Assembly: GCF_032854445.1 (NCBI RefSeq) | Contig: NC_088302.1 | Span: 26,251,080-26,315,079, forward strand | DNA from: Liolophura sinensis | Lineage: Eukaryota > Mollusca > Polyplacophora > Chitonida > Chitonidae | Direction: 5' to 3' | Length of the DNA stretch: 64,000 nucleotides | Shown here: one piece after another, positions 1 through 64,000 of the stretch | How positions within the stretch are numbered: the stretch's first letter is position 1 | Layout of the letters: each line of letters starts with the position of its first letter | Translations under genes and position numbers: made by a program | The notes under the pieces: generated by a model | What the model was told of the DNA's origin: nothing | Databases searched by the model: none | Seen by the model: only the letters and a program-made list of their open reading frames with translations

Positions 1-76
1 AATGCTGTCCGCCGTCGTAAAAGTGAAATATTCTTGAGTGCGGCGTAAAACAACAGTCAAATAAATAAATAAACAT
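1..76 (+). mobile_element. SINE 3' end, cut by window edge
   Basis: This is the 3' part of the tRNA-derived SINE found throughout the window: the GCTGTCCGCCGTCGTAAAAG block, then TTGAGTGCGGCGTAAAAC and an AAAT tail. The 5' part lies outside the window. About 255 bases without any recognisable feature follow. Confidence 0.8.
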
Positions 77-332
77 TAGGTGTGTGTACATATATTGTGT
101 CTTCTCGTGGCAGGGCGAGTCTATTTCCGTAAAGTGCTGTCGCCACTGAAGTATCATGTCCAAGACACTTTACATGACACCCTGCCCAGTTACATTATAC
201 TGACACATGGACAACGAGTCATGTTTCCTTGCTCTAACTTGTGTTAGTGCTGAATGACTAGGGAGACAGCAAAAAGAATGCCTGCCATTTTTTAAGTCTG
301 GTGTGACCCGACCTGTGTTTGACACGAGAATA

Positions 333-602
333 GGGGCCTCCGTGGCTCAGTCGGTTAGCGCGCTAGCGCAGCGTAATGACCCAGGGGCCTCTCACCAATG
401 CGGTCGCTGTGAGTTCAAGTCCAGCTCATGCTGGCTTCCTCTCCGGCCGTAAGTGGGAAGGTCTGCAGCAACCTGCGGATGGTCGTGAGTTTCCGCCGGG
501 CTGTGCCCGGTTTCCACCCACCATAATGCTGGCCGCCGTCGTATAAGTGAAATATTCTTGAGTACGGCGTAAAACACCAATCAAAACAAAACAAAAACAA
601 AA
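333..602 (+). mobile_element. Full-length tRNA-derived SINE with target-site duplication
   Basis: The copy starts GGGGCCTCCGTGGCTCAG. A pol III A-box-like TGGCTCAGTCGG lies near 352-363 and a B-box-like GAGTTCAAGTCC near 411-422. The tRNA-unrelated body and the shared 3' end TTGAGTACGGCGTAAAACAC follow, then an A-rich tail. It is flanked by an 11-bp direct repeat, ACACGAGAATA, at 322-332 and 603-613. This is the hallmark of target-primed retroposition by a partner LINE. It encodes no protein. Confidence 0.88.
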
Positions 603-793
603 ACACGAGAATACTTTTTAGGTGCCATATTTTCCTTTCAACTATGGCATAGAATAAGACCTTTGAGAGGTTAGATACATACACCTTATATACATTTTAA
701 TGGCTATTGCAGTACAGTCGTTGAAATCATGGCCAAATCCATCCAAGTTTAAAACTCTCAGATGACTGAATTTTTAAATAACTATTTTTGAAT

Positions 794-795
<2 letters not shown>

Positions 796-878
<83 letters not shown>
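796..878. repeat. (TA)n microsatellite
   Basis: An uninterrupted run of about 41 TA units directly abuts the 33-bp minisatellite that follows, whose unit also carries TATATGTA. The two may have grown from a common seed. Confidence 0.97.
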
Positions 879-879
<1 letters not shown>

Positions 880-1306
880 CTTTTGTTCAATACAAAGGAG
901 TTGTGTATGTAGTTTTGGTTCAGTACAAAGTAGATGTAAATGTAGTTTTTGTTCAATAATAAGGAGATGTATATGTACTTTTTGTTCAGTACTAAGGAGA
1001 TGTATATGTTGTTTTTGTTCAATACTAAGAAGATGTATATCTAGTTTTTGTTCAGTACTAAGGAGATGTATATGTAGTTTTTGTTCAGTACTAAGGAGAT
1101 GTATATGTACTTTTTGTTCAGTACTAAGGAGATGTAAATGTAGTTTTTGTTCATTAATAAGGAGATGTATATGTACTTTTTGTTCAATACTAAGGAGATG
1201 TAAATGTAGTTTTTGTTCAATAATAAGGAGATGTATATGTACTTTTTGTTCAATACTAAGGAGATGTATATGTTGTTTTTGTTCAATAATAAGGAGATGT
1301 ATATGT
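880..1306. repeat. 33-bp minisatellite, about 13 copies
   Basis: The unit is roughly GTTTTTGTTCAGTACTAAGG followed by AGATGTATATGTA. Because 33 is a multiple of three, both strands stay open. The plus strand would give an 11-residue Cys-rich repeat and the minus strand an Asn/Tyr/Ile-rich one. Neither has a start context, signal peptide or splice sites, so I treat both as non-coding. Confidence 0.93.
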
Positions 1307-4157
1307 AATTCATATCCTCTATGGAGTAGAAAGGCGAAGGTCTAATGAGGGAAGTGTGAATATTTCGTCATATTATTAAAGACCTTCGAACATTTTTGTA
1401 AGAAGAGATTCAGGCAGCCTGGTAAATAATCGAGATAGTTTGACAGAAATTTAACGCTGTACTAAAGAATTTAGTCATTCAAGGTAAAAGGATTCTCCAA
1501 AAGCGGCGTGATTAGAGAATACTTATATGATCTTGTGAAGACAAATGCTGTAGTATCAGAACTTAAAGCCCACCTGTTCTATGTGTAGATCTCTACAGAT
1601 ACGTGTACGTCAAAGTATTTGGGCTTACATTCTGAAATGTGTCACGTTGACATGCGTCACTTATCATTATTTTTTCGTTTTACCATGCCCGCATACATGT
1701 AAGTATACGTTACTGTAAGTGTGTCAAACAGTCTAAATTAGTGCAGTCTCACACACAGGCAAAGGTGATACTCAGGCTTTCCAGTGCTCATAGGAATCAA
1801 ATGTACTGGTTACATCAGAGTTATCTGCCCTTGATCCGAAACTCACACTGCACTTTTCCGCACTCGACTCAGGTCTGTGTTCACGTTTTGCGGCAGCTAG
1901 GAAGTAAAGGCCATTTCCTTTTGTGCACGTTTTAGTGACACGCGTTTCCACAAGCTGATTGTTTGCCAGGAAAACCGTTTTCGTACATAATTCCCCGGAA
2001 GCCCCAAAACATAAACTGGGCAAATCCATGTGATCATTGCTCCGACAGAGCCCTGTAACACCAAGAGAAATAGTGAGAGAAAAAAGCCTAAACCTGAAAA
2101 TATTTCGAATATCTCAGTGTGGATTGAGTACGCACAGTATTGAGAAGGTCACATGCGACAATGTTTAACTCAGTACATGTATTCTTAAGAAGAACTGATA
2201 TATTTTGAAGACTTTGCCCCATTACTGTTTACTCTTTATTATACTGCACTCGTCTGCATGAGTTGCTGATTAACCTCTGTTACATATTCTTCACGGTGTC
2301 ACTCACGTGTCAGGACTCTTCAGTCGGAATCAACCGCATCAGTTGCACATAATGGCGGTTTAAGGGAGACAACTTTGGTGTAAGCTCCTAACAGAACCGC
2401 GAACCAAGTTACATGAGCGCATTGGTTTTATTTACTATTTACATAGCAAAGGGTCGCTTTCAGCTAGACAGGAAATTGCACCATTTTGGTGCAGCAGTGA
2501 GATGTATTTTTTTTTTCATTTTACTTGACTTACTTGAATATGAAGTACATTTACCGAAAAACGTGTGTGAAAAATCTGAGTGATGCGATTTATACTTTTT
2601 GTTTTTATCTAGAGTAAAAAGTAGAGAGTAAAAAGCAGATTTTTTTTTCTATTTTAAGGCCCTTCCCTGTTGGAATTAGCTTCATAATAAAGTATGATTA
2701 CATAAACCAAGCTCACTTCCACATATTTGGCGTCTAGTCTAAGGGGTAGTAACCTATGATGAGGTATCGTCTTGGTTCCCGCAATCGTATATTTTTTTTA
2801 AATCGAAGTGAAAGATATGATTTAGAAGCTCAGTGGAAGTCTACATTTACCATAATATTTCATGGCTTAAAACGAACTGTGCACTTTGATATAGTGGTAA
2901 CATACTTTTCTTGAAACCTTTGTGTTGAATAGGATAACGAGTTCGATTCCTATTATTGCGTATTTTTTAAGTGCCCTAGTGGTAATGTTAGCTATATGTT
3001 AGATTTTAAATATATTATTGTAAATCTATACGGATTATATACAGTATTCTTCCAATGAAAGTTCAACGCTATTTACTTCAGCTAACAGCATATCGTACAA
3101 TTTAGAAGGTGCAGCTGTTTATTATAATAGCTTCTTAATAAAAGTCTATTAAGGACACTTTCATATGTCCACTGAGTAAGTCGTAAGACAAAACACTTTT
3201 CAAATACCAGCATTAGACGGAAAATGATATCATCCTATGCATTTAACGGCATACAGTAGGCTAATGGTTAGCAACAAATACTTTAACGTGTGTGAAGTTG
3301 GCCTGCAGTTCACAGTTAACAGTTGAACTGCATCAACTACTGATCAGCTATTACATAGCGATTTCAACAGCATACCGGGTAAGCTTCTGTGCCATTTCAC
3401 AGACGATCTGTCACTGAGAACAGGTTGCCCATGGACCTGAGTGACAGGAGGGCGATTTCATATCTGGTTGCGAGGGGTCCTTTATAGTGTATTAACAAAC
3501 CTACTATCTCTATGTGGCTGTATTAACCAATGCCCCAGCATTTTTTTTAGTTCGGAGGCAAATCATTGATTCAGTTGCACGAATTGCGCATGTGAAACCT
3601 ACGCGCGGTTTGTCGCTGTTTTATAAAATCTAAATATAAAGCTGATATTACTACTTATAGAACGGACATTTTGCTGTTAAAGTAACTATTTATATCAGAG
3701 AAAACACATTGCCGTTGTTTATGGTGGAACTATTCCAAAACAAAATCTATTAGTATATTCGAATGGCAAATAATCCTTTGATCAATTAAGTCGCTTGTTC
3801 CAATCCAGCTCTTTCTACTTTCGCTGCTGTTTCGAATCAGGATGCTTGCTGGGTATATTTTTTTACCATGGTGGCACATGTTTGAGTCAAGAATTACTGA
3901 GTACAGCCTTAAAACAACAACTTTATGAATAAATAATACTTTGTTCCATTGATAGTTGAGAACAATAGTTTTAAGTGAGATAAATTTCTCTTTTTTTTTT
4001 GACGACATATAACAATTACCAGCTGCAACGAAATTTAGATTTAGAAATCCCTAATCCAGAAATAACAAAGTATGTGATATCCGTATGCTAAGTATATGAA
4101 AGAGCCATTCTTAATCAGTAAGATTTAGTTTGTTTGTTTTAATTATTTTACTGCTTT
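1307..4157. other. Gene-free stretch
   Basis: No open frame here has recognisable protein content. The DNA is AT-rich with scattered TACATGTA palindromes (for example near 1695 and 2175). A possible decayed tRNA-like segment at about 2885-2960 is listed separately. Confidence 0.6.
2885..2960 (+). mobile_element. Possible decayed tRNA-like/SINE segment
   Basis: ATAGTGGTAACATAC resembles a tRNA A-box arm. About 45 bases on, GAGTTCGATTCCT matches the B-box consensus GTTCGANNCC well. No clean cloverleaf is evident, and the body differs from the window's abundant SINE. It may be a remnant of another tRNA-derived element or a tRNA pseudogene. Confidence 0.25.
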
Positions 4158-4235
4158 CTTGAATGAAGAATATTTCACTTATACGACGGCGACCAGCATT
4201 AGGGTGGGAAGAAACCTGGGGAAAACCCAAGACCA
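4158..4235 (-). mobile_element. SINE 3' fragment, older, interrupted
   Basis: This is a minus-strand piece of the common SINE (AATATTTCACTTATACGACG followed by the conserved CAGCATTA block). It ends abruptly at 4235, where the AAAT tail of a second, same-orientation SINE begins. The second copy either inserted into or recombined with this one. Confidence 0.75.
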
Positions 4236-4499
4236 CCCACAGGTTATTTATTTATTTATGTCATTGGTGTTTTACGCCGTTCTCAAGAATATTTTACTTA
4301 TACGACGGCGGCTAGCATTATGGTGGGAGGAAACCGGGCAGAGCCTGGAGGAATCGCACGACCATCCGCAGGTTGCACCTTCCTACGTACGGCCGTAGAG
4401 AAAGCCAGCGTGAGCTGGACTTGACCTCACAGCGACCGCATTAGTGAGAGGCTCCTAGGTCATTACGCTGCGCTAGCGCGCTAACCAACTGAGCTCCAC
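4236..4499 (-). mobile_element. Near full-length SINE, nested in an older copy
   Basis: Read on the minus strand it runs from the tRNA-like head (GCTCAGTTGGTTAGCGCGC) through the B-box-like region to GGCGTAAAACACCAATGACA and an ATAAAT tail. No clean target-site duplication is visible, because its tail abuts the fragment at 4158-4235. Confidence 0.85.
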
Positions 4500-4780
4500 A
4501 AGTTGTTGGCAGGTAGGATATATAAATCATCACTATTCATACTTACATGTATGACAATGTCTGACCAAACATTCCATCTGTTATTTATGCATTCCATTAT
4601 TGAGCATTCTTCATCATTGATGTAAAACAAACTTCACTCACGTTGTTCAGCAGTTGCCTAGAACGACAATTGCATATCATTATAATGTTATGACTGCTAT
4701 GTTTCGTGATGATGTAACGCTCTCTAAGCAGAAACGGCCGTCAGATTTAAATAACACATATATCGTTTACATAAACATGT

Positions 4781-4786
4781 TTTAAT
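4781..4786 (-). terminator. Candidate poly(A) signal of the Ig-domain gene
   Basis: ATTAAA on the minus strand lies about 42 bases past the stop codon of the Ig-domain gene. It is the second commonest poly(A) hexamer variant. No transcript evidence is available. Confidence 0.35.
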
Positions 4787-4827
4787 AAGTAGCTTTGTAT
4801 AATGCAAAATTAGAAGACTAGGTACTA

Positions 4828-5430
4828 TTACTTTCTCCTAACCCCATTAAGCGGAGTTCGCTCAGCATTGCGCTTGTGCTTAGCATAAATGTCCATAAGT
4901 TTCATGAATATTATGGTAAATATAGCCCCAACAGCCAGTGATATAACACCTGTGCCATAGACCACGCGGATTAAATGCTCACATGTGTTGTTAGAGACGG
5001 GCTGCGAAAGTATCTCCGATCCACGAGAGAATTCCAAACGAGGTGCTATACTGAGTACCGCTTTGACTGTACCCATCACATTATTCGCTATGCATGTCAC
5101 TTCTCCTTTTCCTCTAGACGTCCAGTTCACAGCACTTGAATTAATTTTAGCAACAGACAAAACTAAACTGTCGTCTTCCAACGTCCAGTTTTTTTGAGTC
5201 AGCGTAATCCCGTCTTTAGATCTCCATGTCACGACAGGTCCCGGGAAACCACTAACTATACAACACAAAGACAGGTATCCCCGATCGTTGAGGTTAACAT
5301 TGCTGGAGATGTACGCCACTTCCGGTGATCTTAACTTTTGATGCGGTGGGTCGGCAAGGCTTCTAGACAAAGAGACTGTAACCACCATGAGGACGATGTG
5401 AAAGGTGACCACTGACTCGGCGTACACCAT
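4828..5430 (-). CDS. Single Ig-domain type I membrane protein
   Basis: The predicted 200-residue protein is probably a cell-surface receptor or adhesion protein. It has an N-terminal signal peptide (hydrophobic about 7-21), then one Ig-like domain at about 35-127 with Cys56 or Cys57, Trp69 (VVTW) and Cys113 in the right order. A Cys-containing stalk follows, then a TM helix at about 155-178 and a short basic tail. N-glycosylation sequons are at 81, 98, 102 and 147. The coding part lies in one exon, with a 3' splice acceptor (ctctctgcag) just upstream at 5450, so a 5' non-coding exon probably lies further upstream. The ATG at 5430 has A at -3 and G at +4. The frame stays open up to the acceptor, so a longer N-terminus from an upstream exon is possible. 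The tail has no ITIM or other signalling motif that I can see. The specific family is unknown. Confidence 0.72.
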   Translation of the reverse strand: MVYAESVVTFHIVLMVVTVSLSRSLADPPHQKLRSPEVAYISSNVNLNDRGYLSLCCIVSGFPGPVVTWRSKDGITLTQKNWTLEDDSLVLSVAKINSSAVNWTSRGKGEVTCIANNVMGTVKAVLSIAPRLEFSRGSEILSQPVSNNTCEHLIRVVYGTGVISLAVGAIFTIIFMKLMDIYAKHKRNAERTPLNGVRRK

Positions 5431-5449
5431 ACTGGCGATGAATTTATAC

Positions 5450-6697
5450 CTGCAGAGAGAAAAACCAAAGACAGACAAATGAAAATGACGAGTTCCCCAT
5501 AGCTCCAAACATGTAATGTAAAACACATGCTAATCTCCTTGTTTAACATACTGTCATGTGTTTCTCTTTTAGATCACTACCTAGGAGTACGAATAGTCTT
5601 TTTATCTGGTACATCATGATATTATGATATATGTGCCCGAACACAATAGCTTCATTTAATTGATCCTAGAAAAATTCTCCACTGTGGCACATTCCAATTG
5701 CCCAGAGCGCGTTTTCTCGCCAAAAAGTCAACCATTTAACATCAGAAAGGGTAAAAATATGTGCAGATACAGGCAATTCTTTATCTTATTATTAAAATGT
5801 CCAGTTTCAGTTAAATATATTTAACACAACACAACGTTAATTTCTAATATACGGTTCGACAGCATGTACGAACGACAAAAAATTAATATCCAAGATATGC
5901 ACATTGCCACACATAACAAAACATTGGCTATGATGGTCCATCTTTTACAAATATATGCTGCACTAACTGGAATATAACGCCTGTCATACTTAATGGAACA
6001 GATATCGCCAACTGATTATTCAAACTGACTTACCTCAAAGCAGTGAATGTAACAACTGTAACTATGACATTGCTTTCGATTTCTTCACCAATATACTTTG
6101 ATGTTCCAGACCTCACTAAGAGTGCGCATAACTACATGTAAGCCTATATAGATTAGGCCTGTCCTCACACATGACAGTTCTCCGGTGAGTTGTATGTGCT
6201 GATCAGCGGCATCGAGGTGGCCTGTGAAGTAGGGGATAGCTGTAGATCACATTTCATCCTCAGGTGCAAAAAGGTAGTGGTGAGCTGAAAAAGGGATAAT
6301 TATACATCTGTAGTGACCGTGCCCTGATGAGACGGAGGTGGGGAAGGGGGTAACCCACTACTGACGACCTAACTGCACTGACGGCACGTAACCAGCTTTG
6401 TTTAATGCCATCTTAAGACAGCTTGTTCACCTTTAGCCTGTATCGTATCTGCGAACTACTTGACAGTACTAACACATCTCACACGCGACTGCACCTCACG
6501 TACGTGCCCAAACGAGGAAGAAGTGAGCCTAATTTAGGATGACTTCCTGATGTGGGGCGTGAACAATCTGTGCTTTGGTCTACATTTATAATAACACCTG
6601 TCTGAAAGGTGATGTGTTTAAAATCTAAGTCTTTATAGGAAACTGATGATTAACCTTTCCCTCTACTCTAATTTAATAGCATACAGGTGTGCCCTGG
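5450..6697. other. Upstream region of the Ig-domain gene, no coding content recognised
   Basis: This is probably intron and promoter sequence of the gene ending at 4828. No exon or TATA box can be supported. It runs into the large minisatellite block. Confidence 0.5.
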
Positions 6698-9600
6698 TCG
6701 GTCCACCCCTTCATCAAACGGTATATCACTTTACCTGTCCACCTCTAACACAACACAGTAATTTTATTACTTATCCACCTCTAACACCAACAGAGTCACT
6801 TTATTACTTCTCCATCTCTAACGTCAACAATCCCTTTATTACTTATCCACCCCTAAAATCAACATAGTCACTTTATTAGGCCTATCTGTCCACCTCTAAA
6901 ATCAACAGTCACTTTTTTACTTATCCACCTCTAACACCAACCGAGTCACTTTATTACTTATCCACCTCTAACATCAACAGTCACTTTATTACTTATCCAC
7001 CTCTAACATCAACAGAGTCCCTTTTTTTACTTATCCACCTCTGACACCAACTGAGTCACTTTATTAGGCTACTTATCCTCCTCTAACACCAACAGAGTCA
7101 CTTTATTACTTATCCTCCTCTAACATCAACAGTCACTTCATTACTTATCCTCCTCTAACATCAGCAGAGTCACTTTATTACTTGTCCACCTCTAACATCA
7201 ACTGAGTCACTTTATTACTTATCCACCTCTAACATCAACATAGTTACTTTATTACTTGTCCACCGCTAACACCAACCAAGTAACTTTTTTACTTATCCAC
7301 CTCTAACATCAACTGAGTCACTTTATTACTTTTCCACATCAGATGTCAACAGAGTCACTTTTTACTTCTCCATCTCTAACATAATCAGAGTCACTTTATT
7401 GATCGTCCACCTCCAACATGAACAATATCACCGAACTACTTTTTCACCTCCAACATGAACAGAATCACCTAACTATTTGTTCACCTCTAACATCAACTGC
7501 GTCACTTTTTTACTTGTCCACCTCTAACATCAACAGAGTCACTTTATTAATTGTCCACCTCCAACATGAACAGTATCCCCTAACTACTTGTTCACCTCAA
7601 ACATCAACAGTATCACACATCTACCTGTTCACCTCCAACATCAACAGCATCATCTAACTATCTGTTCAACTCAAACATCAGCAGAGTCACTTTATTAATC
7701 GTCCACCTCCAACATGAACAATATCACCTAACTACTTTTTCACCTCCAACATGAACAGAATCACCTAACTACTTGTTCACCTCAAACGTCAACAGTATCA
7801 CATATCTACCTGTTCACCTCCAACATCAACAGCATCACCTAACTATTTGTTCAACTCAAACATCAGCAGAGTCACTTTATTAATGGTCTACCGCCAACAA
7901 AAACAGTATCACCTAACTATTTGTTCACCTCCCACATCAACAGTATCACTTAAGTACTTGTCCACTTAAAAAAACTGTATCCCCTAACTAATTGTTCACC
8001 CCAAACATCAACAGTATCACCTAACTATTTGTCCACCTCTAACATCAACAGAGTCACTTTATTAATCGTCCACCTCCAACATGAACAGTATCACCTAACT
8101 ATTTGTTCAACTCGAACATCAACACAGTCACTTTTCACTTGTCCATCTCTAACATCAACAGAGTCACTTTATCCATCGTCCACCTCCCACATCAATAGTA
8201 TCACCTAAGTACTTGTCCACTTAAAAAGCTGCATCCTCTAACTACTTGTTCACCTCGAACATCAACAGTATCACATATCTACCTGTTCACCTCCAACATC
8301 AACAGTATAACCTAACTATTTGTTCAACTCGAACATCAACAGAGTCACTTTTTTACTTGTCCATCTCTAACCTCAACAGTCACTTTATTAATCGTCCACC
8401 TAACATAAACAGTATCACCTAACTACTTGTTCAATGCGTTCGCAGAGAGTTCAAGTCCAGCTTACGCTGGCTTCCTATACGGCCGTACGTGGGAATGTCT
8501 GCCAGCAACCTGCAGATGGTCGTGGGTTTCCCTCTGGCTCTTCCCGGTTTCCACCCACCATAATGCTGGCCGCCATCGTATAAGTGAAATATCCTTGAGT
8601 ACGGCGCAAAACACCAATCAAAAAAATAAATAAATAAATAACTGCTTGTTCACCTCCATCATCAACAGTATCAGCTAACTACTTGTTCACCTCCATCATC
8701 AACAGTATCACCTAACTACTTGTTCACCTCCAACATCAACAGTACCACCTAACTATTTGTTCCCTTAAAAAACTGTATCCCCCTAACTACTTGTCCACAT
8801 AAAACACTATTTTACCTACCTACTTGTTCGCCTCCAACATCAACTTTATCTCCTAACAACTTGTCCTCCTCTAACATCAGCTGTATCCAAAATCTACTTG
8901 TCTACATAAAACACTATTTTACCTACCTACTTGTTCACCTCCAACATCAACTTTATCTCCTAACCACTTGTCCTCCTCTAACATCAGCTGTATCCAAAAA
9001 CTACTTGTCCACTTCCAACATCAACTGTATCTCCTATCCACTTGTCCACTTCCAACATCAACTGTATCCCCTAACTATATGTCCACCTCCCACATCAATT
9101 GTATCCCCTATCTACTTGTCCACTTCCAACATCAACTGTATCCCCTATCTACTTGTCCACTTCCAACATCAACTGTATCCCCTATCTACTTGTCCACTTC
9201 CAACATCAACTGTATCCCCTATCTACTTTTCCACCTCCTACATCAACCGTATCACCTACTTGCCCACTCCTAGCGTCACCAGTATTACCAAGCTCCCTGT
9301 GTGCCTCTTTTATCTACATATCTTATGGGACTAATTGCCCACATCTAAAATCAATTACTTCAATATTTACTACCTACTTTCCACCTTCGGATTCCAAGAT
9401 GTACACACCCACACGCACTTCACCTTTAGCCTATCTCGCGTCTGTAACTACTTGTCCAGCATTAACCTCAAAAGCATTCGCTAACTATTTGTCCACTTTT
9501 AGCCTCAATCTCGTCCGCTAACTACATGTCCACACTTAGCCCCAGTCGCACCTGTAACCACTCGTCCACCCTTTGTCTAAATCCCGTCTGTAAGTACTTG

Positions 9601-10155
9601 TCCACCGTCAGCCTTCATCGCATCTGTAACTACATGTTTATCCTTAAACTAAATCGCGTCAGTACCTACTTGTCCACCTTCAGCTTCAATCTCGTCCGCT
9701 AACTACTTGTCCACCCTTAAACTCAATCAAGTCTGTAACTACTTATCCACGTGACTAGCTTTAGCTTATCTCGCGTCTGTACCTACTTGTTCAGACTTAG
9801 CCACAATCTCGTCCACTGACTACTTGTCCACCCTTACTCTCAATCTCGTCCACTGAGTAAGTGTCTACCCTTAGCCACAATAACGCCCGTTAACTACTTG
9901 TCCACCCTTAGCCACAGTCGTGTCTGTAACTACTTGTCCACCCTTAGCCACAGACGTGTCTGTAACTACTTGTCCACCCTTAGCCCAAATCTCGTCCGTT
10001 AACTACCAGTCCACCCTTAGCCTCAGTCGTGTCTGTAACTACAAGTCCACCCATAGCCTCAGTCGTGTCTGTGACTACTAGTCCACCCATAGCCTCAGTC
10101 GTGTCTGTGACTACTAGTCCACCCTTAGCCTCAATCTCGTCTGTTAACTATTAAG
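6698..10155. repeat. Minisatellite block A, unit about 37 bp (36 bp in the distal part)
   Basis: The basic unit is TCCACCTCTAACATCAACAG followed by AGTCACTTTATTACTTA. A higher-order period is visible: a block starting near 7404 recurs near 7700, 296 bp or eight units later. From about 9330 the unit drifts to a 36-bp form built on ACTACTTGTCCACCCTTAGC. The plus strand is strongly C/T-rich and G-poor. A SINE is inserted at 8432-8641. Short open frames inside are a by-product of unit length and composition. Confidence 0.95.
8432..8641 (+). mobile_element. 5'-truncated SINE inside minisatellite A
   Basis: The copy begins within the tRNA-like part just before the B-box-like GAGTTCAAGTCC and runs to the conserved 3' end and an (AAAT)n tail. 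Array units continue directly on both sides, so the SINE landed in an already existing array. Confidence 0.88.
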
Positions 10156-11890
10156 CTTTTACACTAAATTATGATCCATCCATTTATGCCTGTTTCCCTC
10201 AGCTTTACACTAAATTATGATCCATCCATTTATGCCTGTTTCCCCTCACCTTTACTCTAAATCATGATCCACCCATTTATGCCTGTTTCCCCTCACCTTT
10301 ACACTAAATTATGATCCATCCATTTATGCCTGTTTCCCCTCACCTTTACTCTAAATCATGATCCACCCATTTATGCCTGTTTCCCTCAGCTTTACACTAA
10401 ATTATGATCCATCCATTTATGCCTGTTTCCCCTCACCTTTACTCTAAATCAGGATCAATCCATTTATGCCTGTTTCCCCTCATCTTTACACTAAATCATG
10501 ATCCACCCATTTATGCCTGTTTCCCCTCACCTTTACTCTAAATCAGGATCAATCCATTTATGCCTGTTTCCCCTCATCTTTACACTAAATCATGATCCAT
10601 CCATTTATGCCTGTTTCCCTCACCTTTACACTAAATCATGATCCACCCATTTATGCCTGTTTCCCCTCACCTTTACACTAAATCATGATCCATCCATTTA
10701 TGCCTGTTTCCCCTCACCTTTACTCTAAATCATGATCCACCCATTTATGCCTGTTTCCCCTCACCTTTACACTAAATCATGATCCATCCATTTATGCCTG
10801 TTTCCTTCACCTTTACTCTAAATAATGATCCACCCATTTATGCCTGTTTCCCTCAGCTTTACACTAAATTATGATCCATCCATTTATGCCTGTTTCCCTC
10901 ACCTTTACACTAAATCATGATCCACCCATTTATGCCTGTTTCCCCTCACCTTTACACTAAATCATGATCAATCCATTTATGCCTGTTTCCTTCACCTATA
11001 CACTAAATCAGAATCCAACCATTTATGTCTGTTTCTCTCACCTTTACTCTAAATCAGGATTCATCCATTTATGCCTGTTTCCCCTCATCTTTACACTAAA
11101 TCATGATCCACCCATTTATGCCTGTTTCCCCTCACCTTTACTCTAAATCAGGATCAATCCATTTATGCCTGTTTCCCCTCATCTTTACACTAAATCATGA
11201 TCCATCCATTTATGCCTGTTTCCCTCACCTTTACACTAAATCATGATCCACCCATTTATGCCTGTTTCCCCTCACCTTTACACTAAATCATGATCCATCC
11301 ATTTATGCCTGTTTCCCCTCACCTTTACTCTAAATCATGATCCACCCATTTATGCCTGTTTCCCCTCACCTTTACACTAAATCATGATCCAGCCATTTAT
11401 GCCTGTTTCCTTCACCTTTACTCTAAATCATGATCCACCCATTTATGCCTGTTTCCCTCAGCTTTACACTAAATTATGATCCATCCATTTATGCCTGTTT
11501 CCCTCACCTTTACACTAAATCATGATCCACCCATTTATGCCTGTTTCCCTCACCTTTACACTAAATCATGATCCATCCATTTATGCCTGTTTCCCCTCAC
11601 CTTTAGTCTAAATCATGATCCACCCATTTATGCCTGTTTCCTTCACCTATACACTAAATCAGAATCCAACCATTTATGTCTGTTTCTCTCACCTTTACTC
11701 TAAATCAGGATTCATCCATTTATGCCTGTTACCCTCACATTTACTGTAAATCAGGAACCATCCATTTATTCCTGTTTCCCTCACCTTTCCTCTAAATCAT
11801 GGCCCATCCATTTATGCCTGTTTCCTTCACCATTCCTCTAAATCATGATCCAGCCATTTATGCCTGTTTCCCTCAACTTTATCATAAATC
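10156..11890. repeat. Minisatellite block B, unit 46-47 bp, about 37 copies
   Basis: The unit is roughly CCATCCATTTATGCCTGTTT, CCCCTCACCTTTACACTAAA, TCATGAT, with 46-bp variants lacking one C. Distinctive variant units near 10995 recur near 11646, a higher-order period of about 651 bp (14 units). This indicates segmental amplification rather than unit-by-unit slippage. The plus strand is again G-poor. Confidence 0.95.
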
Positions 11891-13880
11891 ATAATCCATC
11901 CAGGTTTTCTCTCATTTCTATTCAGAACCCATTCAAGTTTGTCGGTCTCTCTTCTGTACTCAAACCCATCCATATATGTCAGCCTCTATCACCTGTACTC
12001 AAAATCAATCCATGTATGCCAGTCTCTCTCACCTGTAATCAGAACCCATCCATGTATGTCAGTCTCACTCGCCTGTACTCAAAACTCATCCATGTATGCC
12101 AGTCTTTCTCACCTGTACTCAGAACACATCTTTGTATGTCAGTCTCTTTCATCTGTACTCAGATTCAATCTAGGTACATGCCAGTCTCTCTCATCTGTAC
12201 TTAGAACCCATCCATGTATACCAGTCTCTCTCACCTGTACTCAGAACCCATCCATGTATTTCAGTCTCTCTCACCTGTACTCAGAACCCATCCATGTATG
12301 CCAGTCTTTCTCACCTGTACTCAGAACCCATCCATGTATGTCAGTCTCTCTCAACTGTACTCAGAACCCATCCATGTATGTCAGACTCTCTCACCTGTAA
12401 TCAGAACCCATCCATGTATGTCAGTCTTTCTCAATTGTACTCAGAACCCATCCATGTATGTCAGTCTCTTTCATCTGTACTCAGGTTCAATCTAGGTACA
12501 TGCCAGTCTCTCTCATCTGTACTCAGTACCCATCCATGTATACCAGTCTTTCTCACCTCTACTCAGAACCCATCCATGTATGTCAGTCTCTCTCAACTGT
12601 ACTCAGAACCTATCCATGTATGTCAGTCTTTCTCACCTGTACTCAGAACCCATCCATGTATGTCAGTCTCCCTCACCTGTAATCAGAACCTATCCATGTA
12701 TGTCAGTCTTTCTCACCTGAACTCAGAACCCATCCATGTATGTCAGTCTCTCCCACCTGTAATCAGAACCCGTCCATGTATGTCAGTCTCTCTTACCTGT
12801 AATCAGAACCCATCCTTATAAGCCAGTCTTTCTCACCTGTAATCAAAACCCATCCATGTATGCCAGTCTCTCTCACCTGTAATCAGAGCCTATCCATGTA
12901 CGTCAGACTCCCTCACCTGTAATCAGAACCCATCCATGTATGCCAGTGTCTCTCACCTGTAATCAGAACCCATCCATGTATGTCAGACTCTCTCACCTGT
13001 AATCAGAACCCATCCATGTATGTCAGACTCTCTCACCTGTAATCAGAACCCATCCATGTATACCAATCTCTCTCACCTGTAATCAGAACCCATCCATGAA
13101 TATCAGTCTCTCTCACCTGTACTTAGAACCCATCCATGTATGGCAGTCTTTCTCGCCTGTAATCAGAACCTATCCATGTTTGCCAGTATCTCTCACCTGT
13201 AATCAGAACCTATCCATGTATACCAATTTCTCTCACCTGTACTCAGAACCCATCCATGTATGCCAGTCTCTCTCAACTGTACTCAGAACCCATCCATGTA
13301 TGTCAGTCTCTCTCACCTGTACTCAGAACCCATCCATGTATGCCAGTCTCTCTTACCTGTACTCAGAACCCATCCATGTATGTCAGTCTCTCTCACCCGT
13401 ACTCAGAACCCATCCATGTATGCCAGTCTTTCTCAGCTGTACTCAGAACCCATCCATGTTTGCCAGTATCTCTCACCTGTAATCAAAACCCATCCATGTA
13501 TACCAATCTCTCTCACCTGTACTCAGAACCCATCCATGTATGCCAGTCTCTCTCACCTGTACTCAGAACCCATCCATGTATGTCAGTCTCTCTCACCTGT
13601 AATCAGAACCCATCCATGTATGTCAGACTCTCTCACCTGTACTCAGATCTCATCCATGTATGCCAGTCTCTCTCACCTGTACTCAGAACCCATCCATGTA
13701 TGTCAGTCTCTCTCACCTGTAATCAGAACCCATCCATGTATGTCAGGCTCTCTCACCTGTACTCAGATCTCATCCATGTATGCCAGTCTCTCTCACCTGT
13801 ACTCAGAACCCATCCATGTATACCAATCTCTCTCACCTGTACTCAGATCCCATCCATGTATGTCAGTCTCTCTCACCTAC
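11891..13880. repeat. Minisatellite block C, unit 40 bp, about 50 copies
   Basis: The unit is CCATCCATGTATGTCAGTCT then CTCTCACCTGTACTCAGAAC. It aligns to the block B unit (shared CCATCCAT-TATGCC and TCACCT-TACTC) with about 7 bp lost. Intermediate units fill 11880-12180. Unit identity is highest at 13240-13860, suggesting recent homogenisation there; a 120-bp three-unit motif is repeated near 13600-13840. A 40-bp period shifts frame every unit and few units contain a stop in any plus-strand frame. This explains the long overlapping open frames, which are not genes. Confidence 0.95.
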
Positions 13881-16727
13881 ACTTCTTCGAGCTGTGCTGT
13901 AATACAAGTGGTTTTATACTCACGATTTGTCTTTGAACGAGAATGATAAGATTGCTGACAAATTCAGCATTTGTTGAAACTGGCACTGTGCTATGCCTGT
14001 CGCGGGTATGTAAACAGCATCAGTTATAACAGACTGATGCGTAAATGAAACCGAAAATGAGCTGAGTTTCTTACCAAAGTTTCCGCTGAGAATGAAAGTT
14101 ACCGTGTGTGACATCTAGTCACGGGTTGCGCGTATATTCCACTTGCATCTGTGTGCAAAACGGAGTCTTCCTTACTACCTAATATCTCTGTATGCGAGCG
14201 TTGCATGAATTCAGAGGACGACACCTGTGGGAATATCACACATCTTGCATATGTTCCGTTGTGTCTCCGTTTAAAAGAATCTAGCTTCGTGCTTTCGTCA
14301 TAGACTATGGAGCCCTATGTGGTCAGGGCGATGAGTGATAAGCAGACCTGCATGTTTACATTCGCTCTGCACGTGACACTCAACGACATGTACGTACTTT
14401 TTGTACGGATTATAGTCAATCTTGTTTGTGGTAATTTGAATGGGGTACATGAAAATAAATACAGCGTAAGGTTAATGAAATAAAGCGCATCCGGTTAAAT
14501 TTAAAATTGTTCGTAGTGTATGTTTGTGTATGATTTGAAATTTATGTTTTATTTCATTTTTACCGAAGACCATTACGGTCATTGCATTTCACGGCTGTAG
14601 TTGACTATGTTATAATGAAAACCAGACTGCATTCTGTGTCCTTACAAAACCCCAGGAAAGCTTTCCCCGAACGTTCGAGATGCTATTTATAGTCATTTAT
14701 AGACTGTGACTTACTTCTGGTTTAAATGCAGACGCGCGCTGGTCTCGTCAGTGACCTAAATAGTTCTCCAGTATGCAAGGATGCGTCATTTGTATGCAGC
14801 AGGCGTGTGTTGAACTCCGACGAATGCACTTCCTTGTTTGCTTCGATTAAATCTTATGCAAAGAGAGCTCTTTGCGTCTCACAGGAAGAGTCCAAAATAC
14901 TTAATTAATATATGCATATATTATACTGATATGCATGTAGATATATATCACACACTGTGTACCATGTAGATGCAATTATAGATTGTGCAGCTCTCGGAAG
15001 CGGAATTAGATTTTATAATTTATATATTGTAAATAAAGCGGTTTTATCGATAAGCCGACAAAATTAACTCTACATCCTTAAATAGATTTAATTGTTTTGT
15101 TGAAAACAAAAGTTTTTGGGTAATCTATCCAATAATTAAAAGAGACCGTGTCAGACTTTTGTAGATTAATATATGCGTATGTATATCTGCAGAATACAGA
15201 TGTTTTGTATAGTCGTTTGCTTACTGTGCATCGCACCCACTGACCCACTTGGCAGCGTTCCCTGGCGGGTCAACTAGCGGTCAGCACACAGCTGATCGAT
15301 TGTCCACTCCAATCTGACCGCTTTTTCGCTCTGGCCGAGATGGTTGGGATTGCCACTGTGAGGAGTTTGTGTGTGTTTCCAAAATCTGAATTCATTGAAA
15401 TATTGACTATGAGGAATAGGGAAGTTTAGACGAAAATTGCAACTGTTAAAACCTCCACAAGACAATAAAAGACAAAGCGAAAAAGGAAAAATAACCGATA
15501 CAATTACTTCGGAATAGCCTGTACTATGCAGACGCAAGGGGGAGGTGGGGGGGCGGGGGGGCGTACCAGTGAAAAAGGTGAATGATAATGGCGTCAATGC
15601 TCATCAGGTTGTCCATGTTGCTTTACATGTAACGGTTATAACAAATGTTGACCGTCTATAACATTTACCATAAACAATATCAACATGCATCCCCCCCCCC
15701 CTACCTCTGTCAGAGTCTTGTGATGTTTAAGATACTTTGAATGGTTGTATTACGTAGACATTAGTCAGGCGCTGTCTTTCACTTTAACACCTTACATGTC
15801 ACCTATATGACTAATACAAGCTTTAAAATAAATGTCGCGTACATTTACATTATCCATGTTTAACTTTTGTGAATGGTATCTGGAGCTTTTATAAAAGTAG
15901 ATGTAGGTCTGTAAAATGTCAGTTAGCTTGAGTGTGATTCGTTCAACATTTACCGTTTGGTCTTCCACCTTTCACTTAATACAATAGACTACTTGTACTT
16001 GTACGATCACGAAATTTCTTCGCAGAATGTCGATATGCTCAAATATGCAAGACTACTGCTAACAACTATTACCGATCTTAAATTATTTTATTTTTATTAT
16101 TTAATGCCTGTTTTAGGAGAGAAGAAATAAACATGATGCAAATTTCAGATGAAAGACAGAGTAAAGTTATTCATAAATACGGTCTTTAATATTAGTTTTT
16201 TCGATTTTTGTTTCAGGAGAAAAGAGCATTCGAAAATATTTTGTATACGGTGGTTCATATTTGGAATAACCTTGTGGTACATATCAACTTTGAATAATAA
16301 ATAAGCGTGTAATCCACGCCAATTACATGTATTTGAATATAAACCTGGAGTCGACCCCACAAAGACATTTCTGACTTAAGTCCAAATTTGAAATGAGGTC
16401 AAAAAGCTTATTTTTCGGTTTTAGAAATTAAAATTTCGTCGGCCTTATCCATTTTATCTCAAGACAAAACGTGTCTAAATTTCAACTTCCAGTACCAAAA
16501 CGTGCACCTTCTGAAGAACATTTAAATATTAACTTAAGTCGCAAAGGGCTTTGTGGAATCTGCTCCTCTTGCTGTTATCTGAACAAATTCATAATCTTAA
16601 TTATGATACTCAATTATACCACTGGGGTCTACATGGACGCCTTTATTCAGCTGATAATACGTAATGCATGTAGAAAAAACGTACAGGATAAATCAAACCA
16701 TTGCAGTTATTGCCCTACACGTACATC
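13881..16727. other. Gene-free stretch
   Basis: There is no protein-like open frame. A G-rich tract lies near 15540-15562 and a C10 run near 15690. An open frame on the minus strand at 15274-15597 is low-complexity and shows no family resemblance. Confidence 0.6.
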
Positions 16728-17340
16728 TAGTTAATACCGATGGTGGGATACATCAAGCTTAATACCTTCTGTGATGGCAATCCATGTGTGTAGATCTCAT
16801 TAATACCGATCGGGGCATACATCAAGTCCAATCTCTTCTGTGAGAGCAGTCCATGTACATCTTGTCAATACCGACTGGGGGATACATCAAACCCAATCCC
16901 TTCTGCGAGAGCAGTCCATGTATGTACATCTGGGTAATACAGATCGAGAGATACATCAAGCTCAATCCCTACTGTGAGAGCAGTATATGAATGTGCATCT
17001 GGTTAATACCGATCGGGGGATACATCAGGTTCAATCCCTACTGTCAGAGCAGTCAATGTATGTACATTTGGTTAATACAGATCGAGGGATACATCAAGCT
17101 TACTGCCTTCTGTGATGGCAATCCATGTATGTAGATCTCATTAATACCGATCGGGGGATACACCAAGCTCAATCCCTTTTGTGAGGGACGCCCATGTATG
17201 TACATCTGGTTAATACAGATCGAGGGATACATCAAGCTCAATCCCCACTGTGAGATCACTCCATGTATGTACATCTGGTTAATACCGATCGGAGGATACA
17301 CCAAGCTCAATCCCTTCTGTGAGGGCCGCCCATGTATAGT
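16728..17340. repeat. About 70-bp minisatellite, about 9 copies
   Basis: Units begin near GTACATCTGGTTAATACCGA, continue with a TCGGGGGATACATCAAGCTC block, and end at CAGTCCATGTAT. Copies are diverged by several substitutions each. Both strands have short open frames, which I regard as incidental. Confidence 0.9.
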
Positions 17341-17689
17341 GGCCCTCAAGTCACACACACCTGGGTCCACAGGTTGTAAGTCTTATTAAGGCAGTAGGTT
17401 TAGTAGGACTAACCCACGCTTCTTGTGCCACCCTTGTTTCCAAAGGGCTCGGCAAAGATATACTGCAACTGACAAGTAGGTTAGTAACATTAACATCAAA
17501 TCACCCAGGTAAATGTCAGAGACGGCCTTTACTTTGAGAAGCATAAACAATCGAACCAAAGATGAGTCTCAAGTTAATGGTCACTTAAACGCCATGTCTA
17601 TCAAAACTTACTGATAAATGTAGAAAGGTTCAGATGGGCGAAGTTATGACAGTATACCATGTAAATCTGATACTTCACGCCTGTGTTAG
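17341..17689. other. Spacer between two arrays
   Basis: About 350 bases of non-repetitive DNA in which I recognise no gene or element. Confidence 0.5.
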
Positions 17690-18900
17690 TCGATGGCGTG
17701 TTAGAGACACAACAGGTAAGAACTCTGGCTTGTAAAGACAAACATCAGGTAAGAATTCTGGCCTGTAAGGACACACATCAGGTAAAAACTGACCTGTACG
17801 GTCACAGGCTATGTTAGCATTCATGCTTGTAAGAAAACACAGCAGGTTAGAATTCTCACCTGTAAGAAAACACACCGGGTTAGAATTCTGGCCTGTAAAA
17901 TGACACACCAGGTAAGAATTCTAGCCTGTAAAGACACACATCAGGTAAGAATTCTGGCCTGTAAGGACACACATCAGGTAAAAACTGACCTGTACGATCA
18001 CAGACTATGTTAGCATTCATGCTTGTAAGAAAACACAGCAGGTTAGAATTCTCACCTGTAAGAAAACACACCGGGTTAGAATTCTGGCCTGTAAAATGAC
18101 ACACCAGGTAAGAATTCTAGCCTGTAAAGACACACATCAGGTTAGCATTCTGGCCTGTAAGAAGACACAGCCGGTTAGAATTCTGGCCTATATCGGGTTA
18201 GAATTCTGATCTGAAAGAAGACACCCGGTTAGAATTGTAGCCTGTGAGAAGACACCGCAGGTTAGAATTCTCACCTGTAAGAAGACATAGCAGGTGAGAA
18301 TTCTGACCTGTAAGAAGACACAGCAGGCTAGAATTCTCACCTGTAAGAACACACCAGGTTAGAACTGTAACCTTTGAGAAGATACAGCAGGTTAGAATTC
18401 TGATGTGTAAAAAGACACAGTAGGTGAGAATTCTAACCTGAAAGAAGACACAGCAGGTGAGAATTCTCACCTGTAAGAAGACACAGCAGGTTAGAATTCT
18501 CACCTGTAAGAAGGCACAGCAGGTGAGAATTCTCACCTGTAAGAAGACACAATAGGTTAGAATTCTGACCTGTAAGAAGGCACAGCAGGTGAGAATTCTG
18601 ACCTGTAAGAAGGCACAGCAGGTGAGAATTCTGACCTGTAAGAAGACACAGCAAGTTAGAATCCTGACCTGTATGAAGGCACAGCAGGTTAGAATTCTGA
18701 CCTGTAAGAAGACACAGCAGGTTAGAATTCTGGCCTGTAAGAACACACATCAGATAAGAATTCTGATCTGCAAGAAGACACCGCAGGATAGATTTCTGGC
18801 CTGTAGACATACCAGGTTAGAATTTTGGCCTGTAAGAAAACACGACACGATGGTTAGAATACTGAGCTGTAAGAAGACACGACACTAATTTTAGAATCCT
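17690..18900. repeat. 33-bp minisatellite with a 196-bp higher-order repeat
   Basis: The unit is about GGTTAGAATTCTGACCTGTA then AGAAGACACAGCA. Most units carry the palindrome AGAATTCT. In the left part a 196-bp block (six units minus two bases) occurs twice in succession, at about 17700-17900 and 17900-18100, nearly unchanged. Looser relatives continue to about 19170. Cys-rich open frames on both strands follow from the three-fold period. Confidence 0.93.
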
Positions 18901-19324
18901 GAGCCCCGTTTCACAAAGATGTCGTACATGTATGGTAATCGCACAATAGGATAATGGCAATAGTGACATACAAAATATCGTACGACAACTAGACTATAGA
19001 AAAACATGTCGTTCGCCACATTGTGAAACTCGGCCCAAGTCTTGAAGAAAACTCAAAACTGGGTTGGGTTTTTGGCCTGTGTAAAGAATGGCCTATAAGA
19101 AAACACGACACGAATTTCTAAATCTGGCCTGTAAGGAGACACTACATCGGGTTCGATTTCCAGCCCGTGAGAAGACATAACCTGTAAGAAGAATAGACGC
19201 GTCACCAAGGATTGTTAGATGCTGTAGATTTATGGCTCATTAACGTGTTCTAATTTCTTGACCAAAGAGCTGATCTGCACATTATTGTATGATATGAAGA
19301 ATAACTAATACAATTTAACATCGA

Positions 19325-19437
19325 CAGTACATGTTCTCAATGCTATACAGTATGAACATTTTCTCAATGCTATACAGTATGAACATGTTCTTAATGCTAT
19401 ACAATAGCAACATCTTCTCAATGCTATACAGTATGAA
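19325..19437. repeat. 31-bp tandem repeat, about 4 copies
   Basis: Four units of about CTCAATGCTATACAGTATGA plus ACATTTT. The array is short and partly diverged. The flanking 18900-20396 interval shows no gene. Confidence 0.85.
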
Positions 19438-20408
19438 TAAACTTTGTTCATGTTTGAGTAGTTCGCTCTTTAGACTAGGAATTCTTGTGCAATATTGCCA
19501 GTGGAAGGTTATTTTTTGTTTCAACGGCTTCCTGTTATCTAACCACTGATTTTATACCATGTTCTGTTTTCTCTGTCATCTAATAACGTGTGTCACAGGG
19601 GTGTTTCGCATTTAGCACATTGTCCAACTACTTCAGTTATACGTTTTGCACGTATGTGAACAATATCTTCTCGCCCAATTAATTTGAAAGTTTAATTCCC
19701 CTGCCTTCCACCAGACACCCGACGTTGACCCCTTCTTGCAGATCGTGCGCCTCTGTCATGTCTACTGATGTAAATTTATTTCCTTACTCACCCTTCTACC
19801 CTTAAAGCAGCTCGAAACAGTTGAAATCTGCGGATTATTTTCTGATTTTTTATTAGTCTTATTTACCGGGTTAACGGCACTGTGTCCAGCTAATGTAAAG
19901 CGCTGATTTTGACAGATTATCAGAAAAAAAAGTTGTCAAAGGTTGAATGTAGAAATCTAAGCCAAATTTGTCACAAAATTTATTTGCCTTGCCCTCAGTA
20001 AAGGAATTTTGCGCTCAAGTTAGACAAAGCAATCTGGTGACCCCCATTTCGTATTTGATATTTTGCATTCATCATTTGTATAATTCAGCTAATCTGTTTC
20101 ACCTTATTGGTAAACGTTCTCATTAGATGTATAGCATTCGTGTCTTTAGACCGAGCTATTCATCCGAAAATGTCTTCAGGAGAAATCAAAGGACTCTTTT
20201 CTACCTCCAAACAAAGGTTCATTTGAGTTCGATCCATGTTAGTATTTCTGACATCGAAAAGAAGGCATTCCTTTCAAACATTTTCCTTACTGCCTTATTC
20301 ATACTTTCTATCCTCTTCCACAGGGATTTTTTTAAATATCCAATGTATATCTCTTTCAGATCTCCACATGTTCTGTTAGTACTTCTTTGTTACACCCTAC
20401 CCAGTTGA

Positions 20409-20670
20409 TTTATTTATTTATTTGGTGTTTTACGCCGTACTTAAGAATATTTCATTTCTCCGACGGCGGCCAGCATTATGGTGGGTGGAAACTGGGGAAA
20501 CCCACGACCATCCGCAGGTTGCTGACAGACCTTCCCACTTACAGCCGGAGAAGAAGCCAGCATGAGCTGGACTTGAACTCACAGCGACCGCATTGGTGAG
20601 AGGCTCCTGGGTCATTACGCTGCGCTAGCGCGCTAACCGACTGAGCCACGGAGCCCCCCCCCCCTCCCCC
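20409..20670 (-). mobile_element. Full-length SINE with 5' poly(G) and target-site duplication
   Basis: Read on the minus strand: a G-rich run (about 18 of 19 bases are G, at 20652-20670), GCTCCGTGGCTCAGTCGG, the B-box-like region, the body, and a GGCGTAAAACACC end with an AAAT tail. The flanks carry CTACCCAGTTGA at 20397-20408 and CTACTCAGTTGA at 20671-20682, a 12-bp target-site duplication with one mismatch. The G-run lies inside the duplication and therefore arrived with the element. Confidence 0.87.
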
Positions 20671-20682
20671 CTACTCAGTTGA

Positions 20683-22528
20683 GAAAAAAATATTAAGTTA
20701 GTCAGGTACAATGTGCATGTACATATATCAGCCAGGTCAATACTTGAATTAGATTTTCATTACCCGTATATATCCTATTCGGACCTGTATGATATCTATA
20801 ACCCTGTCCAGAGCACCATTCCTCTGTTCTGAAAACTTCAGCACCATTAAAGTCATCATTAAGGGGTTCACGCTGGCTCCTTTACCTTATTCTGTCTGTT
20901 ACAGTATTTACAGCAAAAGACCTACATCACCCCACTCATATCACCATTATTTTGCCCACATTATTACGAACTTACATGTATACTACCTAGCAATCAATTT
21001 AGAGCATCCTTAACCTATTCAGAAGCTTGTCACTCTATTCAGCTCTCATGTACATAGTTCGTGACCCTGTTTGCGACTGTTCATTAGTGGTTATATCACC
21101 AATTTTTTCCAGGTACCGGTCACTTTAAATAGATTATTTGGATGCGTAGATGATTTTCTTAATCAATTTCAATTACATGTTATTTACATGTAATTAACTT
21201 GTTCCAATATCTTGCAAACTATTTGACTCACTATTTTGCCTGTAGACCAAATCATCATAACCACGATCGGGAATTTTTATGCTAACCTGTTCCGAGCGCA
21301 ACTGGACGCTAGGCATGCGTCACCACAAGAAAGGCTCCCATTAGCTGTATTCTATTGGGACACCATTTTGTGGTACCAGTTTCTCTATTCGTCAGAGTAC
21401 CATTACGCCTTTCGACGATTTCAAATTATCAATACCCTATATGAGACTTTACCCTTTACAGGACAACATTACTCATTCATCCCGTCATAACGTAGGCCAG
21501 CAGGTTTAAGATTCAATTTATCTCAATAGGCCTTTTAACTGTCGTCGTATTCAGAGCACCCACACTGGTTTCGGCACGCCACAAGTCATTTAACTCCTAA
21601 TTATCAGTATCAAAGTCCTATTCATACTTGTTTTTATCTGATCGGATTCTGATATATTTTTACCCGACGCCTTATTCGGGTTTGCATTATACCTCTTTCA
21701 GTTCCCATTCTTGTATAGTATGGCGATTATAATCTACCGAAACACAGCATTGGCTTAACCGTTTGGTTTGACTGGGAATCAGAACAACAAAATAATTCGT
21801 CCTGTATAGAATAACTGTAGGTACTGAAGTAGCGCTTCTTTGCTTATGAGAGTTACCTCCCCTAAATAAAGGGTCGCTTGTGTTAAACGTGAAATGAACA
21901 ACACGCCTCAGGATCATGAAGCTGTCTTAGGCATAAGTTAGACTTAATTTCAACTGGTGGTATTGGTCTTGAACATAGACGTAAACACTACTTTCGACTG
22001 TGTCGTGAGACAAGTCTCAGTAGCGGTAGTGAAGAAAAAAAAATCTAAGGTTAACTTACAGTTTTATCGCAGTAAAATATTTTGAAGATAAGACTAACTT
22101 TGACTTCTAAGGCAGCTTGATCCAAAGTCTTGATCAAGCGTAAAGTAACCACTGGAATATTAAACATATAGAATATAAAAAAAAACTACAGCATGAAGAA
22201 TAAAACTAGAGCATCGACGACAACGCCATAAGCAGTTGGTTCCAGCCTCACCAATGACATCTGGCCCCTTGTCATTTTACCTCAGGTTAAGGTTTTCATT
22301 CTAATTGTAGGCCTACATGTTAATGTTTAAACAACTTACATACCCACAGCAACATGGCTTGAGCTGAATTAGAAAATACAAAAAAACGCAATGACGATTA
22401 TAGCAATTTATCACACGTGACCAGAATCCCAGATTACATGCTACAGTATGCACATGCCGTTATCATATGTGCATTATATACGATCATGCCCGAGCTCAAT
22501 AAAGCATTCTTTGAGGAACACCATATGA
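20683..22528. other. Gene-free stretch
   Basis: I see only short open frames without family resemblance. An open frame at 21236-21490 lacks any domain signal or splice context. Confidence 0.55.
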
Positions 22529-22529
22529 T

Positions 22530-22592
<63 letters not shown>

Positions 22593-22628
22593 CTTATTTA
22601 CTTATTTATTTATTTATTTATTTATTTA
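22529..22628. repeat. (TTTA)n microsatellite
   Basis: About 25 TTTA units with two TTAC interruptions. The motif equals the reverse complement of the SINE tail, so it may have seeded from a minus-strand SINE whose body has decayed. No SINE body remains next to it. Confidence 0.95.
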
Positions 22629-25619
22629 CAGTTTTATTGTTACTAAGCACTATTCTCATCATGCGAAATACACAGACTGCATGAAAGTGTCATCCAAAAG
22701 AAGTCTATGATATGATAACTTAACTATGGGCTATCTACTCCATAAGTAATGCCACGTACAAATTTTTGTGCGCTCTTTTGCAATGATCAAGGTAGTGCAT
22801 TGCAAACAATTATGGGTTGTTTTGACATTCCTCACTTGTGCAAGGCAAACATGTTTCGCTATGTTCGTGTCGTACGTGAATACAATTATAGTTTTCTTTC
22901 TTATCCAGTTTACAATTGTACATTTCGACTGATTAAGAAGTTTGCTTGATGCGGGGAGCCGTTTCAACGAAGTCACTGGTAACAGAATTCATAACTACTC
23001 ATAAAGTATCATGCTTAAATGGTCTTCGGCTTGGTTACCAACTGTAGATTGGTAACACTGACTTGGTATGGGCAAGTCCTAATTATGTTTCAATTTTTTG
23101 TCTATAAAGAAAATTTGGCTTTCTGAAATCGCCTGATCCCCACCACTGCAGCTCACCCCACAGGACGTTTCACGGTATTTCATGGCTATGTAGCTGTGTA
23201 CCAAAACCTTGTGTGGAATAAGAAAGCAATACCCTCATCATTCATGGCGTCATCATCTGGTACGCCTCGCATTATAAACCTGTCCGCCATCATGTAAGTG
23301 ACAGATTGTAGAGCATTATGTTGAACACCAGTCAGTGAATCAAGTAATCATTCTTTTCAAATTCACATCGCCCCAGATCGTCATAAAGTACTCTGCGGCT
23401 CTCAGATACAGTTGCATGTAGTGGAGCTGTTTATAATACGTTGAAAATAACAGCAAACAATTTTATCCACACAAAAGTAGTGAAGAGCGGTGCCATGTTT
23501 TCACTGGACAAAGAATAGGTCAAAGGTCGACAAGGCCATATTAAACATCCCCAAGATCACAATTTGAGTCGATCTTGCGCGAATTTCTTAGTTTTATGAA
23601 TCCAGTGTTTTTTGTTTTTTTCTTTCAGTGATAAAACCTAGTTAGCTAATGACTCGAATATCGGGCTATATTAGGCCTACATAAAAATTCACCAGTGAAT
23701 AAAATGTTTACAGCTTTATCGTCTGGTTTTTTTACACCAGGTGTCAACACATACATTGTCAATATTGGGCCATATTCAACCTGGGGTAATTCATTGGACG
23801 TCGGGAGAAAGGTTGGGAAATTTGGTATATACTTAAGGGAGAAGAATAAAAAAAAAATGGCGAATGCTTTTTACACAAAGATCATTGAGAAAGCAAAAAA
23901 AAGTATGCCTACATTCCTCAAGGACATTAAATACATCTACGTGACAATAAATTTGGCCTTTGAAAGTACAGAGTTTATTGTTATTTACAATGTGTGAATT
24001 CACATTTATTATCCAAAATATCCTTTTACATTTCAAAATGTAATTTTAAATGGAGAGGCGTTCTAGTGTTTATCTAAAATTATACTTATACGTAAAAGAA
24101 TTTTCCATTACTTTGTGCGTGTATGTACACGTCTATAGGTTTGACAATTCATGTTCTAACATATCCGGACGGAAAAACCTGAGAAAAGTTTGAGAATTGT
24201 ATCAATCTGCCATCTTCGTACCTTTGACTGTCATTTTCCTGTAAACAGCTACGTAGCTTGAGAGTGCAACCGTTCTGCATGTTAGGCTCTGACTCACCCT
24301 GCAGACAAACTGGATAATTAACTAGGTTGTTGACTAACGTAGGTGTCATTCTCTTCCACCAACTATCCCGCTTGTTTTGTTCTTACTAATGGAAATAAGG
24401 GTGATTAGTGTACACAATTAGACGCGTCGTGCCAATACCATAATTGTTTATGACGATCCTAGCTTGTGCTTTGTATATTTTGCCCTGTAGGCCCCGTATG
24501 TCGTGATGAGCTTTGTATATGCGCGTCCGCAGACATAGATCCCTGCGATATTTACATCCTACATATACTATTCCCTGTCTGTTTCTGTTTTGCATGGATT
24601 TTACCTAGAACATTGCAATCTTTTCCTTCACGATTTCAATCGTCTAAGCTAATTGCGTCACTTAACCGCTCATAATGTAATTTGAATACACGCCTTTGCA
24701 GTGGTACCTTGCAATGTACCAATTGTTACCTGCACCGCTTTCCTTTGTCATTAATTTGGCCTCTCATAATAAAACTGAACTGCTAAAGAGCCTTCGATAC
24801 ATAATCTGTGAGCAAATTTGTCTCTTGATCTTGACAGAACTGTTCTAACTGCATGGCCAGTGGATCGGTTTCTATTTTTCATTTTATACCCGTCCAGTGT
24901 ATGTAGTTTTTCTTATATAACTGAATTCAGTTCATGTTGATGCATGTAGGCCTATCTAATGTTACAATATAAGATTGCTATAAACGGTTAGTACGGTGCA
25001 TGCAGTGACAGAGGTACGTGTAGATGTATAAACGAGTGCCATGTGACTGGATATGAGCGGCCGTCTGTATGACCAAATGTCTAACCACAATTTGTTCGCA
25101 CAGTAGACCTGTACGTCAAACTAATTTTGCCTGCACTGGTATCTGGTTTCCTTGTACTGGCACATATACCGCAACAGAATGTAATTATGAAATGCCAGAG
25201 GATATTTGTGTTACACATACAATGCTTTCACACGATATGGTAGTGTCTGGGTCAACTATAAGGGAAAAAGTAATTCTTTGACTATTATGGCTTGAATTGA
25301 ACCATCCCAGTGTTCAAGTGACGCTTCTGTATCTCAGCTTAACATTAACGTGCATTATGTTAAATATGTATATGTGATATATGGCTGTTACAAAGCTGGG
25401 ATGAATTCCACGTAGTCCATGGCTTCATAGGCCTATCTTGCATCCATGCATGGCATGACGGCCATACATGTATATTGGTATGAACTATTGAAATGGAAAT
25501 TTAACGTCTATCAAGGGATTTTTTATTCTCTCAATCGATCTCAAAGCATGGATAACATCTATTAACACGATCCATATGAGCAATATGTTATTAATTATTC
25601 AAAACGCCCGTATACATAC
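22629..25619. other. Gene-free stretch
   Basis: No recognisable gene or element. Open frames here are short, lack domain content and overlap one another on both strands. Confidence 0.55.
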
Positions 25620-25780
25620 GATTCATTTATTTGGATTGGTGTTTTACGTAGAATACTTCACTTATACGATGGAGGCCAATATTATGGTTGGAGGAAAGCG
25701 GGCGTGTAGAGCCGATGGGAGCCGATGGTTGCTGACAGACCTCCCCACAAATGGTCGAAGAGGAAACCAACATGAGCAGG
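25620..25780 (-). mobile_element. Decayed SINE, 5'-truncated
   Basis: TTATTTGGATTGGTGTTTTA, then a diverged ACTTCACTTATACGATGGAG block and the region up to CAACATGAGCAG, match the 3' two thirds of the common SINE on the minus strand. Several small deletions show it is an older copy. Confidence 0.75.
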
Positions 25781-26589
25781 CGTATGTATACGAGTGAAAG
25801 GAAAAGAAGTTACTGATATGTTTGGTATCCTAACTATTGTGAGCTAGGACACTGAGAAGGGTATTGCTATATGCGATGACCTGAAGTGTGAAATTCTGTT
25901 CATCTCATAACCGAATTGGGACATTCACTTCTGAATAAATTTACTCGACCTAACAAAAAAGTGCGCATGGCACGCATCGCGACTGCATCAGCGAATTAAA
26001 TACTTCTCTGCTACAGCAATTTGGGCCAGTGATAAGACATTAATTTTTATATGGAATATGACTCAAATGCAAAACGGACGTTGATTTTTGTACAATGTTG
26101 ACTCCTATTAAACAGGTAATAAGGCAATTACTTGTCAGCTCCATCTCTTCCATCACCGGGGATGCACCTCCATGGGAGGCAACTTGTTGGCGGATCACTA
26201 TACACATGGGACTAAAACTGTTCACCAGCAATTTACATAAAGTATGAATTCTGACGTGCATCAAGGCTCGGCTGTTTCAAAGTCTCGATCTTATTGTTTT
26301 GACTGTTTGGTTTGATAATCTGGCCACAGTTTAAAGTAAATCTGGACGGGTTCCATGGGTGATGACAGGTGCAGATGCGATCTGGTTTTCACGATTTACG
26401 GTTCTTGCGGTTCTGGGATCTGTTGGAAACACAATTCTTACACGTAGATGGTTGGTGAAGTAACTTAAAACTTTACTAATAGACTGCTCGGTTTTTCTGT
26501 AATTTGCTTTCTTTGGATAGGCGGAACGTTATATTGTGATTCAGTTTTGGACGAGATGTTTACTTCACGGACATTGTGGTTAGTCAGAT

Positions 26590-27200
26590 GTCCCCTGCAT
26601 GCCAGCAGCAGTCAGATGTCCCCTGCATGCTAGCAGCAATCAGTGTGTGTAAAACCATTCGTTATTCATATGTCCCCTGCATGCCAGCAGAAATCAGTGA
26701 GTGTAAAACCATTCGATAGTCAGATGTCCCATGCATGCCAGCAGCAATCAGTGAGTGTAAAACCATTCGTTGCTCAGATGTCCCCTGCATGCCAACAGCA
26801 ATCAGTGAGTGTAAAACTATTCGTTAGTCAGATGTCCCCTGCATGCCAGCAGCAATCAGTGAGTGTAAACTGTTCGTTGGTCAGATATCCCCTGCATGCC
26901 AGCAGCAACCAGTGAGTGTAAAACCATTCGTTAGTCAGATGTTCCCTGCATGCCAGCAGCCATCGGTGAGTGTAAAACCATTCGATAATCAGATGTCCCC
27001 TCCATTCCAGCAGCAATCAGTGAGTGTAAAACCATTCGTTAGTCAGATGTCCCCTGCATGCCAGCAGCAATCAGTGAGTGTAAAACCATTCGTTAGTCAG
27101 ATGTCCCCTGCATGCCAACAGCAATCAGTGAGTGTAAAACCATTCGTTAGTCAGATGTCCCCTGCATGCCGGCAGCAATCAGTGAGTGTAAAACCATTCC
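26590..27200. repeat. 54-bp minisatellite, about 11 copies
   Basis: The unit is CAGATGTCCCCTGCATGCCA, GCAGCAATCAGTGAGTGTAA, AACCATTCGTTAGT. The 54-bp period leaves an 18-residue repeat open on the plus strand, but a shortened unit at about 26865-26880 changes the frame, which argues against coding. Every unit contains A|GTGAGTGT, a good match to a 5' splice donor. This is noted as an observation only. Confidence 0.93.
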
Positions 27201-29521
27201 TTTCAACACAGAGAACATATTTAAACTGCCCGAGGATCATTCAGATCAGGCAAGGGATGCTAGACAAAGGGTATTTTGTTTAGTCAAAAATCCCATCACC
27301 ACGGAACTGCTACGAGTTAGATCGTCCAGTTCTTCCTTATTGCTGAGCCCACCAGGTGGCAGCTTGACATGACAGCCGTTTCGATCAATTTGAAGGATGT
27401 ATAGTACAAGACGTCCTCTTTAAGTACACCTGCAAATGAAGCCCTATTTCATCTGTTAACGACTCGTCCACCAATCAGGCATAATGATTCGAAATTTCGT
27501 AGTCAGGAGTTACTTTCTCCTGCTTTCGGCCAATGAAATGTACGCAAATTGTTATGTGCCTAGGTTACATTTCTCTCATATATATTTAGGCCAATTTCTT
27601 ATAAATTAGTTGACAGGCAGATTAAGCACATTTCCATAATAAGACACACAACAATTTACTTTTAATTAATCGCAACATCTGGAAGTCTGGGCATATAATA
27701 AATGTATCGATGTCTTTCAATGAGAGAGACAAACTACGGCTTTGGCTGCATTTGACTGTATCGGAACATTTCTTGAGCAAAGTACATGTAGTGTCTCATT
27801 TGACATATTAACTTATTAAATGGCATTTGCACGGCTGATCTTCGTACCAGTAATGAAGAGATTTGAAAAGAGAAACTGATCTAAAACTGATACTTAACTT
27901 AAAGGTTAACGGAATTCACTGACTCACAGGCAACAAGACACGCTGCATCTGCATAACGGACCGGGAAAAAGATGCTGTATCATCCAGCTATATTGTAGAC
28001 AGGATAAAATCGTGTCGCTACACTAGTTTGGTATCGGTTGTAAAAGCTCACATGCCCAAGTTGTATGATTTGTTGTTGAATCATGTTGACATGCGCACAG
28101 CCGTTATGTGTAGACTGCATAATCAATGAAACAAACATCCAACGGGTCGATGGCACAGGTGACACCTACCTATCATTTATACCATTGATTTTTTTTTTCA
28201 GTTCACCATGAAAATGATTGTCATATAACTATTGTACACTTGATAGATACCCTGGAGTGGGTTTATTTAGGACACGTGATAAGGTTTACAATATCGACAC
28301 GTACAAGCGCTGCAGTCTATCTATACCCTGTACGTATTGTGGTTTATGATACATGTCATATACTATACATTTTGTACGTGCGGTATTTATACAGATTGTT
28401 AGGGTGTAAATATTATCTAAACAAAGTAATCAAGGAATTCCAAACACCTAGATTTTATTAACTGGATATACAATTTTCTAATAGAGATGTTATAGCCGCG
28501 AGCTAACATATTACGCCGTATTTCATTTACAATGCGCATCCACACTCGTTAATTGCACGGGCCAGCATATCCAAAAACAGCCAATGAATACACAACTTAA
28601 CTGTATAAAGAGACCCGATCCTGGTTTAGTGGTAAAAGGTGCATTGCCATTCAGTCCCTAGTATGCTCTGAATTGTTCTCTCGTCCTACCTGGAATCCTC
28701 GCGTGATCAAAACACTGCATTATTTTCTCAACACTCCATTTTTGATTCTGATACTTATCTTTATCTAGTGGAATGTTTAAAAAGTGATTATAAAGCACTA
28801 GTCTCTCAAAGCCTTTAAAATGTTTTTCATGAAAGTTTAATATTTGTTAATTCCAAACATGTAGATTTACAACATGTCACATTTGAATTTAAGACTACAT
28901 TAAATAAATAGGTCATGACAAACTCATGAGAATGTTTAGGATCTCGGCGTATTTTATCATCCAGTCAAAAGCTGACGGCAGCCATAACAGATCTCTTGAA
29001 TCTGTAGGGTATGTGCGCAGTGTAATCCGATTTCAATTCGATTTTGGTTTAAAATGCTATACTGCCTGTAACAGGTATGTTTCAACCCTTTAACAAACAA
29101 AAAAACCACAATGCATCAGAAACGTCACTTGTCGTAAGACCGATGGAAGAAATCACCTGAACGATATTGCTAATCAATAGCGCGATACTGTAGAGCGATG
29201 ACACCATCTTGCCAAGGTACATGTTTGTAACGTTGCCATATGTACATGTAGCATCGTGGAATCGCTTTGCGTTATTGTACTATCGCAGTATTGTGTCGCC
29301 ACTTCACGGTATCCTGGCAACGCTTCCCAGTATCGTTCCATCGCTTAGCAGTATCACTCCATCGCTTCTGAGTGCCATTCCACTCCTTCACAGTATCGTT
29401 CAATCACTTCTATTGTCGGGCGATGAAAGATAGTGCGATGGTATCCTGATGGCCCTAACCGGCTTTCATACAAATGGAAAACTTTGTTAGTAGCTTGCCA
29501 AAGGTTGGTAGATTGCATCGG
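27201..29521. other. Gene-free stretch
   Basis: No gene or clear element recognised. A segment at about 28630-28655 (TTTAGTGGTAAAAGGTGCAT) weakly resembles the 5' half of a tRNA-Gly but lacks a matching 3' half. Confidence 0.5.
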
Positions 29522-29634
29522 GCACTATGGTGGGAGGAAACCGGGCAAATCTCGGGAGGAACGCACGACCCATCGGCAGGTTGCTGTCAGACGGCCGACA
29601 TCGTGTAAGTGAAAAAGGTTTGAGCATGGCATTA
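29522..29634. mobile_element. Internally inverted SINE remnant
   Basis: The left part (about 29525-29590: CACTATGGTGGGAGGAAACC and on to the GCAGGTTGCTGTCAGAC block) matches the SINE on the minus strand. The right part (about 29591-29634: GGCCGACATCGTGTAAGTGA and GGCATTAAAC) matches its 3' end on the plus strand. The copy is therefore rearranged head to head. Confidence 0.6.
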
Positions 29635-31440
29635 AACAAAAATGAAATAAAACAAGTAAATATTCGTATAAAACACATCTACAACGGTAGGATTGCATCG
29701 ACAAGATTTGTGGAATTTCATATTAGTTAGTAGAAACACCAAAAATTATGCCCAATTTGGTAACGTGTTTGCCAGAGCACATACAGAATGACGAGAAAGC
29801 AGTTGTCTGTGTATAAGTTAAGCGACACGGTCCTAGGCATACTACGGTTAATGGATTGAGAATATAATTGGTTCACCCAGAGCATAGGTAGGTTTTCTGC
29901 GTAGCGAAGAAATCTTGAAATGTTTCAGGGTATGCTAGCATTACAGAATACTGTGAAGTCGAAATACGAGTGAGCTTACAAATTTGCTGCTGGGTACTGG
30001 TAAATTGAGCAGCTCAAGTGTCCGGCATTTACGATACTGCTGACAAAAAAAAGTACGGCCTACACGATTTCCTGGAGATAAGGTTTCCACTTTTTACTTG
30101 CTGTTAACCATAACGGAATTAGTGTAACATCCTGCTATTAGACCGCTAAAGAAGTCACCGTGACCTCTACATGGCCTATCCACAGCTAACGGCACTACAA
30201 TGACTTAAGATCAGTCCCCACGTAGGTGGTCGATCTGTGCTTAAGTGGAATAAATTGTGAAGTAAGCATATGTAGAAAGACCACTGAAAAATATCTGCTC
30301 ACAGCCCACGGACGAGAAACATTATTGTCCACCTTACCATACTCTATTAGACTCCATCAGAGAAAAAGATATTTTACGATATAATTTCCATCGGTATGTA
30401 TATAGTTTCTTCCCTTTGAAACACTGTGTCCAGTCACTTCTCGCATTTCGCAACTGGAATCTCACAGAGCGGCGCGTCATAGCTGTTGTCTTCTAAACGC
30501 CATTCCATTGAGGCAGCACCATATGTATAGAAGGACGCTGCAAACGAAGACACTAACCTGTATGGCATAACCAAAATATTGTTTAAAGCCATATGTACGT
30601 ATGTAAAATCCCAAGCATACAAACACAGGAGAAAGCACGTGAACATGTGGGCCGGCTTTCGATCCATTACAGCAGGCCCACGTATCCAAAGTGAAACGCG
30701 AGTCGTTGTGATAGAGTGGTGCATACTGACAGGCACAATGCACAACTTATTTTGTGAATATATACACATATTCTCCGCAGTCAGTAAACAAAAGTGAAGA
30801 CGTTCAGTTCAGTTATTGTTACAGCTATGCACCTGTATACGAACTGTTGTCATTGCGACTTCCGCTGAAGGATATCTTTAACCAGTGTTCTTTTTTCTGG
30901 AAAATCTTTGTTGTAAAAAGTGAGTAATATTGAGATTGTTGGGTGGCTATTACAAAAGCAATCATGTAAGAATGCACCCACATGGGTAATGAATTATATA
31001 AGTCGAGAGACATTTGTCTACAATGTGATGCTATCGTGGGGAGTGGTGAAGTGGGCTTCATTTTTTGTAGCTTACCGGCTTCTTCAAATATTCATTCCAT
31101 GAAATGACGTCATAACTTGTTCAATAAATCATGATGGCAACACAGATTCTTAATATAACAAGTGATCGGATTTTTATTACGTTGGTATATTTACCTTAGA
31201 CTGAGAGTATGTGTGAAGAGATGTAATGTAAAACTTCAGTGAAACGAAGAGATAATGTACAAATATTTGAATTCATATAATAACTCAGACGTACACCACT
31301 TCCGTTATGTTTGTGCAGATTCAAGCATAAATGTAGCTGCTTCCACATTTTTTGGGCAAAATGATTTTAAAATCTTAATGCTAGCCTTTAAACCGGTCAA
31401 ACACGTTCGTCTTTGGCACAAAACTGTAGTCAGGAATTTC
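29635..31440. other. Gene-free stretch downstream of the ZIP gene
   Basis: This interval probably includes the 3' UTR of the gene ending at 31456. A minus-strand open frame at 30434-30769 has hydrophobic parts but no recognisable family or reliable splice frame, and is not called. Confidence 0.5.
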
Positions 31441-31447
31441 TTCCCAC

Positions 31448-31453
31448 TTTATT
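31448..31453 (-). terminator. AATAAA just past the ZIP stop codon
   Basis: AATAAA on the minus strand lies within ten bases of the stop codon, which would give an unusually short 3' UTR. Another AATAAA lies at about 31173-31178 and is more usual in spacing. Confidence 0.25.
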
Positions 31454-31455
31454 CC

Positions 31456-32541
31456 TCACAGCAAAATTCCAATACATAATGTCATGGCTCCGAATCCGAC
31501 CAGAGATGATATCACATGCGCATAAGTGTAATCCTCCTCCATTTCAGGCAGAAAAACGTCAAAAAATACTATATACAAGATGGCGCCGTTTGTAATAGAC
31601 TGAAATATGGTCACAACTGAAATGAGGGATGTATTGTAATAGGTGGCAGATTCCAGCAGGGTTCCTCCGACGACTCCAGCTGCGGCAATTGTCGCCGTGA
31701 CAGCGATCCCGAACAAACTCTGATATCTTTTGTCAGTGAATCTGGCTAACTCAAGTCCCAGACTAAAACTATGCACTACCTCTCGTAAGGCAAGTCCTAC
31801 AAATAACAACCAAACGGAAACCGCTCCACGTTGAAATCCCAGCGCAAGTCCGCTAAAGAAACTATGAAAACTCAATGCAATAACAAAAATGATGGCAAGT
31901 TTTGCAGATTTTCGTCCTCCACCGTTCACATATAACATCTGAAATTCTTTGTGTTCGACAGGAAGGTACAATTCGACAGGCAGTGACACGCCGTGCTCAT
32001 CAACTGACAACTGCGTCAATTTTGGATTCGTCAGGTCAGCATGGTTTTCGGCAATGATGTCAGACATATCAATTTCATCTTCAGTCAGACTTTGTTTTCT
32101 TGTCAACTCATATGATGTCAGTGTTGGATATCCCGTTGTAGAACATACACTCTCCGTAGATTGGGCTTGTGTCGGCGGATTCCGACACTGACTCCTCTGC
32201 AAGCAGTGAATACTCCTGTCAATTAGCAATAACAGGTAAATCCCGAGTGCGGTCAACATCTCGGCCAGAGGAAATTTGTTATGTGACAGATCATGTCCTG
32301 TAATACCGCGAAGAATTCTCTGGCATTCCGGGAAAATGTGGAGAAAGCTCATAGACAGCAGAGTGCCTGCAGCAAAACAGTGGAAGCACTCCACAAACAG
32401 GCAGAAGTATTTCCGACGCGCAGGCGTACGAGCTGCCAAACGTTTTAAAGGTTCATGGAAGCTGCATGGAAACAATCCGAAGACTAACTTTGTCACCAAT
32501 ATACCGAACACACAGATAATCTTACAGCCTAGAGGATCCAT
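31456..32541 (-). CDS. ZIP-family (SLC39A1-3 type) membrane protein with altered metal site
   Basis: This intronless gene encodes 361 residues, close to the usual 310-360 of ZIP subfamily II, which imports zinc across plasma or vesicle membranes. Eight TM helices are visible at about 8-26, 47-70, 94-112, 214-236, 241-265, 276-297, 304-330 and 338-361. A long cytosolic loop (113-213) lies between TM3 and TM4. TM2 keeps the family's FLHIFPE. TM4 reads HSFFSGLALG: His226 is kept, but the family's Glu is Ser230. In TM5 the usual His-Lys before the FSLG motif is Arg253-Glu254, with a His at 257. In the penultimate helix (304-330) the expected Glu is Gln314. The long loop lacks the usual His-rich cluster. 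The ATG has G at -3 and +4. The family assignment is firm. Whether it moves zinc, another cation, or nothing is open. It could be a retrocopy that stayed open, since no stop or frameshift is present. Confidence 0.88.
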   Translation of the reverse strand: MDPLGCKIICVFGILVTKLVFGLFPCSFHEPLKRLAARTPARRKYFCLFVECFHCFAAGTLLSMSFLHIFPECQRILRGITGHDLSHNKFPLAEMLTALGIYLLLLIDRSIHCLQRSQCRNPPTQAQSTESVCSTTGYPTLTSYELTRKQSLTEDEIDMSDIIAENHADLTNPKLTQLSVDEHGVSLPVELYLPVEHKEFQMLYVNGGGRKSAKLAIIFVIALSFHSFFSGLALGFQRGAVSVWLLFVGLALREVVHSFSLGLELARFTDKRYQSLFGIAVTATIAAAGVVGGTLLESATYYNTSLISVVTIFQSITNGAILYIVFFDVFLPEMEEDYTYAHVISSLVGFGAMTLCIGILL

Positions 32542-34481
32542 GTCGCAGTCATCGTGCCAGATAATACAGGACCACAGAAAAGTCGATGCCGTTCATGTTG
32601 TTGACGCGATCGCATAGTTTTGTCCCGTTCACTTGTTTTATGCATCATAAGGACTCACCAGAGTTTATCTCCCTGGATGAACTGGCGTCGGACATACCGG
32701 CATAGTTGTCATGTGTCAACGTCCAACACTGCTTATTTCTCACCCCAACACCGGTCACTCACCCTGTACTATAAGGGCACATACACAACGTATATATAGC
32801 TCGCCTTTTGTGTGTCACTTTTTGGCTTTAATATGGGTGGGCTTGCCTCGTCTCAGATATGGCTCGGACTCCGGCTAACTCCGTCCCCAGCTGTTGCCAG
32901 ATCTCTCCACTCCACTCACACACGCAGTATCAAATAGCATGGCAGCCAGAGTTTCCACTAAGCGAACGACCTACATATGTGTCGTTAAAACAGCTCACAT
33001 CCCGTTTGCGGAGCTGTTAGGCTGGCTGGTTAACCCGCCCATACGCAGAGCGCACACAGGCTGACCACAACGGCGGTTGAATTGGCGCGCTTTTCGCTCG
33101 GCGCAGCTGTCAACCTGTAGCTGGTTTTCACGCAGTGTTCAAAGTCAAGAGCTATGCCCATGTCTCGTGCACGCAAGGCTGAACACGGGTCAAGTACTCT
33201 CCCTGTCACAAAGGTCACAACGGTATCGTCGACTGGAAAACATAACGCGTGTACCAGCACATGTAGAAAGGGCGTGGAATAAACACGTATGGCGTCATCT
33301 ACGAAAATATGACTACATAGTGGCAACGGAATATTTCGTAACCTGGTTCTTGGTATGTGTTACTGTACGTTAGTGTTATTCAGAGAGAGACCGGTGTCAA
33401 AAAGCGTGTTATTTACGGTAACGTATTAGCGCCATTAAATTTAAAGTGACATCGTCGCCCAAATATTAGTTATTTTTGCGTCATTACAGAACGACATGAA
33501 CATTGGGTGTTTTTCTCAAGAAGTAAAAATCAAGCTTTTCCTTAATTCCACACCCAGCATTGTACGTTAAGTGAAAGTATAAAAATAACAAAAAAAACCT
33601 GAAAACTGAAAATTCTGCTAGAATATTTAAATGAGGGGGGTTATCAGTTCAGTCAGAATGGAGCATGTGCACAGCACTCTGTAAACTTCACATGTAAACA
33701 AACATAGCTGATTACACGTGTAAAAGACGGCTTCCTTGTGACAGGATAGGCCAAAAAAGGCGTAAAAAAGAGCTCGACAGGTTGACAAGCAAGTCTAGAG
33801 TTGTAATTGGTGGTTAGTTTGAACGTTGGAGTACAACTGAAGAAAGAAAACGGTCTCACGATGCACGAAGGCGTCGCAAAACTATACTGCTTTACAGGTG
33901 GGTGTCAATGTTGCTGTTGTTGTGGGCAGGGGAACAAACACATTTCTGACTTAGTTTGTAACTTTTTTTCAGTTGTGTTTAAGCTATTGTACTCTGCATG
34001 TATCTGTGTGTATCCACTCATTGAAAGTCGATATCATAGGGAACTTTCCGAACGCTACGCATAGGCTCAGGCCCTTCCGGTTGAATATTAATGAGACAAA
34101 ATGGCTTGCCTTTTTTTGTTTTGACTTCGAACAACGGTAGGACATTTTTTATTTCAACGTGAGTGATTTAGTTCATGAACAATCTTTAAAACTTCGTTAA
34201 GACTTTGTTTTACAAAGACGATTATGTTTTTACAAAAGACGTCATTAGACGTTATTTGTAATGTATTCATTTATTTATTTTCATCGGATTTGCGTGTACT
34301 CCGTACTTAAGAGTATTTACAAAACTGCTAATTCCAGTGTAATTTCATGTACACGTCCGTTAAAATATAGTTACACTTAAACTGGGTTTTACAGTTATAA
34401 AGCGAAACAGATCAGGCGCCAGAATGCCTAAGAGTTGGGTGCCCCTCTCTAAATGCAGCAGTGAAATCTCTGCAGACGAGT
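32542..34481. other. Upstream region of the ZIP gene and gene-free stretch
   Basis: The region 32640-33300 is less AT-rich than its surroundings and could hold the promoter. Short open frames at 33030-33373 on both strands have no domain resemblance. Confidence 0.45.
32791..32798 (-). promoter_or_regulatory. Possible TATA box of the ZIP gene
   Basis: GCTATATATACG on the minus strand lies about 250 bases upstream of the start codon and would place a transcription start near 32760. The position is plausible, but TATA-like strings are frequent in this AT-rich DNA. Confidence 0.22.
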
Positions 34482-34622
34482 ATGTATTTATTTATTTGAT
34501 CAGTGTTTTACGCCGTACTCAAGAAAATTTCACTTATACGACGGCAATCAGCGTATTATGTTGGGAGGAAACCGCGCTGAGCCCAAGTGAACCAACAATC
34601 ATCTGCATGCTGTTGGCAGACG
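34482..34622 (-). mobile_element. 5'-truncated SINE, diverged
   Basis: On the minus strand the 3' half of the common SINE is recognisable: GGCGTAAAACACTGATCAAA at the tail and the ATTTCACTTATACGACGGCA block. A further very degraded tail-like piece lies at 34262-34315. Confidence 0.75.
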
Positions 34623-35548
34623 AGTATGTGTGTAACGTTTCTAAACGCGTGTATATAGATTGAAACTATTGTTTGCGTCCATGAAAATCAAGTTATCTGG
34701 TACAACCAATTAATACAACGTGCAAAAATAAAATTAAACAAAAACTTATACAAATGTCACGGCACTAGCATGAATTTATTATCATTTATTTATTGACGCA
34801 GATCGGAATAACACGTCTTGTTAATTTTAATGGTATCCAATTCAATCAATAATGTTCAACAGTGCTGCTACCATTAATACAATCAAATTCAGATATCCTC
34901 AGCACAACAACGGTTTTTTTCTAAAAAAAAATAGCCTGGTTAGTTAAATAAATGTGGTCTTCACTAATTGTTTAACAATGCCTGGAGGGGTTTTTTTGTG
35001 ACGTATCCTCTGTTTAATATGAAACTGAATTTACAAAAGCTAAACTTTTTATGACTATAAAAGTCATGTCAAACGTCTTACGTCAAAGAGGTATCGTGGT
35101 GAGAATTGCATGTATGTTTGTCTTTGTTAAAGATTTGTTCATGTACGTAGATTTCATGATAAGGTAACGATTAGCTTTCTTGGTCACGAAATCTCATCCA
35201 GTGTCTCCGAAACTTCCATAACTACTTTCGTGGTGTTAAGCACAATGTCATAAAATACTGGTCAGTTATCAGAAAAACTGGGTGGAAAAACAGGGGCGAT
35301 AACTCTGATTAAACTGTAATACTGGGGCATTGTGTACGTATATAGATACAGAAAGATTGTTACAATAACGTTCCCAAAGTAGCTTATCTACAATGTACCC
35401 TGTAACTCAGGCCACGTGGGTAATCTAAAGGTGAGTCGTAAATTCGAGATCAGTGGTGCGTCCAGGATTAACTAGAAAAAATGACGGGACGAGATGTGTT
35501 ATGGCGGTGGTGTGACATCCGTTGCACATGACTGTGGAAGGCGGGAAT
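34623..35548. other. Gene-free stretch before the DIRS element
   Basis: About 925 AT-rich bases with no recognised gene or element. Confidence 0.5.
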
Positions 35549-35662
35549 AATTAATAAATTAAACGAGCCTTACCTGGAAGTTGAAGTTTGATTGGAATTC
35601 TACCAAATGGAAGTCAGGAATGGAGAGATCATGTTAGAGTGCATGCCAGGTCAAATCGTCAG
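35549..35662. repeat. DIRS right terminal repeat
   Basis: 35549-35629 is the inverted counterpart of 35722-35802 with few mismatches: AATTAATAAATTAAACGAGC against its reverse complement. 35633-35662 (through GCCAGGTCAAATCGTCAG) is the inverted counterpart of 40132-40161. The segment therefore contains both the unique outer end copied in the internal region and the part shared by the two terminal repeats. Confidence 0.88.
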
Positions 35663-35721
35663 ACTTTAAAGGCGAATGTCCACGCCTTTATTAGTAAGGG
35701 CGCGGGTAATGAAAATAAAAA

Positions 35722-35850
35722 ATCTCTCCGTTCCTGACATCCACTCGGTATAATTCCAATCAAACTTCACTTTCCAGGTAAGGCTCGTTTAATTTATTAA
35801 TTCTGCCTCACGGAAGTAACGTCACTACGAGACCATGTGAGACTTTAAAG
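35722..35850. repeat. DIRS internal complementary region
   Basis: 35722-35802 repeats the outer right end in inverted orientation. Immediately following, about 35797-35850 (TTAATTCTGCCTCACGGAAG and on to GACCATGTGAGA) repeats the outer left end found at 40160-40202, also inverted. The fusion of the two outer ends is the diagnostic DIRS feature. Confidence 0.88.
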
Positions 35851-36053
35851 CGGCGTGGTCATGAACACCAAAAAAACATAAACACAAAACAATGTTTGAA
35901 ATCTGTACTCACAATTTAATGAAATAACCTTGAATTTCCGAACTCCAAACAAATAAAAGTGAGCATTTAGTACATGGATGTTGTCTCCTAATATTTCTCT
36001 TATGTTGCATCATTTTGAATAATAGGAAACATTAAGCGTGGGATTTGTTATGC

Positions 36054-36758
36054 CTATAGACCCACAACGGGGGAATTAGAGGAATTGTTTCTGTTGTAAA
36101 ATTTCATATAAGTACACTTATTTGTCCACGCGCTACATTTCATGATTTGGTCAATGGGTGTGCCTCTACAAGCAGCGGTAAACTGAGGTAAACGCAGACC
36201 TGGTACTGTGACTGGAATATCGACTAACACCTGTACCAGCTAAAGACAACACAGTTTTAAGATACCTGGAAACACTGTCTCTGCTAAGAGGCTTATGAGG
36301 TTTTTGAAAAGAAATAAACAGTATGTCATTCTCTTGTCTGATGGATTCTGTCTTTGATATGTAGTGATTAAGACAAGTCACTGGGCACTATTCTGGTTCA
36401 GAATATTTCTCCAGCATGGTAGACATCCGGTGTTTCCCGGGTCAACAGTACAAGTGGTTGGCGCGAAATGTAAAAATGAAAGCCTTAACGTTTGCAGAGA
36501 TTGCAACCTCTGTCCCGTAGCTAATGATGTTAACATCACTGTCTTTAGAGTAAGTTCTTCCAATGGTAAACCTCCACTGGGGAGAGTCTTTAGATATTTC
36601 AGAACAATATCTGTATCCCATGTATGCGTATAGGGAGGTAAACTTTGGCGGCGTTCAAATAGTCCTTTCATAAAACGTTTAACCAAAGGATGTGTCCCTA
36701 AACAGTGACTGCCTTCAACAGAAACTGTCGCCGAAAGCGCTGAAGGAACAGTATTCAT
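36054..36758 (-). pseudogene. DIRS tyrosine recombinase, frameshifted
   Basis: The N-terminal helical part resembles DIRS recombinases (KHPLV-like THPLVKRFMKGLFERR, then TWDTDIVLKYLKTL). The first catalytic Arg is in ATGQRLQSL. The second box is HSTRS, an HxxR motif, in a downstream frame that includes the KPHKPLSRDSVSRYLK region. After another frameshift near 36190, the reading TAACRGTPIDQIMKC leads to the presumed Tyr nucleophile in MKFYNR, ending at the stop at 36054. All catalytic residues survive but lie in different frames (breaks near 36378 and 36190). Confidence 0.85.
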
Positions 36759-37079
36759 AGCACTATATCCAAGACCTGATGCATGACACTCTGCTATAAC
36801 TGTTAGAACTTGTCCTACAGCCGGATTATAGAAACTTACATCCCATTTTTCGCAAAAGCACCCACCTGCTCAGATACACATCATACTGTTTGAGCGAACC
36901 AGGTCTCCATGAATCCATCAGAATATCACAAATCACCCCGGACAATCCTTGCTCAGGGAATGCCTGCCGGATATAGCTCCTGCCATAAATCTCAGTCTAC
37001 GGAGGAGAGGGTGCTGACTGTCTGGGTGACCTGGTAGCAGAAGAGTTGTCTTCCCTTGTGGGAGCTGCTATGGAGGGCG

Positions 37080-38715
37080 GATCAAGATTCGCTTAAAGAC
37101 AGGATACCAAACTTGAGTGGGCCAATCCGGGTAGATGATGACTGCAAGGCGTTGGTCTTTGTGCATTTTCTGTAGCACTGCTGGGATAACGCTGAATGGA
37201 GGAAACATGTACAGCACATTAAATTGTGACCATTTTAGTCAGAAGGCATTCAGAGCTCGAGCCTCTAAGTCTGGTCTATAGGATACATATGGCTTCATTT
37301 GATGATTTAACCTGGAGGCAAACAAATCTATTTCAGGGGTAATTTTAAAGTAGCTCTGGATATCACCAAAAAACTTTGGGTTAAGTTGCCAATCAGTATC
37401 ATTTCTGAAATTTCGGCACTGACAATCAGCATCTTCGTTCATTTCCCCTGCTATATGAGATGAAGATAACCAGAGTTGTCTCCCAAATTTGCTTTGACAG
37501 TCTGTTGCATTTACCAGAATGACTTGTGCCAAAATGTTCAAACTTATCGCTGTGGTATTATCTATGATAAGCCTTATGTGTTTGTTTTTCACATCTGAAC
37601 AGAAACTTTTTAGGGCTAGAAACGTGGCAAGCAGCTCTAAATAACTAATGTGATTTTGTTTCTCATTAGGTTTCCATTCACCCCCAGCAGAGAGGTCACC
37701 ACAAACCGCCCCCCTCCCCCGCCTCTTGTAGAGGCATCAGATTTAATGATGATTTTCAGGGCTTGTCATTTCAGATGGTTTCCCAGAAAGTCCTACATTT
37801 TCTATCCACCATTTCAATTCACCCACGTACAGAATCCTCTGACAAAACCATGCTGCTGTCATAATTACCCTTTGCCTGCTTAACACCAGATCTCTTATCT
37901 GTCTCTAGGCCTCCATAAAATAAAAGCCCATAAACCATTGCAGGAAATGTTGAAACAACAAAACCAATGACCATGGGAACATCTCTAATGCTTGGAAAAT
38001 TACACAATAATAGTTCTTGACATGCTTTTTTAATCTTCAGTGCCTTAACTGAACTTACGGACACGGTCATCTCTTTGGAATTCAAAATGAAACCTAGATA
38101 TGGTATTGACTAAGATGGTGCGAAAAACGATTTCTCGGGGTGAATAACAAAACCCAACCGATCAAGCATAGAAACCGTGTTTATAACGTTTGTTTCACAT
38201 TCCGTAAAAGAATGCCCTATCAGTGAACTGTCATCAATATAGTGAGAACAGATATGATCTTTCTTTCTCAGCTCTACATACACAGGTTTCAGAAGCTTTG
38301 AAAAGCGCCCTCGGCAAGAGCTCAATCTATTGACAAAACATGTAAATTGATTAACTGCTCTTCTCCTTTGACTTTCGAATAGTTTTGGTTAGTGGGTGCA
38401 ATTGGGACCGAGTAATAGGCATCTTGTAAATCCACACTGGATATGGAGCAATTTTTCACCATTAGTTTGAGAGTTACATTAAGGGTATCCATTTGGAACT
38501 ACTCAACTGACCGGTTTAATGATTTGAGATCCAAAATAGTTCTGTGGGTGCCATCTTTTTTCTCTCGAACGAAAATGTTGGAAATAAATACCCCTGGCTC
38601 ATGACAGTCTGACAGTCTGATAACCCCTCTGTTCAGAAGTTTACTTATTTCTTCATCAATAATCTGACATTCACGTTGTTCAAATGCAGTCTCTTTTGGA
38701 ACATGATACAGATAT
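37080..38715 (-). pseudogene. DIRS reverse transcriptase / RNase H / methyltransferase-like region, decayed
   Basis: Read from 38715 down, the RT begins with ETAFEQRECQIIDEEISKLL and has a GTHRTILDLKSLN block. The catalytic YIDDSSL is at about 38230-38250, and the thumb-side LGFILNSKEM follows an in-frame stop near 38110. The RNase H part (37592-37239) keeps LIIDNTTAISLN and the NEDADCQCR box. It is followed by EIDLFASRLNHQMKPYVSYR and, after a stop at 37239, FNVLYMFPPFSVIP near 37190. That last stretch is the part usually annotated as a Dam-like N6-adenine methyltransferase in DIRS elements, and I assign it with moderate confidence. Several stops interrupt the frame. Confidence 0.85.
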
Positions 38716-38730
38716 GGTTAATGTTCAAAA

Positions 38731-39983
38731 TCAGTGTTTGCACCATGAATATGCGAGAATATCGTTATGAGAGGTTATTTTAGTCCATTCATTGAACGAG
38801 TTTTTAAGGCATCTAGTTTTGAAATTAGCCACTTTGTGTTCACAATAGACAGTTACCTCTTTCAGTGTAAGATCATTTAACCGTTTTAATTGAGCAATAC
38901 TGTGTATGACACTATTATCATTTACCTGTGTATGTGACTGGTGCATGACTGTCGGGCTTATTCTTGTATCGGGGGAAACTCCTTTGTTCCATGGTTTCCC
39001 CTTCGGGGCGTAATGAGGAACCTTGCCGGGATCGTGGTCGCCCCAACCCCTTTTTGCCAGGTGGCATTCCATCGGCCGTTCTTTTGGGAAGTTGTCTCGT
39101 GACGCTTCTTTGCACACTAGAGAGGACTGCTTTAACTCTTTCAATGTTTTCGGGAGATCATCTCCAAAAAAGTACTTAGTTACCTGAATCCATGCGGAGC
39201 AAAGCGGTTCATATTCTTTTTTGAGTACATTTCTCATGGTATCCCTCCACCGCATATTCATTTCAAAACGAGCATGTTCAAGGAGAGCTATGGCGTCAGT
39301 GCCATACCGTCTGATTGCAACATCATCACTTGACTTAAATTTTGCCGACAGCTGTAGGATGTTCACCACTGCCACCGAAACTTTAGTAATGGCCAGATGA
39401 ACACTGGCAAAACGCTGGTCTGTGCTTTTCTGTCCCTGCCTTAATTTTCTGAAAATCTCAGGATTGTTCATGGGCACAGTCAGTTTTTCACAGTTGGCTG
39501 GCTTAGGTAACGCATCTTGTTTTTCTTTAACCTTTTCAAGAGTCCGAGCTGTGGAAAACCGACCATTCACAAACTTTGCAAGTTTCGGGTCTATGTCCCA
39601 CCCTCATGACTCATTTTCAGCCACCTCACGCTCTATGGAGTCGAAAAAACTACCGGAGTCCGACTCGTTTTCTGGGGTATCAATGTACTGGTCATTGTCA
39701 GTGAAGATATTGTCCGAATCAACATCACAATCGTTATTAGGCTCACTCAGATCGTGCGTATCCACGTTGTCCGCCATTTTGGCGCGTTTGGGTTGTTTGG
39801 CCAGCCTGACCGGCGACTGGTAGTCCATTGTTTCCCGATTATATCCACCTTTAAACGGTTTCCCGAGTCGGTAACCGTGTGGCTGTGACGTTTATTTTGA
39901 TGAACCTCGTCACGAAGTTCTTTTAATTCAGTCCTGAGAGAGTTTAAAACATCCAGCAAAGGGTCGTTAACCCCAGCATGCAT
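38731..39983 (-). pseudogene. DIRS gag-like region, one frameshift and one stop
   Basis: A first stretch (39983-39747) contains a short coiled-coil-like segment (LNSLRTELKELRDEVHQNK). A frameshift leads to the 39828 frame, which is acidic and Asp/Asn-rich. A single TGA at 39604-39606 separates it from an in-frame 279-residue remainder ending at 38731. It resembles the first open frame of DIRS elements by position and general composition. No zinc knuckle is seen. Confidence 0.75.
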
Positions 39984-40131
39984 GGAAGACAGAGAAGCCG
40001 CGCCTCACAACTTCATGCAAAGCAGCGAAGCGTGCTTAAAACTTTATTTTCTACAGAGTCTGCAGAAAAATACACATGTACTAGCTGATTCAACCAGTAA
40101 CACGTCCGTACGATTCGAAAAGCAAGCTTGA

Positions 40132-40202
40132 ACTGACGATTTGACCTAGCATGCGCTCTCACATGGTCTCGTAGTGACGTCACTTCCGTGAGGTAGAATT
40201 AA
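40132..40202. repeat. DIRS left terminal repeat
   Basis: 40132-40161 pairs with 35633-35662, and 40160-40202 pairs with 35797-35850 in the internal region. The outer edge is GAGGTAGAATTAA at about 40190-40202. DNA beyond this point shows no further match to the other end, which sets the boundary. Confidence 0.87.
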
Positions 40203-40554
40203 AATCATCAGGAATGGTAATACGATGTAATGCATTAATGCTTTCAGCATTCAGTATAAGGTCCTGTGGTGCATTTTCTGTTTTAGTTTCACACGATGTT
40301 GTTAGTAAGTTCATTTTAGATACGCTGATATTATTTCGCTTAATTGTGAGAGCATTGAAAAAATTTCGAGATTGTTTTAAACAAAGTAGTAAATATATGA
40401 GTAGATTAGATGTTTTAAAGAAAGTAGTAAAGCTAAAAGTAGATTACGTCCATGAAATGTTTGAAAAATTACGGATCATTAAACTCAGTAAGAGTTATGC
40501 AACAATATGCTTTAGTCCTGTAAATTGCACAGCAATGCTGCAATCATTGGAACA

Positions 40555-40668
40555 GTGACTGTTGCAGTCAGTGGTGCAAGCACTGGTGCAATCACTGGAG
40601 CAGTCACTGGAGCAGTCACTGGTGCAATCACTGGAGCAGTCGCTGGTGCAATCACTGGCGCAATCACA
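40555..40668. repeat. 12-bp tandem repeat, about 9-10 copies
   Basis: Units of ACTGGAGCAGTC and ACTGGTGCAATC alternate. The plus-strand frame gives TGAV/TGAI four-residue repeats. A short open frame (40525-40824) covers it, but nothing else suggests a gene. Confidence 0.9.
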
Positions 40669-41159
40669 ATTCAATCAACCAGGCCAACATTATGTACATA
40701 TATAATAGCTTTTATAATCGTTTACAAGTTTGCTGCAGATCCCCGGTGTTGTGTGTTAAGGCAGTTGTCTTTTATTATTACAACTGTTCATTGTACATGT
40801 AGTATTAACGTTGATTCAATGTAAGGTGAGTTAGGGTTAGAGACAAACGAAGACAGATCTGTTTGTACCTTAAAAAGCTGAAAGCGGATTTCGTTCCTTA
40901 GCAAGCACATAGCCACGTAAGTTATGAAAAGCTTTGGTCAAATGAGTGGGGGCCTTGTGAGAAAATAGAATATTCTCATAGAGCAAACAACAGTGAAGGG
41001 GTGGATGTAATTTTCGGAAAGTGTTAGAATTGAGAACATTTTCACTGATTCTAATGAACGCTATATTACTGCCTCGGATTATGCTAGGCATCAAGCCACT
41101 GACAGTTATAAATATATATGGTTCATATCATGTAGGTGAGCGCAAAATACTTTTTGAAC

Positions 41160-42700
41160 ACTTATAAGTGAAACTAATGGTCGATTTTGACTGCCAAAAT
41201 GTAGTTTGCGGTGGTGACTATAACACAACCACTGGGTGCACTACTTGACAGAAAGTCGGTTTCAGACCGGGGTGCTTTATTAAAATCATACATCCCCACA
41301 TCTGCATAATTTATGTTCCAAGCTGGGATTAATGGATGTGTGGATGATACTTGACCAACAAAAGCAATCCTACACGTGGCGTAGAGACAATGATTACGAA
41401 CAGATTTTTGGTTGATATCAAAATGCTTACACCCAATGTTATCTGACGCAAAAATTCTTCCATGTAGAAAATCTGATCATAAATCAGTAACTTTAAAGCT
41501 GTTTAAAAAATATTTCAAAACGATATCCAAATTTTTATCCAAATTATTGGAAATTCAATAATTCTCTGCATAATGATGATGAGTTTGTGAAGGAGATTGA
41601 TACGTGCAGCTTTTCTGTATAATGCAATCATTGGGGCAATATAAAACCATGAATGTAAGTATACAAATCTCTAAGCAAAAGAATCGTGAGCGAATCAACC
41701 ATGAGGATTAGTTGATCAAGTGTCTCTCAATCCTTGAAAACCAGATGATGGATGATCCAGAAAACGAATCACTGGAGTCGAGTTATGAGAGTGTTAGATG
41801 GAGCTAGAAGAGATTTAAAAACACAACGCGACAGGGGCGTTTCAAGGTCTAAATGTACATGGTTTGAAAAGAGAAAAAAGAGTACAAAATACCGCTACAT
41901 CTTATAGAAGACAAAGGTCAAAGGTAGCAAAGGTAGTAGGTTTTAGCTAAAGACAACGGTCCAGTAATAACGTATGACCACGAAACCATGGAAGAACTAG
42001 ACTCCTTTTATTCGGAACTGTACAAGTCAAAGGTCAACAATTTGGCGAGGTACTTGCCAAACAAGGAAAAACGTGCAGTGATCAACGATCCACTTTTCAC
42101 AAACTGGTTTCATCAAAGGTAGATTTATTGGTGATAGTATCCGCTTTATCCCAGACATTTTGGAAAATTAAAATTATTCAGAAAATTGGTTACTGTCTCT
42201 TGATTTAGAGAAAGCCATTGACATTGTGAAGTGGCCGTTCTTGCTCTACGCATTAGATAAATTTAATTTCGGATCAAAGTTTAGGAAATATATCCAGACG
42301 TTATACACAAAACCTGTAAGTTGTGTATTAAATAAATAAATCTACTCATTGGCTTGAACCACAAAGAGGAACACGGCATGGCTGCCCTCGATCGCCTTAT
42401 TTATTTTGCTGTGTGTTGAACTTAATAACGAAATTTGCTGTGATAAAACCATAAAGGGAATGCATATAGACTCTCAAGAGGTTAAAGGAAGCACACTGCG
42501 CAGATGATTCGAAGTATGTCGGAACACGAACAAGAAATATAAATACTTTGAAAATCTGACAGGCCTTCGTCTAAACTTAAGAAAGACAAAGATGCTTCCA
42601 CTTAAAGACAGAAAGCACTCTAAAGCTTGTTTACCAAATATTGTTGTAAATTCTACCAGAACAAAGCTATTGGGCATTTCTACTTATCATGATAAGACTA
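41160..42700 (+). pseudogene. Non-LTR retrotransposon (LINE) remnant, endonuclease and RT
   Basis: Translation across many stops and frameshifts gives an apurinic-type endonuclease C-terminal part (GGDYNTTTG near 41211; TWRRDNDYEQI near 41375; DFWLIS-like; SDHKSV near 41475). The RT part follows (GFI-GRFIGDS near 42115; SLDLEKAID near 42200; RGTRHGCPRSPYLF near 42370; CADDSKYVG near 42497; LRLNLRKTKMLPL near 42570). The order and motif style fit the L1/Tx1 group. No 5' or 3' end can be placed, and none of the frames is intact. Confidence 0.78.
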
Positions 42701-42778
42701 CAGTAAGACTACAGTGAAACACAACTTAGGTTGCACATTGAGAAAAATGAGACATGGGAAAATCTAAGGATTTGATCA

Positions 42779-42966
42779 TCACCTGATGAAAAGGTGAGCG
42801 ACAGTTGGAGTGCATACATTGAACGTTTAGAACATTACGTCATTGCTAATGACCTTGAGGATGAACTAAAAAAGCGTTCAATACTACCCTACTCTCATAA
42901 ACTCATAAGGAATTTAGTTGCACCTGAAAAACCTTGCGAAGACAAGTTTAACTAACTGGTGAAAGA
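42779..42966 (+). pseudogene. LTR-retrotransposon gag fragment cut by a SINE
   Basis: The frame starting near 42779 reads WSAYIERLEHYVIANDLEDE followed by KKRSIL and LIRNLVAPEKP. This matches the gag-like N-terminal domain common in Ty3/Gypsy-type elements of invertebrates. A few residues are missing between KKRSILP and LIRNL, and a stop falls just before the SINE junction. The rest of the element is absent. Confidence 0.65.
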
Positions 42967-43096
42967 CCCAGGAGCCGCTCACCAATGCGGTCGCTGTGAG
43001 TTCAAGTCCAGCTCATGCTAAGTGGGAAGGTCTGCAAGCAACGTGCCGATGGTTGTGGTTTTCCTCCCAGCATAATGCTGGCATTGTAAAAGTGTG
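42967..43096 (+). mobile_element. SINE with internal deletion
   Basis: The copy begins at GACCCAGGAGCCGCTCACCA in the tRNA-like part and has the B-box-like GAGTTCAAGTCC. It then lacks about 20 bases of body and ends near AATGCTGGCATTGTAAAAGT without the usual 3' terminus. Confidence 0.75.
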
Positions 43097-43948
43097 GTCA
43101 GAAATGCCAGTGAATACCCAGTGGGTAGTCCTCCAAGATCGCATTGTTGAGGAACTCCTGGGCCACTGTGCTGTGGTAAGGTGCCAACCAAACTGTCACG
43201 CGTTGTGAAATAAAGGACTGACCATTAAATAAGCTAAGGAACTGCGGAAAGATGAGAAATGAACAACTCATTAGTGCATGAACACTTTGCTGGAGACAAG
43301 CTTACGTAATATGTAAGAAAAAAGACGTACATATTTATAATAATCTAATATAATCTAAAACCACAAACACAGTGTTAGTGGTTGCACTGGTTCTTAGTGT
43401 TTGGATTACGGATTAAAGACTGAAGGCACGTGAGTCGACACATAGTAACATAGTCTTTGGCGAAGCCTTGTTGTGAGGCCATCTCACGGTCACACTTTAA
43501 TCGATGTTATAGAGAGAAAAAAAATCCTATGCGTTAATTTTCAGTAATTCATATCATTAAATACGAGAATTTATTTCTGTATCCTGTAGTCACTGTTCTA
43601 CAATATGGACTGACTACATCAATGAAGACTTGATCACATGGACAAACAGACTGTTCAAACATTTACTGGAATGACAAAAAGGTAGCCACAAAGTATCGGC
43701 ATGGCCACAGAAGCGATGCGCAGAGTTCCTTGCAGTGGAAACTGTGTGTTTCTCTCGCTGTTATGAGGTTAATCATATTCACGAATTTCGAGGTAAATAT
43801 ATTTTGATTCACAGAATCTCAGTAAGCGCCTGTGTAACGTCTGAAACTGCTTTTAGGTTATCGAGCACTGCGTCAAGTAGTAAAACAGCCAGTCTTCTGA
43901 AACAAGGGAGATAAATCTGAGTAAACTATGTTCTCGCGCCTTGATATG
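43097..43948. other. Gene-free stretch and likely 3' flank of the SLC22 gene
   Basis: No gene recognised. AATAAA on the minus strand at about 43570-43575 is a possible poly(A) signal about 375 bases past the SLC22 stop. Confidence 0.4.
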
Positions 43949-44203
43949 CTATGACTTCCGCTTGTCTGAAGCGTGGCGTACTGCGTTTGTGTCTGACCTA
44001 TTCTCGCTGATTGGTTCGACACATTTCTGGTCAGTAGCTAATACATCGGCTTCCGGACCCGTCTTTGTAAACCACAGGTCAATGTCTGCAAGTGTTTGTG
44101 GCAATTCCCGATGACGTGTTTCCGGAACAAAGAGCAGGTATATTGAGACAAGCAGGCTGAGACTTCCGAACACTGCACCGGGCGCCCAGGCGGCCTTTCG
44201 GAA
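43949..44203 (-). CDS. SLC22-like gene, exon 10 (last)
   Basis: The acceptor ttttctcag precedes TTCCGAAAGG. The exon encodes residues 485-568: the final TM helices including VFGSLSLLVSIYLLFVPET, then a hydrophilic C-terminal tail rich in Asp, Glu and Lys. Confidence 0.9.
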   Translation of the reverse strand, partial: FRKAAWAPGAVFGSLSLLVSIYLLFVPETRHRELPQTLADIDLWFTKTGPEADVLATDQKCVEPISENRSDTNAVRHASDKRKS

Positions 44204-47200
44204 CTGAGAAAAGATAAGACATTTCTTGAGATATATAAACAAAAATATCCTTTTGATCCCTACGCTATTACAATGACAATTTATACATGTACATCTATTC
44301 TGTGTAAATGCTCACCTCGTTCTCTGGTCAAGTCATTTTGGTGAGTTTCGTAACGCCAGAAATCGCTTACTATGATGAAATTTAGTTTTAGATAAAACTC
44401 TACCTGGGTGGCTCAATGTTTGTCATTCTCTTCAGAAAAAATAGCGGGTACATAGACATACATTCTACAGTCGTGATTCCCCACACATACATACCACATA
44501 TGACGAGAAGGGAGCCATGATGGATCCTATCCTGGCACATCCCGATGATATCCCCAGTCCCGCGGCCCTGAAAAAATACATCAGACTTCAGACTTAATAC
44601 CTACTGTATGTTTGGTGACTTGTATACACTACACGTACTGAGGTAAATGCCGCTCTGTCGTCCTACTGGATGATATTCTAGAGTTATATGAAGCCTCATC
44701 GGGTTACAAACCTCACAAGGAGGAACCTGTACTATACTAGACAGAAAACTGGATAGTTCAAATTCTATAACAACTCACCTGAAGTTAGTTGGTAGCAGTT
44801 CCGGTGTGTAAAGGTAGATCATGATGAAGGAGGCTGAAATAACGAACTTTCCCACCACGGACACCATCTTCATGAGAATATCGTTAGTTCGGCCTTCTGT
44901 ACACGTACATGTAAGCAGAAGTATTTGAATGGTTTTGGTTTGCTTTGAGAAGTATTATGAACATGACACAGCTACATATATTAAAAACTCGCTCAGTTTA
45001 TGGTTTCCTACGTAACATACTGACAAACTTTGATTTTAGTGTTTTAATGGCGTAGCTTTCGTTACCACCTGTAAATAATCGTGAAAGGAAAATACACACA
45101 ACTGAGACTGGCTTCTTGATGTACATGTATATTTTATAGTTTAATTGAGACATCAGTACTGATTTATTCGAATTGGGTTTTATTGTATTTTGTGATTTTT
45201 AATTATATTTTAGATTGATGCGTAAGTACCTGTGGTCAGACTGAAGGTGAGCGCTAAAAAAAGAGCCACAGCGCATGTCGCGTGTAGCGCAATACACCCT
45301 CGCCTTCGACCAAACCTGCAAGGAGAAGTGACATGTAAATAAGTGCGACAGTTTTGCTATAGTTGATGTAAAAATCATGCCTCAGAAGTGGTTGAGGTCC
45401 GCGGCATTGTACAAACAGACATGGTACAATAGACATGTAACAACAGACATGGCATAACAGATATGGCACCACGGACATGGCACAACAGATGTGGCGCAAC
45501 AGACATGGTAGAACAGAGAAAAACAGACATGACACAATAGGCATGGCATAACAGGCAGCATACCATGATATACAGCAACAGACATGGTACAACAGACATG
45601 GTATAAAAGATATAGTACAACGGGCATAGCATAACGGACATGGCAGAACAGACATGATATATCAAACATTGCAAAACAGATATGACACAACAGACACAGT
45701 ACACCACACATGGTACAACACACATGGCACAACAAATATGCCACAACAGATATGTCACAACAGACACGGTACAACACACATGGTACAACGGACATGGCAC
45801 AACAGATATGCCACAGCAGATAAGGTATAGCAAAGCATGGTATAGCAGATATAGCAAAACGGACATAACGTAACGGGTATGGCACAACAGAGATTACACA
45901 CGGCACGACAAGTACAACGGACATCATACAAAAGATACGGCATGTATACCATGGCACAACAGACATGGCACAACAGACATGGCGCAACAGACATGGTGCA
46001 ACTAACACGGCACACCAGACGTGATACAAAAGCCATGGTCTAACAGACATGGCACAAAAGCCATGACACAACAGACACGACACAACAGAGATGGCACAAA
46101 ATCCATGACCACACAGACATGATACAACAGGTATAGTCCAACAGACGTAGCATAACAGACGTAGCATAACATAGCATAAACATGGCACAACAAACATGGC
46201 ACAACAAACATAACACAACAGACATGGCAGAAAAGGCAAGACACAACAGACACGACACAAAAGACATGGCACAAAAGCCATGACACAATAGAGACACGAC
46301 AGTGAGCGTCCGTGGCTCAGCTGGTTAGCACGCTAGCGCAGCGTAATGACCCAGGAGGTTCTCACCAATGCGGTCCCTGTGAGTTCAAGTCCAGCTCACG
46401 TTGGCTTCCTCTCCGGCCGTACGTGGGACAGACATGGCACAAGAGACATGGCACAAAAGACATGGTACGATACACATAGCGCAACAAACATGGCACAATA
46501 TGTATGGTACAACAAGCATGGCACAACAGCAAGGTACAACAGACATGCCACAACAGACATGGTACAACTGACATGCCACAACAGACATGTGGCACAACAA
46601 ACGAGGTTATGATATTTCTGATGTAGACCCAATGAGTGGTAAATGACTGGGTTCCAGCGCAATAAAGACATGGTACAACAGTTATGCTTCAACAGACAAC
46701 ATAGCGGGCATGGCATAATAGACATAGCACAACAGACATGGGTGAACACACATTCCCCAACAAGCAAGGCACAACAGGCATGGCGCAACAGACATAGCAC
46801 AACGGACATGGTACCACAGACGTGGTATAACAGACATAGCACAATAGATATGGTGAAGCAGACATGGTTCAACAGATATGCCACAACAGACATACCACAA
46901 CAAACGTGGTAGACACACATGGCACAATAGACATAGCATAACAGATATGGTACAATAGACATGCCACAACAGACATGATATAACAGACATGGCACAATAG
47001 ACGTGGCCACGGCATTATCTAATGTAGGCCCAAGGAGTGGTAAATGACTAGATTCTAGTGCCATAAAGGCAAAGAAAGGCATGACGTATATGTCATATGA
47101 AAGACCGCTAACACTGTCCAAGAAAGTTCAATTTAATCTCCAGAAATTTCTTTAACCTACTAAAATGCATTCGAAACTTTGGATTCTACGGTGGCCTTTG

Positions 47201-50200
47201 TCAGCCATATTGGGACCAGTGACGTCACATCAGGTTTTTGCCACTCCAGTCACACAGAATGGAGTCTGAACTATTTCAAATAAAAAACATGAATGTGACG
47301 CCACTGAGTCTCAACCGAACATCGCAGAATGTTCCAAAAACATTTTAAATTCTAAAAAAAACATCGAACAATTTTCATAGACAGTACATGGGAAGGTCTC
47401 TCAGCATCCCGCGGATGGTCGTGGGTTCTGCCCGGTTTCCACCCGTCATAATGATGGCCGCCGTCGTATAAGTGAAATATTCTTGAGTACGGCGTAAAAC
47501 ACCAATCAAATAAATAACTAACTAAAATAAAATAGTCTTCAATAGTATACATTTTTCAATTCCTTTGATTGCCTTTAAGGTGACATGTTTTCCGGCCAAA
47601 CTTACACGTACAAAGTTTAGCATACGTGTGGACCCAGAACTATAATTATTACCACCCACTGTTCACTATAAGAGAACTGCAGTACCATCTGCTGCAGACA
47701 TAGGTGCCACCCATGGCGGGAATCTCCACGGCAGCGCTGAGCAGGACGTTCAGCAAGCGGTCTCCGGACATGGCAGTGGTCATCATGAAGAGGCCCAGGT
47801 AAATCAGGCTGTTGGTAAACCTGTACACACATGACATAATTCAGGCCGTCAAGTAAACTTGTACACAAATAATATAAATCAGGCTGCCCATAATCCTGTA
47901 CACACACCATATAAATCAGGCTGTTGGTAAACCTGTACACACATGACATAATTCAGGTCGTCAATTAAACTTGTACACAAATAATATAAATCAGGCTGCC
48001 CGTGATCCTGTACACACATGATATAAATCAGGCTGTTGGTCAGCTCCTACACACATCACGTGAATCAGGCTGTCCGTGATTCTGTACACACATTATATAA
48101 ATCAGGCTGTGGGCGAACATGTACACACATGATAAAAACCAGCCTGTCGGTCAACCTGTACACACATCATGTAAATCAGGCTGTGGGTTAAACTGTACAC
48201 GCATCATGTAAACCAGGCTATCGGTTAAACTGTACACACATCATGTAAACCAGGCTGTCGGTTAAACAGTACACACATCATAAAAATCAGGCTGTTGGCC
48301 AGCGAGTACACACATAACATAAACCAGACTTTCGGTCAACATTGTATAAATCGAGTCGGTCATCCTGTACACACGTCATATAAACCAGGCTGTCCGTTAT
48401 CCTGTAAACACATCATATATTTCATACTGTCATCATATAGATCAGACTGTCAATGAACCTCTACTCACATCATATAAATCAGGCGGTCCGTTAACCTGTT
48501 CACACACCACATACATCAGACTGTCGGTCAAACTGTGCACACGTCAATTAAATCATCTTGGTCAAAATCTATACACACACCATATAAATTAAACTGTGAG
48601 TTTTGCATGTACACACCTCATGTCAGAAATGGACGTTAAATAGCTGTGGTTAGATTTGCCCAAGTATAACGTTCACAGAACAGGGATATAACTCGTGAAC
48701 TCTTAGTAAATCTATAAATCTATAGTGAGTGGGAAAGTCTGCAGCAACATGCGGACGGTCGTGGATTTCCTCCGGGCTCTGCCCGGTTGTTTCCCACCAT
48801 AATGCTGGCCACCGTCGTATAAGTAAAACATTCTTGAGTACGGCTCAAAACACAAGTCAAATAAATAAATAAATAAAAATCTATACATATAGTAATGTCT
48901 GCAATATTTGTTATACGGGAACAAAGAATCAACGCAAAAATGATGAATGAATTATCGAGAATATTATGACGTGTCCGACTGTTCTATGAATAAGACACTG
49001 AAAATATGGACATAGTATTGGAAGACTGAAGTGTCTTTTATATCATTTGACGATGTGCATGTATAGGCTATTTAAGCTGCAAGACAGGGTCCAGATTAAT
49101 AGGTTGTCTGACAGACTCTGCATGGAGAAACCGAATCTCGCCTGGTATACGCCTTGGCGACAGGTCAGTCTGTGATGAGCTACAGCGAAACCCGGATGCT
49201 TGGTTTTGCTGAGTGATTCAGTGATCATGCTACCAGTAACCTGGAAGCGCCATTATGGTTTACCAGTGGTATAGGAATGGCTCATACCATATTGCCCACA
49301 GCTTTGGCGAGGGTTTTGGCGTGATATCTGTCAGAGAAGCTCATCATGCATCAAAGAGAACAGCATGAGTGCAAAACGTTTTAAGTATAAAGTGAGAATG
49401 CTTACCACACAAAACACATTCCTATGAGAAGAAATCTGGACTTCTTGTGTTTCAGAATGCCGAAGACGTTGTATTTCACAACGACGTCCGTATCCTGGGC
49501 CTGAGAATGTTTCTCCGTGGGGATCTCTCCTTCGGGAAGCACTGGGAGTTGTTGGTCGAACATGAACACAGAGTCTTCACCAGCAACTACCGGTTTTGGC
49601 TTATATCTGTTCATTTTAGCAATTTTTTCCTGGATTTTCTGAGCTTTTTTGTACTTTCCATTCGCTATTAACCATCGTATGGATTCATCTATAAGGCTGA
49701 AAGTAATTACAAAATGTTATCAAACCGGTGCTCCGTGAGTGTTAAGTTGCTCCATTTATTTATTGACGCCATAGTTATTTAATGATATCAATAAATCCAT
49801 ACTAATATTCATTTATTTATTAATGTATTTTTTATTCATTTATTTATTTGATTGGTGTTTTACGCCGTACTCAAGAATATTTCACTTATACGACAGCGGT
49901 CATCATTATTGTGGGAGGAAACCGGGAAGAGCCCAGGGGAATGCATACCACCAATTCATTCGTGCATATATGATCACTTTAGACGGATGTGTATTATTGA
50001 TTGCTTTACTTCACGAGCGTTTGATATTTTGAAACATTTTAAAGAATTCGATATATTTTAGGAAACAATGGGCCAGGTGCTTGAAAACGCGTCTAACTGA
50101 AGCCCTACTTGCTAACTTATCACCAATTTTAAACGCTATTCCATGCATTTATCCCACTGCTGTATAACAGATATTTGTGAGGTTTAGCAAGGACATAACA

Positions 50201-53200
50201 GACAAAAGTACAAAATAAGACGCAAACCAATGACATACAAGAAGTAGGCTATGATGACAACAAATGGCGGTAACATCATCAGCTGCACATGGCGCCAGTT
50301 CAGCCCATCAAAAGCGTAACCCAGACCGGCTAATACAGTGATTCCCACCCCCCACAGCAATCCGTCCAGAATGATCACGTTACCCCTCATTCGTGCAGGA
50401 AATATCTCCATCATCAGCACAATTTTTACATCATAGTGACCCTGTAAAACAATAAACCATTTTTGATGAATAAAAACATGCTTGTATCTGGTTTTGCATC
50501 ACTGAATAACTCGACAGTTCAACATAACAAAGACATTACAGACTATTACAAATACATTGCTATTTGCACTTCTCCAGCCTGATTTGCTATATTTTTATCT
50601 CTTTTATTTAGTTCACGTTTAATCAAAGCTATTTCCCCGTTAAATTTATACATGGTGGAAATGTAATAGTTTGTGGGTAAAAATCCGCATTGGTACGATA
50701 AAGGCCTTCTGACGTAAAGCTGCAGTAAAATGGCAAAATGGTTCCCAACAGCTCCAGTTTATCCATCTATAACAATGGCTTGTGTTTTACATACTCACCG
50801 AGTATTAATACTTTGTCACTGTACAAAAAGGCTTGTGATAGAAATGTCCAATACATATTTGTAACTCACCAAGCAGAAAAAGCCGTGTAGAAAGCGCAAT
50901 GCAAGAAACCATATATACGTTGGTATAAACGTCACAGCTGCAAAAGACACACATTGCAGAGTTCCTGTTATGATCAACATTGGCTTCCGACCAAGTCTAT
51001 CGGCGATGTGTGAAATGACAATCGCTCCAAATGCCATCCCGATAAGATAAAGAGTTTGCGTCAGCTCGCCCATATAACCTCTGTCACAGACAAGATCCCA
51101 CTGAAAACAAAATTGAAATTATGTATAAACAATGGCTGAATGCGCCTAATAATTTATTAGGCACTTATCTATTTATTTAATAGATATAACATGTCTAGTG
51201 TATAGGAGGAGGCTGTACATTTCGATCAGTAAAAACCCATTCTAATACACTGACCAATTTTGTAATGCCGTTTTTTTATCCTTTGCTCCTGTTTTATAAA
51301 CGGAAAGCACTGACTAGATAATATGTGGTTGGTTTTGATACATAGAAATACATAGAAATCTTAACATGTGAACCCACAAGCTCATCACGTAGAGACGGCA
51401 TCAGTGATTTGGGTCAAAAGTGTGAAAGTATGTTCTGTAAGTTAACAGATGTCAATTAAAAACACCCTCGCGTCTTCCCCTACACCAATTCAAGGACAGG
51501 GCAGTGTTATCAAAAATGTTATTGTTTTAGTACAATATCAATTTACTTGATGCAGGGATATTAATTTAATTTTCTTGGCAGAAGATTGTTTTAGTTAGTA
51601 TAATGTAAATAAACAATATTTCAACGATAGACAGTATATGTAATCAGGCTGATAAGGTTTGCATGTACATTTCACCATCCGTTTTCTTAAATTAAGAAAC
51701 GTTGAGAGATTTTGTACCTCCGAAACAAACGACACGTTCTTCCCGCCTTGGTATTCATATCCAAACGGACACGAGGAGCTGTGGTTGGCAATGCTGTCCG
51801 TCAACTCGCATTGATCATTAAAAACGCCATCCTCAAAGGTCTTATTCCTATACATTTCTGGTATAAAACATCGAAATTTCGGCTGGAAACCTGCAATTGC
51901 AATTGTCATACGAAAGAGTTCAGATGATGTTCGGATTGCTACAAGGTATTTCTATAATAGAGATGGTACATGCGCGCCAGTGCTGAACGTCATAATTAAA
52001 CATGAATTTATAGTGTCATACTACAAGTAAGATGACACGATGCTATACTGTGATGTGCTTGTAGGATTACACCATGAGATGACACGATGCTATATTGTGA
52101 TGTACTTGTTGGGTTACATCATGAGGTGACACGATGCTATACTGTGATGTACTTGTAGGGTTACATCATGAGGTGATACGATGCTATACTGTGATGTACT
52201 TGTAGGAATAAGCATGCGGTGACACGATGCTATACTGTGATGTACCTGTAGGATTAACCATGAGATGACACGAGGCTCTACTATGATGTACCTGTAGGAT
52301 TACACCAAGAGAAGACACGATGCTATACTGTGATGTATTCGTAAGATTACACCATGAGAGAACACGATACTATATTGTGATGTACTTGTAGGGTTACACC
52401 AAGAGAAGACACGATGCTATACTGTGATGTATTCGTAAGATTACACCATGAGATGACACAATACTATATTGTGATGTACTTGTTGGGTTACACCATGAGA
52501 TGACACGATGCTATACTGTGATGTACTTTTAGGATTACACTATAATATGACACGATGTTATACTGTGAAGCCTTTGTAGGATTACACTATGTGTTGACAC
52601 GGTACTATACTGTGGTGTACTTGTAAGATTACACCATGAGAAGATACGATGCTGTTCTGTGATGTATGTTTAGGATTACGCCATTAGAAGACACGACGGT
52701 CGCTGTGAGTTCAAATCCAGCTCATGCTGGTTTCCTCTCCAGCCGTAAATGAGAAGGTTTGTCAGCTACGTGCGGATGGTTGTGGGTTTCCCCCGGGCTC
52801 TGTCCGTTTTCCGCCGACCATAATGTTGGTCGCCGTCGTATAAGTGAAATATTCTTGAGTACGGCGTAAAACACCAATCAAATAAATAAATTAGAAGACA
52901 ATATGCTATACTGCGATGCATTTGTAGGATTACACCATGACACCGTTCTGTGTAATATACAGCCATCGTGTCATCGTTTTATTGGACTGTTTCAGATATT
53001 ATCGCATTTCAACCTGAAAAAAGAGGCCCATTATAGAGAAAGCCTATGGAAGTATGGAACGTGTGGACTGCATCCGAACGAGTGCTAGTATACCATAAAA
53101 ACGGCGATATACCACGAAATTATAAGTCGTAAGTACCCTTGTTTTTATTAATAGTGAACAGAGGCAACTAATACAAACTACAAATAATTTGGGAAGATCA

Positions 53201-54836
53201 ACTGGGACAAACTTAGCAAAACAAAGGGGTTGATGACGCTTTTCAGCGCCAATCCACAACCACATGGCCTTGCCGTTTGTATTATTCATGGATACGTCTT
53301 TTGAAGTCAGAATTACACCAGGAATAAAATAAACCTGATTTTAAGCCTTAAGGACAGCACATCTAGAACGACCAAGTTCTATTGCTTTTGTGAATCAAAC
53401 ATTTTAAAGCGGTTAATGTGGCTGCATGGTTGCAAGAGAGCATTGTCAAGCAACCCTATATATTACACACAATGTACATTGTTTAACTTCACACTGACTT
53501 GGGTAAGCTAACCGTGGACAGTATTTATAAATGCAGACAGGTAATCATACTGACAAAATGACAAGCGTAATGTTGTATATACAGGTAATATTAGACTCGT
53601 GTTTCTGAATTCCATCACCTACTCAAAACACTACCGCATTATTAATTCATAACATTTTGGCCAGATTGTATCCTGTTTAGAATTCCTGGCACTCTATCTA
53701 TACTAGACGAGAGGGATTTTTCCACTGTAATAACATTAGGTAGCTTGGACCATTCTAAGATAAACTATATCAATATATATTCAAATTAGGAAGGAATTAT
53801 CAAAGCTAGAAGATCTTTGAAAAACGATTTGCAATAACATTTTGCCATACATGATTACTTCGCAATCAGTTTGAGTTTCGCTGCTACCATCATTAAGTTG
53901 GCAGTTTTTATAAGGTGTAAAAATATGCAATCAGCAGTACACCTTTATGATCGTGATAACATTGAGTTCTAACTTGATGTGCGTAATCTGTGGCAATAAC
54001 TGTATAGCATAGAAATCACTGTCAGTTTTCAATAGTAACTTCATAGAGCGAGGAAATCAAAATAAGATATAAAGCTCTACAAAGTCCTATCTCGTTCAAC
54101 CTGCCGGCCTCAATACGTACCACAACCGACCACCGTTAGCCCGATCACATTTTGAGACCGCATTCCTTTTTCAAAAATGAACAACTTACGTGGGAAGGTC
54201 TGAAAGAAACCTGAGGACGGTCGTTGGTTTCCTCCAGGCGCTGCCCGGTTTCTCCTTACAAATAATACTGTCCGCCGTAGAATAAGTTAAATATTCTTGG
54301 GTACGGCGTAAAACACCAATCAAACAAATAAATAAATCAAAACTGAAATTAAACTTCAGTTGATTTATATTTCTGGAAAGTTAATCAAAGTTAGGGAGGA
54401 GTAACAGCAGCGTTTTGATTGGACTAACCGTCTTATCTTGATAAATAGCATTGGCATAGACAGCCTCCCCATGTGACGTCTTCGGCGGGCAAATCTTAGT
54501 ACGTCTGGATGGACTCTGGGGTTTTTAAATTCACATTTCGGAAAAGGTTAAAGGAATCAAGGAATACATTCAATCTTAAGGAAAGAGAAATGCATATTCA
54601 AACTGAAAAAAGTCAAGTTTAAGGTTAATGGCATATTTATCCCAGTTAAACCAGGAGGTAAGTCTCGCTGCTTCTGTCGATTTTATAAACCTACCTATAA
54701 CCAAAATGTTCATCGAAATGAATGACGTCATAATCTGACTGAGGCTTAGGACAGTCCACTGTATGATATGCCATTTTCCTGGATGCACAAAGACTTCGCT
54801 ACGAACGATAGGTGCACAGCCCTCATCAGCTGCCAT
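43949..54836 (-). CDS. SLC22-family organic ion transporter, ten exons
   Basis: Exons: 54836-54695, 51890-51718, 51100-50870, 50441-50239, 49696-49406, 47820-47686, 45315-45230, 44896-44779, 44567-44495, 44203-43949. They sum to 1707 bases, 568 codons plus stop, and every junction keeps GT-AG and phase. The family moves organic cations, anions or carnitine across the plasma membrane. TM1 is in exon 1 (about 24-47). A large Cys-rich extracellular loop (49-105) has three N-glycosylation sequons and ends in the family motif FVSE-WDLVCDRGYMGELTQ. The MFS motif ADRLGRKP is at 138-145. The loop before TM7 begins DESIRWL (the usual ESPRWL, with Ile for Pro). WFGRRRG is at 392-398 and YTPELLPTNFRAAGLG follows in the last third. 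The ATG has A at -3 and G at +4. Substrate cannot be read from sequence. Introns hold three minisatellite arrays and six SINE pieces. Confidence 0.93.
44495..44567 (-). CDS. SLC22-like gene, exon 9
   Basis: A 73-base exon encoding AAGLGISSGCARIGSIMAPF, the family's conserved helix after the ELxPT-R motif. Donor gtatgt follows TATGTG. Confidence 0.88.
44779..44896 (-). CDS. SLC22-like gene, exon 8
   Basis: Encodes VGKFVISASFIMIYLYTPEL, a hallmark SLC22 stretch. Acceptor gtacag, donor gtgagt. Confidence 0.9.
45230..45315 (-). CDS. SLC22-like gene, exon 7
   Basis: Encodes FGRRRGCIALHATCAVALFL and the rest of a TM helix. The preceding Trp codon is split across the junction with exon 6. Donor gtactt. 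Confidence 0.88.
45420..46300. repeat. 15-bp minisatellite, part 1, in SLC22 intron 6
   Basis: The units are variants of ACATGGCACAACAG. Being a multiple of three, the unit gives long Cys/Val/Met-rich minus-strand open frames of up to 299 codons that are not genes. Confidence 0.93.
46305..46432 (+). mobile_element. 5' half of a SINE inside the 15-bp array
   Basis: The copy has the tRNA-like head (GTCCGTGGCTCAGCTGGTTA) and B-box-like region, and stops at GCCGTACGTGGGA, where array units resume. Loss of the 3' half is unusual for a retroposed SINE and implies later rearrangement. Confidence 0.85.
46433..47000. repeat. 15-bp minisatellite, part 2, with internal duplication
   Basis: The same ACATGGCACAACAG-type units continue. 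A non-array motif (GAGTGGTAAATGACT and neighbours) at about 46612-46670 recurs at about 47010-47065, so a stretch of about 400 bp was duplicated. Confidence 0.9.
47387..47518 (+). mobile_element. 3' half of a SINE in SLC22 intron 6
   Basis: The copy starts at GTACATGGGAAGGTCTCTCA and runs to the conserved end and an AAAT tail. Its break point matches that of the 5' half at 46305-46432. Confidence 0.85.
47686..47820 (-). CDS. SLC22-like gene, exon 6
   Basis: Encodes FTNSLIYLGLFMMTTAMSGD and the next helix. Its first 21 bases and the acceptor just upstream are repeated in the minisatellite that fills the adjacent intron. Confidence 0.9.
47797..48620. repeat. 37-39-bp minisatellite derived from the exon 6 acceptor
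   Basis: The unit is about ATAAATCAGGCTGTTGGTAA then ACCTGTACACACATGAT, about 22 copies. The first unit overlaps the acceptor and first 21 bases of SLC22 exon 6. The copy at 47912-47957 repeats that boundary exactly. Divergence grows with distance from the exon. Confidence 0.93.
48724..48878 (+). mobile_element. 5'-truncated SINE in SLC22 intron 5
   Basis: The 3' half of the common SINE, from AGTGGGAAAGTCTGCAGCAA to the TACGGCTCAAAACACAAGTC end and an (AAAT)n tail. Confidence 0.85.
49406..49696 (-). CDS. SLC22-like gene, exon 5
   Basis: The longest exon (291 bases) encodes the central cytosolic loop. It starts with LIDESIRWL and a basic GKYKKAQKIQEKIAKMN stretch, and ends in SRFLLIGMCFV at the start of TM7. 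Confidence 0.9.
49838..49952 (-). mobile_element. 5'-truncated SINE in SLC22 intron 4
   Basis: The minus-strand 3' part only: AAAT tail, GGCGTAAAACACCAATCAAA, then the body as far as the GAAACCGGGAAGAGCCCAGG block. Confidence 0.83.
50239..50441 (-). CDS. SLC22-like gene, exon 4
   Basis: Encodes TM4-TM6 of the first half: MMEIFPARMRGNVIILDGLL and LMMLPPFVVIIAYF. The donor is gtatgt after TTCTT. An uninterrupted open frame runs past the donor but is intronic. Confidence 0.88.
50870..51100 (-). CDS. SLC22-like gene, exon 3
   Basis: Encodes WDLVCDRGYMGELTQTLYLI and the ADRLGRKP signature, through FLALRFLHGFF. Acceptor ttttcag, donor gtgagt. Confidence 0.92.
51718..51890 (-). CDS. SLC22-like gene, exon 2
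   Basis: Encodes the large extracellular loop: CFIPEMY, sequons NKT, NHS and NVS, two further Cys, and FVSE at the donor gtacaa. Acceptor caattgcag. Confidence 0.88.
51990..52930. repeat. 47-bp minisatellite in SLC22 intron 1, about 16 copies
   Basis: The unit is about TGACACGATGCTATACTGTG, ATGTACTTGTAGGATTACAC, CATGAGA. A SINE at 52696-52892 lies between two units. The unit is unrelated in sequence to the 47-bp block B unit. Confidence 0.93.
52696..52892 (+). mobile_element. 5'-truncated SINE inside the intron 1 array
   Basis: The copy begins CGGTCGCTGTGAGTTCAAAT and runs to the intact 3' end GGCGTAAAACACCAATCAAA and tail, with array units on both sides. Confidence 0.87.
52931..54188. other. 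Remainder of SLC22 intron 1, no feature seen
   Basis: AT-rich, with no gene or clear element. Confidence 0.5.
54189..54338 (+). mobile_element. 5'-truncated SINE, diverged, in SLC22 intron 1
   Basis: The 3' half from ACGTGGGAAGGTCTGAAAGA to GGCGTAAAACACCAATCAAA and an AAAT tail, with several substitutions and a small deletion. Confidence 0.82.
54695..54836 (-). CDS. SLC22-like gene, exon 1
   Basis: Encodes residues 1-47 from ATG at 54836, including the first TM helix (IIQWTVLSLSQIMTSFISMN). The donor gtaggt follows ATAG and joins exon 2 in phase to give a Gly codon. It was linked to exon 2 by phase and family architecture across a 2.8-kb intron. Confidence 0.8.
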
Positions 54837-56025
54837 GTTGAATGCGTTGTATCTGATCAGCGTGTGAGTTAAGACTGGGGTAGGCCATAACCTTGCACAC
54901 CAGTCAAACCTTTGGGCAGGTCTAGCATAGCTAGAAGCACCAGACTGTTACCGACACAGGCAGCATATTGAAACTTCCTATCTCTAAATCTAAGTTACGC
55001 CTATCCACAGAGACTTCGTAAAGCCATCGTCCAGTCCCCCTGGAACTTCAGTTTTGTCCTTTCTTAAACACAGATTCTACTTAAACCTGCTCTGCCCGGA
55101 GCTACTTCAGCCCGTGGTACTTTGACCTCAATATACACCGTGCAGCGATATCTGACCACTTAATCTCAATCTGACCACAACAATACTCCATCTATACCCA
55201 GATACAAAGCAAAACGTAGTTACGCTTTTTATCCAAAAAAGTCTGTCGTTTCAATGACACATATACACTTGTTCAAAAGTGTCTTCAAACTTAACATCAA
55301 ATTTATCTTTAAGCTAATTCTTCAATTATGTACTTCGATCAAAAATAACTGCGTAATAGTATATTATGGTTAGGTTAAACATGCTGTTAATATACTTTGA
55401 CTTAAGATAATTGCATTGGCTGCTGTGTTTGACTAAAATTTTAAATACAAATTATGGCTTACAAGCAGTATTAGCTAACACACTTACGAACAATTGGGCG
55501 GACATCATTATAATTCCAACTACCAATGTATTTATTTTTTAAATTCATTTTGGACATTTGGGGATGTATAGTATCTGTAGGGCTATGACAATATTATCTG
55601 TGAAGAGCAGAAATGCCTAAGGATCTAGGCCACAGAAGTTGTAAATCAAAATAAGTTCGGATTTTGCGGAATGTGCCCTTGACCTTCATGTAGCTGTCAG
55701 AGATATTATTGTACCGCTGAAAGCTTCCAGCTGTTTCCATAGGTTCTTTCGTTCCGCTCACGTGCAGCGGTTATCTTAAGCGTTATAGAGCTTGAGTTTT
55801 CGCTTGAGTGAGCCGCGTCAAACAAATGACGGGTCGTGCGTACATGTTTGCACATTGTTAGATTTTACTAGATTCAGTCAACTAAATTTCAGACAAAAGG
55901 TCGTTAACCGATGAGGTCACTTTGCGTCAGGGTCAGAGCTTGTCCCAGTAAAAGACTAAAATTACCCAATCCGACTTTTCCACCGCACGTAATCGTGGCC
56001 ACTATCCTATAGGTACGGTGTTGTC
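54837..56025. other. Upstream region of the SLC22 gene
   Basis: The promoter should lie here. No TATA box at a usual distance, CpG-dense block or other regulatory site can be supported by eye. Confidence 0.4.
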
Positions 56026-56038
56026 TATTAATGATGGA

Positions 56039-56305
56039 TTTACTTATTTATTTGATTGGTGTTTTACGCCGTACTCAAGAATATTTCACTTATACGACGG
56101 CGGCCAGCATTATGGTGGAAGGAAACCGGACAGAGCCCAGGGGAAACCCACGACCATCCGCAGGTTGCTAACAGACCTTCCCACGTACGGCCGGAGAGGA
56201 AGCCAGCATGAGCTGGACTTGAACTCACAGCGACCGCATTGGTGAGAGGCTTCTGGGTCATTACGCTGCGCTAGCGCGCTAACCAACTGAGCCACGGAGG
56301 CCTCT
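56039..56305 (-). mobile_element. Full-length young SINE with perfect 13-bp target-site duplication
   Basis: Minus-strand copy from AGAGGCCTCCGTGGCTCAGT through the B-box-like GAGTTCAAGTCC to GGCGTAAAACACCAATCAAA and an AAAT tail. It is bounded by TATTAATGATGGA at 56026-56038 and 56306-56318. The perfect duplication and low divergence make it the youngest copy here. Confidence 0.93.
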
Positions 56306-57404
56306 TATTAATGATGGAGCTATTAAGGCAATCTAAATTAGAATTTGAGGTCAGTAAAATTCATTACTTGCTCGACGTCCAAAATCCACACTCTTTAGGA
56401 CGTGAAATGTCCAACATATTTTTTGGAATAATTATTGAACTCTTTTCTCCTCGTCATTTGGCTTGCTTTTCATGGAGACGTTCACAACGGGATACTGAGT
56501 CATTAATAACAACACCGTGTCGCTTTCCTTGCCAGTGCTGTCTGCCATTTACATAGTATTTAGATTAGGCATGTTGATTGACTTGCCTGGCATCCAATAC
56601 TATTTAGTTTGTATTTAGTCTCCCAACATAGCACCTTTTGATTCTGCGTTTTATTGCATATGAAGCAAGACCATTGATTCACTAATTCCACCCCAGAAAG
56701 ATTACTTGATCAAACTGAGGTAAGCAATTGTAAGTCGATGGATTAATTTACTGGCCGATAATGCACGATATGCTAGCACCAGTAGGTGTATATACATTTT
56801 TCATTATATAGAATTTGCCCTTGTTACCTGTACATTGACCTCATATTACCTCACCGGTCTTTCATTTTCGATATGGTGTAGTTTTCTCTGGAAATATAAG
56901 TCAGCAGACTTGCCCATGATAGACCTTGGGTAGCGGAAAATATTAGGTCAGCTCCCAGTATAAAGCGCCTATTGTCCATGAGCTCCAGGCTACCCGGACA
57001 CCGATGTGGCTTTTTTCTTTAATGATTGCTGTAACTATATATAGTTCTGAATGATTAGTAGGAAGGCCGTAAGGCTGCATGCTTTTGATTAGTTAGTTAT
57101 TGCTGGGACCCAGATACTGAGTTAGTCAAACAAACACCAGTTTTTATTTGGAAGCCTTCACGATCTTGTTATATATAGAATTGTGTTTTAGACTGTCCTA
57201 TAGAGAATCGCTAGTTTATTGTGAGAGATAAAGCTTAGAATTCATATCTGATCTAACTCAGCTATTAACGATATACCTAAATTGTTGTAAATAAAGACTT
57301 TGAAATCTGTTGAACCGCGTTCGTTCAAACATATCTTCCAGTTAAATTTACACATGCATTATGATAGGTTTATGCACCCATTTCAGTATACTGTATACGG
57401 GTCC

Positions 57405-57490
57405 TGGCTGGATGAAGTCGTTAAAGCGTTAGCTGGCTACGACCACTAAGGTCACATGTTCGAATCCACCTACGGCTACGGTCGTAAGTC
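57405..57490 (+). mobile_element. Possible tRNA-like/SINE remnant of a second family
   Basis: ATGTTCGAATCC is a perfect B-box, preceded at about tRNA spacing by AGCGTTAGCTGGCTACGACC. No complete acceptor stem is evident. A following stretch (GTCGTAAGTCAGGAGCTTTG) recalls SINE bodies but differs from the common family. Confidence 0.35.
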
Positions 57491-58454
57491 AGGAGCTTTG
57501 TCCGGTACAATGCAAAGGTCAGTGGTTCCGAAAATGGCAGGAGATAAGGATATATCGGGATCATGTTTCCTGTACCGTATGTGACATGGTTAACGTAAAA
57601 AACCTACTACTGATGGATGTAATAACTTGAATTCATAATCCTTAGACTTTTGTTACAATTCTAGCTTCCTGGCCTTCTTATTTATGGGGACTTTTTATAT
57701 CTATTGTGATGGTGTTCAAGTTAGAACTGATTCTCTAAACTAATTGTTGGCCTTGTAACTGTGAAATTTTATGACCAATTTTTCAATTTGTAGGGAAAGT
57801 CGCCATCAAATTATGACTCGAGTCATATTTTTAGAGACAGTACCACAAATACCGGCGTACACGAGACCTCAATACGTCACTGTAAATAGATTGATGGTCC
57901 AGTAGTTTATCCTTTACAAGCATGAGTGGGAACGTGGCATTCTGCTACCGATGTTCTAAAGTATGTACCGGTATACATATACATGTAACCGAGTTGTTTG
58001 TAGTCACGTGAGCACTGTAAAATGTATATGCGCACCATAGAAATATACCCTGAAAGCAATCGCTATGCAATCACATAACCTTTTCTACGTAGCAAATTGA
58101 CATTTATGCGTGAGATAAAAATAGAAAAAACTCACAATGAATATCGGCAATGAGACGTTAAGAGATTGATATTAGCCTGGGTGTATTTCGTGAGACATCA
58201 AGGTGATATTAAGGTGAGATGACTCCTGTGTTATATACTTTTCCATTTATTTAAGCAGTGGATGGGTTCCCATTTTTAAGAAAATATATTGTGTACATGC
58301 ATAATGTGAACCTAAATTTTGTGTGGATACATAGCCGGTGTGTTAAGTTTATATAAATTTATAGCCGTTGATACATAGCCTATGTAAATTTTGTGCTGAT
58401 ACATAGCCTACATGCAAATTGGATGTTGATAAACATGTCTAAATTTTGTGTGTT

Positions 58455-58488
58455 GGGGGGTGGGGGGTGGGGTTGGGGGGGGGGGGGC
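58455..58488 (+). repeat. G-homopolymer-rich tract, G-quadruplex potential
   Basis: Runs of 6, 6, 4 and 13 G separated by one or two T end exactly at the CTCCGTGGC start of a SINE copy. Confidence 0.9.
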
Positions 58489-58594
58489 TCCGTGGCCTAG
58501 CGGTAAGAGAACTACCGTGGGTTTCTCCTCCCGGATTCCTCCCACCATAATGCTGGCCGCCGTTGAATAAGTGAAATATTCTTGAGTGAGGCGC
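58489..58594 (+). mobile_element. Internally deleted SINE after the G-run
   Basis: The head CTCCGTGGCCTAGCGGTAAG joins directly to the body at GTGGGTTTCTCCTCCCGGAT and ends near TATTCTTGAGTGAGGCG. The B-box region is missing and no tail or target-site duplication is visible. Confidence 0.7.
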
Positions 58595-60390
58595 TGTCAG
58601 TGCTAACTTTACCGTGGTACAGTCTGTTCTGATTTACCACCAATAGTTAATTAGACCGTACCTCTAGGTCACTGTATCTGGATTTGCGCACATTGTCAGC
58701 TGATCACGATTATGCCTCATTTCCTGAGTAGATGTCAATCCAGCGCATCTGTACCCAACTGGGTATGGAATGTGGTTGTCTTAGTGTTTGGGTACAATTA
58801 ATTATTTTTGAGCTGAAGGAAACAATCATAGTTTCAAAAATACATCGTTTGAAGTAAATTCCGCTTTGTAAAAATATTTTATTGACCTGCAGTTAAAACA
58901 AACGCTAAATTGTTTTGCACAGGTAACCTCATTTCCCACGAGGCCCGCTTCATCATGATCTCGTGGATGCTTGCCTTTGTAAGAATGCTTAAAGCAGCGT
59001 TAAGCCGGCCATAGTCATCCCGTCAGTAACTCCATCTTCATTTAGACATCACGTTTAGTAGAAAGAATTTAACTGATGTTGACATGTCTTAACTATCAAA
59101 TATATGTGAATTTTAACAGATGATTTCGCCTAAGATTAAAATATTATTGCTTTATGCAGCTGACCAGTTTTCTTTTATCTGCCTTGTATTAAATATAAAT
59201 ATTTATTTTATTAGTTTGTTTTCTTTTATTTTAGTAGTGGTAGTGAGATAAAACACTCAGACCAAGAAACCCACAAATCACCAGGATTTGCCAGGAGTAA
59301 AATAGTACAATGCAAATAAAATGACTCATCAGGAAATCCGATAATATCTGGAGTACGATGTATGAAACGTAACCTCCTTATCAAAATATTTACACACGAA
59401 TGCTGCTTAAAAATATCGGCATTTTCTTGTGTCGACTTATTCCTTCCTGTCGTCTACTCATGAAACTGGTCTGCGACCTTAACTCACTGGTAAAGTACTC
59501 AGAACCAAAACACTGGTTTCCAAATCAGCGCGAAATACACCGTACAACTGAGCTTTCTTAGTCTGCCAAAATTACTAAATGCATGATTTCGAAGTTTCTT
59601 CGTGTTGCAAACTAATAATTCATGGTGCAAAATTATGGACAGCTATCTTGAAATGTAGAAGTCACCCGCCTTTTTCATTTATTGAACATTGAGAGTTATC
59701 TGCCCCTGCTTAAACGATACTCGAAAAACTTTCTTAATATGAAGAAGTGTCCTAACATGTAAAAAAAAGAAAAAAGAAAAAAAATTGGCTTTAAACAAGA
59801 TTTTTCCTAGGAACAAATCGGTCAGTACGGATATTACGTAATCTTTAATCGTGACGTAAACGGTGCTAGATGTCAAAACAATTTTGTACCGTACAGGAAG
59901 AGTACGAATGTGGGACGAGGGCTGTTGTTTTCCTCCCAAAAATGCCCGACCATCGACGGAAAATAAGCATAAAACAATGTGATAATCAAGAGATAATATA
60001 AATATGCCCCCAAAAATGATATGCAATTTCTTTTCCGGTAGGCCCCTACAACTGTTTTCATGTTGCTAATAACCATAATCTACTATTTATGTTTTCACTT
60101 CCTTTTCATGTATCCCTTGATATCCTGGATAAAAAACGATGACTATAGCAAATATTAAAGCCCTTATTTGTAACCAAAACAAATGTGCAATAGGTACTTT
60201 TATTAACTACAAAGCCGACGATTCCCACAATCAAATGCCTGTTTGTGCCACTTTAGTATCCTTCTTCACGTCACAGTCTGAGCTACTTTCAAGTATTTTA
60301 GTTACCAATTTCATACAACATCCTATAAACCTTTTCAGAGTTAACTTTTTAAAAATATATGTATAAACTTATTTCCTTATGTATTTCACA

Positions 60391-60396
60391 TTTATT
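60391..60396 (-). terminator. Candidate poly(A) signal of the TMEM272-like gene
   Basis: AATAAA on the minus strand about 37 bases past the stop codon. Confidence 0.4.
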
Positions 60397-60432
60397 AATC
60401 AGTGATCGATAAAATATTGAAAGCTGATGAGT

Positions 60433-60659
60433 TCACCGTAAGCTACACTGCGTTTTAAGCTTGTATCGCCTCCAACACAAACGTCCCTCGTGTTTCAGAA
60501 GAAAGTAAGTCACAATCAGACTCAGGCCTACTGCGATGGCCACCATCTTAACGACGATGAAAATTTGCGTGTAAAACGTCAGGCCAACTTCCTGCGCACA
60601 TGGTAAATCACGCCTGAAAGGATTCCTGTAATGCGTCAAATGGTAGATTTTCAGTTGAC
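60433..60659 (-). CDS. TMEM272-like gene, exon 4
   Basis: Acceptor tttcatttcag. Encodes QLKIYHLTHYRNPFRRDLPC, the last TM helix and the basic tail. Confidence 0.82.
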
Positions 60660-63328
60660 CTGAAATGAAACAAATATACATGATGTGAAAATCAAATACG
60701 GTACATCCGGTATCTACGTTTTGGTACCATTTAAGTTCCCTATGATGAGGCAAGTGTCTTGGAACGTTTACTTAGGGCTTTTGTCCGATTCAACACTCTC
60801 AATATGCTCTTTATTATCATGCTTTAACAATCTTGTATGCCAAACGTTAAAACTGTGGATCGCTCCAAGATTTCAGTGTTTATCCATGGTAGCTGAACTT
60901 ACCATAGACAATCCAGGCTACAATGGCAAACCCACAGATGATGTTCCACGCCCGCTTCGACCACTCAGTTCCTGGGTCACGTGACAGCTGCTCTGTTTCT
61001 GCCAGCCGATGCACAAGTCCGGTAAACGTGCTACATCCGACGATGTCCAACATACCGCCTATGACAAGGTAAACTGTGAACGTGTTTCCATCGTGACACG
61101 CCCTGAAAAACGCTCCTCCTGTGAACAGAAAGTGTCAAAACTAAACCACATAAAAGCTCTCTGCAATCTTAAATGATTTGTGTTAGCTATTCATATCTGA
61201 ACCATCTGCATCAGAATTTTTACCTGTTGACCAGGTCAATCTGCTGTGCTGCGTGCATGGGATAGTTTCTGATTGAACCATCCTGCAACTATAAAACCAC
61301 AGAAATAAAATTTAATATTTGCACTAAACATTCAGCTCTCTATCGTCCGTGATTTGGTTGCAGTAAGATATATAACATATTATGCTAAGTGTTTTTCGTT
61401 GGTTATTTTAATTTGGTAATAAATAAGAGTTTTTTCGTTTATTTCTTTACTGTTCTATTTTAAACTAAACTTTTCATGGTTATTCTCTTGTAAAAGGCAA
61501 AAACTAAAGCAGTTCCTTATGCGAACAATGCGTTAAATATTTGACCAAAGTCAGCAAGCGAGCGTAAATTTCTGGACCAAACTGGGGTTGTTTCATGAGA
61601 TCTTAATTAAGATGCGAACTCTTTAATGTGCATACATAGACAACTAAGATGCCGTCCTATAGTATCAGTTATTATTCTACTTCTACTATTATTCAAAGTA
61701 GATTGATGATTGTTGATCAACATTGTTGATGACGCCAAGCACTGTTGTGGTAGTGCTCAGTCCTGAAATGCTGAAACACACCATTTTCTCCAGAAATATC
61801 ACGGTGACTTGCACTGTGGTAATGCCGAGAAACGAAATACTGTGTTAAATTAATGGTATTGTCCAAAAATACATGTACTTGATCGCCACATTCAACAGTC
61901 ATAGGAAAAAATATTCTTACCTATCACAAATTGGACCACGGGCATTATAATTCCAAAAGTCAAAGATAGGACGAAAACTGTGAAAGTCTTGACATCTGTA
62001 AAACGTGAAAAATAAGTCGAACTGAAAATACACATAGAAAATGCATTTAAGTCAGCAGAGCACACAATTCATATGCGTCTGACGGTTTGCAAAATGTATT
62101 GTCATCAGCAAAAATAATATTTTGGTCTGATAATACACGATAATATACATATCTGCCTCCACATCACTTCAACAAGCAAAAGAAGAATTTCTCCAGGACA
62201 TTTTAAATCAGCCAGTTATCTTGTAGAGTAAAAATAACCCAACAGGGTTTTACCTCGATTGATAGTCTCTGGTTCAAGTGTCGACCCTGTCCAAAACCAA
62301 ACTTTGATCATGCGTGTTTAGCTTTTTGACAGGTCGAAACGAATGTGAGAAGGATCATGAGAAAATCTCCAGTAGGTGTAGGGACAGTGTGTTAAGTCTG
62401 TGCTCACTGCGTGCACACGCAGTCACGTGGAGGCTAACTGTGAGGTCAGAGGGTGCAGTAAAGGGTCGGTGGCAATATCCTATCAGGCGGAAATGGCCGA
62501 GTGTAATTTAGAGTGAGATTGGTTCACGCTTTTTAATATCTTAAATTACATAAATGAAGAAATTGCCCCTGAAGAATAGTGCTTATGGATTTGAATAAAT
62601 TCAGAAATAACTTGTTCCAAAGGGTTTGCTCCAATGTGAATTGGCAAAATAATAATTTACATTTCTTTCTCCATTTCAATCTTATTTTGCTTTGTTAAAT
62701 ACGGTTGTATATGTACGGTATTTGGCCGAAGTGAAGAAAGATATGGTCCAAACTTTACTTGTAGCCGTTCACTGATGTTAAACGTGTTATAGTCCTCCTC
62801 TTCTAGCTACCGCCTCTCCCTCTCTATAATACCTTTCCTCCCCCAGCCCAAAACTACAGCATCTCGCTCTCCATAAAACCTCTCCTCCTCCCAACACAAA
62901 ACTACAGCCTCCTCCACTCCATAATGCCTCTACTCCTCCCAGCCCAAAACAGCCGGAGCCAAGCTAGTCTTGATTTGATTAAAAGTATTTTAGGATAAGG
63001 GTAAAAAGAAGAATAATGATTAGTTTAGGACTTCATAAATCATATTTTGTGCCAAATATGTCAGTAATGTCATACTATACATACCATTCCAGTTTGAGGA
63101 CATGGATGTGTCCGAGACAAAGCTGTTGGGTTTGTCAAATGTACGAAAGCCCACCATCGCCTCTTCACGAAGACGACGCTCTCCCGATCCACGGAGTTTG
63201 TCCGTTCTGTCATTAATCATCGTCATTGTTACATTTTCTAGGGCTGGGGTGAGTATAAGTTGCGGATCGTGATTACATGACTCCAGCTCGTCTTCAGAAT
63301 GGATAACGCAGCCTGCCAATCGGATCAT
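60433..63328 (-). CDS. Four-TM protein, TMEM272-like, four exons
   Basis: Exons 63328-63085, 61995-61921, 61118-60903 and 60659-60433 total 762 bases, 253 codons plus stop, with GT-AG junctions and consistent phases. A TGA lies in frame three codons before the ATG, which fixes the start. The first 82 residues are hydrophilic and probably cytosolic. TM1 (about 83-107) contains FGIIMPVVQFVIGG and is followed by ACHDGNTFTVYLVIGG, which recalls the IG-x-Y-x-x-xCP-x-x-x-IPIYL motif of TMEM272-like proteins. TM2 is about 118-142, TM3 about 164-185 (AWNIICGFAIVAWIVYG) and TM4 about 207-235. A short basic Cys/Arg/Lys tail ends the protein. The role of TMEM272-like proteins is not established. The family call rests on motif order and topology only. 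Confidence 0.78.
60903..61118 (-). CDS. TMEM272-like gene, exon 3
   Basis: Acceptor gttcacag, donor gtaagt. Encodes GAFFRACHDGNTFTVYLVIG through GFAIVAWIVY. Confidence 0.82.
61921..61995 (-). CDS. TMEM272-like gene, exon 2
   Basis: Acceptor ttttacag, donor gtaaga. Encodes the whole first TM helix, VKTFTVFVLSLTFGIIMPVV and QFVI. Confidence 0.8.
62795..62950. repeat. Pyrimidine-rich tandem repeat, about 3 copies
   Basis: About 55-60-bp units containing CTCCTCCCAGCCCAAAACTA and CTCCATAATGCCTCT, inside intron 1 of the TMEM272-like gene. Confidence 0.75.
63085..63328 (-). CDS. TMEM272-like gene, exon 1
   Basis: From ATG at 63328 to donor gtatgt after AACTGGAATG. Encodes the hydrophilic N-terminus, 81 codons plus one base. 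An in-frame stop lies just upstream of the ATG. Confidence 0.78.
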
Positions 63329-63535
63329 CGTGAATCACATAATTATGACGTTTACTTTGACGTGTCCGGTATGAAATGTTTACACCAAATGACACGTAAA
63401 CCTCTAAACATGCTGTATGCATCACAGGCTTTCACCCAAACAATTACACTTCTGTGTAACAACTGAACAAAATGAGTTCTACACACTTTTCATACGGTCT
63501 AACAAACCTGCCGATGCACTAACATACAACAATCT

Positions 63536-63955
63536 ACTTGTTCCAGATATTAAAAAGTTTATGAAGGTTTGTTATTCTGTCCAATAGACATCGCAATGCA
63601 CAAACTGATGAATCGGTTTGTGTACTTATTTATTTATTTATTTAATATATTCACTCGAGAATACACAAATGCGGCCGCTGTGAGTTCAAGTCCAGCTCAT
63701 GCTGGCTTCCTCTCCGGTCGTACGTTGGAATGTCTGACAGCAACCTGCGGATGGTCGTGGGTTTCCCCCGGGCTCTGCCCCGTTTCCACCCACCATAATG
63801 CTGACGGCCGTCGTATAAGTGAGTACGGCGTAAAACACCAATTAAATAAATATATTAATAACTTGTTCCAGATATTAAAAAGTTTATGAAGTTTTGTTAT
63901 TCTGTCCAATAGACATCGCAATTATTTATTTATTTAATATATTCACTCGAGAATA
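63536..63955. repeat. Direct duplication flanking a SINE
   Basis: 63536-63597 (ACTTGTTCCAGATATTAAAA onward to ATAGACATCGCAAT) recurs at 63861-63922. The following TTTAATATATTCACTCGAGA block at about 63640-63660 recurs at about 63932-63955. The second copy lacks about 33 bases. The duplication is longer than a SINE target-site duplication. Confidence 0.85.
63668..63850 (+). mobile_element. 5'-truncated SINE between duplicated flanks
   Basis: The copy runs from AAATGCGGCCGCTGTGAGTT through the B-box-like region to GGCGTAAAACACCAATTAAA and an AAAT tail. About 15 bases of the ATATTCTTGA block are deleted. Confidence 0.85.
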
Positions 63956-64000
63956 TTTCACTTAAGAGATGCCGGACAAATTTTTTGAGTGGAGGGAAAG

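Follow-up and report, generated by a model that had tools for sequence, protein, structure and literature searches.

Structure of the element and its ends

On the minus strand of the window, the 64,000-nt stretch of Liolophura sinensis DNA analysed here, a gag region is followed in order by reverse transcriptase (RT), RNase H, methyltransferase-like and tyrosine recombinase regions, enclosed between two inverted termini and accompanied by the two halves of an internal complementary region (ICR) (Table 1). Read on this strand, the element starts with ATT (40199-40197; ATTCTACC at 40199) and ends with ATT (35551-35549; TTATTAATT at 35549). The AAT in which the two ICR halves overlap is complementary to the ATT found at each end.

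Table 1. Features of the element, in positions of the window
Feature	Position	Strand	Remarks
Whole element, assigned as DIRS1-like	35549..40199	-	4651 bp; ends shared with relatives
Left terminus, 67 nt	40133..40199	-	divergent ITR ~40171-40199, conserved ITR 40133-40170
Right terminus, 114 nt	35549..35662	-	extension ~35549-35595, divergent ITR to 35624, conserved ITR 35625-35662
Left ICR	35800..35842	-	complements left end; 44/46 with 40157-40202 over 35797-35842
Right ICR	35722..35802	-	complements right end; 74/81 with 35549-35629, ungapped
Circle junction (putative)	35800..35802	-	AAT on element strand, overlap of both ICRs
Gag region (putative)	38731..39891	-	single frame, one stop; no gag profile match
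Reverse transcriptase region	37819..38717	-	YIDD 38230-38241; two frames with stops
RNase H region and start of methyltransferase-like domain	37239..37904	-	ELLA 37626-37637, DLFA 37317-37328
Methyltransferase-like domain (putative)	37068..37238	-	FPPFS 37191-37205; no profile match for this part
Tyrosine recombinase, four frame pieces	36054..36996	-	ATGQR 36507-36521 (Arg), HSTR 36199-36210, FYNR 36090-36101 (Tyr)

Self-alignment shows the matches between the two inverted terminal repeats (ITRs), between the left end and the left ICR, and between the right end and the right ICR. This is the A-B / A'-C / C-B layout described in the earlier note, and its three inverted matches are all present with small shifts of coordinates. 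The terminal repeats 35589-35662 and 40133-40207 are identical in 60 of 77 columns, with 5 columns gapped, and the conserved core (35625-35662 / 40133-40170) reaches 89% over 38 nt. Outside this core the left and right ends resemble each other weakly, and each end is matched by one ICR half; the right extension of about 47 nt is complementary to the right ICR alone. Two boundaries were revised. The left outer end does have an inverted match with the ICR (44/46), but it lies at 40199 and not at the proposed 40202, because the three bases beyond 40199 differ among the three copies of the family described below. Likewise, the ITR pairing given as 35633-35662 with 40132-40161 is real, but its core starts at 35625 and 40170 and not at 35633 and 40161.

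When each of the three inverted pairs was subjected to 1000 dinucleotide shuffles, none of the shuffles reached the observed scores (127, 82 and 65, against best shuffled scores of 29, 32 and 29). It is therefore exceedingly improbable that these are chance or unrelated inverted repeats next to a decayed RT gene. The window is indeed rich in inverted pairs, with 99 of at least 40 nt, but none of the longest 25 of these lies within the element, and the ends and the ICR recur at two other loci.

PAT and Ngaro elements are tyrosine-recombinase retrotransposons as well; in the available text of PMC3266345, PAT is the sister group most distinct in its repeats, and Ngaro is without a methyltransferase. 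Split direct repeats like those of the two groups were not found in 35300-40500, which contains two direct pairs of at least 20 nt in all: one of 36 nt that is wholly outside the element, and one of 21 nt (76%) that links the right terminus to sequence immediately outside the left end. The element's long repeats are instead inverted and have the DIRS1 layout, and we consider an element of either of these groups very unlikely here.

One feature counts against assigning the locus to the DIRS1-like elements. The available text of PMC3266345 reports, as an observation and not as a definition, a block of at least 10 nt shared by both ITRs and both ICRs. No such four-way block is present in the window copy, in which the conserved block occurs in the two ITRs and in the left ICR while the right ICR retains just 5 nt of the ITR core. 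The decay of this copy bears on the absence of the block. No target-site duplication was seen by eye, and the flanks of the three family copies share nothing beyond the junction triplet. A 10-nt match between the left flank and the right terminus is probably due to chance. Rfam and ARAGORN searches gave no match within the 64,000-nt window.

Coding regions

The motifs YIDD, ELLA, DLFA, FPPFS, ATGQR, HSTR and FYNR are all present in the expected order, where ELLA, DLFA, FPPFS, ATGQR and FYNR are what we take to be motifs of the expected domains. The domain order proposed from the sequence is thus borne out by the motifs, with uneven profile matches. Among the 28 elements listed in PMC3266345, YL/IDD occurs in 25 and HSTR in 13.

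In a Pfam search of 10 coding pieces, four had any match at E <=1. The recombinase piece with HSTR matched PF00589 above the cutoff (29.0 bits against 27.1, E 1e-6), and the Arg, HxxR and Tyr that the earlier note gave for the recombinase are present (in ATGQR, HSTR and FYNR). The matches of the RT piece (PF00078, E 0.0011), of RNase H (RT_RNaseH_2, E 0.14, weak) and of the methyltransferase (PCIF1 model, E 0.018, weak) were below the Pfam cutoff. None of the matches was to a gag profile, and the larger gag piece hit the unrelated SIR2 alone (E 0.039, below cutoff). The protein-profile check that the earlier note suggested for RT and recombinase thus held for the recombinase and fell below cutoff for RT. 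The gag and methyltransferase regions are putative assignments from position and motif, with no significant profile match, and Pfam by itself is insufficient to identify a DIRS element here. A PDB sequence search with four pieces returned 0, 1, 0 and 2 matches (best E 0.17), none of them meaningful, and no relatives were confirmed in four scans of viral contigs and one scan of prokaryote genomes.

The decay described in the earlier note is present, and all coding regions are broken: gag by one stop, pol by stops and frame changes, and the recombinase into four pieces. No long overlap between ORFs was evident in the copy in its broken state.

Relatives, decay and classification

Relatives were sought in the 609-Mb assembly of the same genome. 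With the window copy included in each count, the right end and ICR as query gave 18 matches, the gag region 15 related stretches, and the RNase H/methyltransferase region 29 matches. A left-end pattern of 27 nt, allowing up to 3 mismatches and giving counts that are lower bounds, was found in at least five places, made up of three left ends and two ICRs, from at least three elements, namely the window copy, a copy at C8:6.18 Mb (L009) and a copy at C13:6.26-6.28 Mb. All three copies, whose flanks are unrelated, have their left boundary at one and the same base (ATTCTACC). Both other loci have the left end and the left ICR in unchanged order. The right end recurs in both as well, at the same place apart from the last three bases: the family agrees through TATTA, followed by ATT in the window copy, AGT at C8:6.18 Mb and AAT at C13, the last also readable as ATT after one extra A. 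The earlier note would have been refuted by relatives with their ends elsewhere; the two relatives agree with the window copy instead.

The right ICR is whole in one relative and mostly lost in the C8:6.18 Mb copy, and about 20.9 kb of other DNA lies within the C13 copy. Both relatives have stops in the gag match; the C8 copy also has them in the RNase H/methyltransferase match, which is open in the C13 relative. In L047-L049, which are more distant methyltransferase matches, the right-hand parts held no complete right-end structure.

Divergence was measured from aligned coding pieces, with ten comparisons per relative. The window copy differs by 10.7% from the C8 relative and by 10.5% from the C13 relative, and these are low estimates because local alignment omits the worst stretches. 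The differences are flat across codon positions, at 109/90/107 for C8 (chi-square p 0.34) and 93/83/89 for C13 (p 0.74), and therefore the copies have been drifting as pseudogenes ever since their separation. The recombinase retains Arg, HSTR and Tyr and the RT retains YIDD, as would a mobile element, but with every coding region broken, codon-position differences about equal, gag stops in both relatives and at least three elements found by the left-end pattern, we give almost no credence to the element being still mobile.

The same divergence provides an internal clock for the ends. Between the ends and the ICR there are 9 differences over 127 positions, where 6 junction positions enter both comparisons. 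About 13-14 differences would be expected over 127 positions for ends and ICR that started out identical when the element inserted, given a star-like radiation of the copies. Nine is compatible with this expectation (the probability of 9 or fewer is 0.11 at 11% divergence and 0.08 at 11.5%), and therefore the internal clock is consistent with templated ends, in line with the published proposal that the ICR serves as template for the ends (PMC3266345, available text).

The DIRS1-like features found at the locus are ITRs, an ICR with a 3-bp junction, a right extension, Y(L/I)DD, an R/HxxR/Y recombinase and no target-site duplication. The three inverted matches, the shared boundaries, the recombinase and RT matches and the motif order all count for a DIRS1-like element; its weak points are a gag region without a gag profile, weak RNase H and methyltransferase matches, and an L009 copy whose right ICR is mostly lost. 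Taken together, the locus is almost certainly a full-length, neutrally decaying copy of a DIRS1-like retrotransposon that is present in low copy number. It is an ordinary dead member of a known superfamily whose anatomy is unusually complete.

For comparison with known elements, we used five repeat lengths (divergent ITR 29, conserved ITR 38, right extension 47, and ICRs 43 and 81) and 21 of the 28 rows of Table 3 in Piednoel et al. 2011 (PMC3266345), dropping 7 rows in which a left extension is present or lengths are undetermined. Of the 21 rows, LgDIRS3, AcaDIRS2, AcaDIRS1 and LgDIRS1 come nearest, all of them molluscan, with summed differences of 11-23; the fifth-nearest is an insect element at 50, and LgDIRS2, the remaining molluscan row, is not near by repeat lengths. 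As tabulated there, these elements of Lottia gigantea (LgDIRS1, LgDIRS3) and Aplysia californica (AcaDIRS1/2) have ATT...ATT ends, an AAT junction and no left extension, as here. Their divergent and conserved ITRs are 30-36 and 31-36 nt (here 29 and 38), their right extensions 48-49 (here 47) and their ICR pairs 39-45 and 86-88 (here 43 and 81), and LgDIRS1 is 4680 bp long against 4651 bp. In contrast to these four, the window copy has decayed, and its right ICR falls short of theirs by 5 nt or more. They are the closest elements in the table by layout, and a kinship with them is proposed on that basis. SINE-like sequence, presumably of mollusc type, is contained in L050, L054 and L015, which are among the places examined for their ends (see below); together with the molluscan rows it suggests a molluscan host. 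DIRS1-2 in the same table differs, with a conserved ITR of 304 nt (38 nt here) and a long ORF overlap. DIRS-1 of Dictyostelium discoideum likewise has inverted ends, an ICR and gag / RT-RH-MT / tyrosine recombinase.

Proposed life cycle and the end triplets

Following published models, a live element would be transcribed from inside the left ITR, giving a transcript that lacks the outermost end sequences. Reverse transcription would then rebuild the missing ends with the two ICR halves as template. Once complete, the ends would come together at the AAT/ATT junction, and integration by the tyrosine recombinase would take place at a similar trinucleotide and produce no target-site duplication. 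Transcription, ICR templating and integration of this particular element are thus proposed by analogy, and that its ICR templated the joining of the ends is suggested by the anatomy as well. According to the available text of a 2017 review (PMC5633606), the proposed DIRS replication mechanism was then not fully proven experimentally. The locus has relatives, and its ends, ICR and junction can all be read, which permits the templating model to be checked in one respect.

The left triplet equals the ICR junction in all four copies read (window, L009, L011 and L015). Eight right ends were read, at different places, and both ends in four copies. The right triplet is ATT in the window copy, L012/L013 (near-identical flanks, counted once), L015, L053 and L056, AGT in L009 and GGT in L050, while L010 has either AAT or ATT with an inserted A and was counted as ambiguous; it thus clearly differs in 2 of 8 and is ambiguous in 1 of 8. 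L050, two positions off ATT and with its left end not found, was excluded from the both-ends cases, and L014 and L016 were left out because their right ends are not safely readable. A motif pattern gave 19 places (3 backwards), of which five new ones were examined: L050 and L053 have a readable right end, L052 an ICR only, and L051 and L054 no DIRS structure. A second pattern gave 27 places (6 backwards); among 11 stretches examined, the right end was readable in L056 and in part in L055, and the other nine showed no inverted match at the threshold used. The left-end pattern for the L012 family found two ICRs only and no left end.

In Table 3 of PMC3266345, both ends equal the junction in 18 of 28 elements, the right end alone differs in 7 (6 of these at the middle base), the left end alone differs in 1 (AcasDIRS1, whose sole extension is on the left), and the junction is two bases long in 2. 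The right-end bias in this table, 7 of 8, is not significant alone (two-sided p 0.070); with L009 added it becomes 8 of 9 (p 0.039).

A tentative and, in our judgement, rather doubtful reading of these counts is that the left triplet is always the element's own junction and the right one comes from the target, where it may mismatch, usually at the middle base, as the footprint of a one-strand exchange. A two-strand exchange by a double-stranded circle would be expected to place the target triplet at the left and at the right end with similar frequency, whereas a consistent asymmetry, if real, would suit a one-strand exchange with a single-stranded cDNA substrate. The title of a study by Malicki et al. 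in 2020 claims linear single-stranded cDNA intermediates, and its experiments reportedly showed that the ICR is needed. Against the asymmetry stand the small numbers, possible later mutation of the right end and annotation choices in Table 3. We also count against it that, in the available text of PMC5633606, circular intermediates are verified and the model uses a double-stranded circle. No discussion of an end asymmetry was found in the passages and listings covered, and a search of PMC6387122 for terms on target triplets gave no match. Such an asymmetry could tell one-strand from two-strand integration of DIRS elements.

Right end of the DIRS element

Within the L. sinensis genome, several otherwise divergent DIRS families have in common the motif TACCTGKARGNTGAAGTTTG in the right extension, and a search of this genome with the pattern returned 19 matches, as compared with 3 for the reversed pattern. 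At least two of the 19 matches (the fetched places L051 and L054) had no DIRS structure. The motif is possibly a recombinase or promoter site.

An AATAAA hexamer was observed on the minus strand at window 35687-35692, with the right internal complementary region (ICR) on one side and the right ITR on the other. If a transcript ended soon after this hexamer, it would not include the outer right end of the element, as the ICR model requires; the single hexamer hints weakly at such a transcript end.

Interruption of the C13 copy

The C13 DIRS copy, a relative of the window element in the same genome, was divided by about 20.9 kb of other DNA into two parts, in L010 (C13:6255000-6262000) and L011 (C13:6275000-6281500). 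The edges of the insert are CAGGG...CCCTG and adjoin a repeated TATTAA, which suggests one or more hAT-like DNA transposons.

Dispersed repeat, minisatellites and other reading frames

The 64-kb window contains 18 copies or pieces of a dispersed repeat roughly 270 bp long, and several of them are directly adjoined by tandem arrays: one repeat starts at 8432 and an array ends at 8430, another starts at 52697 and an array ends at 52696, and position 46428 is both the end of a repeat and the start of an array. The units vary among these arrays (14, 33/99, 37, 40, 47, 54 bp and others). The repeat has the look of a non-autonomous element, one that either carries unrelated minisatellites or seeds them, and it resembles pearl/CvA or HINE elements. 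Minisatellites also lie almost back-to-back over about 7 kb at window 6731-13878, where the strand asymmetry is strong (GC skew as low as -0.60).

Reading frames outside the DIRS element and copies or pieces of the dispersed repeat
Feature	Window	Strand	Remarks
ZIP zinc transporter-like frame	31456-32592	minus	378 codons, uninterrupted; PF02535, E 4.7e-40
Frame with weak immunoglobulin-domain matches	4828-5529	minus	233 codons; below cutoff, best E 9.3e-05
Repeat	1-75		
Repeat	332-600		
Repeat	4166-4494		
Repeat	8432-8637		
Repeat	20405-20658		
Repeat	25621-25780		
Repeat	29522-29592		
Repeat	34481-34621		
Repeat	42962-43067		
Repeat	46306-46428		
Repeat	47384-47525		
Repeat	48725-48876		
Repeat	49832-49941		
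Repeat	52697-52891		
Repeat	54187-54337		
Repeat	56038-56305		
Repeat	58525-58594		
Repeat	63664-63861
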